Below are positions 1 to 64,000 of a DNA stretch of 64,000 nucleotides, piece after piece (position 1 is the first letter of the stretch; the number at the start of each line of letters is the position of its first letter). Below the pieces are notes generated by a model, which was given only the letters and a program-made list of their open reading frames with translations, was not told the DNA's origin and made no database searches. The stretch lies in contig JAFIGS010000017.1 in the NCBI GenBank assembly GCA_017849615.1, positions 186,001 to 250,000 of the forward strand, given 5' to 3'. This DNA is from Pseudolabrys sp. Its GTDB lineage: Bacteria > Pseudomonadota > Alphaproteobacteria > Rhizobiales > Xanthobacteraceae. Made by a program: the position numbers and the translations under genes.

Positions 1-1
1 C

Positions 2-1699
2 CTGCTCGACCCGGCCGTCGACGTCCTCGATACCGGGGCCGGCGAATATCATCTGCTCAGCCATGGGCATTTCGAAGCCGGCATGGTGGTGCCGCCGGGC
101 GACGGCCTGCTCGCCTTCGTGACCGCGCTGCGGCAACCCATCAACCTCGCCCACTTGCGCGCGCAGTTCGACGATCAGGACATGATCGACAAGATGCTGG
201 CCTCGCTGCTCCGGCACGGCTTCATCCATGTCACCTCGCCGTCGCCGCTATCCGCGGAGGAACTCGCGCGGCATCGATCGATCGCACGGGAAACGCGCGA
301 CCTGGCGCTCCGCCACACCGTCGTGATTGATCTCGATACGCCGATATCGGCGGAGAAGATTTGCGATCGCCTGCGCGAGGAGACGGCCGCGCCCGAATTG
401 CTGCTGCAATGCGCCCGGCTGGCAGACCACAAGGCCCTATTCGCCGAGCTCGCGCGCTTGCGGCAGTCCGGCGTCATCCGGATACATCAAACGATCGTGC
501 AGACCGGGCGCCTCTCGGGCGATCCGGACCTTTGCCGTTCGCTCAACCGCGTCGGCGCGTCCGTCACGCTCGACGCCGTATCCTGGCCCGTGCCCGACGC
601 TTCCCCGCCCGCGCTCGACGCAATGACACGTCATCGCGTCGCCGTGCACGCGCTGATGACGCCGGACTTGTCGATCCTCGACGCGGCGGTGCGCAGGCAG
701 GCGCAGGATTGGGCGAGCGCGATGTTCATCTCCGGCCTGTGCCTGCGTCTGGACCCGGAGGCGCTCTGGCCGGACCGCGATGCCGGCGAAGACGACTTCA
801 TCGCCCTGTTCGAAGCGGTGCTGGCAATCGAGAATGAATTCGGCGATGTGGCAATCGTAAACCTGCCGAGCGACGAGGTACTCCTCGGCAACACGGCTTC
901 GTCGATGCCGGACGATCGGCCGGCCGGCTTCGCCGGTGACTTTCGCACAGCCTATCTGCGATGGCGTCTGCCCATCCTGAAGGCGTGCGAGAACGACAAC
1001 AGCTGGAGTCAGATACCCGAGGCCGAGGACAGACTGGTCCGCGCGCAGGACGATCTGCTGCCCAACCACCCTGACTTGCTGAAATTGCGTCCGGGTAGCG
1101 TCCTGGTCGATGTATGCGGCGGCCTGGGACGGGTTGCACGACGTTTGTCGCCCGCGGTCGGCGACGACGGGCTCGTCATCTCAATCGAAATGTATCGGTG
1201 CCTGAGCGACCGGGCGCGCCGGTTCGCTTGCGAGCGCAACTTCACGAACCTGCATTTTCGCCCGGGCTTGGCGCAGCGCCTTCCCTTGCCCGACGCCACG
1301 GCGGACGCGGCCGTCAACGAGTGGACCGGCGGAATATGGGAGTTGGGACTTGGGCCGGCCATGATCGGCGAGATGGCGCGGGTCGTCCGGCCCGGCGGCC
1401 GCATCGCGGTCACCCACCGGCTCGTCCGGCTTTCGCTCGACGCGCTGGCCCGGCCCTGGGTCCAATACGACGACATCTACAAATGGATACGCGAGGCCTT
1501 CGTGCATCCGGGCCTCTCCATCGTAGTGGAGCGCATCTGGGGACAGATCGTGCCGTCGATGATCGGCGACAACGCCACGCTCTGGCGCAAGCAGTACATG
1601 CCGCGCCTGATCAACCCTTACGACGTCATTTACAAATCCGACGACGGCCCGGGAGCACGCGCCGACGTCTACCTGACGATCATCGCACAACGGCAGTGA
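2..1699 (+). CDS. Multidomain protein with C-terminal SAM methyltransferase domain (5' end outside window)
   Basis: The reading frame is open from base 2, and the residues before the first in-window ATG (83) look like ordinary protein, so the true start lies left of the window; 565 residues are visible. The C-terminal third is a class I methyltransferase: motif I VDVCGGLGR is at 1106-1132, with an RPGGRIAVTHR post-motif near 1390. The first ~75 residues look like a small winged-helix or PqqD-type fold, as in peptide recognition elements of RiPP maturases. The middle (about 300-950) alternates strands and helices like a partial TIM barrel, but has no CxxxCxxC cluster motif. It is followed after 39 bp by a radical SAM gene and then a CmoA-like gene. 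The methyltransferase call is firm; the N-terminal and middle calls are inference. Substrate unknown. Confidence 0.65.
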   Translation: MLDPAVDVLDTGAGEYHLLSHGHFEAGMVVPPGDGLLAFVTALRQPINLAHLRAQFDDQDMIDKMLASLLRHGFIHVTSPSPLSAEELARHRSIARETRDLALRHTVVIDLDTPISAEKICDRLREETAAPELLLQCARLADHKALFAELARLRQSGVIRIHQTIVQTGRLSGDPDLCRSLNRVGASVTLDAVSWPVPDASPPALDAMTRHRVAVHALMTPDLSILDAAVRRQAQDWASAMFISGLCLRLDPEALWPDRDAGEDDFIALFEAVLAIENEFGDVAIVNLPSDEVLLGNTASSMPDDRPAGFAGDFRTAYLRWRLPILKACENDNSWSQIPEAEDRLVRAQDDLLPNHPDLLKLRPGSVLVDVCGGLGRVARRLSPAVGDDGLVISIEMYRCLSDRARRFACERNFTNLHFRPGLAQRLPLPDATADAAVNEWTGGIWELGLGPAMIGEMARVVRPGGRIAVTHRLVRLSLDALARPWVQYDDIYKWIREAFVHPGLSIVVERIWGQIVPSMIGDNATLWRKQYMPRLINPYDVIYKSDDGPGARADVYLTIIAQRQ

Positions 1700-1738
1700 G
1701 GCTACCGGACTCGCAGTGGCAGGGCGTGAGGGACGACG

Positions 1739-3271
1739 ATGAGACCGCGGGAAGCTGCATTCGACGAAGCCCTCTCATCGCTGCGCCGGCTCGGCATTCC
1801 CGCCGTGCTGCCGGCGTTGCACGCCGCCGGCGTCGGCGTCAGGCGTACCGTTCTCGGCGGCTCGCACTCCGTGGCGATCTATCCGCCGATCGATTCCCTC
1901 ACGCCCCTCGAACCGCGGGACGCCATCGAGGGCATCGGCTGGGGCAAGGAGACGAGCCTCTACGTCCACATCGCATTTTGCGAAACGCGATGCACGTTCT
2001 GCCACTACGCCGTCGATCATTACACCGGCAAGGCCGATGACGCCGCCACCGATGACGGCAAGGTCACCCGTTATCTCGCCGCATTGAAGCGCGAACTCGC
2101 CTCCTGGGGCGTGAGGCTCGCCCGATCCGGAACGGCGGTGTCGTCGATATACATCGGCGGCGGAACACCTCTCGTCCTCGACCGGACTGCGCTGAGCGAC
2201 CTGCTCGACGCCCTCTACGATCAATACGACATCCTGCCCGGCGCCGAGATTTGCATCGAAGGCAGCCCGCTCACCATCACCGCCCCGGGCGGGAGCGAGA
2301 AACTGAGATTCCTCAGGGAACGCGGCGTCACGCGTTTGAGCTTCGGCGTGCAGTCGTTTGACGACACCGTGCTGAAGTATGCGGCGCGAGGCTACAAGCG
2401 CGACATTCCGCTGCGCGCCTGCGCGATCGCAGCCGACGTCTTCGAAAACTGGAACCTCGATCTCATTCAGGGGCTGTACAAGGGATCGCCGTCCGAGACC
2501 TGGGGCAACATCGAGCAGATTGCCGACATCCGTCCGCCGCACCTCACCTGGTATCACGGGCGGTTCGGCGACCGGCCGCAGGGCCGCTGGTACAACACCG
2601 ACTCAAGGCACGCCGGGTTCGAGGACGAGCAGGCCACGCTGCTCGGTCGAACGCTCATCTGGCAGCAACTGGCCGCGCTCGGCTATCGCCAGACCGACGG
2701 CAACCGCTTCGTGCGCGATCAACAGTACACCGACCCCTTCAAGCAGATCCGCACGTCGGTCTCGCGTCATCTCCTGGGTATCGGACCGGCCTCGTATTCG
2801 CGCGCCGGCGCGGCAGCGTCCAACGCGGACAGCCGCGGTTACGTCATACGCAACGAGCCCGACATTGGCAGGTACATCGAGACCGTCTCCGCCGGCAATT
2901 CGCCGATCGCGACAGGCCGCGTCATCGGCCCGGACGAGGTCCTGGCCACATCCTATGCCACGGGACTGCGAACCGGGCGCGTCGAGGACGCCGAGCTGCA
3001 GATCATGCGGTTGGCGCGTCCCCAATTGTCCCGACACTACGACACGCTTGCGCGGCAGTTGATCGACCTCGGCGCGCTCGAAGAATACCGCGGCGATCGT
3101 GGCGAAGCCGGATTGCGGCTGTCCGAACTCGGCAGGCTGTTTGAGGACGAAACACTGGCGCTGTTTTTCAGTCCGGCGGTCAAACGTGAACTGGAACGCA
3201 AAGCATCGGCGACAGACGTACGAACTGGGCAGATTCCGAACACAGCGGAGGGATTGTCATGGGCACACTGA
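1739..3271 (+). CDS. HemN/HemW-like radical SAM protein
   Basis: This is a 510-residue radical SAM enzyme of the coproporphyrinogen oxidase-like family. The cluster motif CETRCTFC gives Cys81, Cys85 and Cys88, preceded by LYVHIAF as in HemN/HemW. The SAM-binding GGGTP is at 141-145, and RLSFGVQSFDD is the family's usual barrel signature. About 70 extra residues precede the radical SAM core, and the C-terminal third resembles a HemN_C domain. Class C radical SAM methylases share this architecture, so with methyltransferase-type genes on both sides a methylating or tailoring enzyme is more likely than haem synthesis or the HemW chaperone. It overlaps the next gene by 13 bp, so the two are translationally coupled. 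The substrate cannot be read from the sequence. Confidence 0.8.
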   Translation: MRPREAAFDEALSSLRRLGIPAVLPALHAAGVGVRRTVLGGSHSVAIYPPIDSLTPLEPRDAIEGIGWGKETSLYVHIAFCETRCTFCHYAVDHYTGKADDAATDDGKVTRYLAALKRELASWGVRLARSGTAVSSIYIGGGTPLVLDRTALSDLLDALYDQYDILPGAEICIEGSPLTITAPGGSEKLRFLRERGVTRLSFGVQSFDDTVLKYAARGYKRDIPLRACAIAADVFENWNLDLIQGLYKGSPSETWGNIEQIADIRPPHLTWYHGRFGDRPQGRWYNTDSRHAGFEDEQATLLGRTLIWQQLAALGYRQTDGNRFVRDQQYTDPFKQIRTSVSRHLLGIGPASYSRAGAAASNADSRGYVIRNEPDIGRYIETVSAGNSPIATGRVIGPDEVLATSYATGLRTGRVEDAELQIMRLARPQLSRHYDTLARQLIDLGALEEYRGDRGEAGLRLSELGRLFEDETLALFFSPAVKRELERKASATDVRTGQIPNTAEGLSWAH

Positions 3272-4005
3272 GACGGGCTATCGCAACGGCGCGGGATGCC
3301 AAGGCGGGCGACGGCATCCGCGTGTCACGCGCCGGATGGACGTTCGGCGATCAGACGCCGCAGCATTTCGACCGCCACGTCACGCGCTCGGTTCCAGGCT
3401 ATGACGTCGGCCACCGCTTGGTCGGACAGGTCAGCGACTTCTTCGTCCGGAAAGACACAATCGCCTACGAGATCGGGACATCGACCGGCACGCTCCTGCG
3501 GCAGTTGGCGAAACGCCATCGCAACGGCACGCGCTGGATCGGGATCGATGCCGAGGGCGCGATGATCGAGCACGCGCGCAACGCGTACGACAACTCGCAA
3601 GGCAATATCGAGTATGTCGTCGCTGACGCTTGCGAGTTCGAATTCGAGCCGAGCGATTTCATCGTGTCGTACTATACGGTCCAGTTCATCCCGCCTCGGC
3701 GGCGGCAGAGTCTCATCGACCAGATCTACAAGTCCCTGAATTGGGGCGGAGCGCTCCTGCTTTTTGAAAAGGTCAGAGCGCCGGATGCGCGTTTTCAGGA
3801 CATGATGAGCGGGATCTACACCGACCATAAGCTGGAGAACGGGTATAGCCCGGAGGAAATTCTCGGCAAGGCGAGCAGCCTCAAGGGCGTGCTGGAGCCG
3901 TTCTCGACGCGAGGAAATCTTGACATGCTGCAGCGCGCCGGCTTCGTCGACGTCATGACCATATTCAAGCATGTCTGCTTCGAGGGATTCCTGGCCATAA
4001 AATAG
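3259..4005 (+). CDS. CmoA-like SAM-binding protein lacking the carboxy-SAM arginine
   Basis: The 248 residues align almost without gaps to E. coli CmoA (247 residues), which makes carboxy-SAM from SAM and prephenate for tRNA wobble modification. Shared blocks are WTF...SVPGY (27-48), the nucleotide-binding YEIGTSTG (70-77), FIVSYYTVQFIPP (134-146) and NWGGALLLFEK (161-171). The Arg199 that salt-bridges the carboxylate of carboxy-SAM in CmoA aligns with Ala205 here. It may therefore bind plain SAM and act as a methyltransferase. No cmoB is beside it; it sits in an operon with a radical SAM enzyme. A ribosome site GGAGGG precedes the ATG inside the upstream gene's end. The alignment was made from a remembered CmoA sequence. 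Confidence 0.75.
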   Translation: MGTLRRAIATARDAKAGDGIRVSRAGWTFGDQTPQHFDRHVTRSVPGYDVGHRLVGQVSDFFVRKDTIAYEIGTSTGTLLRQLAKRHRNGTRWIGIDAEGAMIEHARNAYDNSQGNIEYVVADACEFEFEPSDFIVSYYTVQFIPPRRRQSLIDQIYKSLNWGGALLLFEKVRAPDARFQDMMSGIYTDHKLENGYSPEEILGKASSLKGVLEPFSTRGNLDMLQRAGFVDVMTIFKHVCFEGFLAIK

Positions 4006-4040
4006 AGCTATCGGTCGAGCTTTGTTCGAGCAGCAGCGGT

Positions 4041-4068
4041 TTGACGGTCAGCAGCCGGCGGGTATGGG
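4041..4068 (+). promoter_or_regulatory. Possible sigma-70 promoter for the DUF1116 gene
   Basis: TTGACG (4041-4046) and TATGGG (4063-4068) lie 16 bp apart in the 114-bp gap before the DUF1116 gene. The -10 element is weak, so this is only a candidate. Confidence 0.25.
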
Positions 4069-4119
4069 CATTACCAAAAGAAACTGGACAGACGCGAGCA
4101 CCCCTAGCTTGATGACCGG

Positions 4120-5361
4120 ATGCAGAAAGCAGCGCCGGTATCCTTCGATCAGCAAAATGGGGCCCTTATCAACGCCCTGCACAGCGCCAGGCCGCATCTG
4201 GTCGGCCTCGAGCGCGCCGGAGACGTTATACCGGAGCTCGATCGCGGCCTCGTCCTGCACGCCGGTCCGCCCATCGGATGGCAGGACATGGTGCCGGCGA
4301 TGAAAGCAGCGGTCGCCGGCGGGCTGGTTTTCGACGGTAAAGCCAAGACGCTGGAAGCCGCGATGGAGCTCGCAGGTTCGGGGGAAATCCGTTACGCCCC
4401 GGCGCACGACCACCGCGCGGCCGGCGCCATGACCGGCATCATTACGGCGACCATGCCAGTCCTGGTGTTCGAGGACGAGGTCTCCGGCGAGCGCGCCTAT
4501 GTCACCCTGAACGAGGGCCTCGGCAAGACGCTCCGGTTCGGCGCCAACGGCCCGGACGTGCTGGCGCGCCTCTCCTGGATCCGCGACCGCTTCGCCCCCC
4601 TCCTCAAGCGCGCCCTCGAAATCCATGGCGCCATGGACATCAAACGCCAGGTCTCGGAGGCGCTGCGCCGCGGCGACGAATGTCACAACCGCAACAAGGC
4701 GGCGACCAGCGGCTTCCTGCGCGCCATCGCCGCGCCGCTGGTCGAGACCCAGGCGCCGCATGCCGACATCGCCGAAGCGCTGCGCTTCATCGGCGGCAAC
4801 GATCACTTCTTCCTCAGCCTGTCGATCGGGCACGCCAAGGCGACAACCCTCGCCATGGAAGCGGTCGGCGGCGGCAGCCTTGTAACCACGATGGCCGGCA
4901 ACGGCCGCAATGTCGGCATTCGCCTCAGCGCCACCGGCAAGAAATGGTACACCGCGCCGGCAAGCGTCGCGAACGTCAAGCTGTTCGCCGGCCAATCGAT
5001 CGCCGATGCGACGCCGACCATGGGCGATTCTTATGTAACGGAAGTGATCGGGCTTGGCGCCTTCGCGCTATCCGCCGCGCCGGCCATTGCCGAGTTCATC
5101 GGCGGCACCGTCGAAGAACTGATCGCGCGCTCCGAATCCATGCGCGCCATCACCGCGTCGGAGCACCCCGACTTTCTCATTCCGGCGCTCGGCTTCCGCG
5201 GCACGGCCTGCGGCATCGATGTCCGGCGCGTTGCGCAGAACGGCCTCTCGCCACTCATCAACACCGGCGTCGCCTCGCGCGTGCCCGGCGCCGGACAGAT
5301 CGGCGCCGGAACGCAGAGCTTTCCGCTGCAGTGCTTCCTCGACGCGGTGAAGGGCCTTTAG
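4120..5361 (+). CDS. DUF1116 family protein (YlbE/AllG-like)
   Basis: The 413-residue protein matches the DUF1116 family, close to the usual ~420 residues. Recognisable blocks are LHAGPPIGWQDM near 46-57 and, later, GGNDHFFLSLSIGHAK and MAGNGRNVGIRLS. In E. coli the homologue YlbE (AllG) works with FdrA and YlbF in oxamate carbamoyl transfer during allantoin use. Neither an FdrA nor a YlbF-like gene is adjacent here. The gene converges on the leftward cupin/hydroxylase set, with 27 bp between the stops. A role in breaking an amide, ureido or carbamoyl product of the neighbouring heterocycle pathway is possible but is inference from position only. Confidence 0.75.
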   Translation: MQKAAPVSFDQQNGALINALHSARPHLVGLERAGDVIPELDRGLVLHAGPPIGWQDMVPAMKAAVAGGLVFDGKAKTLEAAMELAGSGEIRYAPAHDHRAAGAMTGIITATMPVLVFEDEVSGERAYVTLNEGLGKTLRFGANGPDVLARLSWIRDRFAPLLKRALEIHGAMDIKRQVSEALRRGDECHNRNKAATSGFLRAIAAPLVETQAPHADIAEALRFIGGNDHFFLSLSIGHAKATTLAMEAVGGGSLVTTMAGNGRNVGIRLSATGKKWYTAPASVANVKLFAGQSIADATPTMGDSYVTEVIGLGAFALSAAPAIAEFIGGTVEELIARSESMRAITASEHPDFLIPALGFRGTACGIDVRRVAQNGLSPLINTGVASRVPGAGQIGAGTQSFPLQCFLDAVKGL

Positions 5362-5388
5362 GCCCTCGCCGACCGAGGCCTCGGCTCC

Positions 5389-5856
5389 CTAGAGCTTGTC
5401 GCCGAAAATCTTGCGTTCGATCACGCTCGGATCGTCATCGGTGCGATAGGTCTTCACCGCGGTGGACAGATCGGGCGTCTCGCCATCTTTGTAGAGACCA
5501 TAGGCCGCCTTGCGCACAGTCGGATCGGCCGCCGGCGCGTGGCATTCGACCAGCACGCAATCCTCGGTGCCACGGTTCCAGGCCCAGTGCAGCGCATTGC
5601 GCGGGATGCGCGAGAAGTCGCCCTTCTTCATCAGGAAGGCCTCGCCGTCGCAGAACACCCAGACCTCGCCCGACAGCACGTAATTGATCTGCTCGCAATC
5701 GTGACGATGCGGATTGGAGTGATAACCGGGCGCACGGGTCGCCACCATCATGTTGCAATCGTTGCCGTAAACCATCTTGGTCGACATCGAGCCGCCGCGC
5801 ACCTGAAGGACGTTCTCGCCTTCGAGCACTTCATCGGCTTTCGCGTGCAAGGCCAT
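5389..5856 (-). CDS. Cupin-fold protein
   Basis: A 155-residue single-domain cupin. Motif 1 is seen as PHRHDCEQINYVLSGE (two His and a Glu as metal ligands) and motif 2 as GDFSRIPRNALHW. It is the last gene of the leftward set that begins with the NicX-like gene and contains the molybdenum hydroxylase, 21 bp after the small subunit. Stand-alone cupins in such operons can be dioxygenases, isomerases or sensors, and nothing here decides between these. There is no DNA-binding domain, so it is not a regulator by itself. Confidence 0.75.
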   Translation of the reverse strand: MALHAKADEVLEGENVLQVRGGSMSTKMVYGNDCNMMVATRAPGYHSNPHRHDCEQINYVLSGEVWVFCDGEAFLMKKGDFSRIPRNALHWAWNRGTEDCVLVECHAPAADPTVRKAAYGLYKDGETPDLSTAVKTYRTDDDPSVIERKIFGDKL

Positions 5857-5877
5857 ACTTTTCTCCTTTTCGAAAAT

Positions 5878-6378
5878 TCAAGCCGACGGCGCGGCGGCGC
5901 CGAGATTGGCGCGGTTTTTCTCTGCGACCGACAAGGCGGCGGCGACGATGGGCTGGTAGCCCGTGCAGCGGCACAGGTTGCCGGAAATGGCCTCGCGGAT
6001 ATCATCCTCGCCGGGGCAAGGCGTGTGTGCGAACAGCGACTCCAGCGCGAGCACCATGCCCGGCGAGCAGAAGCCGCATTGCAGCGCATGGTGCCGCTGC
6101 ATGGCGTCCTGAATGACGCTCAGGCCTTCGGGCGGCGACGCGCCTTCGATCGTCGTGATCGACAGGCCCTCGGCCTGAACCGCGAGCATCAGGCAGCCGC
6201 GTATGGCATCGCCATCCAGCAGCACCGTGCAAGCACCGCAAACGCCGTGCTCGCAGCCCAGATGCGTGCCGGTAAGGCCGAGATGCTGACGCACGGCGTC
6301 GGCCAGCGTCTGTCGCGGCTCCACCGCCAGCGTGGCCGGTTTGCCGTTGAGCGTGAAGGAAACGTTCCGTGCCGTCAT
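5878..6378 (-). CDS. Molybdenum hydroxylase small subunit, [2Fe-2S] (CoxS/XdhC type)
   Basis: 166 residues with both iron-sulfur sites of the xanthine oxidase family: a plant-type ferredoxin site in [15 protein letters not shown] plus a following Cys, and a second four-helix site in CGFCSPG...CRCTGY. It passes electrons from the molybdenum centre to FAD in the medium subunit. Its ATG overlaps the end of the medium-subunit gene by 4 bp, which implies co-translation and fixed stoichiometry. There is no signal peptide, so the enzyme is cytoplasmic. Confidence 0.92.
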
Positions 6379-7235
6379 GGCGTCACCTGTGAAGCCAGTG
6401 CGGCCTCGATCGCGCGGCGGCAGAGTTCGGGGATGAGGCGGCGGCGGTGAGCCGCACTGGCGGAGCGCGAGTCCATCGTCACCGCATCGAGCGGCAGCGC
6501 CGCAAGCACGGCGTCGATGGCCTTGGGCGTCGCGCCCTGCTCCTTGAGAATACGCTCGGCTTCGGCACAGCGTACCGAGCGTTCGGCAATGCCGCCGAGA
6601 ACCAGGGCTGCGTCGATACAGCGGCCATCCTTGACCGCGACGCGCGCGGCCACCGTAACGATGCCGAAGTCGCCTTTGCGCGCCGATACTTCGAGGAAAG
6701 CGGAAACGCCCTGTTGTTTGGACAACTCCAGAGCGACCAGAATTTCACCGGGCTGCAACGCAGTTTCGAATGCACCGATGAAGAAGTCATCGGCGCGTAC
6801 ACGGCGCTCGCCACCGGACCCGGCGATGACCATCGTGGCGTCGAGTGCGATCATCGCTGACGGCAGTTCAGCGGCCGGATCCGCATGCGCGCAGGAGCCG
6901 CCGATCGTGCCGCGCGCGCGCGTCGGCGGATGGCCGACATTCTCAAGCGCCTGTACGAGCAGCGGCGCGTGACGCTTCACCACGTCCGACGCCAGCACCT
7001 TGGCCTGACGGGTCATGGCGCCGATGCGCAGCACGCCGCCCTTCTCTTCGATGCCGGAAAGCGACGGGATGCGGTTGAGATCGACCAGCAGCGAGGGACG
7101 CGCCAGCCGGAAGGCGAGCATCGGCACCAGGCTCTGGCCGCCGGCGATCGGCCGCGCATCCTCATGGCTACCGAGTAGCTTCAGCGCATCGGCGACGGTC
7201 GTTGGCGCCTCGTAATCGAACGGAGCCGGCTTCAT
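6375..7235 (-). CDS. Molybdenum hydroxylase medium subunit, FAD-binding (CoxM type)
   Basis: 286 residues of the FAD_binding_5 family. N-terminal FAD loop: PIAGGQSLVPMLAFRLARP. Second flavin-contact segment: TRARGTIGGSCAHADPAAELP. The C-terminal CO_deh_flav_C domain is present, so the length is normal. It carries electrons from the [2Fe-2S] subunit to an outside acceptor. Its start overlaps the stop of the large subunit and its stop overlaps the start of the small subunit, giving the order L-M-S on the leftward strand. Confidence 0.92.
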   Translation of the reverse strand: MKPAPFDYEAPTTVADALKLLGSHEDARPIAGGQSLVPMLAFRLARPSLLVDLNRIPSLSGIEEKGGVLRIGAMTRQAKVLASDVVKRHAPLLVQALENVGHPPTRARGTIGGSCAHADPAAELPSAMIALDATMVIAGSGGERRVRADDFFIGAFETALQPGEILVALELSKQQGVSAFLEVSARKGDFGIVTVAARVAVKDGRCIDAALVLGGIAERSVRCAEAERILKEQGATPKAIDAVLAALPLDAVTMDSRSASAAHRRRLIPELCRRAIEAALASQVTP

Positions 7236-9544
7236 GAACCCGGCTCCACCAGATCGAGCAGCCGTTCCGTCGTCAGCGGCAGCTTGGTCGGACGCGCGCC
7301 GGTGCCGAGCGCATGCGCGATCGCATTGGCCAGCACGGCGGCGACGCCGGAAATGCCGATTTCGCCGCAGCCCTTGACGCCGAGATCGTTCGAGATCGAC
7401 TTCGCCTTCTCGACGACCAGCGCCTCGATGCGCGGCACCTCGTGCGACGACGGCAGCAGATAGTCGGCGAACGACCCGGTCTGCAGATTGCCATCCTCGT
7501 CATAGGCCAGCTCTTCGAGCAGCGCGCCGCCGATGCCCTGGACGACGCCGCCGACCAATTGGCCTTCGACGATCATCGGATTGATGGCGCGGCCGACATC
7601 GCCCGATACGCAATAGCGCTCGACCTTCAGCTCGCCGGTCCCGGTGTCGAGCGCAATGTCGGCCATGTGCACAGAGAACACCGCCGTGCCGCTCGGAATC
7701 GCGCGCAGGAAAACCTCGCCGGTCAAACCGTCATGATCGTCCTTGATGAAGTCCTTCGGCGCCGGCACCAGTTCCGCGTTGCCCGGCGTGAGCACGCGCG
7801 CGATATGCGCCAAAGTGACGAAGCGGCTCGGATTGGCGGCGACGATCACCTTGCCGTCGTCAAGGGCGAGCTCGTCCTCTTTCGCCTGCAGCATCTGCGC
7901 CGCGGCGGCGAGCGCCTTGGCCTTCACCGCCAGCGCGGCGCGATGCACGGCATTGGCGCCCATCACAGCGGTGCGGCTGGCATAAGAGCCGCCGCCGTAA
8001 GGGATCATCGCGGTGTCGCCGTGGCGCACGCGAAATCGGTCATGCGCAATGCCGAGCACCTCGGCCGCGACCTGCGGCAGCATGGTCTCGTGGCCCTGCC
8101 CCTGATTGCTGGCGCCGGTAAAGATGGTGGCGAAGCCGGCGGGATCGATTTCGATGCGCGCGCTCTCGAACGGACCGAAGCCCGACGGCTCGACCAGCGC
8201 GACGATGCCGCGGCCGCGGCGCACCGGACCTTCGCCCTTGGGCAGCGGTGTGCTCCAGCCGAAGCGGCTCACCGACTCCTCGAACAGGCCTGGAAAATCG
8301 CCGCTGTCGAACAAGGTCGGCCGGTTGACGCTCTGCGTGCCGACATACCACGGCATCTCGTCCGGCTTGATGAGATTGCGGCGGCGGATCTCGGCGCGAT
8401 CCATCCCGAGCTTCTCCGCCAGCATGTCGACGATCTGCTCGCGCGCGAAGTTCGCCTCGAACATGCCGGGCGCGCGCAACGTGCCGCTCGGCGTCTTGTT
8501 GCTCAAAGCCGCGGTGGCGGCCACACGATAATTGCGGATCGCATAGGGACCCGGAAACGAGGCCGCGGCATGCGAGGGCACGACATCGCCATGCGTGCGG
8601 ATATACGCGCCGAGATCGGCCACCAGCACGACATCGAAGGCGGTGATACGGCCATCCTTGGTCGCGCTCGCCTTTACCTGAAAGGTGCACTCGCGCGAAT
8701 GGTTGATCGAGGCGAAGTGCTCCTGGCGGTCCTCGATCCAGCGGATCGGCTTGCCGAGTTTTATCGCGAAATACGGAATGAAGATATCTTCCGGATAGAA
8801 CTCGCCGCGTGCGCCGAAGCTGCCGCCGACATCGGGTTCGGCGAAGCGGATATCTCCGTCACGCATACCGAGCATGCGCGCCAGCATCGCCCGGTTGGTG
8901 TGCGGCACCTTGGTCGGGCCCCATACTTCCAGATAGCTGCGCGCCTTGTCATAGGACGCGATGAGGCCGCGCGTCTCCAGCGGCATCGCCGAATGACGCT
9001 GGATGGAAAAGCTCTTCTCGACGACGATGTCGGCCTGCGCGAAGGCGTCATCGACCTTGCCGAGATCGAAGCCCCATTGCGTGGCGATATTGCCGGGCGG
9101 ATACATTTTCGGCGTCGCCGGATCGAGCGCGGCCTTGGCGTCCGCCACCACCGGCAGCGGCTCGAATTCGATGGCGACGAGTTCGGCCGCGTCCTCGGCC
9201 AGCGCCCGCGAGGAGGCGACAATGACCGCGATCGGCTCGCCGACGAAGCGGACGACGTCGCGCGCCAGCGGATATTGCAGGAACGGCGTCATGTCGCCAT
9301 GCGTCGGAATGCGACACGGGATCGGCGTCAGGCTCGCCGGCAAATCCGCCGCGGTATAGACGGCGTCCACGCCCTCGAGCGCGAGCGCCGCGCTGGCGTC
9401 GAACGACACGATCCTGGCATGAGGCTGCGGGCTGCGCAGCACATAGGCTTCGCGCATGAACGGCAGCGCGATGTCCGCGACGTAACGGCCCTCGCCGCGC
9501 AGAAACCGCTTATCCTCTACCCGCAGGACGCGTTGACCGATCAT
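7232..9544 (-). CDS. Molybdenum hydroxylase large subunit, molybdopterin-binding
   Basis: 770 residues of the aldehyde oxidase / xanthine dehydrogenase large-subunit family. N-terminal domain: GQRVLRVEDKRFLRGEGRYVADI. Molybdopterin contacts are seen in GGSFGARGEFYPED and GASNQGQGHETMLPQ. The catalytic Glu lies in VKGCGEIGISG near the C-terminus. The substrate loop reads GTLRAPGMFEANF, not the cysteine-bearing AYRCSFR of CO dehydrogenase, so it should hydroxylate an aromatic or N-heterocyclic ring or an aldehyde rather than oxidise CO. The NicX-like gene lies 5 bp upstream in the same direction, which favours a pyridine-type substrate. Confidence 0.9.
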   Translation of the reverse strand: MIGQRVLRVEDKRFLRGEGRYVADIALPFMREAYVLRSPQPHARIVSFDASAALALEGVDAVYTAADLPASLTPIPCRIPTHGDMTPFLQYPLARDVVRFVGEPIAVIVASSRALAEDAAELVAIEFEPLPVVADAKAALDPATPKMYPPGNIATQWGFDLGKVDDAFAQADIVVEKSFSIQRHSAMPLETRGLIASYDKARSYLEVWGPTKVPHTNRAMLARMLGMRDGDIRFAEPDVGGSFGARGEFYPEDIFIPYFAIKLGKPIRWIEDRQEHFASINHSRECTFQVKASATKDGRITAFDVVLVADLGAYIRTHGDVVPSHAAASFPGPYAIRNYRVAATAALSNKTPSGTLRAPGMFEANFAREQIVDMLAEKLGMDRAEIRRRNLIKPDEMPWYVGTQSVNRPTLFDSGDFPGLFEESVSRFGWSTPLPKGEGPVRRGRGIVALVEPSGFGPFESARIEIDPAGFATIFTGASNQGQGHETMLPQVAAEVLGIAHDRFRVRHGDTAMIPYGGGSYASRTAVMGANAVHRAALAVKAKALAAAAQMLQAKEDELALDDGKVIVAANPSRFVTLAHIARVLTPGNAELVPAPKDFIKDDHDGLTGEVFLRAIPSGTAVFSVHMADIALDTGTGELKVERYCVSGDVGRAINPMIVEGQLVGGVVQGIGGALLEELAYDEDGNLQTGSFADYLLPSSHEVPRIEALVVEKAKSISNDLGVKGCGEIGISGVAAVLANAIAHALGTGARPTKLPLTTERLLDLVEPGS

Positions 9545-9549
9545 GCGCT

Positions 9550-10593
9550 TCAGGCGACGTCTGTGGCGATGAAGTTGCCGTTATCGACGATCGGATTGCC
9601 GTCGAGTTCGAGCCGGCCGTGCCGGATCGCGATGTCGATGTGCAGCTTCGAATTGTTGACGCCGCCGAGATCGCCGTTCTCACCAAGCGCGACCAGGATG
9701 TTGCCGTAGACCGACCGCGCCTCGACGCCGCCGCCATTGTCCCAGCCGCGCATCGCCAATGTCTCCCAGCGGGCGCGCTTCTCCAGCCCCCAGCCGACAT
9801 GCGACAGCCGCCGCGCATTGGCGTCGCCATGTTTGTCGATGAAGCCCTTCAGCATGAGCGCCTCACGGCCGCCCTCGATGCCGGTGACGACGCCGTCCTT
9901 GAAATGGATGTGCATCGCTTCTGTCATGTAAAGTTCGAACGGGAACAGGATGCTGCCCTGCGATACGACCAGCGTGCCGTTGACGCTGGTCTCCATCGGC
10001 GCGATGCAGATCAGCCCGGTGCCCCAGTGGTCCCAGCGCCCTTTCACGTCGGCGACACCATATTGTGTCACCGGCTGACGGTCGCCGCGGTCCATGGTGA
10101 GAACGGAACCGTCCTCGAAAACCAGCCGCACCTGTTTGGCTTCGCGGTATCGGGCGACGCCGCGCAGGGCACGGTCCTTAACCTCCGTGCTCGGACGCAG
10201 GCGCCACAGGCAATCATCCGGTTCGCGGACGCGCAGAATGCGCGTGCCCGCCGCCAGGATAGCCTCCTGTTCGTAGGAATAGAGCATGCCGCCGTTCGAG
10301 ACATCGACGACGAAGTCGGCCTTCTTCATGGCCTCGATGATCAGCGGCGTCGGCTTGGCGCGGCCGATCGGCTGGGCGAAATCCTGCGGCAACAGCGGCT
10401 GCACGATATGCAGCGCCTCGGCGCCGCAGTCACGGGCGGCCGCGAGAAACGCCGCCGGATAGCTCGGCAACGTGAAGGTATCGCCGTACACGAGTACGGT
10501 TTCGCCGGGGCTGACTTTCGACGTCACCAGTCCATCGCGGAACAGCGGCACCAGCTCGGCCGCTGCGTGCGGGGTGTTAGGATAACGCAGCAT
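9550..10593 (-). CDS. NicX-like 2,5-dihydroxypyridine 5,6-dioxygenase family protein
   Basis: 347 residues, close to P. putida NicX (350), which opens 2,5-dihydroxypyridine to N-formylmaleamate. The family is distantly related to M29 aminopeptidases and is often annotated as such. As I recall, the iron ligands of NicX are His265, His318 and Asp320; in this protein His265 (LSHVGWG), His318 and Asp320 (LHIDIAIRHG) fall at exactly the same numbers. It is the first gene of the leftward set, directly before the hydroxylase subunits, which would supply a hydroxylated pyridine. N-formylmaleamate deformylase, maleamate amidase and maleate isomerase are not in the window, so the exact substrate remains open. 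Confidence 0.65.
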   Translation of the reverse strand: MLRYPNTPHAAAELVPLFRDGLVTSKVSPGETVLVYGDTFTLPSYPAAFLAAARDCGAEALHIVQPLLPQDFAQPIGRAKPTPLIIEAMKKADFVVDVSNGGMLYSYEQEAILAAGTRILRVREPDDCLWRLRPSTEVKDRALRGVARYREAKQVRLVFEDGSVLTMDRGDRQPVTQYGVADVKGRWDHWGTGLICIAPMETSVNGTLVVSQGSILFPFELYMTEAMHIHFKDGVVTGIEGGREALMLKGFIDKHGDANARRLSHVGWGLEKRARWETLAMRGWDNGGGVEARSVYGNILVALGENGDLGGVNNSKLHIDIAIRHGRLELDGNPIVDNGNFIATDVA

Positions 10594-10710
10594 CTCCCAA
10601 GACCTTCGGTTGCGATTTCAGCGGGTTATATCGAGTAATCGTCGCGACGCTAGCCTTGCGCGCTAAAACCGCCTAGCGATAATATCCTCCGAGCCATAAC
10701 TTTAGGAAAT
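10594..10710. promoter_or_regulatory. Divergent control region, NicX-like set / LysR gene
   Basis: This 117-bp gap separates the leftward catabolic set from the rightward LysR gene, the usual arrangement for a LysR activator acting on its neighbour. It contains a dyad CGCTA-N8-TAGCG at 10661-10678 and a further inverted CGCTAG at 10648-10653. These are candidate LysR binding sites; I did not identify convincing -35/-10 pairs. Confidence 0.4.
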
Positions 10711-11655
10711 ATGATGGATCAGCGTCAGTTGGAGCGTTTCGTCGACGTCGTCGAAAGCGGCAGCCTCAGCCGCACCTCGCGGCGCCTGAACATCTCCCAG
10801 CCGGCGCTCAGCAAGAGTCTGCGTCTCATCGAAGAGCAACTCGGCATGAAGCTTCTGGAGCGCGGTCCCCGCGGCGTGCGGGTAACGCGGTTCGGCGATG
10901 TCTTCTACAAGCGCGCGCGCACCATCATCTCGCAATATCGGCGCACCTGGGAGGATCTCGACAATCTCAAGGGCTCCACCGCCGGCCAGGTGACGCTCGG
11001 CGCGACGCCAGGCCCCGGCGTGCTCGATCGCATCGTGCCGGAGGCGATCTGGCGGATCGCCGCCAAGCGCCCGTCCTTACGCATCACGGTGCGCAGCGGC
11101 AGCGCGCAGGAGCTGTTCCCGGCGCTGCATCAGGGCGAAGTCGATATCATCTTCACGGTGCTCGATGAGCACGGCAGCGGGCCCGATCTGCGCGTCGAGC
11201 CTTTGTTCGAGGATCACTTCGTGCTGGTGGTCAACCGGCGCCATCCGTTGCTGTCGAAAGGTGAAATCACGCTGGAAGATCTGACGACGCGCCGCTGGGT
11301 ATTCCTTCAGGACGCCAGCTCGCTGTGGCATGCCATCGAGGACCTCGCCCGTCAGCAGCAGATAACGCCGCTGGCGCCGATGGAAACGAACTCGGTGGTG
11401 TTCGTGCGCACCATCGCGGCCCGTACCGATGCGATCGGCGTATTGCCGAGCTACGCCGCGGAGATCGGCGCCGAGAGCGGCGCCCTCTCCTTCATTCCGC
11501 TCGAGCGCATCAGCGAGCACCGCGTGCTGCCGCGCCTCGCCCGGCCGATGGGCGTGGTGCATTCGGCGGTGTCCGACCTGACGCCGGCGGGCGAAGCCCT
11601 GCTGCGCTCGATCAAGACGGTCTGTAACGAGCTGCAGATCGGCCGCAAGAAGTAG
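10711..11655 (+). CDS. LysR-family transcriptional regulator
   Basis: 314 residues. The N-terminal winged helix reads QLERFVDVVESGSLSRTSRRLNISQPALSKSLRLIEEQLG, and a substrate-binding LysR domain covers about 90-300. Divergent orientation to the NicX-like/hydroxylase set 117 bp away makes it the probable activator of that set, responding to a pathway intermediate. Two in-frame ATGs (10711 and 10714) are adjacent; the first is taken. Confidence 0.9.
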   Translation: MMDQRQLERFVDVVESGSLSRTSRRLNISQPALSKSLRLIEEQLGMKLLERGPRGVRVTRFGDVFYKRARTIISQYRRTWEDLDNLKGSTAGQVTLGATPGPGVLDRIVPEAIWRIAAKRPSLRITVRSGSAQELFPALHQGEVDIIFTVLDEHGSGPDLRVEPLFEDHFVLVVNRRHPLLSKGEITLEDLTTRRWVFLQDASSLWHAIEDLARQQQITPLAPMETNSVVFVRTIAARTDAIGVLPSYAAEIGAESGALSFIPLERISEHRVLPRLARPMGVVHSAVSDLTPAGEALLRSIKTVCNELQIGRKK

Positions 11656-11744
11656 CGCACATCGCCAAAGGTTATGGCCGGGACAAAGGCCGCCCTTCGC
11701 CGCCGCCGCAGGCCGCGCTAACAGGCATGCCGGAGGATCGCACC

Positions 11745-12533
11745 ATGAACACGCCGTTGATCAATTATACGCCGGAAGGCCGCGTCGTCTGGATCGAGAT
11801 CAACCGGCCCGACAAGCGCAACGCCGTCAGCCGCGCCGTCACCGCGGCGCTCACCGAAGCCTTTGCCCGCTTTGACGACGACGATGCCGCCGATGTCGCC
11901 ATCCTGTGCGGCGCGGGCGCGGCGTTCTCCAGCGGTGCCGATGTCGGCGAGAGCCAGATGGCGAGCCGCGCCGAATTGGAGAAGTCGCGCGATCCGCTCG
12001 GCCTTGCCCATCCCTTTGCCGAACTGCTGCACCGCTGCCGCAACTGGAAGCCGGTCATCGCCGCGGTGCATGGCTATGCGCTGGGCATGTCGCTCGGCCT
12101 GATGCTCGATTGCGATCTGTCGGTCTGCGAGGACGATGCCCGCCTGCAGGTGACGGAGACGCCGCGCGGTCTCGGCGGCTACCGCCACTGGGCGCTGATG
12201 AAAGCGCGCGGCGCCGGCATGTTCGCCGACGAGGTCTGCCTCACCGGGAGGCCCTTCTCCGGCGCCGAAGCGCATGCCGCCGGTCTCGTGACCAGTCTTG
12301 CCGCCAAGGGCAAGGCGCGCGAGACCGCACTGGCGCTGGCGCAAGGCATCGCGGCCAATCCGCCGCTCAGCGTGTGCGAAACCGTGCGCGTGCGGCGCTG
12401 GCACATGCACAAGACGACGCGCGAAATCGCCTTCCAGACAGAGAACACCCGCCTCCACCTCACCGAGGACTTCGAGGAAGCCGTGCGCGCTTTCGCCGAG
12501 AAGCGCGCACCCGGCCCCTTCAAGGCGCGTTAG
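11745..12533 (+). CDS. Enoyl-CoA hydratase/isomerase family protein
   Basis: 262 residues of the crotonase fold. The oxyanion-hole segments AAFSSGADVG and VHGYALGMSLGLMLDCD are present. The usual second catalytic-Glu segment reads ETPRGLGGYRHW, which departs from the classic PExxLGxxPGxGG, so a hydratase, isomerase or hydrolase activity cannot be told apart. ATG at 11745 is chosen because GGAGG lies 8 bp before it at 11732-11736; an upstream ATG at 11727 lacks such a site. The gene follows the LysR gene on the same strand and its stop overlaps the end of the opposing amidohydrolase gene. Confidence 0.85.
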   Translation: MNTPLINYTPEGRVVWIEINRPDKRNAVSRAVTAALTEAFARFDDDDAADVAILCGAGAAFSSGADVGESQMASRAELEKSRDPLGLAHPFAELLHRCRNWKPVIAAVHGYALGMSLGLMLDCDLSVCEDDARLQVTETPRGLGGYRHWALMKARGAGMFADEVCLTGRPFSGAEAHAAGLVTSLAAKGKARETALALAQGIAANPPLSVCETVRVRRWHMHKTTREIAFQTENTRLHLTEDFEEAVRAFAEKRAPGPFKAR

Positions 12534-13426
12534 ATACGGTAGAAGCGTTCGGCTGTGCCGGCGAACAGGTCGGCGCGTTCGCTGTCGGAGAAGTCCGCAG
12601 TGATCGTATCGAAGGCGTCGAACAGCGCCTCGAACGTCGAGTGCAGTCTGTCGACCGGAAAATTGCTGCCGAACATGCAGCGCCGCGGCCCGAACGTTTC
12701 GATCAGCGTCAGCACGAAAGGCCGGATGCTCTCGACCGTCCAGTCGTGATCGCACATCCCAAGGCCGGAGATCTTCGTCGACACATGCGGCACAGCGGCC
12801 AGCGTCTTGATGCCCTGACGCCAGTGCTCGATATCCTCCGGCGAGCGGTCGATCGGCATGCCGCCATGGTCGATGACCACCGGGACGCCGTCATTGGCGG
12901 CAATCAGCTCGGCCGCCTGCGCCATCTGGCCGGCATAGAGCTGGAAATCGAACGACAGGCCGTATTTCGCGAGTTTCGGGTAATTCGCCGTCCACTTCGG
13001 GTTATCGAGAAATTTCTCGCCGGTGTAGGTTTTCGACGGATCGTCGTGCCAGTTCAGCATGTGGCGGATGCCGCGCACGTTGCGGAACGCCTTGTGTCGT
13101 TCCATTAGCGCCTCGGTATTGTCGCCCTGCAGCTCGATCTTGGCGACGATGGCATGCGGAAAGCCGTTCTTGTCGGCGATGCGCTGCAGCCACTCGGTTT
13201 CAGCAACCGGATTGGCAGGATCGTAACCGGCCTCGACATGCACGGACTTGACCACGTTGTGATGGCCGAATTCGGCGCGGTAATCGTCGATGAGGTATGG
13301 CTTGGCGATTTTCGACGTATCGCCGGCCATGCTCGGCGGCGTCGGCTTCGGCGACAGCCACGGATAGAAGGCGTTATCGAGATCAAGAAGATGATGATGC
13401 GCGTCGACAATCCGCAGCGGCGCCAT
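12530..13426 (-). CDS. Amidohydrolase family 2 protein (TIM-barrel hydrolase/lactonase)
   Basis: 298 residues from the ATG at 13426, which has AGGACC upstream; a longer frame to 13672 adds arginine-rich residues unlike the family. The metal-binding HHH is in IVDAHHHLLDLD (N-terminus), with later blocks VKSVHVEAGYDP, VVIDHGGMP and MFGSNFPVDRLHSTFE typical of amidohydrolase_2 proteins such as 2-pyrone-4,6-dicarboxylate lactonases and fuconolactonases. It begins 23 bp after the flavin reductase gene on the same strand. It probably opens a lactone or decarboxylates a ring-cleavage product; the substrate is unknown. Confidence 0.85.
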   Translation of the reverse strand: MAPLRIVDAHHHLLDLDNAFYPWLSPKPTPPSMAGDTSKIAKPYLIDDYRAEFGHHNVVKSVHVEAGYDPANPVAETEWLQRIADKNGFPHAIVAKIELQGDNTEALMERHKAFRNVRGIRHMLNWHDDPSKTYTGEKFLDNPKWTANYPKLAKYGLSFDFQLYAGQMAQAAELIAANDGVPVVIDHGGMPIDRSPEDIEHWRQGIKTLAAVPHVSTKISGLGMCDHDWTVESIRPFVLTLIETFGPRRCMFGSNFPVDRLHSTFEALFDAFDTITADFSDSERADLFAGTAERFYRI

Positions 13427-13449
13427 GGTCAGGGTCCTCTCTCTTCTTT

Positions 13450-14082
13450 TTACTTTGTCGGCAGACGCGGATCCGGCGTTGCCTGCACGCGGCGAACCTC
13501 GCCGGGAATAAAGTAGAGCGGCCCGCCGATACGGCCGACCGGGCGGTACATCGCCGGATCGATGCGGTCGCCCTGGAAAACGCGCGACGCGATCTGAAAG
13601 TTGACCACGCGGCCGATGACGAGACGGTGCGCGTCGCGATCCTCCAGCGGCACGACGCGCTCCAACACGCATTCGAGCGACACGTCGCTGTCCGCGATGC
13701 GCGGCGCCTCGATCCGTGCGCTCGGCGCCAGCGCGATATCCAGATGCGCGGCCTCGCTTTCGCCCGGCGGATAAACCCGCGACGTCTCGGCCATCGGCCC
13801 GAGCTGATCGACCGAAACCGAATTCACCGTGAAATTGCCGGTGCGCTCGATGTTGCGCAGCGTATCCTTCAGCCGCACCGTTCCCGGGCCGATGCTGATA
13901 CCGATCTTGGGCGGGTCGTACGTGAGGAAGATGAAGCTCGAGAACGGCGCTAGGTTGACGCCGCCGTCCTCATTCGTGCTGGCGACCCAGGCGACCGGCC
14001 GCGGTATGACGGCGCCCGAAATAAGCTTGTAGGCCTCGGCATTGCCGAGACCGTCGGCGGCGATGGAGATGTGCTCGCTCAT
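13450..14082 (-). CDS. Flavin reductase-like FMN-binding split-barrel protein
   Basis: 210 residues of the DIM6/NTAB flavoprotein family, with the FMN-contact segments ISGAVIPRPVAWVASTNEDG and NLAPFSSFIFL and the NFTVN strand. These proteins reduce FMN for a partner monooxygenase or are themselves flavoprotein oxidoreductases. Its start overlaps the end of the GMC oxidoreductase gene by 4 bp, so they are co-translated. No two-component monooxygenase lies beside it. Confidence 0.85.
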   Translation of the reverse strand: MSEHISIAADGLGNAEAYKLISGAVIPRPVAWVASTNEDGGVNLAPFSSFIFLTYDPPKIGISIGPGTVRLKDTLRNIERTGNFTVNSVSVDQLGPMAETSRVYPPGESEAAHLDIALAPSARIEAPRIADSDVSLECVLERVVPLEDRDAHRLVIGRVVNFQIASRVFQGDRIDPAMYRPVGRIGGPLYFIPGEVRRVQATPDPRLPTK

Positions 14083-15731
14083 CCGTTCACGCGCGTTTCC
14101 GGCGCCAGCATCGGGCGTCCGAGTATCTGATCGGAAGCGCGCTCCGCCGCCATGATGATGGCGGCATTGATGTTGCCGCCGATCGGTTCGGGAAAGATCG
14201 AGGCGTCCACCACCCGCAGGCCGTCGAGGCCGATGACCTTCAGCGCCTCGTCGACGACGGCGCCGTTGCTGCCGGCATGGCCCATACGGCAGGTGCCGGC
14301 CGGATGGAACGACGTCGTCACCGTATTGCGAATGAACGCGTCGATCTCGGCATCGCTGGTGCAGGCCGCGCCGGGCAACGCCTCCTGCTCCATAATATTG
14401 GCAAGCGCAGGCGCGGCTCCGATGGCGCGGAAGCGCTTCACGCCCTCACGCGCACGCCGCATGTCGGCGTCGCTGCCGAGCATGTTCTGACGGATGATCG
14501 GCTTGTCGGTCGGATCGGCGCTGCGCAGGCCGACATCGCCGCGGCTGTCGGGACGCACAAGCACGACGCGGCAGACGAAGCGGTCCTTGTAGGGCTTCAC
14601 GAAGGGCGGGAAATAGAGGTGCGCGTCGATCGGCGCCGCGAGAAACAGAAGCTGAATATCCGGCACGGGCTCGGCGTCGGTGCTGCGCACGAAGCCGGTG
14701 AGGCCGCCGGGCAGCCGCGTCGCAAAGCCCTTGCCGAACAGATAGGCGGACAGGACGCCGAAGGCGGCGCGATCGAAGCGCATGTTCGCGTGAAAAGGCC
14801 CCGGCCTGCGCCGCTTGTAGACCAGCGATGTGCCGGCGTGCTCATGCAGGTTCTGTCCGACGCCGGACAAGGCGTGTTTGACATCGATGCCCTGCGCGGC
14901 GAGCGCCGCTGGATCGCCGATACCCGACAGCATCATGATCTGAGGCGAGTTGAACGCGCCGCCGCACAAGATGACTTCGCGGTTGCAGGTCACGCGGTGT
15001 GAGCGGCCATGCTGGGTGTATTCGACCGCGACGATCCGTTTGCCATCGAGCACCAGTCGGGTGACCAGCGCTTTCGTTTCGACGCGCAGGTTCGGGCGCT
15101 TCAAGGCGGGCCGCAGATAGGCGACCGCCGTGCTGGCCCGCTTGCCGCCCCCGACGGTGAGTTGCATCCGCGAGAAGCCGTCCTGCCGCGCGCCGTTGTA
15201 ATCCTCGATCCAGTCATAGCCGAGCGACCGGGCGGCCTGGGCGTAGGCGCCGATCAGCGGATCCTGGTAGTCGGATCGCATGGTGGTGAGCGGCCCGTCG
15301 CCGCCGCGGTAGAGGCTGGCGCCGTCCTGCCAGCGTTCCTGCTTCCTGAAGTACGGCAGGACGTCCGCATAGCTCCAGCCGGACACCCCCTGCCCAGCCA
15401 GGCGATCGAAGTCGGCGCGGTGACCACGGACATAGGCCATGGTGTTGACCGAAGATGAGCCGCCAACCACCTTGCCGCGCAGGCATTCGACGCGGCGGCC
15501 CGCCGCGCCGGCCACCGGCTCGCTCATATATTGCCAGTCATAGGTCCGGCCGTAGGCGACCTTGGCCCAGCCGATCGGAATCTGGATGAAGGGGTGGCGG
15601 TCCCAGCCGCCGGCCTCGATCAGGAGGACGGAGCTTTGTCCATCCTCGGACAACCGGTTAGCCAGTACGCAACCGGCCGATCCGGCGCCGATGACGATGA
15701 AATCGCAGGAATTGGCCGTCATTGCTTCCAT
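14079..15731 (-). CDS. GMC-family FAD-dependent oxidoreductase (choline dehydrogenase-like)
   Basis: 550 residues from the ATG at 15731; 15722 is an equally possible start. The ADP-binding motif is DFIVIGAGSAGCVLANRLSE at the N-terminus. GMC signatures follow as GKVVGGSSSVNTMAYVRGH and GGAFNSPQIMMLSGIG. The C-terminal catalytic segment TSFHPAGTCRMG carries the active-site His, and the usual VDASIFPEPIGGNINAA block ends the protein. It oxidises an alcohol, probably supplying an aldehyde to the divergently encoded aldehyde dehydrogenase 272 bp away. Confidence 0.9.
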   Translation of the reverse strand: MEAMTANSCDFIVIGAGSAGCVLANRLSEDGQSSVLLIEAGGWDRHPFIQIPIGWAKVAYGRTYDWQYMSEPVAGAAGRRVECLRGKVVGGSSSVNTMAYVRGHRADFDRLAGQGVSGWSYADVLPYFRKQERWQDGASLYRGGDGPLTTMRSDYQDPLIGAYAQAARSLGYDWIEDYNGARQDGFSRMQLTVGGGKRASTAVAYLRPALKRPNLRVETKALVTRLVLDGKRIVAVEYTQHGRSHRVTCNREVILCGGAFNSPQIMMLSGIGDPAALAAQGIDVKHALSGVGQNLHEHAGTSLVYKRRRPGPFHANMRFDRAAFGVLSAYLFGKGFATRLPGGLTGFVRSTDAEPVPDIQLLFLAAPIDAHLYFPPFVKPYKDRFVCRVVLVRPDSRGDVGLRSADPTDKPIIRQNMLGSDADMRRAREGVKRFRAIGAAPALANIMEQEALPGAACTSDAEIDAFIRNTVTTSFHPAGTCRMGHAGSNGAVVDEALKVIGLDGLRVVDASIFPEPIGGNINAAIIMAAERASDQILGRPMLAPETRVNG

Positions 15732-16003
15732 TACGACACTTTCGTCCAGCGAGCCATCGCCCGGAACAATAGAAGCGCGGCCGGGCATTCCTCGCGGCTA
15801 TAGCTGGCGGGCCACGGCCGCGGGCCGGCTGCAAGCGATGCGTCCGGCCTTACAACAGGCCGATTTCAGCCTTGCCCTTTGGCGCTACCTATCGCCTCAG
15901 CTATTTCCAAAGGGAATAGCGCCTCCCAGAAAACCCATTCTCCCTCCATCCCCGCGGTGAAGAATATTCGCGGCGGAAGATTGCCCAGCAAAGGAACGAC
16001 GCA

Positions 16004-17461
16004 TTGCAGACCGAGCCCGTCTTCGCGGCCCAAGGCATGATGTATGGCGGCGCCTGGCGTGAAGCACAGACCGGCGAACAATTCGCCTCGCTCGATCCGG
16101 CGACCGGCGGCACGGTCGGCCAGGCGCCGATGGGCCGCGCCGCCGATGCGACAGCGGCAATCGCCGCCGCCGCTGCCGCCTATCCGCAATGGAAGGCCCG
16201 CACCGCCGCGGATCGCGCGCTGCTGCTGCACCGTTTCGCCGACCAGATCGAGACGCGCAAGGACCGCCTCGCCCGCCTGATCACGCAGGAACAAGGCAAG
16301 CCGCTCCGCGAAGCCGCGGTCGAAGTCAAACTCACCATCGATTCCTTCCGCTGGTACGCCGAGGAAGCGCGCCGCGCCTATGGCGCCTGGATCCCCGATC
16401 CGGTGCCGAACCGCCGCCTCATCACCATGCGCGAGCCGGTCGGCGTTGTCGGCGCCATCATTCCCTGGAACGTTCCCGCCGCGATGATCGCGCGCAAGGC
16501 CGCGCCAGCGCTCGCCGTCGGCTGCACCATGGTGCTCAAGCCTTCCGAGGAAACGCCCCTCACCGCGCTCTTGATCGCCGAGGCCGCGCTCGATGCCGAT
16601 CTGCCGCCCGGCGTGTTCAACGTCGTCACCGGCGATCCGGTCGCCATCGGTCAGGCGCTGCTCGAGGACGAGCGCGTGCGCAAGATCTCCTTCACCGGCT
16701 CGACCGCCGTCGGCCGGCTGTTGCTGCGCGGCGCCGCCGAACATATCAAGCGCGTCTCGATGGAGCTCGGCGGCAATGCGCCGGTGATCCTGTTCGAGGA
16801 TTGCGACGTCGGTAAAGCCGTCAATGCGCTGGCCGCGCTGAAATTCCTCAATGCCGGCCAGGCCTGCATTTCGGCGAACCGCATCTTCGTGCATTCCTCG
16901 ATCCACGACCGCGTCGCCGCCGAACTCGCCGAGCGCGCCGGCAAACTGTCGGTCGGCAATGGCCTTGCGGATGGCGTGCAGATGGGCCCGCTGATCGAAA
17001 AGGCCGCGGTGGACAAGGTCGCCGGCATGGTCGATGACGCCGTGGCGCGCGGCGCCCGTTCGCTTTCCGGCGGCAGCCGCCTCACCAATGGCGATCTGCG
17101 CAACGGCCATTTCTTCGCGCCGACGGTGCTGACCGGCATGACCGCCGATATGCGCGCCGCCAATGAGGAAGTCTTCGGCCCCGTCGCCTCGCTGTTCCGA
17201 TTCGACGATCCCGACGACGCCATCCGGCGCGCCAACGATGTGCCTTACGGCTTGGCCGCCTATGTCTTCACCGAGAACATGAGCCGCGCCATCCGCGCCG
17301 GCGAACAACTCGAGACCGGCATGGTCGGCATCAACGAAATCCGCATTGGCGCCGCCGAAGCGCCCTTCGGCGGCGTCAAGCAGAGCGGCATCGGCCGCGA
17401 AGGCGGCCGCGAGGGCATGGACGAATATCTCGAGACCAAACTGCTGGCGCTCGGCATCTAG
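16004..17461 (+). CDS. NAD(P)-dependent aldehyde dehydrogenase (succinate-semialdehyde dehydrogenase-like)
   Basis: 485 residues of the ALDH superfamily. Seen are the cofactor segment IIPWNVPAAMIARKAAPALA, KPSEETPL, the catalytic Glu block MELGGNAPVI and the active-site Cys in NAGQACISANRIF; the C-terminal FGGVKQSGIGREGG resembles GabD. The start is TTG at 16004, with AAGGA 8 bp before it. A second open frame of 590 codons on the opposite strand is a compositional shadow. The gene is 31 bp upstream of the nitronate monooxygenase-like gene, and the ABC importer follows, so all five genes may form one operon. Confidence 0.9.
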   Translation: MQTEPVFAAQGMMYGGAWREAQTGEQFASLDPATGGTVGQAPMGRAADATAAIAAAAAAYPQWKARTAADRALLLHRFADQIETRKDRLARLITQEQGKPLREAAVEVKLTIDSFRWYAEEARRAYGAWIPDPVPNRRLITMREPVGVVGAIIPWNVPAAMIARKAAPALAVGCTMVLKPSEETPLTALLIAEAALDADLPPGVFNVVTGDPVAIGQALLEDERVRKISFTGSTAVGRLLLRGAAEHIKRVSMELGGNAPVILFEDCDVGKAVNALAALKFLNAGQACISANRIFVHSSIHDRVAAELAERAGKLSVGNGLADGVQMGPLIEKAAVDKVAGMVDDAVARGARSLSGGSRLTNGDLRNGHFFAPTVLTGMTADMRAANEEVFGPVASLFRFDDPDDAIRRANDVPYGLAAYVFTENMSRAIRAGEQLETGMVGINEIRIGAAEAPFGGVKQSGIGREGGREGMDEYLETKLLALGI

Positions 17462-17492
17462 AAGCCGACCCGGCAACAGGAGTGAAGCTGGA

Positions 17493-18488
17493 ATGAGCAG
17501 GTTGCCGTCGTCCTGGTTGGATGGAATGCGCTTGCCGCTGATCGCGGCGCCGATGTTTCTCGTCAGCAATGTCGATCTGGTCGCCGCCGCCTGCATCAAC
17601 GGCGTCATCGGCGCCTTTCCGACGGTGAACGCCCGCACGCCGGAAATCCTCGATCAGTGGCTCGCCGATCTCACGGCGCGACTCGATACGGCGCGCGCCA
17701 AGGGCATCAAGCCCGCCCCCTTCGCCGTCGGCTTGACGACGCACAGCTCCAACCCGCGCATGGTGCCGGATCTCGCGCTCTGCGTGAAATACAAGGTGCC
17801 GCTCATCATCACGGCCATGGGCAGCCCCAAGCCGGCGGTCGGCCCGGTGCACGAATACGGCGGCCTTGTTTTCGCCGATGTCAGCACGCCGGATTATGCG
17901 CGCAAGGCGGCAGCGGGCGGCGTCGATGGCCTCGTTCTGGTCGGCTCCGGCGCCGGCGGCCACACCGGCCACATCGCCTTGCCGGCTTTCGTGGCGGCGG
18001 TGCGCGAATTCTGGGATGGCATCATCGTCGCCGCCGGCAGCATGATGACCGGTGAAACGTTGCGCGCGGCGCAGGTCATGGGCGCGGATCTTGCTTATAT
18101 GGGCACCCGTTTCATCGCCACCGAGGAAAGCTTCGCCGATCCGCGCTACAAGCAGATGGTGGTCGATTGCACCGTCAAGGACATCGTACCGACCGACGTC
18201 ATCACCGGCGCGGTCGCCAGCAAGCTGCGGCCGAGTCTCGTCAACGCCGGCCTCGATCCCGACAACCTGCCGGCCAAGAAGAGCTTCGACCTGCATTACG
18301 CCGAGAAACAGCCCAAGGCGTGGAAGGATATCTGGTCCGCCGGCCAGGGCGTCGGCATGGCCAAGAGCATCGAGAAGACCGCTGACGTCATCGACCGCCT
18401 CGCGCGTGAGTACGCCGCGGCGATCCGCGCCAGCCACGACGACGTCTGGACCCGCCGCGCGCTTGCGGCGGTCAAGGAAACAGCCTGA
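17493..18488 (+). CDS. Nitronate monooxygenase / 2-nitropropane dioxygenase-like flavoprotein
   Basis: 331 residues from the ATG at 17493 with AGGAG at about 17478. The FMN TIM-barrel family is recognised by the N-terminal LPLIAAPMFLVSN, the block LVGSGAGGHTGHIALPAF with the catalytic-type His, and VAAGSMMTGETLRAAQVMGADLAYMGTRF. Family members oxidise alkyl nitronates or act as enoyl-type reductases; the name nitronate monooxygenase is often over-applied. It lies 27 bp before the ABC importer. Confidence 0.8.
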   Translation: MSRLPSSWLDGMRLPLIAAPMFLVSNVDLVAAACINGVIGAFPTVNARTPEILDQWLADLTARLDTARAKGIKPAPFAVGLTTHSSNPRMVPDLALCVKYKVPLIITAMGSPKPAVGPVHEYGGLVFADVSTPDYARKAAAGGVDGLVLVGSGAGGHTGHIALPAFVAAVREFWDGIIVAAGSMMTGETLRAAQVMGADLAYMGTRFIATEESFADPRYKQMVVDCTVKDIVPTDVITGAVASKLRPSLVNAGLDPDNLPAKKSFDLHYAEKQPKAWKDIWSAGQGVGMAKSIEKTADVIDRLAREYAAAIRASHDDVWTRRALAAVKETA

Positions 18489-18515
18489 ACCCTTCACGCA
18501 TGAGAGGAGTATGCA

Positions 18516-19544
18516 ATGACTATCTCCAGCCTTGATGTCTCCCGCCGTACCCTGCTTGGCGGCATCGCTGCCGGCACGGTTACGATGATCAGCGGCGGCA
18601 TGCCGGTGTTCGCCCAGTCGCCGACCAAGCTGCTGTTCATGGAGCCGTTCGATCTCGCTCTCGAATATCTGCACGAGATGAACGCCGTCGTCGGCGGCCA
18701 CTTCCAGAAGGAAGGCCTCGACGTCACCGTGAACAATGCGCGCGGCACCTCGATCGCCATTCAGCAGGTGGTCGCCGGACAGGCCGGCATGACGCGCGTG
18801 GGCATGCTCGACCTCTTCAAGGCCGCCAGCGCGCAGGAGACGCCGCTCGTCTCCGTCGCCACCAGCCTGCAGCAGCCCATCTTCAGCCTCATCAGCCTCA
18901 AGTCGGCGCCGATCAAGAAAGCGGCCGACATGAAGGGCAAGACCATCGGCGTCGCCTCGATCGGCGGCGGCCAGGAGAACATGCTCAACCTGCTGCTCGC
19001 CGAAGGCAAGGTTCCGGTCGCCGACGTGCCGCGTCAGGCCATCGGCTCCAGCGCCGGCAATGTCGAACTGCTCAAGCAGGGCCGCGTCGCCGGCTTCTTC
19101 GCCACGGTCGAGAACACCATCCTGCTCAAGCGCGCGGGCGAGCCGATCGACGTCTGGAGCGCCACCGACAACTCCTCGATGCCCGGCGGCGTCATCCTGA
19201 TGACCAAAGCCTTCACCGAGAAGAACCCTGAAACGGCGGCGAAATTCGTCAAGGCCATGCGCAACTCAGCGCTGGAATGCCTCAGCGCCGACCCCGCCAT
19301 GATCCTCGATCGCATCACCAAGAAGTTCGAGATTTCGGCCAACGCCGATCGCGACTTCCGTATCGAGGCCATCAATGCCTACAATGCCTCGACCGTCAGC
19401 GCCGGCAAGGAAAACGTCATGCGCAACGTGCCGGCGGTGTGGGACAACGGCGCCAAACTGGTGGCCGAGGCGAATATCGCCAAGGTCGCCGACGTCAAGG
19501 CGCTCTATACCAACAAGTTCGTCGATGAGGCCGCGAAGTCATGA
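18516..19544 (+). CDS. ABC importer substrate-binding protein, NMT1/TauA family
   Basis: 342 residues with a Tat-type leader (SRRTLLGGIAAG then a hydrophobic stretch, cleavage near VFAQS), so it should be exported folded to the periplasm. The mature part fits the NitT/TauT binding-protein family (LLFMEPFDLALEYLHEMNAVVGGHF, later NVELLKQGRVAGFFATVENT). Its stop overlaps the start of the ATPase gene. Ligands of this family include sulfonates, nitrate, thiamine precursors and aromatic acids; given the context an aromatic or nitro/amine compound is plausible. Confidence 0.87.
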   Translation: MTISSLDVSRRTLLGGIAAGTVTMISGGMPVFAQSPTKLLFMEPFDLALEYLHEMNAVVGGHFQKEGLDVTVNNARGTSIAIQQVVAGQAGMTRVGMLDLFKAASAQETPLVSVATSLQQPIFSLISLKSAPIKKAADMKGKTIGVASIGGGQENMLNLLLAEGKVPVADVPRQAIGSSAGNVELLKQGRVAGFFATVENTILLKRAGEPIDVWSATDNSSMPGGVILMTKAFTEKNPETAAKFVKAMRNSALECLSADPAMILDRITKKFEISANADRDFRIEAINAYNASTVSAGKENVMRNVPAVWDNGAKLVAEANIAKVADVKALYTNKFVDEAAKS

Positions 19545-20353
19545 GTTTGCAGACTGCGCCGGCAGGCGTTCAGGGCGGTGGCATTGCCATCGCCCTGAAG
19601 GAAGCCGGCAAGGACTTTGAAACGGCGGAGGGCCTGGTCAGGGCCCTCACGCCGACCAATTTCAACGTGCGGGAGGGCGAGTTCACCGTCCTGCTCGGCC
19701 CGTCCGGCTGCGGCAAGACCACCATGCTGCGCATGATCGCCGGCCTGGAGGCGCCGACCAGCGGCACCATCGAGGTCGATGGGCGAAACCTCTGGATCGC
19801 CGACAAGCGCGACAATGTCGCGCTCGCCGACATGGGCATGGTGTTCCAGGAAGCCAACCTGTTCCCCTGGCTGTCGATCGAGGACAACATCGCGTTGCCG
19901 CTCAAGCTGCGCGGCGTCAGCAAGTCGGAGCGCCGCCAGCGTGCGCGGGAGCTCTGCAAACTCGTCGGCATCACCGGTTTCGAGAAGCGTTATCCGCGCG
20001 AGTTGTCGGGCGGCATGCGCCAGCGCGCCTCGATCGCGCGGGCGCTGAGCTACGATCCGAAGATCCTGCTGATGGACGAGCCCTTCGGCGCACTCGACGC
20101 GATCACGCGCGACGCCATGAACATCGAGCTGCAGCGCATCTGGATGGAAACCAGCAAGACCATCGTGCTGGTGACGCATTCTATCTCGGAAGCGGTGTTC
20201 CTCGCCGACCGGATCGCCCTGCTCTCGCCGCGGCCCGGCCGCATTCAGGAAATCGTCGAAGTGCCCTTCGCGCGGCCGCGCGCGGTCTCCGTCAATGAAG
20301 ACCCGCAATTTCAACATATCGCAAATCACTTGCGCGATCGCCTCGAGCATTGA
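19541..20353 (+). CDS. ABC importer ATPase, NitT/TauT type
   Basis: 270 residues. Walker A is GPSGCGKTT, the Q-loop region MGMVFQEANLFPW, the signature LSGGMRQR, and Walker B ILLMDEPFGALDAITRD. About 30 residues precede the ABC domain proper, a slightly long N-terminus. It overlaps the binding-protein gene by 4 bp and ends 3 bp before the permease gene. Confidence 0.93.
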   Translation: MSLQTAPAGVQGGGIAIALKEAGKDFETAEGLVRALTPTNFNVREGEFTVLLGPSGCGKTTMLRMIAGLEAPTSGTIEVDGRNLWIADKRDNVALADMGMVFQEANLFPWLSIEDNIALPLKLRGVSKSERRQRARELCKLVGITGFEKRYPRELSGGMRQRASIARALSYDPKILLMDEPFGALDAITRDAMNIELQRIWMETSKTIVLVTHSISEAVFLADRIALLSPRPGRIQEIVEVPFARPRAVSVNEDPQFQHIANHLRDRLEH

Positions 20354-20356
20354 TCA

Positions 20357-21187
20357 ATGAGTCTGGACACACCCATCGTCAGCACCGTCGCGCCGCAGCA
20401 GCCGGCCAAGAAGCGAAAGAAGGAGATCCCGACCTGGATCGGCAGCGTCACGCTGCTCGTTCTGTTCCTCGGCGGGTGGGAATTCTACGTTCGCGAATTC
20501 AACGTCAGCAAGCTGATCTTGCCGGCGCCGTCGCTGGTCATCGAGGCCTGGTATGCCAGCCTCTGGCTGCCATCGACGTGGTACCACACCTGGATCACGG
20601 CGCTGGAAACCATGCTCGGCTTCTTCTTCGCCATGGTGTTCGGCGTGGCGCTCGGCGCCATGCTCGGCAAGAGCCCGCGCCTCGAGAAGATGCTGAACCC
20701 CTTCATCGTCGCCACGCAGGTGGTGCCGAAAGTGGCGCTGGTGCCGCTGTTCGTCGTCTGGTTCGGCTTCGGCATTACCTCGAAGGTGGTCATCGCCGCG
20801 GTGCTTGCCTTCTTCCCGATCATGCTGAACACCGCCCTCGGCGTGAAGTCGGTCGAACGCGGCTATCGTGAAGTGCTGGCCAGCCTCAACGCCTCGCGCC
20901 TGCAGAAGATCACCCAGCTCGAATTCCCCAGCGCCCTGCCCTATATCCTCACCGGCATGGAAATGGGCGTCGTGCTATCGATCATCGGCGCGGTGGTCGG
21001 CGAGTATCTTGGCGGCAGCGAGGGCCTCGGCAATCTCGCGGTCAAGGAAATGAACTCCTACAACACCACCGCGCTGTTCGCCGTCATCATGCACCTGTCG
21101 GCGCTGGGCTTCGTGTTCTACGCCATCGTCGTCGGCCTGCGCCGCTTCCTGATCCCGTGGCACGAAAGCGCCCAGGTGAAGAAGTGA
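20357..21187 (+). CDS. ABC importer permease, NitT/TauT type
   Basis: 276 residues with about six hydrophobic segments and the BPD_transp_1 coupling region LASLNASRLQKITQLEFPSA. The N-terminal 30 residues are polar and lysine-rich (KKRKKE), then the first membrane segment begins. It is the last gene of the importer, followed 18 bp later by a strong terminator. Confidence 0.92.
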   Translation: MSLDTPIVSTVAPQQPAKKRKKEIPTWIGSVTLLVLFLGGWEFYVREFNVSKLILPAPSLVIEAWYASLWLPSTWYHTWITALETMLGFFFAMVFGVALGAMLGKSPRLEKMLNPFIVATQVVPKVALVPLFVVWFGFGITSKVVIAAVLAFFPIMLNTALGVKSVERGYREVLASLNASRLQKITQLEFPSALPYILTGMEMGVVLSIIGAVVGEYLGGSEGLGNLAVKEMNSYNTTALFAVIMHLSALGFVFYAIVVGLRRFLIPWHESAQVKK

Positions 21188-21205
21188 GCCGCTAACGCGC
21201 AATTG

Positions 21206-21238
21206 AAAAAGCCCCGGTGCGAACCGGGGCTTTTTTTT
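21206..21238 (+). terminator. Rho-independent terminator after the TauABC-type importer
   Basis: A GCCCCGG / CCGGGGC stem with loop TGCGAA is flanked by five A's and eight T's, giving a 12-bp extended stem and a T-run. It can act in both directions and ends the rightward operon. Confidence 0.93.
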
Positions 21239-21243
21239 CTGTC

Positions 21244-21361
21244 GTCGTCCCCGCGGAGGCGGGGACCCATACGCCGCAGCTGAGCGGCGAAGGCCGGACG
21301 CCGACCGCCTCGTTAAACCGTCTGCTCAGGGGTTATGGATCCCCGCCTTCGCGGGGACGAC
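21244..21361. repeat. Intergenic repeat unit with 28-bp inverted ends
   Basis: Bases 21244-21271 and 21334-21361 are inverted copies of one another, 26 of 28 positions agreeing, with 62 bp between them. Each end also forms its own short hairpin (CCCCGC...GCGGGG). No coding sequence lies inside. The shape fits the small dispersed palindromic elements common between convergent genes in Bradyrhizobium-like genomes. Only one copy is seen in this window. Confidence 0.7.
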
Positions 21362-21386
21362 AGCAGCAGACTTCATCCCGCTTCAG

Positions 21387-21866
21387 CTACCCGCGCCGCC
21401 ACATCGAGCGGGCAATGCCTTCCTGCACCGTGGCGCCGTCCTGGTTCACGACGCGGATGCGGCGATCGACCGTGTAGCGCTTTTCGTCCGCCGTCAGCTT
21501 GATGTCGGCGATCTCGATCTCGAGATGCAGCGTGTCGCCGATATAGATCGGCCCCTTGTAGCGCCAGTCGACGATGCCCAAGGCCGCGACCAGCGGGTCT
21601 GCGGACTTGAGCACTTCGCTTTCCAGATGGCCGCCGACGGCGAGCGCGATGCCGAACGAGCCCTGCACCAGCCGGCCCTTGACCCCGGCGCCGCGGGCGA
21701 AGACGTCGTCGCTATGGATCGGATGGAAGGCGCCGGTCAGCATCATGAACAGCGAATGATCCGACTCGGTCACCGTGCGGCCAGCGGTACGGGCGCGCTG
21801 GCCGACCGCCAGCGTAGCGTAGGTGAAGTTGAGCGGCAGCGTCGCTGCTTCGGCTGGCGTGCTCAT
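21387..21866 (-). CDS. MaoC-like hotdog-fold protein with altered catalytic motif
   Basis: 159 residues of the MaoC dehydratase family (TVTESDHSLFMMLTGAFHPI then HSDD). The hydratase-2 signature GDxNPxH, whose Asp and His are catalytic, reads GAFHPIH here: the Asp is Ala and the Asn is His. The hotdog fold is intact (VDWRYKGPIYIGDTLHLEIEI). It may therefore be a CoA-binding or thioesterase-like protein rather than a hydratase. It starts 4 bp after the acyl-CoA synthetase gene stops, forming a two-gene leftward unit. Confidence 0.8.
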   Translation of the reverse strand: MSTPAEAATLPLNFTYATLAVGQRARTAGRTVTESDHSLFMMLTGAFHPIHSDDVFARGAGVKGRLVQGSFGIALAVGGHLESEVLKSADPLVAALGIVDWRYKGPIYIGDTLHLEIEIADIKLTADEKRYTVDRRIRVVNQDGATVQEGIARSMWRRG

Positions 21867-21870
21867 CGGC

Positions 21871-24045
21871 TCACTCCTTCCCGCGCAACACGATCACCGC
21901 GTCGAGCGCGACCGGCTTCTTGCCGGGGCGGCTGACGATCGGGTTGATATCGATCGATTCCAGCGCGTCGCCGAGATCCTGGGCAAGTCGCGCGGTCGCC
22001 GACAGGGCGTCGCCCAGCGCATCGATGTCGTGCGCCGCCGCGCCGCGATAGCCCTTCAACAGCTTCGCGGTGCGCAGCCCTTCGATCTTCGCACCTGCCT
22101 CAGTGGGGCTGAGCGGCACCGGCGCGAAGGCGACGTCCTTCATCAGCTCCAGCAGAATGCCGCCGGCGCCGGCCATAACCACCGGCCCGACTTCAGGATC
22201 GCGCTGCGCGCCGAACACGAGTTCGGTGCCGCCGGACACCTGCTCGCAGACCAGGAAACCGTCCAGCGGTTCGTTGAAGCCATAGCGCTTGACGTTCGCC
22301 TTGATGGTCTCGACGCCCGCGCGCACGGCCGCGGCATCGGCAAGGCCGATCAGCACGCCGCCGGCGTCCGACTTGTGCGTGAGCTTGTCGGACAGCGCCT
22401 TGAGTACCACCGGATAGCCGATCTTGTCGGCCGCGGCGGCGGCGCTGTCGGCGTCCTTGACCACGGTTTCGCGCGGCACGCCGATGCCATAGGTGCCGAT
22501 CACCGCCTTGGCATCGTTCTCGTTCAGCGTCAGCGTTCCGCCCTTGGCGAGCCGCGCCTTGAGGTCGGCGACGATGGCCGGCGGCTTGGTTGACGACTTG
22601 CCGGAAGACGCGGCCGCGACCGGCTTGGCCGCCCTGGCGCGCTCCGACCATTTGGCAAGGGCGGCGAAGGCCGCCACCGATTTGCGCGTCTCCTGCACAA
22701 AGGCGACCTTCGGCAGCGCGGCGCGCACCTCGCGGCTGTAGTCGGTGAACATGCGCGAGAACATCGAAATGAAAGCGAGCTTCTTGCCACGCCGGGCGAC
22801 GAGATCGTGAATGCGCTGGAAGCGCTCTTCCCAGTGCGCCGCCATGCCGGTTTCGCGCGGCAGTTCGGCCTGCAGGATCAGCACGTCCAGGTTCGGGTCG
22901 TCGCACAAGATATCGACGCACTCGACATATTTGTCGACGCTGGTCAGCACCGTGAAGCCGCCATCGGCCGGGTTGCCGGCGGACGAGCCGGTCGAGAGCA
23001 GCGCCGCGAGGCGGCCTTCGACGTCCGGGGCGAGCTTGGGGAATGTGAGACCGCTGCCGGCGGCGCCGTCGACGAGAATGCCGCGATAGGCGCCGGACAG
23101 GCTGAGCGCGCCGACGCGGGGCCCGATCGGCACGCCGAGATGCACCGCAATTTCGATCGCCTCGATGGCGTCGTCGAGCGAGTCGATGCGGACGACGCCG
23201 TAATCCTCCATCACCGCGTCGAATGCCTCGGCGCTGCCGGCGAGCGCGCCGGTGTGGGTCGAGGCGGCCTCGCGGCCCTCCTCGCTGCTGCCGATCTTGA
23301 ACAGGATCACCGGCTTGCCGGCGTCGCGCGCGCGGGCGCAGGCCGCCTTGAAGGCGCCGACGTCCTTCACCGACTCCAGGTAACAAAAGATAACCTGAAT
23401 GCGGGGCTCATCGGCCATGTAGGCGATGTAGTCGGCGCAGCTCATGTCGATCTCGTTGCCGCTTGAGATCAGCGCGCCGGGCTGGATGCCGCGGTCCTGG
23501 AGGATGTGGTTGGCGTAGAGCAGCACGCCGCCGCTCTGGCCGATCAAGGCCACCGGGCCGGGGCCAACCACCAGCTTGCGGTGGTCGACCAGGGTGCACA
23601 GGCCGTTGAATCCGATGATGTTTCCGGTGCAGTTCGGGCCCTGCACGGCGATGCCGGTGTCGGCGATCACCTGTCGCAGCCGCACGGCGAGCGCCTTGCC
23701 CTCCGGCCCGCCATCCTCGCCATAGCCGGCGGCGAACACCGTGGCGCTGCGGGCGCCGGCCTTGGCCGCCTCGGCCAGCGCGTCCGGTATCGCCGGCGCC
23801 GGCGTGAGCATGACCACATGGTCGGGCTTTTCCGGTAACGCATCGAAGGTCCGGTAGCAGGGCTTATCGCCTATGGAATCCCGGTTCGGATTGACGGCGT
23901 AAATCGGCGACTTGAATCCCTGCTCATGCACCGTCTTCCACACCGTCGCCGGCCAGCTGCCGGGACGATCGCTTGCGCCGACGACCACAATATTCCGCGG
24001 CGAGACCAGCGCCCCGACCCGCTCAATCGACCGAATAAGATCCAT
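21871..24045 (-). CDS. ADP-forming acyl-CoA synthetase (CoA-binding domain fused to ATP-grasp)
   Basis: 724 residues from the ATG at 24045, which has GGAAG just upstream; the frame continues to 24285 without family-like sequence. The N-terminal Rossmann CoA-binding domain begins NIVVVGASDRPGSW, the succinyl-CoA ligase-like part has GQSGGV and the phosphohistidine loop STHTGALAGS, and an ATP-grasp domain occupies about 500-720 (VVLKALSDKLTHKSDAGGV, DINPIVSRPG). Family members make acyl-CoA from a carboxylic acid, ATP and CoA with ADP release. With the MaoC-like protein it can activate the acids produced by the nearby oxidative genes. Confidence 0.9.
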   Translation of the reverse strand: MDLIRSIERVGALVSPRNIVVVGASDRPGSWPATVWKTVHEQGFKSPIYAVNPNRDSIGDKPCYRTFDALPEKPDHVVMLTPAPAIPDALAEAAKAGARSATVFAAGYGEDGGPEGKALAVRLRQVIADTGIAVQGPNCTGNIIGFNGLCTLVDHRKLVVGPGPVALIGQSGGVLLYANHILQDRGIQPGALISSGNEIDMSCADYIAYMADEPRIQVIFCYLESVKDVGAFKAACARARDAGKPVILFKIGSSEEGREAASTHTGALAGSAEAFDAVMEDYGVVRIDSLDDAIEAIEIAVHLGVPIGPRVGALSLSGAYRGILVDGAAGSGLTFPKLAPDVEGRLAALLSTGSSAGNPADGGFTVLTSVDKYVECVDILCDDPNLDVLILQAELPRETGMAAHWEERFQRIHDLVARRGKKLAFISMFSRMFTDYSREVRAALPKVAFVQETRKSVAAFAALAKWSERARAAKPVAAASSGKSSTKPPAIVADLKARLAKGGTLTLNENDAKAVIGTYGIGVPRETVVKDADSAAAAADKIGYPVVLKALSDKLTHKSDAGGVLIGLADAAAVRAGVETIKANVKRYGFNEPLDGFLVCEQVSGGTELVFGAQRDPEVGPVVMAGAGGILLELMKDVAFAPVPLSPTEAGAKIEGLRTAKLLKGYRGAAAHDIDALGDALSATARLAQDLGDALESIDINPIVSRPGKKPVALDAVIVLRGKE

Positions 24046-24205
24046 GTCTTCCTTCTCGGATGGGTATGCAACCCGAGAAGCATAAGCACGGCGGTATGAA
24101 ATGCTGTTATAGGTTCTGCGCTGCTCTATAACGGATGGATATACGAAAGCGCGCGGGCTCGCCCCTGGCCCATCGCAAGGCCGCGAATTCTGGCCGAAAC
24201 AGCGA

Positions 24206-24856
24206 TCAGGTTCCGACGAGCACCCACAGCACAACAGCGTCCTTGGGCCCTTTAGAGGTCCAGGTATGCTCGGTCGTGGCGTCATAATAAACGCTGTCGC
24301 CCTTGCTCAGTTCGAGCGGCTCGTAAAGTCGGCTGTGCACGACAAGAGTGCCTTCAAGCACAGTCACGAAGATTTCCGCATCCGACTTCGCCCAAGCGGC
24401 ATATTCGTCGGTCGAACGCGCTGTCACAGTCGTCAGGATCGGCGTCGCCCGCTTGTTCTTGAGGTCGGCGCATAGCAGGACGTTGTTGCAGGTGCCCGTG
24501 TTGTGCGCGCTGCCGGCACCCGCGCGCGTAATGCTGCGCCGGCCACCGAAGCCAGTCGGCTCGTCGTTCTGATCGTCGAGCAGCGTCACAAGCTCGACCT
24601 CGAGGCCTTCGGCAATGCGCTGCATGGTCGAAATTGTCGGCGACAGTTCATTGCGCTCGATCTTGGAGAAAGCCGAGGCGGACACGCCCGTCAGCATGCT
24701 GGCGTCCTGCAACGTCAAACGGCGCGCTTTGCGGATCTTGTGTAACCGATTGCCTATGTCCACCGCGCCTTTCGAATCGTCGGCGCCGCCGCCATCGCTG
24801 CGGCGGACTCCGGCCGACGGACTATCGTCTTGATCCACTGACGAAATTTCCGGCAT
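24206..24856 (-). CDS. XRE-family regulator with C-terminal cupin sensor
   Basis: 216 residues from the ATG at 24856, preceded by GGGAG; an upstream ATG at 24949 is possible but adds 31 residues without family character. The helix-turn-helix is IRKARRLTLQDASMLTGVSASAFSKIE-type at about 40-90, and the cupin (EIFVTVLEGTLVVHS, VYYDATTEHTW) occupies the C-terminal half. Such PuuR-like proteins repress catabolic genes and sense a small ligand through the cupin. Divergent to the DHDPS-family gene, with two inverted 12-bp sites between them. Confidence 0.88.
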   Translation of the reverse strand: MPEISSVDQDDSPSAGVRRSDGGGADDSKGAVDIGNRLHKIRKARRLTLQDASMLTGVSASAFSKIERNELSPTISTMQRIAEGLEVELVTLLDDQNDEPTGFGGRRSITRAGAGSAHNTGTCNNVLLCADLKNKRATPILTTVTARSTDEYAAWAKSDAEIFVTVLEGTLVVHSRLYEPLELSKGDSVYYDATTEHTWTSKGPKDAVVLWVLVGT

Positions 24857-24969
24857 TCCTGATCTCCCTGCCCACCCTGTCAGGCACAGGACGGCCTCGG
24901 CACGGTGAAGCTGTAGCATATGTAGCCAATGCGCTTCATTTATAATCATCGCAATAATTTTTCCGATAG

Positions 24970-25037
24970 TACATTTTTTGTATTTTGGTGTTGACAGTCA
25001 TAAAATAGTCGATGAGGCTATAATTACAAAAAATGTC
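24970..25037. promoter_or_regulatory. Divergent promoter region with two inverted 12-bp operator candidates
   Basis: ACATTTTTTGTA at 24971-24982 and its exact reverse complement at 25025-25036 bracket an AT-rich stretch in an otherwise GC-rich window. Each copy is itself close to TACA-N5-TGTA. Between them lie TTGACA (24991-24996), TAAAAT (25001-25006) and TATAAT (25019-25024). TTGTAT-17-TAAAAT is one possible promoter; TTGACA and TATAAT are 22 bp apart, too far for a standard pair. Probable binding sites for the adjacent XRE-cupin protein. Confidence 0.6.
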
Positions 25038-25124
25038 GAATGACCGCGGCCCATGAACGCGACTTTGCTCAGGCAGGTCAGCGCGAGCGGCGCGAACGTC
25101 CGGCACCGCGCAGGGATTTCCGGA

Positions 25125-26024
25125 ATGTCACTCACCAAGAATGAGCTCCAAGGCCTCTTCACCGCTATCGTCACGCCGCTCACGGCCGACGGCTCCGTGG
25201 ACATCAAGGGCCTCCAGGCTCTGGTTAAGTTCCAGCTTGCCGCCGGCGCGGCCGGCATCGTGCCGATCGGCGGCACCGGCGAGTATCCCGCCTTTTCCCG
25301 CGATGAACGGCGCACCATCGTCGCCGCCTGTGTCGAAGCCGCCGACGGCAAGCCTGTCATCCCCGGCGTTCTGTCAACGGGCTTTGCTGATGCGCTCGAG
25401 GCCGGCCGTGATTTCGCCGCCGCCGGCGCCGCCGCCGTCATGACCGTGACGCCCTATTACGCGCCGGGCACCCAGGAAGGCATGCGGGTCTATTTCCGCC
25501 GCTATCGCGACAACCTCGATCTGCCGGTGATGCTCTACCAGATCCCGCGCCGCACGACCGTCGCGGCCATGGCCGACACGGTGCAGGCCATGTCGGAAGA
25601 CGGTTCGATCATCGGCATGAAGTATTCGTCTTACGACATGCCGGATTTCATCCGCACGGTGAAGTACTGCGGCGACAAGATCGCCATCCTCAGCGGCGAG
25701 GAGCCGCTGTTCGCGACCCATATCGCGCTTGGCGCCCAAGGCGGCGTGCTGGCTTCGGCGACGATCTATCCCAAGATTTGGCTCGAAATCTTCGCGCTGG
25801 CCAAGCAGGGCAAGCTCAAGGAAGCGCTGAAGGTCCAGGACCGCATCGATCCGGTGGTGGATTCGATCTACACCGAAACCAATCCCGGTCCCCTGAAAAC
25901 CTACATGGAAATCGCCGGCATGCCGGTCGGCGGCGTGCGGCTGCCTTTGCTCGGCCCGGCTCCAGAAACGCTGGCGAAGCTCAAATCGGCCGCGACCTAC
26001 GCCAAATCCGTCAGCCTCGCCTGA
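25125..26024 (+). CDS. Dihydrodipicolinate synthase-family aldolase/lyase
   Basis: 299 residues from the ATG at 25125; an upstream ATG at 25053 adds 24 residues before the family's normal N-terminus. DHDPS fold motifs: VPIGGTGEYPAFSRDER, the catalytic-type Tyr in MLYQIPRRT, and the Schiff-base Lys in IGMKYSSYD. Family members cleave or condense pyruvate-type keto acids. The gene is catabolic in context (after a regulator and before a D-2-hydroxy-acid dehydrogenase and an amino acid importer), so lysine synthesis is unlikely; a keto-deoxy-acid or hydroxy-keto acid lyase is more probable. Confidence 0.87.
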   Translation: MSLTKNELQGLFTAIVTPLTADGSVDIKGLQALVKFQLAAGAAGIVPIGGTGEYPAFSRDERRTIVAACVEAADGKPVIPGVLSTGFADALEAGRDFAAAGAAAVMTVTPYYAPGTQEGMRVYFRRYRDNLDLPVMLYQIPRRTTVAAMADTVQAMSEDGSIIGMKYSSYDMPDFIRTVKYCGDKIAILSGEEPLFATHIALGAQGGVLASATIYPKIWLEIFALAKQGKLKEALKVQDRIDPVVDSIYTETNPGPLKTYMEIAGMPVGGVRLPLLGPAPETLAKLKSAATYAKSVSLA

Positions 26025-26039
26025 TAGGGACGCGTCAAC

Positions 26040-27479
26040 GTGCTCGACCGCCTGCGCGACATCGTCGGAGAGAAGGGATTGCTCAGCGATCCGGCCGAGA
26101 TGGCGCCGTGGCTGTCGGACTGGCGGCAACGCCGCACCGGACGTGCGATTGCGGTCGTGTCGCCGTCGACAACGGCGGAAACCGCGGCGGTGGTCGCGCT
26201 CTGTAACGAACAGGATCAACCGATCTTTCCGGTCGGCGGCAACACCGGGCTCTGCTTCGGCGCGGTGCCCGAGAGCAACCGCGCCGACAAACCCGGCATC
26301 GTCATCTCGACGCGCCGGATGAACAAGATACGCGCCATCGACCGCGCCACCGGCCTCGCCACCGTCGATGCCGGCGTCGTCCTCGGCGAACTGCACGGAG
26401 CCGCAACCGCGATCAACCGTCAGTTCCCGCTCTATCTCGGTAGCGAAGGCAGTGCGCAAATCGGTGGCCTGATCTCGACCAATGCCGGCGGCACCGGCGT
26501 GCTGCGCTACGGACCGATGCGGGATCTGGTCGCCGGCCTGGAAGTCGTGCTGGCAGACGGACGGGTCCTGTCCGACCTGACCGGACTGCGCAAGGACAAT
26601 ACCGGCTACATGCTGCGCCAGTTGTTCGTCGGCGCCGAAGGCACGCTCGGCGTCATCACCGGCGCGACCTTGAAGCTCTACCCGCGCATGTCGAATGCCG
26701 CCCATGCCTGGGTGTCGGTGCCGGATCCCGCAGCCGCCGTCGATCTCCTCGCCGCGTTTCAGGATCGTGCCGGCTCCTACATCCAGGCTTTCGAGCTCGT
26801 TTCCGCATCGCAATTCGAACTGGTGAAACGGCATATCGAGCGCGCGCGCTTCCCCTTTGCCGATATCCCGCGGTGGTCCGTGCTGATCGAACTTGGCAGC
26901 GAGGACGCGACGACGGCGCTCGGCGACATCCTCGAATCGACGCTGGGCGACTTTCTCGAGCGCGGCGGCGTGGTCGACGCCGCCATCGCGGCTTCCGAGC
27001 AGCAGGCCGCCGACTTCTGGCAGGTCCGTCATTCAGTCTCGGAGGCCAACAAGAAGGAAGGCATCGGTATCGTTCTCGATGTCGCAGTGCGCACGTCCGA
27101 CGTCGCAGCCTTCATTGCCGAGGCCGACAAGATCGCGGCCGAGCGTTATCCGCAAGCCGTGACCGAGGTGGTCTGCCACCTTGGCGACGGCAACGTGCAT
27201 TACATCCTGATGTTCTCGCGCGAATTCTGGGCGACCCTGAAGGATGCGGAGACCTTCGCGCTACAGATCGAACGCGACGTTCACGACGTCGCCGCGAGAC
27301 ACTCGGGCACGTTCAGCGCCGAGCACGGAGTCGGCCGCAAGCTCACCGAAGAGCTGCAGCGCCTCGCCGACCCGCTCCGCTACGAACTGATGTGCCGCGT
27401 CAAACATATGTTCGACCCCAAGGGGCTGATGAATCCCGATGTTCTGCTGGCGCGCCAGTCTATCGGTTCGCCCCACTGA
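26040..27479 (+). CDS. FAD-linked D-2-hydroxy-acid dehydrogenase (D-2-hydroxyglutarate dehydrogenase-like)
   Basis: 479 residues with a GTG start 15 bp after the lyase gene. The N-terminal PCMH FAD domain shows FPVGGNTGLCFGAVP, YLGSEGSAQIGGLISTNAGG and GAEGTLGVITGATLKLYP. The C-terminal FAD-oxidase domain has the active-site region HLGDGNVHY and SAEHGVGRKL. This matches the D-2-hydroxyglutarate / D-lactate dehydrogenase group. D-2-hydroxyglutarate is the product of HglS, encoded at 33873-35312, so this enzyme can complete a lysine catabolic route by forming 2-oxoglutarate. Confidence 0.85.
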   Translation: MLDRLRDIVGEKGLLSDPAEMAPWLSDWRQRRTGRAIAVVSPSTTAETAAVVALCNEQDQPIFPVGGNTGLCFGAVPESNRADKPGIVISTRRMNKIRAIDRATGLATVDAGVVLGELHGAATAINRQFPLYLGSEGSAQIGGLISTNAGGTGVLRYGPMRDLVAGLEVVLADGRVLSDLTGLRKDNTGYMLRQLFVGAEGTLGVITGATLKLYPRMSNAAHAWVSVPDPAAAVDLLAAFQDRAGSYIQAFELVSASQFELVKRHIERARFPFADIPRWSVLIELGSEDATTALGDILESTLGDFLERGGVVDAAIAASEQQAADFWQVRHSVSEANKKEGIGIVLDVAVRTSDVAAFIAEADKIAAERYPQAVTEVVCHLGDGNVHYILMFSREFWATLKDAETFALQIERDVHDVAARHSGTFSAEHGVGRKLTEELQRLADPLRYELMCRVKHMFDPKGLMNPDVLLARQSIGSPH

Positions 27480-27552
27480 TGCGGCTCCGGCCGCTACGAC
27501 TGCAAGGAACGCTGGAAGTAACTGCAAAAGTACCAACCACGGGGAGTTTGAA

Positions 27553-28398
27553 ATGATCGGAAGAAGAGATCTTGCTGGCCTTCTCGGCGCCGGTGCCGTC
27601 ACCGCCACCGCCCTGACCCTCGCCTCCACTGCCGCCAAGGCGCAAAGCGCGCAGAACACTTTCGACCGCGTGATCGCCGCCAAGAAAGTTCGTGTCGGCT
27701 CGGTAGCCGCCGGCCTGCCGTGGTGGTATCGCGACAACGCCACCGGCAAGTGGGGCGGTCAGTTCTACGACATCTCGTCCGCGCTCGCGGAAGACATGGG
27801 CGTACAACTCGAACTCGTCGAGACTACCTGGGGCAATGCCATCCTCGACCTGCAATCCGACAAGATCGACGTGATGTTCGGTCTCAACCCAACGCCGAAG
27901 CGTGCCATGGCCGTCGACTTCACCGGCAAGGTCTATGACAGCGCCCTCGTCATCATCGCCCGCCCCGGTTACGAGCCGAAGACTTGGAACGAACTCAACG
28001 ATCCGAAAGTCAAGATCTCGGTCGACGTCGGATCGGCGCACGACCAGGTCGCGAGCCGTCTGTGCCCGAAGGCGCAGTTGGTCAAGTTCAAGTCGATCGA
28101 CGAAGCGACACTCGCTCTGCGCAGCGGTCGCGTCGACGCCCAAGTCATCTTCTGGATGGGTGCCGTCCGCGCCGTGAAGAAGGACGCGCAACTCGGCAAG
28201 GTCGTCGTGCCGCAGCCGCTGTTCGGCTCGACCTCGAACGCCGCCGTGCGCCGCGAGGCCGATAAGACCTGGCGCGACTTCGTGTCGACCTGGATCGTCT
28301 ACTCGCAAGGTCTCGGCATCATCCGCACGGCGGTGGCGAACAGCCTCGAGCATGTCGGCCTGTCGCTGGACGACATTCCGCCTGGCGTAACATTCTGA
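27553..28398 (+). CDS. Polar amino acid-type ABC importer substrate-binding protein
   Basis: 281 residues from the ATG at 27553, with GGGGAG directly upstream. The leader is Tat-like (GRRDLAGLLGAG then hydrophobic, cleavage after AKAQ). The mature protein is an SBP family 3 member (VRVGSVAAGLPWWYRDNATGKWGGQ, DVMFGLNPTPKRAMAVDFT). It feeds the permease and ATPase that follow. Given its neighbours, lysine or a related amino or dicarboxylic acid is a reasonable ligand, but that is inference. Confidence 0.88.
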   Translation: MIGRRDLAGLLGAGAVTATALTLASTAAKAQSAQNTFDRVIAAKKVRVGSVAAGLPWWYRDNATGKWGGQFYDISSALAEDMGVQLELVETTWGNAILDLQSDKIDVMFGLNPTPKRAMAVDFTGKVYDSALVIIARPGYEPKTWNELNDPKVKISVDVGSAHDQVASRLCPKAQLVKFKSIDEATLALRSGRVDAQVIFWMGAVRAVKKDAQLGKVVVPQPLFGSTSNAAVRREADKTWRDFVSTWIVYSQGLGIIRTAVANSLEHVGLSLDDIPPGVTF

Positions 28399-28410
28399 TG
28401 CGCGATCCGC

Positions 28411-28439
28411 GAAGGCTCCCGGATCGGCCGGGGGCCTTC
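28411..28439 (+). promoter_or_regulatory. Intercistronic hairpin between binding protein and permease
   Basis: A 12-bp stem (one G-T pair), GAAGGCTCCCGG to CCGGGGGCCTTC, with a 5-base loop and no T-run. Hairpins at this place commonly protect the binding-protein message and lower permease expression. Confidence 0.6.
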
Positions 28440-28493
28440 GCCTCGTCGTACGCGGCGAGGCGTGCCGCTTCCGACACGCAAACGGGCTCATAA

Positions 28494-29162
28494 ATGATAA
28501 GCTATACTTGGCACTTCGACATCGTCTGGCAGTATTCGCGACTGTTTCTCGCCGGCACCGGCGTCACCGTCGGCCTGACGATCGCGGTCGTTACACTGGG
28601 GCTGCTTGTCGGTCTGGTCGCCGGGCTGATGCAGCTCGCGCGCTCCCCGGTGCTGCGCTGGGCGTCGTGGGCCTATATCGAGATGTTCCGGCTGACGCCT
28701 CTGCTGGTGCTGCTGCTGTGGTTCTACTACGCGCTGCCGATGCTGACCGGCATCAAGATCGACGCCCTGACGGCTTCGATCATCACGCTGTCGCTGTATG
28801 GCGGCTCGTTCTATGCCGAGGTCATTCGCGGCGGCATTGTCTCCATCGAGCCGGGCCAGAGCGAAGCCGGTCTCGCGCTCGGCATGACGCCGGCGCGCGT
28901 CATGCGGCGCATCGTGCTCCCGCAAGCGGTCAAGCGCATGATCCCGCCGCTCATGAACCAGTCGATCATTCAGTTCAAGAACACGTCGCTGGTCTCGGTG
29001 CTGGCGGTGCCCGACCTGCTCTACCAGGGTCAGGTTGTCGCGATGGACACCTATCGCGCGCTCGAGGTCTACACCGTCATCGCCGCGATCTACTTCGTCG
29101 TCCTGCTGCCGCTCACCGTCATCGTCAAGATGGCTGAACGGCGCCTGGCGCAGAGCAATTGA
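28494..29162 (+). CDS. Polar amino acid-type ABC importer permease (HisM/GlnP family)
   Basis: 222 residues with about five membrane segments. The family's N-terminal block [20 protein letters not shown] and the coupling segment [20 protein letters not shown] are clear. A single permease gene implies a homodimeric channel. It ends at the start of the ATPase gene. Confidence 0.92.
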
Positions 29163-29170
29163 GGCCGGGC

Positions 29171-29938
29171 ATGACCGACACCTGCAAGATCGAGATTTCC
29201 GGTTTGCGCAAGAGCTTCGGCTCCCTCCCCGTTCTGCGCGACATCAACCTCAGGGTCGAAACCGGGTCGGTCGTCGCCTTGATCGGGCCGTCGGGTTCCG
29301 GCAAATCGACGCTGCTACGCTGCATCAACCTGCTGGTCATTCCGGAAGGCGGCCGCATCCGCGTCGGCGGCGATGCGTTCTCGTTCGACGGCGACGCCAA
29401 ATTGTCCAGCGCGCGCGAGCAGGCGCGCTTTCGCTCCAATACCGGCATGGTGTTTCAGCATTTCAACCTGTTCCCGCACATGACCGTTGTGCAGAACGTG
29501 ATGGAAGGCCCCATCTCCGTCAAAGGGATGCCGAAGGCCGAAGCCGAAGCCCGCGCCCGCAAGCTGCTCGCCAAGGTCGGGCTCAACGACAAGGGCGACG
29601 TCTTCCCCAGCAAGCTCTCCGGCGGCCAGAAGCAGCGCGTGGCCATCGCCCGCGCGCTGGCGATGGAGCCGGCCGTGATGCTGTTCGACGAGGTGACCTC
29701 GGCGCTCGACCCGGAGCTTGTCGGCGAGGTGCTGGGTGTGATGCGCGACCTTGCCGCCGACGGCATGACGATGATCATCGTCACCCATGAGATGGGCTTT
29801 GCCCGCGAAGTCGCCGACCGCGTCGTCTTCATGCGCGATGGCATCATCGTCGAGGAAGGCCCGGCGCGCGAAGTGATCGAGACTCCGAAGGAGGAAACGA
29901 CGCGCGTGTTCCTGAGCCACTTCCATAATCGGGGCTGA
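29171..29938 (+). CDS. Polar amino acid-type ABC importer ATPase (GlnQ/HisP family)
   Basis: 255 residues from the ATG at 29171; a TTG at 29159 overlapping the permease stop is an alternative. Walker [10 protein letters not shown], signature LSGGQKQR, Walker [15 protein letters not shown], and the H-loop in [19 protein letters not shown]. It completes the three-gene importer 27553-29938. Confidence 0.93.
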
Positions 29939-29965
29939 GCGGTCGAAGGAAGCGTATCGCTCGCC

Positions 29966-31108
29966 ATGGCCGGCTTTACCCACATTCGCCACGTCGAAGA
30001 CGCCCGGCAGGCCGCTCGCCGCCGCCTGCCCCGCGGCCTGTTCGAATACATCGATCGAGGCGCCGAGGATGAGGTGTCGATCGCCGGCAACCGCGCGAAG
30101 CTCGATGCCATCGAGCTGGCGCCCTCCGTGCTGATCGACGTCACGCGGCGCGGGGCGGCGGCCGAGATCTTCGGCGTCGGACAGCCGAGCCCGCTCATCA
30201 TCGCGCCCACTGCCGTCGCCGGCCTCGTCTGGCACGATGGCGAGATCGCGCTGGCCAGGGCCGCGGCGCGGTCCGGCATTCCGTTCTGCGTCTCGACGCA
30301 ATCGATCACGTCGATCGAACGCATCGCGGCCGAATCCGGCGCGCGGCTCTGGTTCCAGCTCTACGTCTGGAAAAACCGCGAGCGCACATTGGCACTTATC
30401 GACCGCGCCGCGAAGGCTGGAGCGGAAGCGCTGGTGCTCACCGTCGATACCGCTGTCGGCCCGACCCGCGAATACAATCTACGCAACGGCTTCGGCATCC
30501 CCCTGAAGGCGTCTTGGCGCGCGGGCATCGATGTGGTGCGCCATCCGCGCTGGGCGGTCGGCGTCATGTTGCGCGCGTTGACAACGTCCGGCGTGCCGAC
30601 TTATGCGCATTACCCGGACGAATTTCGCACGCGGCTCGGCCGCGCTGCCCTCTCGACCGAGGTCGATCTGGCGCCGGACGTCACCTGGAACGATGTCCGT
30701 CTGCTGCGCGAGCGCTGGAAGGGCAAGCTGATCCTCAAGGGTATTCTCACCGTCGCCGATGCGAAAACCGCCCTGTCGCATGGCGTCGATGGCATCGTCG
30801 TATCCAACCACGGCGCGCGGAATCTGGATTGCGCGCCGGGGCCGACCGACATGTTGCCTGCCATCGTCGCCGCGGTCGGCGACAGAATGGAGATTCTGGC
30901 CGACAGCGGCGTGCGCCGCGGCGCCGACATTGCCCGCTTCATCGCGCTCGGCGCCAAAGGCGTGATGATCGGCCGCGCCACGCTCTATGGCGTCGCCATC
31001 GGCGGCGCCGACGGCGCCGGCCATGTGCTCGACATCCTGCATCAACAGTTGAGCGCGACCATGGGCTTGCTCGGCGCCAACCGTCTGGGCGATATCCGCC
31101 TCGCCTAG
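29966..31108 (+). CDS. FMN-dependent alpha-hydroxy-acid dehydrogenase (LldD/glycolate oxidase family)
   Basis: 380 residues of the FMN_dh family. N-terminal domain: LPRGLFEYIDRGAEDEVS. FMN and substrate segments: IIAPTAVAGLVWHDGE, LILKGILTVADA, and the catalytic His and Arg in VVSNHGARNLDCAPGPTD, where most relatives have SNHGGRQLD. C-terminal phosphate site: DSGVRRGADIARFIALGAKGVMIGR. It oxidises an L-2-hydroxy acid to a keto acid. It follows the importer by 27 bp and converges on the aminotransferase gene with a 4-bp stop overlap. Confidence 0.88.
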   Translation: MAGFTHIRHVEDARQAARRRLPRGLFEYIDRGAEDEVSIAGNRAKLDAIELAPSVLIDVTRRGAAAEIFGVGQPSPLIIAPTAVAGLVWHDGEIALARAAARSGIPFCVSTQSITSIERIAAESGARLWFQLYVWKNRERTLALIDRAAKAGAEALVLTVDTAVGPTREYNLRNGFGIPLKASWRAGIDVVRHPRWAVGVMLRALTTSGVPTYAHYPDEFRTRLGRAALSTEVDLAPDVTWNDVRLLRERWKGKLILKGILTVADAKTALSHGVDGIVVSNHGARNLDCAPGPTDMLPAIVAAVGDRMEILADSGVRRGADIARFIALGAKGVMIGRATLYGVAIGGADGAGHVLDILHQQLSATMGLLGANRLGDIRLA

Positions 31109-32340
31109 CGCCGCTTCAACGTCTCACACGCCGCGGCGATGCGGCGCAGCGCCTCGGTCAGCTCCGCCTCGGACGTCGCATAGGAAATGCGGAAATACGG
31201 CGCCAGGCCGAAGCATGAGCCCGGCACCATGGCGACATCGGCATCCATGACATAGGCGCAGAAATCGCCGTCGGTCGAGATGACGCCGCCATCCGGCGTC
31301 ACGGCGCCGATCATACCCGCGCAGCTCGCGAAGACATAGAACGCGCCCTGCGGCCGGATGCAGTCGATGCCGGCAATGGCGTTGAGCCCGTTCACCACGA
31401 GGTCGCGCCGCCGCTCGAATGCCAGCCGTCGTTCTTCAACGATATCCTGCGGCCCATCGAGCGCGGCGATCGCCGCCGCCTGGCTGATCGACGACGGGCA
31501 CGAGGTCGACTGGCTCTGCACGATCGACATCGCCTTGATCAGCGGCGCCGGTCCGCCGCCATAGCCGAGCCGCCAGCCGGTCATGGCGTAAGCCTTCGAC
31601 ACGCCGTTCACCGTCAGCGTGCGATCCTTCAGATCCGGCGCGACCTGAGCGAAAGTCGTGAATTCAAAACCGTCGTAGACGATGTGTTCATACATGTCGT
31701 CCGACATCACCCACACATCGGGATGACGGCGCAGCACGTCAGCCAGCGCGGCGAGATCATCGCGGCGATAGGCGGCGCCGGTCGGGTTGGACGGCGAGTT
31801 GAGCAACAGCCAGCGCGTCTTCGGCGTAATCGAAGCCTCGAGCTGCTCCGGCATCAGGCGGAAGCCGGATTCGGCGCCGCACGGAATTGTCACCGCAATG
31901 CCGCCGGCAATGGCGACAATATCGCTGTAGCTGGTCCAGTACGGCGCCGGGATGACCACTTCGTCGCCATCGGCCAGGGTCGCCATGAAGGCGTTGAACA
32001 GCACCTGTTTGGCCCCCGCGCCGCAGGTGATTTCGTCCTGCGCATAGATGAGGCCATTCTCGCGCGCGAACTTGCGGCGTACCGCTTCCTTCAGCTCGGG
32101 CGAACCGTCGAGCACGGTGTAACGCGTCTGATTGGCGGCGATGGCGCGCATCGCCGCATCCTTGATGTGCTGCGGCGTGTCGAAATCCGGTTCGCCGGCG
32201 CCGAGCACGATCATCGGCCGGCCGGCGCGCCTGAGCGCGGCGGCCTTGGCCGTGATCGCCAGGATCTCGGACACGCCCATGGTGGCGAGCCGAGGCGCGA
32301 TACGAAAAGACGCTTTGGTCGCGTTGGTCATCATGTTCAT
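31105..32340 (-). CDS. Class I/II PLP aminotransferase
   Basis: 411 residues of the aspartate/aromatic aminotransferase fold. The PLP Lys is in NGVSKAYAMTGWRLGYGGG, with LLNSPSNPTGAAY earlier and the phosphate/carboxylate Arg near YFRISYATS. Encoded leftward, 12 bp after the ALDH7 gene, so it probably transaminates the 2-aminoadipate made by that enzyme to 2-oxoadipate, the substrate of HglS. Aspartate-type activity is the main alternative. Confidence 0.85.
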   Translation of the reverse strand: MNMMTNATKASFRIAPRLATMGVSEILAITAKAAALRRAGRPMIVLGAGEPDFDTPQHIKDAAMRAIAANQTRYTVLDGSPELKEAVRRKFARENGLIYAQDEITCGAGAKQVLFNAFMATLADGDEVVIPAPYWTSYSDIVAIAGGIAVTIPCGAESGFRLMPEQLEASITPKTRWLLLNSPSNPTGAAYRRDDLAALADVLRRHPDVWVMSDDMYEHIVYDGFEFTTFAQVAPDLKDRTLTVNGVSKAYAMTGWRLGYGGGPAPLIKAMSIVQSQSTSCPSSISQAAAIAALDGPQDIVEERRLAFERRRDLVVNGLNAIAGIDCIRPQGAFYVFASCAGMIGAVTPDGGVISTDGDFCAYVMDADVAMVPGSCFGLAPYFRISYATSEAELTEALRRIAAACETLKRR

Positions 32341-32352
32341 GCCCGGCCTCGC

Positions 32353-33876
32353 TCAGATATCGAACTTGACGCCCTGCGCCAGCGGCAGCTTGCGGCCGTA
32401 GTTCACGGCGCTGGTCTGGCGGCGCATATAGGCCTTCCAGGCGTCGGTGCCGCTTTCGCGCCCGCCGCCGGTTTCCTTCTCGCCGCCGAAGGCGCCGCCG
32501 ATTTCCGCCCCCGACGTGCCCATGTTGACGTTGGCGATGCCGCAGTCGGAGCCGCGCGTCGACAGGAAGGTTTCGATTTCGCGGATATCGGTGCCGAAGA
32601 TGGAGGATGAGAGGCCCTGCGGCACACCGTTGTGGAGCGCGATGGCCTCGTCGAGGTCCTTGTACTTCAGCACATAGAGAATCGGCGCGAAGGTCTCCTC
32701 GCACACGGTTTCGGTCTGCGCCGGCATTTCGACCAGCGCCGGCCGCGCATAGAACGAGTTCGGCCCGTTGATGTCGACGCGCTCGCCGCCATGCACGACG
32801 CCGCCGGATTTCTTCGCCGCCGCGAGGGCGGCCTGCATCGACTCGAAAGCGCGGCCGTCGATCAGCGGCCCGACCAGCGCATCGGACGTGACCGGATTGC
32901 CGATGGAGATCGACTTGTAGACGCTCGCCAGCTTCGGCACGAGCTTGTCGTAGACGCTCTCATGCACGATGAGGCGGCGCATGGTGGTGCAACGCTGGCC
33001 GGCGGTGCCCATGGCGCCGAAGGCGACCGCGCGCAAAGTCAGATCGAGATCGGCCGATGGCGTGACGATGGAAGCATTGTTGCCGCCGAGTTCGAGAATG
33101 GCGCGGCCGAAGCGGCGCGCGACGCGCTCGCCGACGAGGCGGCCCATGCGTGTCGAGCCGGTGGCGGAGACGACCGGCACGCGCGCATCGTCCACCAGAA
33201 CTTCGCCGATGGCGCGGCCACCGATCAGCATGGTCAGCAAGCCGTCCGGCACGCCGCCGAACGTCCTGGCCGCGCGCGCCATGATCGCCGCGACGGCCAG
33301 CGCCGTCAGCGGCGCCTTCTCCGACGGCTTCCAGACAACGGAATCGCCGCAGACGAAGGCCAGCGCCGCGTTCCAGGACCACACCGCGACCGGGAAGTTG
33401 AACGCCGAGATGACGCCGACCACGCCGGCCGGGTGCCATTGCTCGGTCAGGCGATGATCCTCGCGCTCGGACTGGATGACGAGGCCATAGAGTTGCCGCG
33501 ACAGGCCGACGGCGAAATCGCAAATGTCGATCATCTCCTGCACTTCGCCCAGCCCCTCGGACGGCGACTTGCCGACCTCCAGGCTGACGAGCTTGCCGAG
33601 CGCGGGCTTGTCCGCTCGCAACTCCTCCCCTAGCACGCGCACGAACTCGCCGCGGCGCGGCGCCGGCACCGCGCGCCACTTCAGATAAGCCTCATGCGCC
33701 TTTCCGATCAGCTTGCCCGCCTCGGCCGCCGTCGTCTCCGGCACCTCGGCCACCACGACGCCATCCACCGGCGACACGACCTTCAGCGTGCCGCCTTGCG
33801 TCTGCGCCGGCGGCACGCCGAGCGCATCGAGAACGTTGCGGACTTCGGTTTTGATTTGGGTCTGCATCTGGGTCAC
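32353..33876 (-). CDS. amaB: ALDH7-family 2-aminoadipate semialdehyde (piperideine-6-carboxylate) dehydrogenase
   Basis: 507 residues, the usual length for antiquitin. Family-specific HPAGVVGVISAFNFPVAVWS, the Glu block ILELGGNNASIV, the catalytic Cys in GTAGQRCTTMRR, and NVNMGTSGAEIGGAFGGEKET are all seen. ALDH7 enzymes oxidise 2-aminoadipate 6-semialdehyde to 2-aminoadipate in lysine breakdown; the P. putida counterpart is AmaB. It overlaps hglS by 4 bp at its start and precedes the aminotransferase gene, so the three leftward genes give semialdehyde to aminoadipate to oxoadipate to D-2-hydroxyglutarate. Confidence 0.85.
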   Translation of the reverse strand: MTQMQTQIKTEVRNVLDALGVPPAQTQGGTLKVVSPVDGVVVAEVPETTAAEAGKLIGKAHEAYLKWRAVPAPRRGEFVRVLGEELRADKPALGKLVSLEVGKSPSEGLGEVQEMIDICDFAVGLSRQLYGLVIQSEREDHRLTEQWHPAGVVGVISAFNFPVAVWSWNAALAFVCGDSVVWKPSEKAPLTALAVAAIMARAARTFGGVPDGLLTMLIGGRAIGEVLVDDARVPVVSATGSTRMGRLVGERVARRFGRAILELGGNNASIVTPSADLDLTLRAVAFGAMGTAGQRCTTMRRLIVHESVYDKLVPKLASVYKSISIGNPVTSDALVGPLIDGRAFESMQAALAAAKKSGGVVHGGERVDINGPNSFYARPALVEMPAQTETVCEETFAPILYVLKYKDLDEAIALHNGVPQGLSSSIFGTDIREIETFLSTRGSDCGIANVNMGTSGAEIGGAFGGEKETGGGRESGTDAWKAYMRRQTSAVNYGRKLPLAQGVKFDI

Positions 33877-35312
33877 GGTCTTTCCGATCTTTGGTCAGAA
33901 TGGTCTGTCTTGAGAAGCAGACGCTGCGTCAAGGCCGCGCGCACCGCAGCGATCGAAGACCGCTGGGTCTGTTCGTAAATGTCGAACTCGTCGAGCACCG
34001 GAACGCCGAGCGCCTCGATGAATGCCGCGCGGGCGGCACTGGTCTCGTAGAGCCGCCGCTCCTCGCCGCCGAGATTGGATTGGAATATTCCGGCCGCGCT
34101 CACGGGCAGGAAGTCCTCATAGACAATCGGATAGGCGTCGACGATGCCGAGGCGCACGAGGTCCTCTATCGGCATGGTCGCGGCGGTGTCGTGAATGTCG
34201 CGACGCGCGGCATTGCCCAGCGCATATTTGAAGTAGCCCAAGCCCTGAAGACGCAGCGTCTCGTGGTCGTCGGGAAACGCCTTGAACGCCGCCGCCAGCC
34301 GCTCTTCGTAGCTCGCCTCGCGGTCGCCTTGCACGCCATCTTGGCGCGCCGCGGCCAGCAGTTCGTCGTAAAGCGCCCGCCCCTTGCGCGTCAGGGCAAG
34401 GCCGCGCTGCTCGATCTCACCGAAGCGCGCGGTGTGCGTCCCTGCGATCTGCTCCTCGCCGCTGCCGAACAGGATCGGCTCTTCGAGCGCCTTGAAACTG
34501 GTCTGCCGCAGCAGGATCGGACAGGCGCGCCGCGGCGGACCTTCGATCACCGCCTTGGCGGCGATGCCGCGCTCCGGCATGCGGCGCTGCACTTCGTCGA
34601 TGTCGAGGGTGCGCGGCGTCAGATGATTGATATGCGGTCCCCGGAAAGCAACGATGTCGGCGATCAGCCGATGCGCCCCGCTCAAGCGGCGATAGGTTCC
34701 TGCATCGACGGTCGCGGCGCTGTGCCACTGGAAGACCCGTACGGCCTCGCGCACAAAGCGCGCCGTCTCGTCCTCGGTAAGCCCGCCATTGCCTTCAAAG
34801 CGCTCGACGAGGTCGAGCAGTTCATCCGAAAAGATGCGCCGGCGCGCCAGAGCAGCTTCGGCCTCGCGGCGAAGGCCGTCATCGTCGATCAGCTCGAGCC
34901 GCAGCAGCGAGGTGAAGACGCGGAACGGATTGCTGGCCAGCGCGGCCTCGCTCACCGGGCGGAAGGCCGTGGAGTGCACGGGCACGCCGGCGACCGAAAG
35001 GTCGTAATAACCGACCGGCACCATGCCCATCACGGCGAATAGCCGGCGAATGAAGGACAGTTCCGCCGCGGTGCCGACCCGGATGGCGCCGTGGCGTTCG
35101 ACGTTGATGCGGTCTAGATCGTCGCTGGCGTTCAGCCGGGCGCGCAATACCGGATCCGCGGCGAGCGTCTGGCTGTTGACGTCGGCCACCAGGTCGAGGA
35201 GCGTTCCGTACTGGGGCACCTCCGCCCGATACATAACTGACATGGCCTGGGAGAAGGCTGTGCGGATGTCGTCGGGCCAGGAATAGGCCGCGGAGGGTGC
35301 CGATGCGCCCAT
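33873..35312 (-). CDS. hglS: 2-oxoadipate dioxygenase/decarboxylase (DUF1338, D-2-hydroxyglutarate synthase)
   Basis: 479 residues of the DUF1338 family. In P. putida HglS, which converts 2-oxoadipate to D-2-hydroxyglutarate, I recall a VOC-like metal site of His70, His226 and a Glu, plus substrate Arg74. Here RHGAIRVG supplies His74 and Arg78 with the same spacing, GPHINHLTPR the second His and FGEIEQRG the Glu. It is first in the leftward trio with the ALDH7 and aminotransferase genes and is divergent from a LysR gene. The D-2-hydroxyglutarate dehydrogenase-like gene at 26040 would use its product. Confidence 0.88.
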   Translation of the reverse strand: MGASAPSAAYSWPDDIRTAFSQAMSVMYRAEVPQYGTLLDLVADVNSQTLAADPVLRARLNASDDLDRINVERHGAIRVGTAAELSFIRRLFAVMGMVPVGYYDLSVAGVPVHSTAFRPVSEAALASNPFRVFTSLLRLELIDDDGLRREAEAALARRRIFSDELLDLVERFEGNGGLTEDETARFVREAVRVFQWHSAATVDAGTYRRLSGAHRLIADIVAFRGPHINHLTPRTLDIDEVQRRMPERGIAAKAVIEGPPRRACPILLRQTSFKALEEPILFGSGEEQIAGTHTARFGEIEQRGLALTRKGRALYDELLAAARQDGVQGDREASYEERLAAAFKAFPDDHETLRLQGLGYFKYALGNAARRDIHDTAATMPIEDLVRLGIVDAYPIVYEDFLPVSAAGIFQSNLGGEERRLYETSAARAAFIEALGVPVLDEFDIYEQTQRSSIAAVRAALTQRLLLKTDHSDQRSERP

Positions 35313-35447
35313 TTATCAACCTGATTTTACTGGATTTTTATTGTCGCCCGGATTGGGCTTTGAACCGGTATCTTGGCCGCGGCCGGGCTGGATGCAAACG
35401 ATGATCCGGCCTAACATCATGACTAAACGGAATGAACTGAGGCTGTC

Positions 35448-36353
35448 ATGGCGATGTCCCGCCGCTTCCTGCCGTCGATGTCCCTGCTCTATGCCTTCGA
35501 AGCGGCGGCACGGAGCGCAAGCTTCACCAGAGCGGCGGCCGAGCTCAATCTGACCCAGAGCGCGGTCAGCCGGCAGATCCGTGCGCTCGAGGACATGCTC
35601 GGCTGCGCCCTGTTTCTGCGCGAGCGGCAGACGGTGAAGCTGACCGCGGCCGGCACGGCCTATGCCGCGGAAATTCGCGAGGCCCTGCGGCGCATCGGCA
35701 CCGCGACTTTGGATTTACGTGCCAATCCGGCTGGCGGCAGCCTCAATCTGGCGATCCTGCCGACGTTCGGCACACGCTGGCTGGCGCCACGCCTGCCCAG
35801 CTTTCTGGGCGCCAATCCGGGCATCACCATCAATCTCACGACGCGGCTGGCCCCGTTCGACTTCCATTTCGAACAGATCGATGCCGCGATCCATTTCGGA
35901 GAGCCCGACTGGCCCGGCGCGGAAATGGAGCTTCTGATGGGCGAGACCGTGGTGCCGGCCTGCAGCGCCGCCCTGCGCGACCGGCTCGGGATCCGAACGC
36001 CGTCCGATCTGCTCAAGGCGCCGCTTCTGCATCTGGCGTCGCGTCCGGACGCCTGGCACCACTGGTTCGCGGCCATGGGACTCGACCCGGACGGCGTCCA
36101 CGGCATGATGATCGATCAATTCGCCACCGCGGCGCAGGCGGCGACGGCAGGCATGGGCCTGGCTTTGCTGCCGAAATTCCTGATAGAGGCCGAACTGGCG
36201 CGGGGCGATCTGGTCGTGCCGGTCGATGGCGCCATCAAGAGCACCGGACATTACTATCTCGCCTGGCCGCCCCCCCGCTCGTCCTATCCTCCGCTGCAGG
36301 CGTTTCGCGCCTGGTTGCACGAACAGGCGACGGCAGCCGCGACCGTCATGTAA
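35448..36353 (+). CDS. LysR-family regulator (GcvA-like)
   Basis: 301 residues. The N-terminal helix-turn-helix SASFTRAAAELNLTQSAVSRQIRALE is of the GcvA subgroup, and the effector domain covers about 95-295. GAGG lies 6 bp before the ATG. It is divergent from hglS across 135 bp, so it probably controls the lysine/2-aminoadipate genes. I found no convincing dyad in the gap. Confidence 0.9.
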   Translation: MAMSRRFLPSMSLLYAFEAAARSASFTRAAAELNLTQSAVSRQIRALEDMLGCALFLRERQTVKLTAAGTAYAAEIREALRRIGTATLDLRANPAGGSLNLAILPTFGTRWLAPRLPSFLGANPGITINLTTRLAPFDFHFEQIDAAIHFGEPDWPGAEMELLMGETVVPACSAALRDRLGIRTPSDLLKAPLLHLASRPDAWHHWFAAMGLDPDGVHGMMIDQFATAAQAATAGMGLALLPKFLIEAELARGDLVVPVDGAIKSTGHYYLAWPPPRSSYPPLQAFRAWLHEQATAAATVM

Positions 36354-36447
36354 GCGATGGCTCTCATCTGGCCCGCCGCGCGCCCGGCATTCTTCCGGAC
36401 ATGCACGGTCAAGCCAATGCGGTCGGCCGCATCGGCGGAAGATCAGG

Positions 36448-36478
36448 TTGCCGCGCACCGGACGTCGGTGCGCGGCAA
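36448..36478. terminator. Bidirectional hairpin between convergent LysR and binding-protein genes
   Basis: A perfect 13-bp stem TTGCCGCGCACCG / CGGTGCGCGGCAA with loop GACGT, in the 132-bp gap between convergent genes. It lacks a proper T-run, so it may rely on Rho or serve as a 3' end stabiliser. Confidence 0.6.
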
Positions 36479-36485
36479 ATCGATG

Positions 36486-37553
36486 TCAGGGCTTGAACAC
36501 GTATCCCGGCTTGATCGCGACTTCTTCCGGAATGGGCTTGAGATCCGAGAACAGGTCCGGGTGCGTCTTCATCACGTTGAGGATGTACTTCGGCTCGATG
36601 TGCTTGTTCACATCGAACACCGACTTGATCACGCTGAGCCGCTGCAGCGTGTCCTGGGCCTGCCATAGCGCACGATAGTTATGCGCCGAGATGCGGCGGT
36701 CCACCTGCTGGATGTTATACTCCATCGCGGTCTCGGCCACGTCGAGCTTCAAACCGGGAATCCAGCGCGTGCCAATGGCGGCGGCCTGCTTCGGATTCTT
36801 GCGCATCCACTGATCGGCTTCCGAGACGGCCGCCAGGAATTTTTCGGCCGTCTCGCCGTTCTTCTCCAGCCACGGCCGCAGGGCGACGTTGAAGCCGAGA
36901 TAGGAGATGACGTCGCCGCCGCGGATCACTTCGATCGCGCCCGGCACGTCCTTCATGCCGATCACGGGCACCGGGTCCCAGCACACGAAGCCGTCCACGC
37001 CCTTGGCGAGCAGCGCCACGTTCATTTCCGGCGGCGGCGTATTGACGAGCGTCACGTCGGCTGGCGTAAGGCCGGCCTTTTCGAGCAGGCCGAGAATGTA
37101 GAGATGGTTGATGGTGCCGAAAGACGTGGCGATCTTCTTGCCCTTGAGGCTCTTGAGATCGCCCTTGACCATCCCGGAGTCCTTGCCGGCGATCAGCGCC
37201 AGCGTCGCGTCCGAACCCAGCTTGGTGGCGTTACCGCTGAAGTTACCGATGAACACGAGGTCCATGCCGCGCAGGATGGCGCCGATGGCCGGCACGCCGG
37301 CCTGCACCATATCGGTTTCGCCGGCCTGCAAGGCATTGAGCGCGTCAACGCCGGTCGCGTAAGGACGCGCGATGGTGACATCGAGGCCGTATTTCTCGAA
37401 GAAGCCGCGCTCGAGGGCAATCGGCAACGCCAGCATGTCGACAGCCGCCACCATGCCGACCTTGAGCTTGACGGGCTCCTTGGTCTGCGCCGTTGCCAAT
37501 GACGGCATCAGCAGCATCAAGGCGCAGAACAGCATCGCAATTCGTCGCATCAT
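36486..37553 (-). CDS. ABC importer substrate-binding protein, NMT1/TauA family
   Basis: 355 residues with a Sec signal peptide (MMRRIAMLFCALMLLMPSLATAQ). The mature protein shows the family's LKVGMVAAVDMLALPIALERGFFEKYGLDV and later NVALLAKGVDGFVCWDPVPV. It is the last gene of a leftward set GntR - permease - permease - ATPase - small membrane protein - binding protein. Ligand unknown. Confidence 0.88.
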   Translation of the reverse strand: MMRRIAMLFCALMLLMPSLATAQTKEPVKLKVGMVAAVDMLALPIALERGFFEKYGLDVTIARPYATGVDALNALQAGETDMVQAGVPAIGAILRGMDLVFIGNFSGNATKLGSDATLALIAGKDSGMVKGDLKSLKGKKIATSFGTINHLYILGLLEKAGLTPADVTLVNTPPPEMNVALLAKGVDGFVCWDPVPVIGMKDVPGAIEVIRGGDVISYLGFNVALRPWLEKNGETAEKFLAAVSEADQWMRKNPKQAAAIGTRWIPGLKLDVAETAMEYNIQQVDRRISAHNYRALWQAQDTLQRLSVIKSVFDVNKHIEPKYILNVMKTHPDLFSDLKPIPEEVAIKPGYVFKP

Positions 37554-37554
37554 A

Positions 37555-37881
37555 TCATCCTCCCCCTGGTTGAAGCGGCTCGACGCGCGTCACCCAATAA
37601 GGCCGGGCGACGGTCGTCAGGTCCGCTCGTTTTACGCCACGTACTTCAACGGCTTTTTCTTGTGTTCCGGACACCCTGCCGTATGTCTGGAAGAGCTGAA
37701 CGTGGAAGCGTTCCGGTTCAAACGGCAGCTTGACCAGAATATTGACCTTCTCCGAACTGCCCGAAAAGTCCGCAACCTTCCGCGGCGCCGCGATCGTCAG
37801 CCAGAGCTGCCAGGCGATATAGCAAATCGCCACCGCGATCAGGATATGCGCCTTTCGCGATCGGAGGGCATCACGCAGCAT
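37555..37881 (-). CDS. Small membrane-anchored protein of unknown function
   Basis: 108 residues. One hydrophobic segment (about 13-31, ILIAVAICYIAWQLWLTIA) follows a basic N-terminus, then a polar, probably periplasmic, domain with beta-type pattern (VNILVKLPFEPERFHVQLFQTYG). No family recognised. It lies 3 bp after the ATPase gene and 1 bp before the binding-protein gene, so it is co-transcribed and may assist the importer, for example by tethering the binding protein. Confidence 0.65.
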   Translation of the reverse strand: MLRDALRSRKAHILIAVAICYIAWQLWLTIAAPRKVADFSGSSEKVNILVKLPFEPERFHVQLFQTYGRVSGTQEKAVEVRGVKRADLTTVARPYWVTRVEPLQPGGG

Positions 37882-37884
37882 GTT

Positions 37885-38643
37885 TCACGCTGACCGCACG
37901 AGTTGCAGCACGCGGCCCGTCAGTTCCTTGAACTGAGGATCGTCATTCAGCGCATCCCATGAGCGCGGCCGCGGCAGATCCACGTCGATTTCTTCGAGCA
38001 CCCGCCCTTTCGACAAGGCGACCACCCGGTTAGCAAGGAACACGGCCTCGGCGACGTCGTGTGTAATGAAAATGACGGTCGGCCGCTTCTCCTGCCAGAT
38101 GCGGGTCAGCTCTTCCTGCAGCGTCATGCGCGTCTGGGCATCCACGCTGGCAAACGGCTCGTCCATCAAGAGCACGTCCGGCTCGTTCGCCAGCGCGCGC
38201 ACCACGCCGACGCGTTGCTGCATGCCACCCGACAACTCCGCGGGATAGCGCCCCGCCGCTTCGGTCAACTTGGCGAGTGCCAGATACTCATGCGCGATCT
38301 TCTCGCGCTCGGCTTTGCCGACGCCGCGCATCTTCGGGCCAAAGGCGACGTTCTCCAGCACGGTTTTCCAGGGAAATAACGCAAACGACTGGAACACCAC
38401 GCCGCGATCGGGCCCAGGCCCATTGACGGGCCGGCCCCCAACCAGAATGTCCCCGCCGGTGTGCGGAAGGAAGCCGGCGATCATGTTGAGGATCGTGGTC
38501 TTGCCGCAGCCGGACGGCCCGACGATGCACACGAACTCGCCCTGCTCCACGTTCAGCGATACGTCGTGCACGGCCGTGACGTTTGTACCGGCATAAGGGT
38601 CGAAATAGGTCTTCGACAGATTGCGGATGGTCAGGTTCTTCAT
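37885..38643 (-). CDS. ABC importer ATPase, NitT/TauT type
   Basis: 252 residues from the ATG at 38643, which overlaps the permease stop (ATGA). Walker A GPSGCGKTT, signature LSGGMQQR, Walker B VLLMDEPFASVDAQTR, H-loop FITHDVAEAVFLA. An in-frame ATG at 38661 lies inside the upstream gene and is less likely. Confidence 0.92.
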   Translation of the reverse strand: MKNLTIRNLSKTYFDPYAGTNVTAVHDVSLNVEQGEFVCIVGPSGCGKTTILNMIAGFLPHTGGDILVGGRPVNGPGPDRGVVFQSFALFPWKTVLENVAFGPKMRGVGKAEREKIAHEYLALAKLTEAAGRYPAELSGGMQQRVGVVRALANEPDVLLMDEPFASVDAQTRMTLQEELTRIWQEKRPTVIFITHDVAEAVFLANRVVALSKGRVLEEIDVDLPRPRSWDALNDDPQFKELTGRVLQLVRSA

Positions 38644-39449
38644 CGCGTCACCAGTCCCCAACGCTGTCCGGTCGCCCGCTCGATCGGCGCGAGGATCCAG
38701 CTATCGACGATGTACCAAAGGATGCCCAGAATGATCATGCCGAGCAGAATCTCGACGACCGAACCGGCGCGGCGCGCATCGAACATGAGAAAGCCGATGC
38801 CGCTGGTGCCGACGATGATCTCGGTGGCGATCAAGGCCCGCCAGCCGTAGCCGAGACCGTTGCGCAGGCCGGTCACGATATTCGGGAGCGCGCCGGGCAG
38901 CACCACTTCCCACAGCATGCGGGTGCGCGAGCAGCCAAGGCTCCGCGCCGCGCGTTCCATGGTGATGGGAATCGATCGCACGCCCAGCACGGTGTTCAGC
39001 ACGACTGGGAAGATGACCGTGTAGACGATGACCACCGTCATGGTGACGAGGCCATAGCCGAACCAGATCACCAGGATCGGCAGCCAGGCGATGTCGCCGA
39101 TAGCCTGAAAGAAAAGAAGCAGCGGCCAAAGCGCCGTATGCGCCCGCTGGCTGAGGCCGACCAGGATGCCAAGCGGAATGCCGAGCGCGATCCCCCAGAA
39201 CGCGCCGACCGCAAGCCGTACCATGCTGTCCTGCAAATACTCCGGCAGAACCCCTGTATAGACCAGCAAGCCGAACGAGCGCACGACGTCGCCGGGCCCC
39301 GGCAGGAAGACACGGGGAAATATCTGCAATTCGGTGACGATCCACCACGCCGCGACGATCGGAATGAAGGGCGCGATCGAGCCGATCGAAGGAAAGCGCG
39401 CCGTCAGGCGAACCAGAAAACTCCAGATGTTGAGGATGACCGGCTTCAT
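38640..39449 (-). CDS. ABC importer permease 2, NitT/TauT type
   Basis: 269 residues from the ATG at 39449, which overlaps the stop of permease 1 by 4 bp; the longer frame to 39527 is inside that gene. About six membrane segments and the coupling region AARSLGCSRTRMLWEVVLPGALPN. With permease 1 it suggests a heterodimeric channel, unlike the single-permease importer at 20357. Confidence 0.92.
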   Translation of the reverse strand: MKPVILNIWSFLVRLTARFPSIGSIAPFIPIVAAWWIVTELQIFPRVFLPGPGDVVRSFGLLVYTGVLPEYLQDSMVRLAVGAFWGIALGIPLGILVGLSQRAHTALWPLLLFFQAIGDIAWLPILVIWFGYGLVTMTVVIVYTVIFPVVLNTVLGVRSIPITMERAARSLGCSRTRMLWEVVLPGALPNIVTGLRNGLGYGWRALIATEIIVGTSGIGFLMFDARRAGSVVEILLGMIILGILWYIVDSWILAPIERATGQRWGLVTR

Positions 39450-40222
39450 GAGCGTTGCACCATGCCCCAGCGCTCGATGGTGGCGCGTTCCAACGGCGCG
39501 AGCAGCAGCCGGTCGAGCAGCAACCACAGCACGCCGATAACGATCATGCCGAGCACAATCACTTCGGTCTTGTAGAAGTCACGCGCGACGAACAGCATAT
39601 AGCCGAGGCCGACATTGGTCGCGATCATCTCGGCGGCGATCAGGCCGCGCCAGGCAAAGCCGAGGCCCGTGCGTATGCCAGTGACGATGTTGGGTAACGC
39701 GCCCGGCAACAGCACTTCGGTCAGCATCGCCCACTTCCCTGCCCCGAGAGAGGCGGCCGCATTGCGCACAGGCAGCGGAATGGTCGAGACGCCGAGCAGC
39801 GTGTTGTAGGTCACGATGAAGAACACCGCGTTGAAAATGACAAACGTAATGGCGCCGAAGCCGTAGCCGAACCAGAGGGTGGCGATCGGAATCCAGGCTA
39901 TGCCCGCCAGCACCGAGAAGAACCTGAACAGCGGCGTCAGGAAGCTCGAGACGACGGGGCTCACGCCCATGGCAATCCCCAGCGGGATGGCGACCAGAAG
40001 CGCGAGCACCGTGCCGACGGCGACGCGCATCAGGCTTGCGCCAATGTGCTGGATAAGCGTGCCGTCTTTGATTCCTTCAAGGCCGGCCTGGATCACGGAG
40101 CCGAGGTGAGGAAACAGTCGTGGATTGACATTGAAATACGGGATCAGAACGGTCCACAGAACGAGAAGGACCACAAACGGGGCGCAGAACCAGAGCGCCG
40201 ATGAGAGCCGGTGCTGCATCAT
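39446..40222 (-). CDS. ABC importer permease 1, NitT/TauT type
   Basis: 258 residues with the coupling segment AAASLGAGKWAMLTEVLLPGALPN and about six membrane segments; clearly a paralogue of the next permease downstream. Its first base shares position 40222 with the last base of the GntR gene, so the regulator and importer are one transcript. Confidence 0.92.
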   Translation of the reverse strand: MMQHRLSSALWFCAPFVVLLVLWTVLIPYFNVNPRLFPHLGSVIQAGLEGIKDGTLIQHIGASLMRVAVGTVLALLVAIPLGIAMGVSPVVSSFLTPLFRFFSVLAGIAWIPIATLWFGYGFGAITFVIFNAVFFIVTYNTLLGVSTIPLPVRNAAASLGAGKWAMLTEVLLPGALPNIVTGIRTGLGFAWRGLIAAEMIATNVGLGYMLFVARDFYKTEVIVLGMIVIGVLWLLLDRLLLAPLERATIERWGMVQRS

Positions 40223-40998
40223 CAGGTTTGCCTCAGAATGCTGGGGCCGCCGGGCCGTCCGTCGCGGCGGGAGCCGGCCTGCCGCTTCGACAATCTGGAC
40301 CCCGTGTAACCGACGAGCTGCGCCATGGCGTCACGGGCTTTCTGGGCATCGCGCTCCTCGATGGCGCGAGCGGTGGCGGCATGGTTGGGCAAGTTGCCCT
40401 CGAACCAGCCGCCAACGCTGTCCACCGCAACGAGAAACACCGTGCTCAGAATGGTGTCGATCGCGCCGCGAAAACCCTGCAGGACGGGATTGTGGGTCGC
40501 GTCCAGAATCGCGAGGTGAAAGGCCTTGTCCGCGGCCGTCGCGGAGGCCTGATTGTCTGAAATTTCCATCGCCGCCAGAGCCGCGTTGATCCGCTGTCGA
40601 TCCTTCTTGGTGGCGCGGGTGGCAGCGAGGGCGGCAGCGGCCGGTTCGATGATCGAGCGGACTTCCTGAATAGCCAGCAGAAGTTCGACGTCGGGCTTGT
40701 CCTGACCGACAAGCCAGCTCAACACATCCCGATCGAGCAAGCTCCAGTCGCTGCGCGGCAAGACCCGGGTGCCATGGCGCGGCCGGACGCTGACAAGTCC
40801 CTTTCCCGACAGCGTCTTGATCGCCTCACGAACGACGCCGCGGCCGACGGCGAAGCGGACTTCGAGGTCGTGCTCGGGCGGAAGCAGCGCTCCTGCGGGG
40901 ATGATCTCCTGAGCGATCTCGCGGCCGAGCGTCGTCAGCACCGCATGAATGCGGCCCGGCTTCGGACGCCTCGCAGATTTGGCGCGCGTGGTCGGCAC
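40222..40998 (-). CDS. GntR-family regulator, FadR/FCD subgroup
   Basis: 258 residues. Winged helix: ALLPPEHDLEVRFAVGRGVVREAIKTLSGKGLVSVRPRHGT. The all-helical FCD effector domain covers about 90-230, with metal-type residues in DKAFHLAILDATHNP and NHAATARAIEERD. First gene of the leftward importer operon, so it probably represses its own operon until a ligand (often a sugar acid or other carboxylate) binds. Confidence 0.9.
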   Translation of the reverse strand: MPTTRAKSARRPKPGRIHAVLTTLGREIAQEIIPAGALLPPEHDLEVRFAVGRGVVREAIKTLSGKGLVSVRPRHGTRVLPRSDWSLLDRDVLSWLVGQDKPDVELLLAIQEVRSIIEPAAAALAATRATKKDRQRINAALAAMEISDNQASATAADKAFHLAILDATHNPVLQGFRGAIDTILSTVFLVAVDSVGGWFEGNLPNHAATARAIEERDAQKARDAMAQLVGYTGSRLSKRQAGSRRDGRPGGPSILRQT

Positions 40999-41074
40999 GA
41001 TCGTGTTCGCTCCCTGCCGCCGGCTCTTGGGCCCGCTGGCATGGTCGAGGATACACAGATCTTATGTCGGCGCA

Positions 41075-41101
41075 ATCATCCGATGTTAAACATCCGATGA
41101 T
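41075..41101. promoter_or_regulatory. Candidate operator for the GntR regulator
   Basis: ATCATCCGATGT and ACATCCGATGAT are near-perfect inverted arms (11 of 12 pairs) around TAA, 77 bp upstream of the GntR start codon. CATCCGATG also occurs as a direct repeat within it. Autoregulation is inferred from position. Confidence 0.45.
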
Positions 41102-41160
41102 CGTGAGTTGCCGCAACGCAACAAGAGCGCTCGGTCGGGACGGCCGCCCGCGCTGCCGTA

Positions 41161-41795
41161 TTACCTGCGCCCGGCAGGCGAATTATGGTGCTTCAGAAAC
41201 GCCTCAGCGATCGCCGGCGCGATCACCAGCGCGCCGTGATTGCGCATGATCACGACGCTCTTGTCGCCAAAGTCTTCCAGCAGCGCGTTGCGCATGCCCT
41301 TCTCGAGCTCGAAGCCCTTGAAGTCGTGATAGCCGACGCGGTTGTGAAAGATGACCGCGTGCTGGCTGATCGGCAGCAGGCCGCATTTCTGCGAGGCCAC
41401 CGCGATATCTGACGGCGTATGCGTATGCATCTTGCAGCCGATCTCGGGCCGCCCCTCCAGAACCGCCGCGTGAATCGTCTTGACGGCTTCCATCATCGGA
41501 CCGATGTCCGGCCTGACCGGCGTGCCGTCGAGTTTGTATTTCCACATGCTAGACGCCGTGGTTTCGCGGAACAGGAAATCATCGGCCTTGTCAGCAGATG
41601 GTTCCGCTGATCCGGAATGCGCGCCGAAATGTGGTTGCAGGTCAGATCCTCGATGCCGAAGTAGGCCAGCAGCCGGTGGCACACGCCCAATTCGACCCGG
41701 CACTGCAGCTCTTCCGGAGAAACTTCCTGCTGCGCGAAAGAAAGGCCAGCACATCGACCTCGATTGCATTCCGTCGGAGGCCGAAAGGCTGACAC
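41161..41795 (-). pseudogene. Class II aldolase/adducin-family pseudogene, frameshifted and truncated
   Basis: The N-terminal family blocks CHRLLAYFGIEDLTCNHISARI are in one frame (about 41600-41720), while the continuation ADDFLFRETTASSMWKYKLDG, the metal-site MHTHTPSDIAV and VIMRNHGALVI lie in another frame (to 41161). The switch falls near 41585-41600 and needs a single-base indel. The C-terminus stops soon after AEAFLKHH, where intact relatives have another ~40 residues or more. It lies 162 bp upstream of the GntR gene, on the same strand. A lost degradative aldolase of the neighbouring operon is likely. Confidence 0.75.
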
Positions 41796-41989
41796 CGTCT
41801 CTTTGGTAGGTCAACATAGCTATATTCTAGATATATTTTTGCGCGGCCCGCCCCACCCGGTCGCCCCTTTACGGCGCGGCGCCAAAGGAATAGATGGCAC
41901 GCTCCCATTCCGACGCTTGGACAGGACCCGCGGGCTTGCCCCGCCGCGTTCCCGTTTTCGTGCGCGAACCTGAAGAACCAGCCCCCAAG

Positions 41990-43897
<1,908 letters not shown>

Positions 43898-43927
43898 TCC
43901 CTGACGTCTTGCGTTCCTCACGCATCG

Positions 43928-45826
43928 TTACGGCAAGGCTGCATCGTTACGCGCCGCGAATAGCGACTGCGCATTGAGCCGGATGGCCGCGTTCGGCGCG
44001 CCGTAACCGCTGTAGTGGTCACGCTGGACGATCTCGAAGAAGAAGCCGCCTTCTATCGTCGCGGTATAGGCCTGAAAATAGGCGCCCTTCGCGTCGGCGT
44101 CATAAAGAATATTGAGCGCCTTCAGCGCCGCAACGTCGAGGTCCGACAGGTCCCCGCGCGATGCGAGATCGTCGTAATAATTCTCCGGGACCGGCAACAT
44201 CTCGATGCCATCGGCGACGAGCTTGGCTACGGTGCCGCGGATATCGTTGGTCGCCAGCGCTATGTGCTGCACACCCGAGCCGAAAAACTCATGAACGAAG
44301 CGCGACGACAATGTCTGATTGCTCTGCGAACCGTTGAGGACCATGCGCAAACCATCGCCTGGCCGGGTCAGCGCCCCGCTCTCGATGACCTGGCTTTGCA
44401 CGATGCCGCCGGGATCGACCACCGCCTGGCTTTGCGTTCGCCGGGTATCGAACAGCGACGTGTAGAATAATAGCCAGGTCAGCATCTCCTCGTAGAACAT
44501 GGTCTGCGAGACATGATCGACCGCGAACAGGCCGGCATCCGGCTCGCCGGCGGCGAGCGGCTCGAAATCCACCTTCGACCAGCCGCCGAGCGCCGATTTG
44601 TCATCGACGAAATACAGAAGGCTGCCGCCGACGCCGCGGATCGCAGGGATGTTGAGTTCGTTCGGCCCCACTGCGCCTTCATGCGGCACGTCGAGCAGCG
44701 CCTTGGCCCGCGCAATCGTTGCCGCGGCATCCGGCACACGCAGCGCCATGGCGCAAACCGAAGTGCCGTGGGTGATCTGGTAGCTGTGGGCAAAGCCTTC
44801 ATCGTCGCTATTGACCACGATGCGGATGCCGCCCTGCGTCCACAAATTGACGTTCTTCGATTTGTGCCGGCCGGTCATGGCGAAGCCAAGTTGCTTCAAC
44901 AGATTTTCGAACCGCGGACGGTCGCCTTCATGCACGGCGAACTCGATGAACTCGATTGCTGCGACCGGTTCCGGCGGCGGCATCGGCACAGCTCCGTTGA
45001 CCGGTGAGCCGTGGCGGCGCGACGCTTCATCGAGCAAATTGATCAGCGAGCGGTGACCATCGAGCGCCACCGAGCGGGCCGAGCCGGCGCGGAAGCGATC
45101 ATTGAATATCTCGAGCGAGAGATAGCCGTCATAGCCGGTCGCCACCAGCGCATCCATGAAAGCCGCGAGGTCGAAATCCCCTTGCCCCGGCAGACATCGC
45201 CAGTGCCGGCTCCACGACAGGTAATCCATCTCCAGTTTCGGCGCGTCGGCGATCTGCACCAGGAAGATGCGGTCCTTCGGAATGCTGCGGATCGGCTTGA
45301 GGTCGGTGCCGCGCGACTGAATGTGGAATGAGTCGAGCACGATGCCGACGCTGTCTTGTCCCGAGCGGCGCACAACTTCCCAGGCGTCGCGATAGTCGAA
45401 AATCTGCCGGCCCCAGGCCAGCGCCTCGTAGCCGACGCGCATGTTGCGTTTGGCGGCGCGCTCGCCGAGCAGCGCGAAATCTTCGGCCAGACGGTCGATG
45501 CCGCCGGTCGCTTCGGCCGACGTGCTCGAGCACACGAACAGAAGATCGGAACCGAGCTCCTGCAGCAGATCGAATTTCCGTTCGGCGCGCTCCAGCGCCT
45601 TGCCGCGCTTCTCCAATGGCAGGCCTTCGAACTCACGGAATGGCTGGTTGGTCACGATGGTCAGGCCGAGGTCGTCGCAGATGCGGCGCACGTCCTTCGG
45701 CGGCGCCGGATAGGCGATGAGGTCATTCTCGAATATCTCGACCGCCTTGAAGCCTGCCGAGGCGATCGCCTCCAGCTTCTCGAGAAGATTACCTGACAGA
45801 CACACCGTTGCGATTGACGTTTTCAT
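43928..45826 (-). CDS. quiC: 3-dehydroshikimate dehydratase fused to HPPD-like VOC domain (QuiC1 type)
   Basis: 632 residues, about the length of P. putida QuiC1. The N-terminal TIM barrel carries Glu134, Asp165, Gln191 and Glu239, the same numbers I recall for the QuiC1 metal ligands. The C-terminal half (about 290-632) is two VOC modules like 4-hydroxyphenylpyruvate dioxygenase, keeping the His, His, Glu set (VDHVSQ, VQHIAL, FFFEIVQRD). It converts 3-dehydroshikimate to protocatechuate. The AroE-like gene at 51304 and the Liv importer between belong to the same leftward stretch. Protocatechuate ring-cleavage genes are not in the window. Confidence 0.88.
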   Translation of the reverse strand: MKTSIATVCLSGNLLEKLEAIASAGFKAVEIFENDLIAYPAPPKDVRRICDDLGLTIVTNQPFREFEGLPLEKRGKALERAERKFDLLQELGSDLLFVCSSTSAEATGGIDRLAEDFALLGERAAKRNMRVGYEALAWGRQIFDYRDAWEVVRRSGQDSVGIVLDSFHIQSRGTDLKPIRSIPKDRIFLVQIADAPKLEMDYLSWSRHWRCLPGQGDFDLAAFMDALVATGYDGYLSLEIFNDRFRAGSARSVALDGHRSLINLLDEASRRHGSPVNGAVPMPPPEPVAAIEFIEFAVHEGDRPRFENLLKQLGFAMTGRHKSKNVNLWTQGGIRIVVNSDDEGFAHSYQITHGTSVCAMALRVPDAAATIARAKALLDVPHEGAVGPNELNIPAIRGVGGSLLYFVDDKSALGGWSKVDFEPLAAGEPDAGLFAVDHVSQTMFYEEMLTWLLFYTSLFDTRRTQSQAVVDPGGIVQSQVIESGALTRPGDGLRMVLNGSQSNQTLSSRFVHEFFGSGVQHIALATNDIRGTVAKLVADGIEMLPVPENYYDDLASRGDLSDLDVAALKALNILYDADAKGAYFQAYTATIEGGFFFEIVQRDHYSGYGAPNAAIRLNAQSLFAARNDAALP

Positions 45827-45841
45827 CGCCTTCCTCGTTCC

Positions 45842-46711
45842 CTAAAACGCCGCCCGATACTCCGGCCGGCCCCGGACGTCAGGCTCGACCACCAGCACTC
45901 GGCCGGCCAGCGGCTCCGCCTCGCGCTCGCTCGCCGACAGCGGCTCGCACGCCGAAGTAATGTAGAGCCGGTCCAGGCCCGGACCTCCGAAGCAGCAGCA
46001 TGTCGGATAGGTTACCGGCAGGTTCAACGCACCGATCGGATCTCCGTTCGGAGCATAGCGCACGACCCGGCCGCCCGCATATTCCGCATTCCAGAGGCAG
46101 CCTTCGGCATCAACGCAACTGCCATCCGGACGCGCCGGCGCCGTGGTTTCTGAGAAGATCGTCCGAGCGCGCTCGAGACCACCTTTGGCATCGTAGTCGC
46201 AGGCCCAGATGGCAAAAGCACGTGTATCGGCGAAATACATGCGGCCTCGCCTGGCATCGAAAGCCAGCGAATTCGGGATGGCCAGACGGCCGGCTTGCTT
46301 CGTGACCGTCAGATCAGGGGCAACGCGGTAGATCGAACCGACCGGCGCATAATCGGTCTCGCGCAGGGTCCCGATCCAGAAATTGCCGTCTGGATCGACG
46401 CGGCCGTCGTTCTTGCGGTGGTCCGCCATGTCCGGCTCCGGATCGATCAGAAACGTCTGCTCCGTTGTATCGGGATCGTAGGCGTAGAGGCCGTCGTCGC
46501 AAGCCAGGATCAGGCCGCCCTGCTCGCGCAGCGCCAGCGAACCGATACGGCGGGCGCGGACGTCGTGCCGGCGGCATTCAGCGGACGCGGGCGCGTAGCT
46601 CCACAGTGCGGGAGTCAGCACGTCCACCCACCACAGGCGGTCAGATCGCTCGCACCAGATCGGGCATTCACCCAACCTCGCCGCTTCGGCTCCGAGAGCC
46701 TCAATGCGCAT
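45842..46711 (-). CDS. SMP-30/gluconolactonase/LRE-family protein
   Basis: 289 residues from the ATG at 46711, inside the end of the LivF-type gene (11-bp overlap). A six-bladed propeller lactonase: LGECPIWCERSDRLWWVDV near the N-terminus has the metal Glu, with NDGRVDPDGNFWIGTL and PNSLAFDARRGRMYFADT following. It may hydrolyse a lactone of the acid imported by this operon; the substrate is not deducible. Confidence 0.87.
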   Translation of the reverse strand: MRIEALGAEAARLGECPIWCERSDRLWWVDVLTPALWSYAPASAECRRHDVRARRIGSLALREQGGLILACDDGLYAYDPDTTEQTFLIDPEPDMADHRKNDGRVDPDGNFWIGTLRETDYAPVGSIYRVAPDLTVTKQAGRLAIPNSLAFDARRGRMYFADTRAFAIWACDYDAKGGLERARTIFSETTAPARPDGSCVDAEGCLWNAEYAGGRVVRYAPNGDPIGALNLPVTYPTCCCFGGPGLDRLYITSACEPLSASEREAEPLAGRVLVVEPDVRGRPEYRAAF

Positions 46712-47438
46712 CGGCCGGCGACGCCTCCTCGACGTGGCCGCCCAGGAAGAGCTGACCGACGCGCGGATCGACCAGCAGGTTGGAAGCCTTGTCGTGCATT
46801 CGGGTTTGTCCAAGTTCGAGCACGATGCCGTAGTCCGACATCGCCAGCGCAGCCTTGGCGTTCTGCTCCACCATCAAAATGGTCACGCCCTGATCGCGCA
46901 GCCGGATCAGCGTCTTGAATACTTCCTGGACCAGCACCGGCGACAAGCCGATCGACGGCTCGTCGATCAGGATCAGCTTGGGATCGAGCAGCAGCGCACG
47001 AGCGACTTCCAGCTGCTTCTGCTGCCCGCCGGACAGTTCGACGGCCTTGCGGTTACGGAATTCGCGCAGCATCGGGAACTGGTCCATGACCGTCTCGATG
47101 CGCTGCTTGACCTTGTCCTGGTCCGGCGCGGTAACGCCGCCAAGCTCGAGATTATGATAGACCGACAACTGCGGCACGATATTGCGGCCCTGCGGGACAT
47201 ACGTGACGCCATGCGCGATCATCTGCCGGGGCGTCTGCCGCGTGACGTCCTGCCCGTCGATCAGCACGTTGCCGGACTCGATCTTGAGCAGACCGAAGAT
47301 AGCCTTGAACACCGTCGATTTGCCGGCGCCGTTCGGCCCGATCATCGTGGTGATAGTACCCTTCGGAATCGAAAAGGACACGCCATTGAGAATCGTGATC
47401 TTGCCGTAACCGCCGACGAGATTTCTGAGTTCGAGCAC
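46701..47438 (-). CDS. Liv-type ABC importer ATPase (LivF-like)
   Basis: 245 residues. Walker A GPNGAGKST, signature LSGGQQKQ, Walker B LILIDEPSIGLSP, and the LivF-type MVEQNAKAALAMSDYGIVLELG. Part of the leftward set LivK-H-M-G-F that serves the dehydroshikimate genes. Confidence 0.92.
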   Translation of the reverse strand: MLELRNLVGGYGKITILNGVSFSIPKGTITTMIGPNGAGKSTVFKAIFGLLKIESGNVLIDGQDVTRQTPRQMIAHGVTYVPQGRNIVPQLSVYHNLELGGVTAPDQDKVKQRIETVMDQFPMLREFRNRKAVELSGGQQKQLEVARALLLDPKLILIDEPSIGLSPVLVQEVFKTLIRLRDQGVTILMVEQNAKAALAMSDYGIVLELGQTRMHDKASNLLVDPRVGQLFLGGHVEEASPADAH

Positions 47439-47442
47439 GGTG

Positions 47443-48189
47443 TCAGCCTCCCAGATAGGCGTCGATCACAGTCTGATTGGACCTGATTTCGTCGGGGGTG
47501 CCTTCGGCGATCACCGCGCCTTCGGCGAGCACGATGATGCGCGTGCACAGGCTCATCACGAATTCCATATTGTGCTCTATGACGACGAATGTCGTGCCAT
47601 GCTCGGCATTGTAGGTGACGAGGCGATCCTTGAGATGCGCGAGCATCGTGAGATTGACGCCGCCGGCCGGCTCGTCGAGCAGCACGATGCTCGGCCCGGC
47701 CATGAAGGCCATTGCGGCATCGACCAGCTTCTGCTGTCCATAGGACAGCGAGCCCGCAAGCTCGTCGCGCAGATGCGTCAGCCTGAAGAAGGCGATCATG
47801 CGTTCCGCGTCTTGCGTCAGCCCGGCATCCGGCGCGCCGAACAGCCGCGACGACATCGTGCCGCGGTGCTCCTGCCCCGCCAGGATGATGTTGTCGAACA
47901 CTGACATGCGCGGAAACACCGAAAGCTGCTGGAAGGTGCGGCCGACGCCGAGCTTGTTGAGGTCCGACGGCCGCATCCCTGATACATCACGGCCGCTCAC
48001 CGCGACCTCCCCCGCATTGGGAACGAGCTGGCCGAGGATGCAGTTGAACAAGGTTGATTTGCCGGAACCGTTCGGGCCGATCAGGCCGAGGATTTCGCCT
48101 TTGTGGACATCGAATGACACCCCGCGCACGGCGCGGATGCCGCCGAAGCGCTTCTCGATGTTGCGGACGGACAGGACGGGTGCGGTCAT
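47443..48189 (-). CDS. Liv-type ABC importer ATPase (LivG-like)
   Basis: 248 residues. Walker A GPNGSGKST, signature LSYGQQK, Walker B IVLLDEPAGGVN, H-loop FVVIEHNMEFVM. Overlaps the LivM-like gene by 4 bp and ends 4 bp before the LivF-like gene. Confidence 0.92.
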   Translation of the reverse strand: MTAPVLSVRNIEKRFGGIRAVRGVSFDVHKGEILGLIGPNGSGKSTLFNCILGQLVPNAGEVAVSGRDVSGMRPSDLNKLGVGRTFQQLSVFPRMSVFDNIILAGQEHRGTMSSRLFGAPDAGLTQDAERMIAFFRLTHLRDELAGSLSYGQQKLVDAAMAFMAGPSIVLLDEPAGGVNLTMLAHLKDRLVTYNAEHGTTFVVIEHNMEFVMSLCTRIIVLAEGAVIAEGTPDEIRSNQTVIDAYLGG

Positions 48190-49169
48190 TTCAGGCTTGC
48201 TCCCTGGCTCATGTCGGCCCGCACCTGCGAACGCGAGAAGAACTTCATCTTGAGCCGTGCGCCGATACCGATCAGGCCTTCGGGCGCATAGATCAGCATG
48301 ACGATCACCAGCACGGCATAGATGATCAGGTAGTAGCCCTCGGTGAAACGCAGCACCTCGGGTAGCAGGATCACCACGCCGGAGCCGAGGAACGGACCGA
48401 AGAACGAGCCGGCGCCGCCGACCACGACCATCAGCAGAATGCGCAGCGAATGACCGACGCCGAACGAGGCCGGTTCGATGAACTGTACCAGCGACGTCAC
48501 CAGCGCGCCGGCGAGCCCGCCATAGGCCGAGCCGATGGCGAAGGCGAGCAGCGTGATACGCCGCGTATCGAGGCCGAGGCTTTCGGCGCGGATCGGGTTC
48601 TCACGCAACGCGCGGAAGGCGCGGCCCCAGGGCGAGCGCACGATGCCCCACATCGCCAGCGCAGCGATCACGGTGACGGCAAGCGTGAAGTAGTAGAACG
48701 GCAGCGGCCGCATGGTGGTGAACAGGCCGAGATCAGGCCGTGGCATGCCCGACAGGCCATAGCTGCCGCCGGTGAGCCACTCTTCATTGCGCAGCACCAG
48801 GAATACCAGCGTGTTGAAGGCGAGCGTGACGAAGGCGAGGAAATGTCCCTTGACGCGCAGCGCCGGATAGCCGAGCAGCAGCCCGACCACGAAACAGGCG
48901 AGGAGCGCTAGGGGCGTGGCGATCAGCCAGTGCCAGCCGGCCAGGGTCAGCAGCGCGGTGACGTAAGCGCCGATTGCCATGAACGACGCCTGCGCCAGCG
49001 AAATCTGGCCGGCGTAGCCGAGCGTGAGATTGAGCCCCATGGCCGCGATGGCGAACACCAGCCACGATGTGAGCACGTAGACGATATAGCTCTTCTGCCC
49101 CAGCGGCGCGGCGACGGCCGCGGCAAGCAGCAGCGCGACAAGCAGCCAGCGCCATTTCCCAGCCATCAT
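48186..49169 (-). CDS. Liv-type ABC importer permease (LivM-like)
   Basis: 327 residues from the ATG at 49169, overlapping the LivH-like stop; the same frame stays open far upstream within livH but that part is arginine-rich shadow. Multiple membrane segments, with GYAGQISLAQASFMAIGAY and the coupling segment RALRENPIRAESLGLDTRR typical of LivM. Confidence 0.92.
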   Translation of the reverse strand: MMAGKWRWLLVALLLAAAVAAPLGQKSYIVYVLTSWLVFAIAAMGLNLTLGYAGQISLAQASFMAIGAYVTALLTLAGWHWLIATPLALLACFVVGLLLGYPALRVKGHFLAFVTLAFNTLVFLVLRNEEWLTGGSYGLSGMPRPDLGLFTTMRPLPFYYFTLAVTVIAALAMWGIVRSPWGRAFRALRENPIRAESLGLDTRRITLLAFAIGSAYGGLAGALVTSLVQFIEPASFGVGHSLRILLMVVVGGAGSFFGPFLGSGVVILLPEVLRFTEGYYLIIYAVLVIVMLIYAPEGLIGIGARLKMKFFSRSQVRADMSQGASLK

Positions 49170-50044
49170 ACCGACCTCCCCTCGGAGGTGCCCATGATGC
49201 CTTGCGGGCGCACCAGAATGATCATGATCAGCAGCACCAGCGGCAACGCCGCGCGGTACTGTGCCGTGACGTAGGTCGCCGTCAGATTGTCGAGCACGCC
49301 GATCAGCAAGCCGCCGACCAGCGCGCCGCGGATCTGGTTGAAGCCGCCGACAATCGCCGCGATGAAGGCGATGAGGCCGATGGTCTCGCCATTGGAAAAC
49401 TTGGCGAGATAGACCGGCGTGATGAGGAAGGCCGCCAGCGAAGCCAACGCCGCGTTGATCAGGAAGGTGTAGAGCACCATGCGCTTGACGTTGACGCCGA
49501 GGATCTCGGCCACCGCCGGGTTCTGCGCCGCCGCCTGCATCGAGCGCCCGGTGCGGGTGCGGTTGAGGAACAGCGTCAGCACGACAACAATGCTCAGCGA
49601 CACGATGAGATTGAGAATGTCCTGGATCGACACCGCGGCGCCGAAGAAGTTCATCGGCGCGTTCGAGAACAGGGCCGGGAACGGCTGCGCCTCGGCGGAA
49701 TAGGACTCCTTGACGGTTTCCTTGAGCAGGATCGCCAGCGCCATGGTGGCGATGATGAGCGTGATGCCGCCATGCGGCAGGATCGGCTCGACGATCAGCT
49801 TCTTGAAGGCGTAGCCCAGAACGAGCATCGACAGCGCGAGCCCGAAGGCCAATGCCAGCCAGAACGGCATGCCGAAAAAGCCCATGCCGATGAGCACGAA
49901 GAACGCCGGCACCATGACGAATTCGCCCTGGGCGAAATTCACCGTCTGCGCGGCCTGCCACACCAGCGCGAAGCCGATCGCCGCCAAAGCGTAGATCGAG
50001 CCGGTCGCGAGGCCGGACAGCAAAACCTGGAGAAACTGGGACAT
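49166..50044 (-). CDS. Liv-type ABC importer permease (LivH-like)
   Basis: 292 residues with about eight membrane segments. Typical LivH blocks are LLSGLATGSIYALAAIGFALVWQ, NFAQGEF, and the coupling segment MQAAAQNPAVAEILGVNVKR. It is encoded 57 bp after the probable stop of the binding-protein gene. Confidence 0.92.
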   Translation of the reverse strand: MSQFLQVLLSGLATGSIYALAAIGFALVWQAAQTVNFAQGEFVMVPAFFVLIGMGFFGMPFWLALAFGLALSMLVLGYAFKKLIVEPILPHGGITLIIATMALAILLKETVKESYSAEAQPFPALFSNAPMNFFGAAVSIQDILNLIVSLSIVVVLTLFLNRTRTGRSMQAAAQNPAVAEILGVNVKRMVLYTFLINAALASLAAFLITPVYLAKFSNGETIGLIAFIAAIVGGFNQIRGALVGGLLIGVLDNLTATYVTAQYRAALPLVLLIMIILVRPQGIMGTSEGRSV

Positions 50045-50100
50045 GCCTGCTCCCGGAATTGACGCCCGCGGTGGCCGAGCCGCCGCGGGCGCAGGTGCGT

Positions 50101-51231
50101 TTAGTTGGCGGGAACGGTGCCGATCACGACCGGCGCGCCGTTCTTGACCTGAACCATGAAGCTCGGACGCGACATTTCACCGGTCTTGTCCCAGCAGGTG
50201 TCGAGCAGGATCTTCGGATGATCCGCCGCCTTGAGGCACAGGCCGAGGATCTTCTTGGAGAAGGCTTCGCCGTCGAGCTTGCCGACCATGTCCGCGACGT
50301 ACTTGGTCGCCCAGGCACCGACATAACCCTTGATCGCGTCATGGGTCGGCTTGCGCTTGAAGGTCTCCTCGAACTTCTTGGCGAAGGCGCCAATGCCCGG
50401 CACGTCGGTTGCCGTTGCGGTCACGCCGACATGGGCGATCGCGCCTTCAGCGGCGCCGCCGGCGAGCTCGATGACCTTGGCTTCCGTCAAGGTCACCTCG
50501 CCGATGAGCGGCATCGGCAGGGCCTGCTTCTTCGCTTCGATAAGGAAGCGCGCCGACTCTTCCTGGTTCATGTAGACGAACACGGCTTCGGGGTTCGCCT
50601 GCTTGAGCTTGGCGACGTCGGAGGCGTAGTCGGTCTGCGCCTGTTCGGAGGCCACGTCTGCGATGACTTCGATGCCGGCCTTTTTCATTTCCTCGACGAA
50701 GACATTGCGGCCGCCTTTGCCGAACTCGTTGTTGACCCAGGCGACGCCGACCTTCTTGGCCTTCAGCGTATCCTTGAAGTACGGCGTCAGCGCCGGAATG
50801 CCCTTCTGCGCGCCCGACGAGGTGCGATAGACGAAGGGGTTACCCTTCTGCACGACGGTCGGCGCTTCCGAGCCGACGAACTGCGGCGTGCTGTTCTGCT
50901 GGGCGACCAGCATGTTGACCAGCGTGGAGCCGGAGTAGACGGTGCCGAGGATGGCGAAGGCGCCGGCGTCGATGGCCTTCTGCACCATCGCGCGCGAGAC
51001 CTGCGGATCGGTCTGCGTGTCGTAGTCGGTGACCTCGACCTTCTTCTTCAGAATGCCGCCCGCGGCGTTGATTTCCTCGACAGCAATCTTGACGCCATCG
51101 CGCCAGTTGGTGCCGGCCGGCGCGCCGGCGCCGGACAATTCAGCCACCATGCCGAGCTTGACGGTGTCCTGGGCATAGGCGGAACCGGCGGCCAGCAGCA
51201 CGGCGGTGATTGCAGCAAGACTCTTCTTCAT
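50101..51231 (-). CDS. Liv-type ABC importer substrate-binding protein
   Basis: 376 residues from the ATG at 51231 with GGGAGG upstream; the frame extends to 51300 without a signal sequence. Sec signal peptide MKKSLAAITAVLLAAGSAYAQ. The mature part is a Peripla_BP_6 (LivK-type) protein: VKLGMVAELSGAGAPAG, GGILKKKVEVTDYDTQTDP. It is preceded by the AroE-like gene and followed by LivH, M, G and F. In this family ligands range from branched amino acids to aromatic and shikimate-type acids; the flanking enzymes favour the latter. Confidence 0.9.
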   Translation of the reverse strand: MKKSLAAITAVLLAAGSAYAQDTVKLGMVAELSGAGAPAGTNWRDGVKIAVEEINAAGGILKKKVEVTDYDTQTDPQVSRAMVQKAIDAGAFAILGTVYSGSTLVNMLVAQQNSTPQFVGSEAPTVVQKGNPFVYRTSSGAQKGIPALTPYFKDTLKAKKVGVAWVNNEFGKGGRNVFVEEMKKAGIEVIADVASEQAQTDYASDVAKLKQANPEAVFVYMNQEESARFLIEAKKQALPMPLIGEVTLTEAKVIELAGGAAEGAIAHVGVTATATDVPGIGAFAKKFEETFKRKPTHDAIKGYVGAWATKYVADMVGKLDGEAFSKKILGLCLKAADHPKILLDTCWDKTGEMSRPSFMVQVKNGAPVVIGTVPAN

Positions 51232-51303
51232 TCGAAACCTCCCTCGATTTTCTGTCGGGCGTTGAGGCACCGTCTCCGGCGTGCCCACCCGATCGTGCAA
51301 GTA

Positions 51304-52149
51304 TCAGGAGACCAGATTTTCAGCCAATTTGCCCTGGCCGGTCGAACACGACGACGGCGCCGCCAGCAGGAAATCCGCAAGCTTTTCGGCCTGCGCCTCG
51401 AACATGTCCGAACCGGTTGCCGTCCGGCAGCCGAGACGCCGCGCAACGGCAATCAGCGGTGGGATCTCCGGCTTGGTGACGACGCAGGCGACGAATTGCT
51501 CCGGAAGCAGGGCCGAAGCGTCCACCGGCACGGGGTCGCCGGCATTCATACCCATTGGCGTGGCGTTGGCAACCAGATCGAAACCGGCCGGGTCGGCGCT
51601 GCCGGCGGCCACGCGTCCGGGGAAGCGCGCCGAAAGCTTTGAAACGATCTCGTCGCGGCGCGCGATATCGGTATCGTGGATCGCGAGTCTGGCGGCGCCT
51701 CGCACGAGAATCTCGAGCGCAATCGCCGCTCCGGCGCCGCCGCAGCCGACCAGCAGCGCGGACTTGTCCGCGACCGCGAAACCCCGCCGCTCGATGCCGT
51801 CGAGGAAGCCGGCGCCGTCGCTGTTGTCGCCAGACCAGCCATCTGGCGTGCGTCGAAGAACGTTGACGGCAGCAGCGAACCGCGCCCGTTCGGTCGTGAA
51901 CGCGCAGCAGACCAGCGAGGCGCGCTTGTGCGGCACGGTGACAAGGACGCCGCCCGCGTTTCTGACGGCGTAAAGCGACGCAAGAAGAGGAGAAAGGCCG
52001 TCTGCGGCAACCTGCATTGGAATGCAAACCGCATCGACGCCGCGCCGTGAAAAGATCGCGCTGATGGCCGTCGGCGATTTTACCTGAGCGACGGGATCGC
52101 CGACGATCGGAAAGATCGCGGTTGCCCCGGTTGGACGGCCATTTTCCAT
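51304..52149 (-). CDS. aroE: Shikimate/quinate dehydrogenase family protein (AroE paralogue)
   Basis: 281 residues from the ATG at 52149. The substrate domain has the catalytic Lys in VTVPHK and the Asp in NSDGAGF; the NAD(P) loop is LLVGCGGAGAAIALE. The usual pair of serines that hold the shikimate carboxylate (SxSP) reads VKSP, so only the second Ser remains, suggesting an altered substrate. With the dehydroshikimate dehydratase and Liv importer in the same leftward stretch, a catabolic role (quinate or shikimate to dehydro-acid) is more likely than aromatic synthesis. The symbol denotes the family, not proof of biosynthetic function. Confidence 0.82.
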   Translation of the reverse strand: MENGRPTGATAIFPIVGDPVAQVKSPTAISAIFSRRGVDAVCIPMQVAADGLSPLLASLYAVRNAGGVLVTVPHKRASLVCCAFTTERARFAAAVNVLRRTPDGWSGDNSDGAGFLDGIERRGFAVADKSALLVGCGGAGAAIALEILVRGAARLAIHDTDIARRDEIVSKLSARFPGRVAAGSADPAGFDLVANATPMGMNAGDPVPVDASALLPEQFVACVVTKPEIPPLIAVARRLGCRTATGSDMFEAQAEKLADFLLAAPSSCSTGQGKLAENLVS

Positions 52150-52258
52150 CGCATGTCCCGGCCGAACCATCCTGCGCGCCGGTCTCCCCCGCTTGTTATT
52201 GGGCAGGACGGTAGCGAAACGGGCACAATGCTGCGACTACTATTTTTTGCCGCTTCCG

Positions 52259-52271
52259 TAACATCATGTTA
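52259..52271. promoter_or_regulatory. Perfect T-N11-A dyad, candidate LysR box
   Basis: TAACATCATGTTA is a perfect palindrome with the T-N11-A form of LysR sites. It overlaps the last bases of the LysR gene and lies 110 bp upstream of the leftward AroE-like start codon, where an activator site for the AroE/Liv operon would be expected. Confidence 0.45.
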
Positions 52272-53207
52272 TCGTCGCCGGGATACGCCCCGCGGCGCCC
52301 GGCGCGGCCTGCGCAGCGAGCTGACCTGCATCATCTCGTCGCGCAGCATCTCGATGAACTCTTCGGCGTAAGTCGACAGCGACAGATCGTTCCGGTACGC
52401 CGCATAGGTGTGATAGATGCTGGGCGCGTCGATCTCGATCGCCTTGAGACCCGGCACCGCGCCATGCGCGACGGTGAACTCATCGATGATCGCAATACCG
52501 AGGCCCGCCGCGACCAGGCTGCACACCGTGGTGCCGAAGCGCGCCTTCACGTTCATCCGGTATTCCAGGCCAATGTTCTCGAACATCGCCGCCATGATGG
52601 CGCCGTAAGGGTCCTTGGGGTTGATGCCGATCAGCGGATGCTCGGACATCTGCTGCGGCGTGATCTTCTTGCGGGCCGCGAGCGGGCTGTTGTCGGGCAC
52701 GATGCACAGCAGCCGGCCGCTCGCCAGCGGCTCGAACTTGATCAGGGGATGCTCGAATTTCGACGAGATGGCCACGACCTCGCCGCGGCCAAGCAGAAGA
52801 AAATCGATCGCCTCCTCGATTTTCAGAATATTGACGTCGAGGCCGAGGTCGGGATAGCGCCGGCGCAGCGCGGCGATGGCGCGCGGCATCATGACATGGG
52901 CGATGCTTGGCACCGAGGCGAAGCAGAACTCCTGCGAACGCCCTCGCCCGAGATTATCGACCGCGCCTTGCAGTTCCTCGATCTTGCGATGCACGGTGTC
53001 GAGGAGATCGAAGATGTTGCGGGCTTGCGCCGTTGGCACGTAGCGTCCGGCCCGCCGGTCGAACAACCGCACGCCGAGCGAGTCTTCCGAATACTTCATG
53101 AGCCGGCTGATGCCGGGCGCCGCCACATTCAGCAGACGCGCCGCGCCGGCGATACTCCCGGTCACCATGATGGCGCGAATGACTTCGATCTGCCGCAGCG
53201 TCAGCAT
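52269..53207 (-). CDS. LysR-family transcriptional regulator
   Basis: 312 residues. Helix-turn-helix MLTLRQIEVIRAIMVTGSIAGAARLLNVAAPGISRLMKYSE; effector domain about 90-295. The C-terminal tail is arginine-rich (RRPRRAPRGVSRRR). It lies upstream of, and in the same direction as, the AroE-like/Liv/dehydroshikimate stretch, and divergent to the second Liv-type binding-protein gene across 456 bp, so it could control either. Confidence 0.9.
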   Translation of the reverse strand: MLTLRQIEVIRAIMVTGSIAGAARLLNVAAPGISRLMKYSEDSLGVRLFDRRAGRYVPTAQARNIFDLLDTVHRKIEELQGAVDNLGRGRSQEFCFASVPSIAHVMMPRAIAALRRRYPDLGLDVNILKIEEAIDFLLLGRGEVVAISSKFEHPLIKFEPLASGRLLCIVPDNSPLAARKKITPQQMSEHPLIGINPKDPYGAIMAAMFENIGLEYRMNVKARFGTTVCSLVAAGLGIAIIDEFTVAHGAVPGLKAIEIDAPSIYHTYAAYRNDLSLSTYAEEFIEMLRDEMMQVSSLRRPRRAPRGVSRRR

Positions 53208-53663
53208 TCAATACTCTTGGGTCTACCGGCGCCGATTACTCGGTTTGGGAACGCCGCCTGCGCACCCCTTAGCGCAAGGCCCCTTGACGGGCGAGACCGC
53301 CTTCCCACTGGGATTCGTCCGACATTAGCACGAGCAGCCCCCTGAGACACCTTGACGCAGCATCCGCTCCGGCACAGGCCGCGTGCTCTGCCCGACCCAA
53401 GGCGGCGCGCTCGTGACATCGTTAAATGTCGAACATTATCCAACCGTTTCAAGGCGTCGCTGTTTATTCCGTGCTGCAACATATCGTCCATTGCACTTTG
53501 TTATTCGCGATGTTCTGGAAAATGAGACGCTTGGATATGGGCGACATAAGTTTTGAGCGGCAACTTTCCCGAAGGCGCGCCGTGGAGCGCGCACTTACGA
53601 CGCGCGCATGGAGGAGTCCGGCGTGATGGCCGGGTTCTCCTTCGCGTCACAGGGAGGATAACA
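53208..53663. promoter_or_regulatory. 456-bp divergent intergenic region before the second binding-protein gene
   Basis: This is the longest gap in the window. I see no convincing protein in it. It contains an imperfect palindrome AATGTCGAACATT at 53425-53437 (five-base arms) in a locally AT-rich patch, and AGGGAGG before the start codon at 53664. Promoters for the LysR gene (left) and the LivK-like gene (right) must lie here, but I could not fix -35/-10 pairs. Confidence 0.4.
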
Positions 53664-54929
53664 ATGCGCAAGACTCTACTTGGCGCTGTCGCGCTCGTCG
53701 CACTTGCTTTGCCGGGCTCGGCTCTCGCTCAGAGCAATAACACCATCAAGATCGGCATTCTGGTCGCTCTCGAAGGCGCCTTCGCCACCGGCGGCCAGGA
53801 CGGCGTCCGCAACGTCGAAATGGCTCTCAAGCAGATCAACCACACCGTTGCCGGCAAGAAGATCGAAACCGTCGTCGCGCCGACGGACACCAAGCCCGAT
53901 ACGACCGTGCGCCAGGCGCGCAAACTCATCGAGCAGGACAAGGTCGACATCATCATCGGACCGCTCTCCGGTTCGGAAGGCATCGCCATGCGCGATTTCG
54001 CCAAGACCATCCCCGACAAGGTGGTGATCAACGGCGGGTCCGGCGCACTCGAAACCACCTGGGTCGATCCGGCGCCGAATTTCTACCGCTTCAATCTCGA
54101 CGGCGCGCAGTGGGGCTATGGCCTCGGCAATTACGTCGTGAAGACGAAGGGCTGGAAGAAAGTGGCCACGATCGCGGCCGACTACTCGTTCGGCTACACG
54201 AACTTCATGGGTTTCGCGATCGACTACTGTAAATCGGGCGGCGATATCGTGCAGCGCTTCTGGCAACCGCTCGGTCAATCGGATTTCGGCGGCATCATCG
54301 CGCAGTTGCCGAACGACGTTGACGCGATCTATCTCGGCCTCGGCGGCACAGACGCGATCAACTTTCTCAACCAGTATCAACAGGCCGGCGAAAAGACCCG
54401 CCTGATCGGCGGCACCATCATGGCGGACCAGACCGTTCTGACCGCGCGTGGCCGTGCCAAGGAGGCTCTGAAAGGCACGCCGACGTCCGGCCCCTTCGCC
54501 TCGGACAGCACCGATCCGGCCTGGGTTTCGTATGTGAAGCTCTATCAGGACTCCTTCCCCGCCGCCCAGCGCCTGCCTTCGCCGTCGCTGTTCGGTCTCG
54601 GCTACTACGTCCCGACCATTGCCGCCATCAAGGCGCTTGAAGAAGTCGGCGGCGATCTGTCGAACGGGCAAGCCAAGTTCAAGGCCGCGCTGAACAAAAT
54701 TCAGCTCGACAGCCCCGTCGGCAAGCTCACGCTGAACGAGAACCGCCAGGCGACCGGCACCGTCTTCGTCACCGAAGTGGTCGACGGGTCGGACGGCAAC
54801 ATGACCAATAAGATGGTCGCCAAGACCGAGAACGTGAACCAGACGCTTGGCATGACGCCCGAACAGTATCGCGCCATCGGACTGCCATCACGCGATGTGG
54901 TCGATTGCGCCAAGATGCGCGGCGGCTGA
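53664..54929 (+). CDS. Liv-type ABC importer substrate-binding protein, second system
   Basis: 421 residues from the ATG at 53664, with AGGGAGG upstream; the frame is open to 53553 without a signal sequence. Signal peptide MRKTLLGAVALVALALPGSALAQ. Peripla_BP_6 fold: IKIGILVALEGAFATGGQDG, IIIGPLSGSEGIAMRDF, TIAADYSFGYTNFMGF. It stands apart from its likely permeases (57200 onward), separated by a terminator-like hairpin, an iron-ADH-like gene and an AraC gene. Ligand unknown. Confidence 0.9.
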   Translation: MRKTLLGAVALVALALPGSALAQSNNTIKIGILVALEGAFATGGQDGVRNVEMALKQINHTVAGKKIETVVAPTDTKPDTTVRQARKLIEQDKVDIIIGPLSGSEGIAMRDFAKTIPDKVVINGGSGALETTWVDPAPNFYRFNLDGAQWGYGLGNYVVKTKGWKKVATIAADYSFGYTNFMGFAIDYCKSGGDIVQRFWQPLGQSDFGGIIAQLPNDVDAIYLGLGGTDAINFLNQYQQAGEKTRLIGGTIMADQTVLTARGRAKEALKGTPTSGPFASDSTDPAWVSYVKLYQDSFPAAQRLPSPSLFGLGYYVPTIAAIKALEEVGGDLSNGQAKFKAALNKIQLDSPVGKLTLNENRQATGTVFVTEVVDGSDGNMTNKMVAKTENVNQTLGMTPEQYRAIGLPSRDVVDCAKMRGG

Positions 54930-54952
54930 GCGCGACCGCCAGCGTGACCTAC

Positions 54953-54979
54953 GGTGGCCGGCCGTCGCGGCCGGCCACC
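54953..54979 (+). terminator. Terminator-like hairpin after the second binding-protein gene
   Basis: A perfect 11-bp stem GGTGGCCGGCC / GGCCGGCCACC with loop GTCGC, followed by CTTTCC. The T-run is short, so termination may be partial; it would raise binding-protein expression relative to downstream genes. Confidence 0.6.
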
Positions 54980-55038
54980 CTTTCCGTCAGCGAATTCCGC
55001 CTTGTCGCCGTACAGCGAAAGTGCCGGGAGCGTCTTCG

Positions 55039-56097
55039 ATGACACTGATCGGCTATCTCACGCGCACCCATTTCGCCGAAGCTGCGATCGAGGACGCGCT
55101 TCCCGAGGAAGTGGGCCCACTCGCCCGCGCGCTGGTACTTGTCGATGACGAACCGGGCGGCGCAATCGCCTGCACCCGCGTGCAGGAAGCGCTCGACCAC
55201 ACAACGATCAGTCTGGCGCGCACAGATGCTACCACACCGCATCGCGAAGCAATCCCCCGTATCCTGCAAGCTCTGGGCGATATCCAGACCCGAACGCTGA
55301 TTGCGATTGGCGGATCCGCGGCTATCGGCCAGGCGAGACTTGCTGCGGAGCAGGCAATACGGCGAGGCGAAACGCTCACATTGATCGCCGTGCCGGCAGC
55401 CCTTTGCGATTTCGGGCTCGCCCGTCGCGTTCGTCAGGCGCAAGGCCAGCCCGTCGCCTGTCCACGCCCCGACCAGGTCATCGCCGATCCGACGGTGCTC
55501 GAGCTGGTGCCGCCTCGCCGCCTCGCCGCAGCGGCGATGGAAGTGCTTGTCCATGCCATCGAGGCCTATGCGAGCCCCGTTTATCATCCGCCGGCCGATG
55601 CGCTCGCGCTCGAGGCGACGAGGCGGCTGACGCGGTGGCTGCCTGTTGCGCTCGCCTCGCCCGAGCCCCATCGTGAAGCATTGCGCGAACTGATGGCTGC
55701 TGCCCTGACGGCGGGCCTTGCCCTCGAAAAGGCTGTGGGCGGTGTGGACGCGCTCGCGCATCCGATCAAAGTCGAACTTGGACCCGATGTGCTGCACGGC
55801 GATCTACACGCGCCATTGATGGCCGCCATGGCCGACTTCAACACCGAAGCCGTCGGCGAACGTTACGCCACGATGGCCAAAACCTTCGCTCGATCGAGGC
55901 GGGAGCCACATTTAAGCACCACAATCGGGGCCTTCGCACGTGCGATAGGTTTGCCGGCGACCTTGCGAGAGACGGGCATCGACCCGGCCCGTTTCGATCG
56001 CTTTGCCGAGATGGCGGCCAACGACCCCGGCGCGCTCGCCAATCCGCGGCGGCTCACGCCAGGCGATTGCCGCCGCATTCTCGAGGCCGCCTGGTGA
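55039..56097 (+). CDS. Degenerate iron-containing alcohol dehydrogenase-like protein
   Basis: 352 residues from the ATG at 55039. The fold of the Fe-ADH / maleylacetate reductase family is recognisable from VLVHAIEAYASPVYHPPADALALEA and GGVDALAHPIKVELG. The metal set D-x3-H...H...H reads Glu168-x3-His172...His241...His253, with Asp changed to Glu. The NAD-binding GGGSxxDxAK reads IGGSAAIGQAR, losing the Asp and Lys, and the usual TxxGTGSE block is VPAALCDFG. It may bind a different cofactor or have lost dehydrogenase activity. Encoded between the binding protein and the AraC gene of the second Liv-type system. Confidence 0.75.
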   Translation: MTLIGYLTRTHFAEAAIEDALPEEVGPLARALVLVDDEPGGAIACTRVQEALDHTTISLARTDATTPHREAIPRILQALGDIQTRTLIAIGGSAAIGQARLAAEQAIRRGETLTLIAVPAALCDFGLARRVRQAQGQPVACPRPDQVIADPTVLELVPPRRLAAAAMEVLVHAIEAYASPVYHPPADALALEATRRLTRWLPVALASPEPHREALRELMAAALTAGLALEKAVGGVDALAHPIKVELGPDVLHGDLHAPLMAAMADFNTEAVGERYATMAKTFARSRREPHLSTTIGAFARAIGLPATLRETGIDPARFDRFAEMAANDPGALANPRRLTPGDCRRILEAAW

Positions 56098-56211
56098 GGA
56101 CGAAGAAAGAACACGGCTGCGGCAACCCGGGTCAATTTGCCCGTTGTCCGGACGAAAACTGCTTATACACTTGTCTGAAACCGCAAATATAAGCGGCCCG
56201 GGAGGAAGTCG

Positions 56212-57048
56212 ATGAGTATCGCTCACGCCGTCGCACATGGCGCGTTCGGACGTGCCTGCCTCTACGAACTCGACCGTCCGATGGTGCCGCATGCCCATCG
56301 CGAAGGTCATCTGATCTTCCATGTCAGCGGACCGGTCGCCAGCGTCGTCATCGATGGCAAGACGTTGCCGCTCACGCCGCGGAGCGCCACGGCCATCAGC
56401 CCGTGGCAGCCGCATTACTTTTCGCCTGTCAACCACAACGAACCGACGCTGACGCTCGTTCTTTACATCCGGCCCGGCTGGTTCGTGGATGCGAGCCACA
56501 CCGCCTTCGAGATCCTGCGCTTCGGCCGCGCCGGCGTCGAGATGAGCGACCATATTGCCCGCCTCGCCGCCGAAACGGCGCGCCTGCTGGCCTCTCATGG
56601 CGGAAGTGACGGCTCGTTCGAGGATCGGCTGAGCGCACTCACGCAGGCAGCCTTCGATCAGACCTGGCAGTGGCAAAGTCCCGGCGACAGACCGGCCGCG
56701 CAATGCTCGGGACTGCGCGATTTTCGCCTGAGGCGGGCGATAAACATTCTGAGCGAGCGGCTCGGCGAACCGATCGATCTCGCGGAGATTTCCCGTAATG
56801 CCGGTCTTTCACGACCGCACTTCTTCAAGCTGTTTCGCGAGCAGATGGGCCTGCCGCCGACGATCTTCCTCAACGCCCTGCGCATGGAGCGCGCCATCGA
56901 GCGGCTGGCGATAAGCAGCGAAACCGTTTCGGAAATCGGTTTCGATCTCGGCTTCGCGACCCCGGCGAGCTTCTCTCGCTTTTTCATCGCCAACGGCGTG
57001 GTGCCGCCGAGCGCCTACCGGCGCAGCGTCGCGGCGCTCACGCATTGA
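56212..57048 (+). CDS. AraC-family transcriptional regulator
   Basis: 278 residues. An N-terminal cupin-like sensor (VPHAHREGHLIFHVSGP) precedes the two helix-turn-helix AraC domain at about 170-275 (IDLAEISRNAGLSRPHFFKLFREQMGLPP and VSEIGFDLGFATPASFSRFF). It lies directly before the second LivHMGF set on the same strand; direct repeats in the gap after it are candidate sites. Confidence 0.9.
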   Translation: MSIAHAVAHGAFGRACLYELDRPMVPHAHREGHLIFHVSGPVASVVIDGKTLPLTPRSATAISPWQPHYFSPVNHNEPTLTLVLYIRPGWFVDASHTAFEILRFGRAGVEMSDHIARLAAETARLLASHGGSDGSFEDRLSALTQAAFDQTWQWQSPGDRPAAQCSGLRDFRLRRAINILSERLGEPIDLAEISRNAGLSRPHFFKLFREQMGLPPTIFLNALRMERAIERLAISSETVSEIGFDLGFATPASFSRFFIANGVVPPSAYRRSVAALTH

Positions 57049-57058
57049 GCCGAGGTGC

Positions 57059-57083
57059 TGCACCGCAACGCGTTGCACCGCAA
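57059..57083. promoter_or_regulatory. Direct repeats upstream of the second LivH-like gene
   Basis: TGCACCGCAA occurs at 57059-57068 and again at 57074-57083, 15 bp start to start, in the 151-bp gap after the AraC gene. AraC proteins often bind direct repeats, so these are operator candidates; the spacing is shorter than two helical turns. Confidence 0.4.
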
Positions 57084-57199
57084 ATAAGAGACGGTCGGGC
57101 TAATGAACAGACGGTGGGGAAAAGACAAGCCGAGAACTTCAAACTAGCCTTTCCGGAGTGGCGAAGGTCCGCCACGGGAAGCTGCCAGGCCGTTCTCAG

Positions 57200-58216
57200 A
57201 TGGACAAGTTCATCGCGCGCTATCCGATCTGGAGCCTGATCATCGTTGTTGTGGTCGCTGTGTTCCTGTGGCTGGTGTTCGCGCCGTGGCCGCCGGAACT
57301 GGTGGCCAGCTGGGGCCGCAAGCAGATCTTCCTGAACGGGCTGCTGGGCGGCATCACCCTCGGCGCGCTCTATTTCCTCGTCGCGGCCGGCTTCACGCTG
57401 ATCTTCGGTCTGATGCGCGTCGTCAACCTCGCGCACGGTTCGCTGTTCCTGATCGGCGGCTATGTCGGCTACGAGGTCGCCATCGCCTCGGATTCCTGGC
57501 TGCTGGCGTTTCCGGTCGTCTTCGTCGTCGTCGCGCTCATCGGCGTGCTGATGCAGCATTTCATCTTCTCGAAGATGGAAGGCGAAGAGCTGCGCCAGAC
57601 CCTTGTGAGCATCGGGCTGTCCATCGTGTTCGCCGACCTCATGTTGTGGTGGTGGGGCGGGCAGTCCTACACGATCCTCGCCCCGCAATTCCTGCAGGGG
57701 CCGGTGCAGCTCCCCATCGTCAATACCGTCAACGAGGCGACCGGCGTCACCACGTGGCTGCGCTACCCGGCCGTGCGCGTCTGGATTCTCGCCGCGGCGA
57801 TCGTCATCGGCGTCGCCATGTGGCTGGTGCTCAACCGCACCGCGCTCGGCATGCTGATCCGCGCCGGCGTCGACGATCGCGAAATGCTGGCGGCCTCCGG
57901 CGTGCGCATCAAGCTGCTGTTTCTGGCGGTGTTTGCCTTTGGCGCGGGGCTTGCCGGCGTCGCCGGCATTGTCGGCGCCACCTTCCAGTCGCTGTCGCCG
58001 GGCGAGGATACGCGCTTTCTGCTGTCGAGCCTCGTCGTCGTGATCGTCGGCGGGATGGGATCGATCGCCGGCGCCGCGCTCGGCGCGCTGATCATCGGCG
58101 TCGCCGAGCAGATGGGTTTCGTCTACGCGCCGACCTATTCGATCGTCTTCACGTTCCTGATCATGGCCGCGGTGCTGGCCTTCCGGCCGCAGGGCCTGCT
58201 CGGCGCGAGGCGATAG
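57200..58216 (+). CDS. Liv-type ABC importer permease (LivH-like), second system
   Basis: 338 residues from the ATG at 57200. Membrane protein with an extra N-terminal hydrophobic segment (WSLIIVVVVAVFLWLVF) before the LivH core GLLGGITLGALYFLVAAGFTLIFGLMRVVNLAHGS. Coupling region: LIRAGVDDREMLAASGVRIK. It starts the second permease/ATPase set, which ends in the LivF/Tm-1 fusion. Confidence 0.9.
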   Translation: MDKFIARYPIWSLIIVVVVAVFLWLVFAPWPPELVASWGRKQIFLNGLLGGITLGALYFLVAAGFTLIFGLMRVVNLAHGSLFLIGGYVGYEVAIASDSWLLAFPVVFVVVALIGVLMQHFIFSKMEGEELRQTLVSIGLSIVFADLMLWWWGGQSYTILAPQFLQGPVQLPIVNTVNEATGVTTWLRYPAVRVWILAAAIVIGVAMWLVLNRTALGMLIRAGVDDREMLAASGVRIKLLFLAVFAFGAGLAGVAGIVGATFQSLSPGEDTRFLLSSLVVVIVGGMGSIAGAALGALIIGVAEQMGFVYAPTYSIVFTFLIMAAVLAFRPQGLLGARR

Positions 58217-58219
58217 GCC

Positions 58220-59278
58220 ATGTCCGTCGCCGACAACCTCCAGCGCCTCACCGGCCCTTACGAGCAGCGCTCGTGGCTGCAGCGCATTCCCGCCGCCTGG
58301 TGGGCCGTGGCCGTCATTCTCCTGTTCATGCCAGTGGTGGCCAACGACTTCTGGCTGTTCCAGGTCATGGGCTGGACCTTCATCCTCGGCATGATCGGGC
58401 TCAGCCTGATGTTTCTCGCCGGCTATGGCGGCATGGTCAGCCTGCTGCAGATGACGGTGGCCGGCGTCGCCGGTTACATGGTCGCGATCCTCGGCCCGTC
58501 CGGCGCCAATGTCAGTCTCGGCCTCGCCTGGTGGGTGGTGATCCCGGCGGCCTTCCTGATCGCCGCGATTTTCGCCACCATCTCCGGCGCCCTCGCCGTC
58601 CGCACCGACGGCATCTACACGATCATGATCACGCTCGCGATCGCGGCGGCCTTTTTCTATTTCACGCGGCAGAACTACTCGATCTTCAACGGCTATTCCG
58701 GGTTCAACCTCGTGCTGCCGCCGAAACTGTTCGGCGTGAATTGGCGCGACCCCATGGCGTTCTATTACCTGTCGCTCGCCTGCGCCACGCTGTGCTACGG
58801 CGCGGTCGTCTATATCTCGCGCTCGCCATTCGGCCTCGCTTTGCAGGGCGTGCGCGACAATCCGCGCCGCATGGCGGCGCTCGGCTTCAATGTCACCGCG
58901 CATCGCGTCGCCGCCTACGCGCTGGCGAGCATCTTCGCCTCGACCGGCGGTATCCTTCTCGTGTGGCAGAATGCCCAGATCGCGCCGGGCACGATCGGCA
59001 TCTCGGCGGCGATCGACGTGCTGGTCGTTGCGGTGGTCGGCGGCTTACGGCGCCCGCTCGGGCCCTTCATCGGCGCGCTGATCTATGTGCTGCTGCAGGT
59101 GTTCTCCGCCGACATTCTTGGCCTCTTCGGCTTCTCCGCCGATCGCTTCAAGCTGATCATCGGCATCGGCTTCCTGGCGATCGTGCTGTTCTCCCCTGAC
59201 GGCGTGCTGGCTCTGTGGGACCGCTGGCGCGCGCGCGTTGACGCGCGCAAGGCCGCCGAGACGCGAGGCGCGCCATGA
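58220..59278 (+). CDS. Liv-type ABC importer permease (LivM-like), second system
   Basis: 352 residues, 3 bp after the LivH-like gene. Membrane segments, LAGYGGMVSLLQMTVAGVAGYM and the coupling segment GVRDNPRRMAALGFNVTAHR are typical of LivM. It overlaps the LivG-like start by 4 bp. Confidence 0.9.
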   Translation: MSVADNLQRLTGPYEQRSWLQRIPAAWWAVAVILLFMPVVANDFWLFQVMGWTFILGMIGLSLMFLAGYGGMVSLLQMTVAGVAGYMVAILGPSGANVSLGLAWWVVIPAAFLIAAIFATISGALAVRTDGIYTIMITLAIAAAFFYFTRQNYSIFNGYSGFNLVLPPKLFGVNWRDPMAFYYLSLACATLCYGAVVYISRSPFGLALQGVRDNPRRMAALGFNVTAHRVAAYALASIFASTGGILLVWQNAQIAPGTIGISAAIDVLVVAVVGGLRRPLGPFIGALIYVLLQVFSADILGLFGFSADRFKLIIGIGFLAIVLFSPDGVLALWDRWRARVDARKAAETRGAP

Positions 59279-60078
59279 ACGCTCCCGTCGCACCTGCCCG
59301 CATGAACCAGATCGGCGCCGGCCAGGCCGGCTCCGGCAATGCGCTCGAATTGCGCGGCATCACCAAGATGTTCGGCGCGCTGGCCGCCATTTCCGATGTG
59401 ACCTTGTCGGTGCGGCCGGGCGAGCGCCGCGCCGTGCTCGGCTCGAACGGCGCCGGCAAGACGACCCTGTTCAATTGCATCACCGGCGATTTCCTGCCCA
59501 CCGCCGGGCTCATCCGTTTCTTCGGCGAGGACGTCACCGTCTTCCCGCCGCATGAGCGTATCCGTCGCGGCCTGCGGCGCACCTATCAGATCTCGTCGCT
59601 GTTCGCCGGCCTGAGCGTCATCGACAATGTCTATCTCGCCTGCGTCGGCGTTTCGCGCAACCGCTTCTCCCTGATCCGGCCCCGGCCCGACGATGCCCTC
59701 ATGCACGCCGCGAACATGCTGGTCGACGCCGTGCATCTCACCGCCGAAAAGAACCGCCTGGTCGGCGAACTGGCCTATGGCCAGCAGCGGCAGCTCGAGA
59801 TCGCGCTGGCGCTCTCGGGCGCGCCGCGCTTCGTGCTGTTCGACGAGCCGGCCGCCGGCCTGTCGCCCACCGAGCGGACCGATCTCATTCATATCCTGAC
59901 CGCGCTGCCGAACCACATCGGCTACATCATCATCGAGCACGACATGGACGTCGCGTTGCGGGTCGTCGAGAGCGTCACGATGATGCACAACGGCCGCATC
60001 TTCAAGGAAGGCCGGCCCGAGGACATCGAGGACGATCCGGAAGTCCAGGAGCTGTATCTCGGAGGCGGTCATGGCTGA
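59275..60078 (+). CDS. Liv-type ABC importer ATPase (LivG-like), second system
   Basis: 267 residues. Walker A GSNGAGKTT, signature LAYGQQRQ, Walker B FVLFDEPAAGLSP, H-loop IIIEHDMDVALRV. About 20 residues precede the ABC domain. It overlaps the fused LivF gene by 8 bp. Confidence 0.92.
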   Translation: MNAPVAPARMNQIGAGQAGSGNALELRGITKMFGALAAISDVTLSVRPGERRAVLGSNGAGKTTLFNCITGDFLPTAGLIRFFGEDVTVFPPHERIRRGLRRTYQISSLFAGLSVIDNVYLACVGVSRNRFSLIRPRPDDALMHAANMLVDAVHLTAEKNRLVGELAYGQQRQLEIALALSGAPRFVLFDEPAAGLSPTERTDLIHILTALPNHIGYIIIEHDMDVALRVVESVTMMHNGRIFKEGRPEDIEDDPEVQELYLGGGHG

Positions 60079-62302
60079 GCGCTCGCCGCGTCCGACCGCT
60101 TCCTCAACGCCCGTGCTGCAGTTGCAGGGCGTCAACGTCTTCTACGGACGAAGCCATGCCGTGCAGGGCGTGGACCTGTCGCTGCATTCCGGCGTTCTTT
60201 CCGTCGTCGGCCGCAACGGCATGGGCAAGACCACGATGTGCAAGGCCATCATGGGCCTCGTGCCGGTGTCGTCCGGGTCGATCCGCTTCATGGGCGAGGA
60301 ACTGACCGGCCGCGCGCCGACCGAGATCGCGCGCATGGGCGTCGGCTATGTGCCGCAAGGGCGTCGTCTGTGGCGCTCGCTCACGGTGGACGAACATCTG
60401 CGTGTCATGTCGCGTGGCAATGGCCCCTGGACGCCGGACCGCATCTACGAAACGTTCCCACGCCTCGCCGAACGCCGTCGCAATGGCGGCGGCGAGCTGT
60501 CCGGCGGCGAGCAGCAAATGCTGGCGATCAGCCGCGCACTGCTGATGAATCCGCGCCTGCTGATCATGGACGAGCCGACCGAAGGCCTTGCCCCGGTCAT
60601 CGTCAGCCATGTCGAGGAAACGCTGGTGCGGCTCGCCGCGGAGAGCGACGTTTCCATCCTCGTCATCGAGCAGAACATCGGCGTCGCCACGCAGATGTCA
60701 GACCCCGTGGCCATCATGGTCAACGGCCGCATTCATCGCGTGATCGCCTCGCAGGCGCTGGCGGCCGATCGCGACCTGCAGCAGCGCCTGCTCGGCGTCG
60801 GCCGTCACGGCCACGACCGGACCGAAGAAGCCGACCCGACGACGGCCACCCCCGCGCGCCAGCCGGCCGCCACCATGCCGCAAGGGCCGACACGGATTTA
60901 CATGGCCAACCCGGTGTTGCCGACGCGCTGGTCGCAGGATGTCCCGGCGGCGCGCATCGAAGGGGCGGCGCGCACCGTGTCGCGGCCCACGCTTGCGACG
61001 CTCGACGGCCGCCGCGTCGGCGACGTCTCGCCGCTGGCCGGCCGCGCGCCGCAGGAGCCGCATGTCATCATCGCCGGCACGCTCGACACCAAAGGCGACG
61101 AGCTTCGCTACATCCGCGACATCATCAAGGTCGCCGGGCTCCGCACGCGGCTGGTCGATCTCTCGACGGTCGGCCGCAACCAGGGCGCCGATGTCTCGGC
61201 GCAGGAAGTCGCCCTCGCCTCGCCGGCCGGCTCCGCCGGCATTGCCTCCGGCGATCGCGGCACGGCCGTGGCGGCGATGACGGAAGCGTTCCGCGCCTGG
61301 GTCGGCAGGCAGCAGAATGTCGCCGGCATCATTTCCGCGGGCGGCTCCGGCGGCACGGCGATCGCAACGGCCGGCATGCAGACGCTGCCGGTCGGCGTAC
61401 CGAAGGTCATGATCTCGACCATGGCGGCCGGCAATGTCGCCGCTTATGTCGGGCCGACCGACATCACCATGATGCACTCGGTCACCGACGTGCAGGGCCT
61501 CAACCGCGTCTCGCGCGCGGTGCTCGGCAACGGCGCCAACGCCATGGCGGCGATGGCGCGCTGCTGGATCGAGCAGAACGCGCCGGGGCAGAGCCCGCGA
61601 GCGGACGCCGATCGTCCGCTGGTCGGCATGACCATGTTCGGCGTTACGACACCGGCGGTGCAGCAGGTCGCCAGGCTCATCGAGAAGGAATGGGAGCCGC
61701 TGGTCTTCCATGCCACCGGCATCGGTGGGCGATCGATGGAGAAGCTCATCGACTCCGGGCTGATCCGCGGCGTGATCGATGTCTCAACCACCGAGATTTG
61801 CGACATGATGATGGGCGGCATTCTGCCCGCCACCGAAGACCGCTTCGGCGCCGTCATTCGCACACGCCTGCCTTATGTCGGTTCGGTGGGCGCGCTCGAC
61901 ATGGTGAACTTCGGCCCGCGCGACACGGTGCCGGCGCATTACAGCAACCGCAATCTCTACCCGCACAATCCGCAGGTCACGCTGATGCGCACGACCGTGG
62001 AGGAGAACCGGCGCATGGGGCGCTGGATCGGCGACAAGCTGAACCAGATGGAAGGCCCCGTCCGCTTCCTCATTCCGGAAGGCGGCGTGTCGGCACTCGA
62101 CGCCCCTGGCCAGGCCTTCTGGGATCCCCAAGCGGACGCCGCCTTGTTCGGCGCCATCACCGAGACGGTGCGCATCACCGCGACGCGGCAGATCATTCGC
62201 CTTCCGCACCACATCAACGATCCGGCTTTCGCCGCCGCTTTGGCGCAGCACTTCCGCGCCTTGCACCAGAGCCGCGCGCGCGGCGCATCCGGCAGGACCT
62301 GA
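60071..62302 (+). CDS. Fusion: LivF-like ABC ATPase with C-terminal Tm-1-like (UPF0261) ATP-binding domain
   Basis: 743 residues in one uninterrupted frame. Residues 1-245 are a LivF-like ATPase: Walker A GRNGMGKT (47-54), signature LSGGE (143-147), Walker B LLIMDEP (163-169), VIEQN (198-202). A proline/alanine-rich linker (about 250-325) follows. Residues 330-735 are a complete UPF0261 / Tm-1-like domain, with IIAGTLDTKGDELRYIRDII (333-352), SAGGSGGTAIA (422-432) and VDVSTTEICD. In tomato Tm-1 this domain binds ATP and is followed by a TIM-barrel domain; here the barrel is the next gene. LivF proteins normally end near 240 residues, so the added domain is unusual. Its role in or beside transport is unknown. 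Confidence 0.88.
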   Translation: MAERSPRPTASSTPVLQLQGVNVFYGRSHAVQGVDLSLHSGVLSVVGRNGMGKTTMCKAIMGLVPVSSGSIRFMGEELTGRAPTEIARMGVGYVPQGRRLWRSLTVDEHLRVMSRGNGPWTPDRIYETFPRLAERRRNGGGELSGGEQQMLAISRALLMNPRLLIMDEPTEGLAPVIVSHVEETLVRLAAESDVSILVIEQNIGVATQMSDPVAIMVNGRIHRVIASQALAADRDLQQRLLGVGRHGHDRTEEADPTTATPARQPAATMPQGPTRIYMANPVLPTRWSQDVPAARIEGAARTVSRPTLATLDGRRVGDVSPLAGRAPQEPHVIIAGTLDTKGDELRYIRDIIKVAGLRTRLVDLSTVGRNQGADVSAQEVALASPAGSAGIASGDRGTAVAAMTEAFRAWVGRQQNVAGIISAGGSGGTAIATAGMQTLPVGVPKVMISTMAAGNVAAYVGPTDITMMHSVTDVQGLNRVSRAVLGNGANAMAAMARCWIEQNAPGQSPRADADRPLVGMTMFGVTTPAVQQVARLIEKEWEPLVFHATGIGGRSMEKLIDSGLIRGVIDVSTTEICDMMMGGILPATEDRFGAVIRTRLPYVGSVGALDMVNFGPRDTVPAHYSNRNLYPHNPQVTLMRTTVEENRRMGRWIGDKLNQMEGPVRFLIPEGGVSALDAPGQAFWDPQADAALFGAITETVRITATRQIIRLPHHINDPAFAAALAQHFRALHQSRARGASGRT

Positions 62303-62305
62303 CCT

Positions 62306-63190
62306 ATGCCCCGTTTCTCGCGAACCGATCTCCTTGCCCGCTACCGCACCATGATCGCGCGCGGCGAGCCGATCGTCGGCGGCGGCGCCGGCACCGGCCT
62401 GTCCGCCAAATGCGAGGAAGCCGGCGGCATCGACCTCATCGTCATCTACAATTCCGGCCGCTTCCGCATGGCCGGGCGCGGCTCGCTGTCCGGCATGATG
62501 CCCTATGGCGATGCCAACGCCATCGTCATGGACATGGCCGGCGAAGTGCTGCCGGTGGTCAAGAACACGCCGGTCATCGCCGGCGTTTGCGGCACAGATC
62601 CGTTCCGCTCGATGGATGTCTTCCTCGACGAGGTGAAGCGCATCGGCTTCTCCGGCGTGCAGAACTTCCCGACCGTCGGCCTGATCGACGGCGTGTTCCG
62701 CAAGAACCTCGAAGAAACCGGCATGGGCTACGGCCTGGAGGTCGAGATGGTGGCGCTCGCCCGCGCCAAGGATCTCCTCACCACGCCCTACGTGTTCTCC
62801 GAAGCCGATGCCGCCGCCATGGCCAAGGCCGGCGCCGACATCATCGTCTGCCATCTCGGCCTCACCACCGGCGGCTCGATCGGCGCCGAAACCGCGCTCA
62901 AGCTCGCCGACTGCCCCGCGCTCGTCGATGGCTATGCGCAGGCCGCGCTGGCGGTGAAGCCGGACGCCATCATTCTCGTCCACGGCGGCCCGGTCGCCGA
63001 GCCGCCGGATGCCGACTTCATCATGAGGAACACGCGGCACTGCCACGGCTTCTACGGCGCCTCTTCCATGGAGCGCCTGCCCGTCGAGTCCGCGATCCGC
63101 GACCAGACGAGGGCTTTCAAGACCATCGGCCGCAAGGGCGGCACAGACAACCCGGCGGAGACAACCCGCCGATCAAGCGCCACCCGGTAA
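62306..63190 (+). CDS. PEP-hydrolase-like TIM-barrel protein (Tm-1 C-terminal domain homologue)
   Basis: 294 residues of the TIM-barrel family annotated as phosphoenolpyruvate hydrolase-like. Blocks: [71 protein letters not shown], and [11 protein letters not shown] near the end. It starts 3 bp after the fusion gene stops, so the two halves of a Tm-1-like protein are made from neighbouring cistrons. No enzymatic reaction is established for this family with certainty. Confidence 0.87.
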
Positions 63191-63220
63191 AGCCGGCGCA
63201 GCGGACAGGAGAAATGTGAC

Positions 63221-64000
63221 ATGTCGGGGCAATTGATCGGATCCCTCATCCTCTGGCTCATCGTGGCCGTGATCGTCATCGCGATCATCGTCTATCTGGT
63301 GAACTGGCTCTATCGCCGCTCCTCGAAGGAGGTGTCCTTCGTCCGAACCGGTCTGTTCGGCGAAAAGGTGGTGATCAACGGCGGCGCCTTCGTGCTGCCG
63401 ATCATCCACGACGTCACGCCGGTCAACATGAACGTCCTGCGCATGGCGGTCACCCGCGCCAATGACGAGGCGCTGATCACCCGCGACCGGATGCGCGTCG
63501 ATATCGACGCCGAATTCTATGTGCGCGTGCGTCCGCAGCGCGAAGCCGTATCCGTCGCCGCCGCCACGCTCGGCCGCCGCACGCTGCAGCCCGACCAGCT
63601 CAACACCTTGCTCTCCGGCCGGCTCGTCTCGGCGCTGCGTTCGATCGCGTCCGAAATGACCATGGAGGAAATGCACGAGAAGCGCGGCACTTATGTCCTG
63701 CGCGTCAAGGAATCCGCCGCGGAGGCCTTCGACCAGAACGGCCTGGAGCTGGAAAGCGTCGCCATCACCAATCTCGACCAGACCGATCTGCAATATTTCA
63801 ACCCATCCAACCGCTTCGACGCCGAAGGTCTGACGCGCATCATCGGCGAGATCGAGGAAAAGCGGAAGCTGCGCAACGACATCGAACAGGATGCGATGAT
63901 CAAGATTCGCACCCGCAACCTCGAGGCCGAGCGGCTGTCGCTCGATATCGAGCGCGACAGCGAGTCCGCCAAACTCGAACAACAACGCGAGATCGAGATC
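63221..64000 (+). CDS. Flotillin-like SPFH/band 7 membrane protein (3' end outside window)
   Basis: The frame opens at the ATG 63221 and is still open at the right edge (260 codons). An N-terminal membrane segment (about 6-28, IGSLILWLIVAVIVIAIIVYLV) is followed by an SPFH domain (VSFVRTGLFGEKVVINGGAFVLPIIHDVTPVN, MRVDIDAEFYVRV), then a charged helical region (IGEIEEKRKLRNDIEQDAMIK) that begins the flotillin coiled coil. It resembles YqiK/FloT. It follows the TIM-barrel gene by 30 bp with AGGAG upstream; whether it belongs functionally to that operon is unclear. Confidence 0.88.
   Translation, partial: MSGQLIGSLILWLIVAVIVIAIIVYLVNWLYRRSSKEVSFVRTGLFGEKVVINGGAFVLPIIHDVTPVNMNVLRMAVTRANDEALITRDRMRVDIDAEFYVRVRPQREAVSVAAATLGRRTLQPDQLNTLLSGRLVSALRSIASEMTMEEMHEKRGTYVLRVKESAAEAFDQNGLELESVAITNLDQTDLQYFNPSNRFDAEGLTRIIGEIEEKRKLRNDIEQDAMIKIRTRNLEAERLSLDIERDSESAKLEQQREIEI

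What the first reader, a model, noticed from the sequence alone, without database searches (positions are those of the whole stretch)
60071..63190. LivF-type ABC ATPase fused to a Tm-1-like domain, next to its TIM-barrel partner
One frame joins a complete LivF ATPase (motifs at residues 47-54, 143-147, 163-169) to a complete UPF0261/Tm-1-like domain (330-735). The next cistron, 3 bp on, is the PEP-hydrolase-like TIM barrel that forms the second half of plant Tm-1. So a whole Tm-1-type module is tied, covalently and by operon, to an importer. This could mean a metabolite sensor or enzyme acting at the membrane on the imported compound.
Basis: partly seen in the sequence, partly recalled or inferred. 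Interest (0 to 1): 0.78.

Follow-up and report, generated by a model that had tools for sequence, protein, structure and literature searches.

The report
Importer motor fused to Tm-1 domain
In many soil bacteria related to Bradyrhizobium, the motor protein of a nutrient importer is permanently joined to the bacterial cousin of a tomato virus-resistance protein, inside a large conserved gene cluster that looks built to import a compound and start breaking it down at the membrane; what it imports and what the joined domain does are still unknown.

Summary
One open frame, 60071-62302 (743 aa), joins a complete LivF-type ATPase to a complete UPF0261 (Tm-1) domain; the PEP_hydrolase-type TIM barrel starts 3 bp later. 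It is no artefact: 79 of the 80 best-matching relatives fetched have it, the other being a contig-edge fragment. At least one public record carries it, named "ABC transporter permease"; I found no paper on it. Past the window end come flotillin (the genome's only Flot-domain protein), two SRPBCC proteins, a molybdenum hydroxylase with its large subunit split as in nicotinate dehydrogenase, and CoxD/CoxE-like genes. Flotillin was found in 20 of 20 sampled fused loci and 0 of 20 with separate UPF0261. The linker carries a [TN]RW motif in 102 of 102 fusions (1.2 expected from shuffles), not seen at the LivF and UPF0261 ends of five unfused loci. The UPF0261 domain keeps the family's conserved residues. 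Best reading: an import-and-catabolism assembly with a Tm-1-type enzyme pair tethered to the importer, perhaps for an aromatic or N-heteroaromatic acid. Enzyme versus regulator is not settled. New variant of a known kind.

The parts
53664..54929 (+). substrate-binding protein (type I periplasmic, Peripla_BP_6)
   Evidence: Pfam E 1e-57; closest solved relatives 4zpj and 4ey3; same-strand in the stretch in 73 of 79 fused relatives
55039..56097 (+). iron-type alcohol dehydrogenase family protein (frame open from 54895; start codon chosen here)
   Evidence: ADH_Fe_C E 4e-24; best NCBIfam model 4-hydroxybutyrate dehydrogenase, 137 of 500 bits; present in 20 of 79 fused relatives
56212..57048 (+). 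AraC-family regulator
   Evidence: HTH_18 E 1e-17; 76 of 79 fused relatives
57158..58216 (+). LivH-type permease
   Evidence: BPD_transp_2 E 3e-29; 77 of 79
58220..59278 (+). LivM-type permease
   Evidence: BPD_transp_2 E 3e-27; 78 of 79
59275..60078 (+). LivG-type ATPase, overlapping the fusion gene by 8 bp
   Evidence: ABC_tran E 8e-25; 79 of 79
60071..62302 (+). LivF-UPF0261 fusion protein, 743 aa
60071..60805 (+). LivF-type ATPase half (about residues 1-245)
   Evidence: Walker A, Q-loop, LSGGEQ and Walker B residues invariant in 36 fusions
60806..61057 (+). linker (79 residues by domain-hit edges), Ala/Pro/Glu-rich
   Evidence: linker length 72-113 aa over 102 fusions
60923..60931 (+). 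conserved [TN]RW linker motif (T285-R286-W287)
   Evidence: 102 of 102 linkers; shuffled mean 1.2, maximum 4
61058..62302 (+). UPF0261 / Tm-1-type domain (residues 330-743)
   Evidence: Pfam; tomato Tm-1 fragment 3wry E 3e-95 over residues 328-729; keeps the columns conserved across the family
62306..63190 (+). PEP_hydrolase-type TIM barrel, partner of UPF0261
   Evidence: PF09370 E 6e-128; solved relative 2p10 (Mll9387) E 4e-120; present same-strand in 78 of 79 fused relatives
63221..64000 (+). flotillin, cut by the window end (865 aa in L120:3222-5819)
   Evidence: Flot E 2e-33 and Band_7 E 1e-17; only PF15975 match in the genome; present in 77 of 79, 20 of 20 and 2 of 2 fused loci of three samples

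Best explanation
A Liv-type ABC importer with a catabolic enzyme built into its motor. The substrate-binding protein and LivH/LivM/LivG/LivF bring in a compound, perhaps an aromatic or N-heteroaromatic acid. The UPF0261 domain, hung from LivF by a linker, works with the separate TIM barrel as one ATP-using enzyme unit on the imported compound or an intermediate made from it. Flotillin and the SRPBCC proteins gather the importer, this pair and (in the window's class) the molybdenum hydroxylase at the membrane, with the [TN]RW linker motif as a docking peptide. Shown: the fusion, its conservation, the gene string with flotillin and SRPBCC, intact ATPase motifs, family-conserved UPF0261 and barrel residues, and the motif. 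Inferred: the barrel as catalyst, UPF0261 as the ATP-using partner, the substrate class, co-transcription, and the physical assembly.
For: (1) Fusion conserved: 79 of 80 fetched relatives; fused UPF0261 domains are strongly grouped on a tree of 93, 4 label changes against a mean of 31 in shuffles. (2) Companions, same-strand in the stretch: of 20 fused loci, flotillin 20, SRPBCC 20, TIM barrel 18, LivH/M/G 20; of 20 loci with separate UPF0261, flotillin 0, SRPBCC 7, TIM 17. (3) No decay: of the UPF0261 columns at least 95% conserved in 37 separate copies, eight fall under 80% in the 50 fused ones, all by mild swaps (A/S, T/S, T/A, G/A, V/I, L/I); six divergent rows were dropped first. (4) The free-standing barrels keep polar residues (Y48, S50, R58, Q119, H183, H226, E256) that all 8 sigma-54 regulator barrels have changed, while R54, E145 and R257 are kept in all 8, as expected if the free barrel is a catalyst and the regulator copy only binds. 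(5) [TN]RW motif in 102 of 102 linkers. (6) Substrate hint: binding-protein relatives 4ey3, 4evq, 3sg0, 4dqd, 4f06 (I recall these as aromatic-acid binding proteins), molybdenum hydroxylase closest to nicotinate dehydrogenase, class II neighbours with HpaG-like and PcaD-like best models, all below cut-off.
Against: I found no biochemical activity in print for any UPF0261 or free PEP_hydrolase protein. ATP use by UPF0261 rests on the database name 'Tm-1-like ATP-binding' and on recall. In 2 of 20 fused loci the barrel is not in the stretch (L155, L162); there the genome's only barrel lies elsewhere, near another UPF0261 gene. The same UPF0261-barrel pair also sits with sugar-type importers and sugar-type dehydrogenases, so it is not tied to aromatics as such, and the binding protein also matches leucine- and urea-binding proteins, more weakly. 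A sigma-54 regulator with a barrel input lies beside one fusion too (L150), so sensing by this fold is at hand. Flotillin follows the fused lineage, so 20/20 against 0/20 is not 20 independent events.
Confidence: 0.45

Rival explanations
1. Regulatory domain. The UPF0261 domain is a C-terminal control domain of the importer motor: with the barrel it binds the accumulating substrate or product and slows ATP hydrolysis (trans-inhibition), as known (recalled) for ModC, MalK and MetN.
For: The domain sits C-terminal to the ATPase like those control domains. The barrel family is used as an input domain: 8 of 8 long barrel ORFs scanned are PEP_hydrolase-Sigma54_activat-HTH_8 proteins, seven beside separate UPF0261 genes and one (L150) beside a fusion.
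Against: UPF0261-barrel pairs exist with no ABC importer gene listed beside them (Vibrio; Gluconobacter; that gene table is incomplete), where motor control would not be their job. Free barrels keep polar residues that the regulator barrels lost.
Confidence: 0.27
2. Tether only. The UPF0261-barrel pair is an ordinary cytosolic enzyme of the pathway; the fusion merely fixes stoichiometry and co-expression after neighbouring LivF and UPF0261 genes ran together.
For: Separate LivF and UPF0261 genes 12-34 bp apart exist in L169, L171, L173 and Thermomicrobium roseum (L114), in two of the four in the same reading frame: a natural route to fusion.
Against: The linker is more than a read-through: it is 72-113 aa long where the gap between the separate genes is 12-34 bp, and a Trp-bearing motif is kept in 102 of 102 while the rest varies. 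The fusion persists over two operon classes and many family codes.
Confidence: 0.2
3. Assembly or sequencing artefact joining two genes.
For: None found.
Confidence: 0.01

Closest known systems
Plant Tm-1 / Tm-1-like protein (tomato; PDB 3wry, 3wrw)
   Same: Same UPF0261 domain (E 3e-95 over nearly all of the 431-residue N-terminal fragment solved). Its second half is a TIM-barrel domain called TBST in PMC5028733 (listing and passages seen); one record names a bacterial homologue of our barrel 'TIM-barrel signal transduction protein' (H76).
   Different: In plants UPF0261 is fused to the barrel; here it is fused to an ABC ATPase and the barrel is a separate gene. No virus link is implied.
Unfused LivF + UPF0261 + PEP_hydrolase gene string, Thermomicrobium roseum plasmid (L114)
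   Same: LivH, LivM, SBP, LivG, LivF, UPF0261, barrel in that order, with molybdenum hydroxylase genes further on.
   Different: LivF and UPF0261 are separate genes 12 bp apart; no flotillin or SRPBCC hit in the stretch.
ABC importer ATPases with C-terminal control domains (MalK, ModC, MetN; recalled)
   Same: Extra C-terminal domain on the motor subunit.
   Different: Those domains are small (recalled); UPF0261 is a 400-residue two-domain protein with its own gene family and partner.
Nicotinate dehydrogenase (PDB 3hrd)
   Same: Large subunit in two pieces; both halves have 3hrd as best solved match; split in 71 of 71 loci where both halves were found. FAD and 2Fe-2S subunits beside it.
   Different: Substrate untested; sits beside importer, flotillin and CoxD/E-like genes.

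Membership tests
LivF (branched-chain-type ABC ATPase) | ABC_tran domain with Walker A, LSGGE signature, Walker B | tested here: met
LivF (branched-chain-type ABC ATPase) | encoded with LivH, LivM, LivG and a type I binding protein | tested here: met
   (window); of 79 fused relatives LivH 77, LivM 78, LivG 79, SBP 73
LivF (branched-chain-type ABC ATPase) | NCBIfam LivF or UrtE equivalog cut-off | tested here: not met
   UrtE 222 of 286 bits, LivF 148 of 441 bits: LivF-like, not an equivalog of either
UPF0261 (Tm-1 family) | Pfam PF06792 and PF23189 above gathering score | tested here: met
   196 and 296 bits against 27; NCBIfam NF002673 592 against 520
UPF0261 (Tm-1 family) | ATP binding | not testable with these tools
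   only the database name says so; structure paper not held
Tm-1-like protein (plant architecture) | UPF0261 and barrel in one chain | tested here: not met
   separate genes 3 bp apart; no fetched locus over 6 kb has both in one frame
PEP_hydrolase-type barrel | PF09370 above gathering score, full length | tested here: met
   426 bits against 33.8, positions 3-267 of 267
PEP_hydrolase-type barrel | hydrolysis of phosphoenolpyruvate | not testable with these tools
   no assay; no activity found in the papers searched
Flotillin | Band_7/SPFH plus Flot domain | tested here: met
Nicotinate dehydrogenase | FAD, 2Fe-2S and two-piece molybdenum subunit | tested here: met
Nicotinate dehydrogenase | hydroxylates nicotinate | not testable with these tools
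   no assay; resemblance only
ABC importer with trans-inhibition domain | C-terminal domain binds substrate and inhibits ATPase | not testable with these tools
   position only

The most novel reading that the evidence does not exclude
A flotillin-scaffolded ABC importer that chemically processes its cargo as it enters: the Tm-1-type UPF0261-barrel enzyme, built into the motor and clamped by a [TN]RW docking peptide, uses ATP to modify the imported compound on the inner face of the membrane and hands it to a nicotinate-dehydrogenase-like hydroxylase. That would be vectorial (group-translocation-like) metabolism by an ABC importer, and it would supply the missing native chemistry of the family to which plant Tm-1 belongs.
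Probability: 0.2. Interest if true: 0.85.

Novelty: new variant of a known kind. Interest (0 to 1): 0.58.

Why it matters
The native function of the UPF0261/Tm-1 family appears to be unknown: a 2025 paper still calls the Tm-1 N-terminal domain uncharacterized (PMC12432084, passages seen), and PMC5028733 (2016) calls UPF0261 uncharacterized (start of abstract in the listing). A bacterial gene string that ties it to an importer, a hydroxylase and flotillin makes the question testable by genetics in harmless soil bacteria. It also gives bacterial flotillin, usually described as a general membrane organiser (recalled), a dedicated neighbourhood: in this genome the only Flot-domain protein lies in this string.

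Tried and rejected
Artefact: rejected (79 of 80 relatives). Long alternative frame 60238-63219 (993 aa) overlapping the fusion and barrel: taken as a high-GC shadow frame; the Pfam-matching frames are the others. A bacterial UPF0261-barrel fusion suspected in L169 and L171 from long stop-to-stop frames: rejected, the two domains are in different frames. Maleylacetate reductase as the role of the iron-type dehydrogenase, and so a hydroxyquinol pathway: not supported; the best NCBIfam model is 4-hydroxybutyrate dehydrogenase below cut-off, solved hits are generic, and none of the ten downstream proteins scanned is a ring-cleavage enzyme. Kinship of UPF0261 to four-carbon acid-sugar kinases: considered from memory, not tested. 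Flotillin against solved structures: no match at E 0.001. Literature: ten full-text searches, none of whose listings shows a paper on this fusion; the library is open-access only.
Full report
OBSERVATION. The ORF 60071-62302 codes for 743 aa. Pfam places ABC_tran at 32-170, UPF0261 at 330-498 and UPF0261_C at 515-731; the next ORF, 62306-63190, is a full PEP_hydrolase barrel. Upstream in the same direction are a type I binding protein, an iron-type alcohol dehydrogenase, an AraC regulator, LivH, LivM and LivG.

IT IS REAL AND COMMON. A scan of one genome per species gave 403 stretches that encode a relative of the query, some perhaps of one half only, of which the best 80 were kept. Their records are titled Pseudolabrys, Bradyrhizobium, Bosea, Phreatobacter, Rhabdaerophilum and other mostly Hyphomicrobiales names (one is titled Frankia); 35 that I aligned are 61-91% identical to the window protein. 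Of the 80, 79 have both halves in one ORF; L050 is a contig-edge fragment. These are best matches to the fusion, so they do not measure frequency. In 297 genomes of the order, 108 have a UPF0261 match. By my count of that table 49 of the 297 (the window's genome included) have a strong match in a frame of 700 aa or more; 18 of the 49 were fetched at 20 kb and all 18 are fused. Two further long frames with weaker scores (G150, G205) proved to be separate UPF0261 genes when fetched. In the window's own genus group, 4 of 24 genomes have a match at E 1e-100 or better, one of them a contig-edge piece covering residues 376-743, so it is an accessory system there. Outside the order, two genomes of the same class (G310, G598) and a Variovorax megaplasmid have it; in the last the protein is named 'ABC transporter permease'.

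THE GENE STRING IS LONGER THAN THE WINDOW. Window position = L120 position + 59999 (offset asserted). Downstream lie flotillin (L120:3222-5819, Flot + Band_7), two SRPBCC proteins (5826-6263, 6265-6717), an FAD subunit (about 6716-7543), a 2Fe-2S subunit (about 7551-8036), a molybdenum hydroxylase large subunit in two genes (8048-9793 and 9795-10823), CoxD-like AAA (10826-11710), CoxE-like VWA (11707-12819) and a metallo-beta-lactamase-fold protein (12901-13749). The flotillin gene is the only PF15975 match in the genome. That all this is one transcript is inferred from direction and spacing.

WHAT TRAVELS WITH THE FUSION. I mapped 19 seed families onto all frames of the fetched loci and counted hits on the strand of the UPF0261 gene. 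In the 79 fused relatives over 6 kb: LivG 79, LivM 78, TIM 78, LivH 77, flotillin 77, AraC 76, SBP 73, SRPBCC 71, Mo subunit 71, iron-type dehydrogenase 20; flank lengths differ, so misses at the ends are partly missing sequence. In 20 fused and 20 other UPF0261 loci that I chose from the genome searches by frame length: flotillin 20 against 0, SRPBCC 20 against 7, Mo subunit 11 against 0, TIM 18 against 17, LivF 20 against 5. Plasmid records: flotillin in 2 of 2 fused, 0 of 6 separate. Two classes appear among the 20 fused loci: class I with the Mo hydroxylase (11; the window's class) and class II without it (9). In L163 of class II, FAA hydrolase, alpha/beta hydrolase and amidohydrolase genes lie upstream; the Variovorax record shows the same gene types; L164 differs in part. 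So importer, UPF0261, flotillin and SRPBCC form the core, with the barrel nearly always present, and the catabolic genes vary.

ORIGIN. A tree of 93 UPF0261 domains (50 fused, 43 separate) needs 4 changes of the fused label, against a mean of 31 in 500 shuffles, none as low. It is a quick tree with several long branches; its starred branches alone force 3 changes, so one origin with later losses, or two or three origins, are all possible (L113 and L150 stand apart from the main fused group). Separate neighbouring LivF and UPF0261 genes, 12-34 bp apart, occur in L169, L171, L173 and Thermomicrobium, in L169 and Thermomicrobium in the same frame, a plausible pre-fusion state.

ANATOMY. ATPase motifs are invariant in the 36 aligned fusions. 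The H-loop position reads E-Q-N, which I recall as usual for LivF. Across 87 UPF0261 domains, 86 columns are at least 95% conserved; eight columns conserved in the separate copies fall under 80% in the fused ones, by mild swaps (six divergent rows were dropped first). The linker is 72-113 aa by domain-hit edges and carries one [TN]RW motif in 102 of 102 fusions (shuffled mean 1.2, maximum 4); its Trp is the only one in 100 of 102. Many of the 102 are close relatives, but the motif is also kept in the most divergent linkers (L113, L150, L165). In five loci with separate genes (L169, L171, L173, L114, L176) the printed LivF tails and UPF0261 heads lack it.

ENZYME OR SENSOR. In eight loci a second barrel is fused to a sigma-54 activator and Fis-type HTH, seven beside separate UPF0261 genes and one (L150) beside a fusion. 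I aligned 120 free-standing barrels with those 8: of 129 columns at least 97% conserved in the free ones, 36 are kept in all 8 regulator barrels and 48 are changed in all 8, among them Y48, S50, R58, Q119, H183, H226 and E256. This is what a catalyst and its binding-only copy would look like; it is not proof, because the regulator barrels are also simply more distant and many free rows are near-copies.

SUBSTRATE. Not identified. The binding protein's solved relatives include 4ey3, 4evq, 3sg0, 4dqd and 4f06, which I recall as aromatic-acid binders; the best match, 4zpj, is only 'extracellular ligand-binding receptor', and leucine- and urea-binding proteins also match, more weakly. Both halves of the Mo subunit match nicotinate dehydrogenase best. 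The split is present in 71 of 71 loci where both halves were found, whereas the genome's other 15 MoCoBD_2 hits lie in frames of 766 aa or more, long enough to be unsplit. Against a single substrate class: the UPF0261-barrel pair also occurs with sugar-type importers and Gfo/Idh or xylose-isomerase-like genes.

COMPARISON AND NOVELTY. UPF0261 and a TIM barrel are the two halves of plant Tm-1, joined differently there. No listing in ten searches of an open-access library shows a paper on an ABC-UPF0261 fusion; subscription journals are mostly missing. Every building block is known; the combination and its flotillin link are, as far as I can tell, undescribed. I therefore call it a new variant of a known kind, with moderate to good interest.

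Noticed in passing
L120:8048-9793 and 9795-10823 (window-equivalent 68047-69792 and 69794-70822): Molybdenum hydroxylase large subunit split into two genes, as in nicotinate dehydrogenase, with a proline-rich tail on the first; split in 71 of 71 loci where both halves were found.
   Followed up: partly
L115, L150, L169, L171, L173, L174, L175, L180: PEP_hydrolase barrel fused to a sigma-54 activator and HTH_8, beside separate UPF0261-barrel genes (seven loci) or a fusion (L150): the barrel reused as a regulator input.
   Followed up: partly
L155 (G247) and L162 (G105): Fused gene without a barrel in the stretch; the genome's only barrel lies elsewhere, near another UPF0261 gene.
   Followed up: partly
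L113:14231-15703: SRPBCC domain fused to a zinc-type alcohol dehydrogenase in the Variovorax version of the gene string.
   Followed up: no
window 45002-52170, minus strand: By eye, a second Liv-type transporter gene set with a binding protein and a shikimate-dehydrogenase-like gene (its models below cut-off), divergent from the string described here.
   Followed up: no
G000, 15 other MoCoBD_2 hits: The genome carries many other xanthine-oxidase-family large subunits, in frames of 766 aa or more.
   Followed up: no
window 60238-63219: A 993-aa shadow frame runs through the fusion and the barrel in another frame; long shadow frames in L169 and L171 first suggested a UPF0261-barrel fusion that is not there.
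   Followed up: yes
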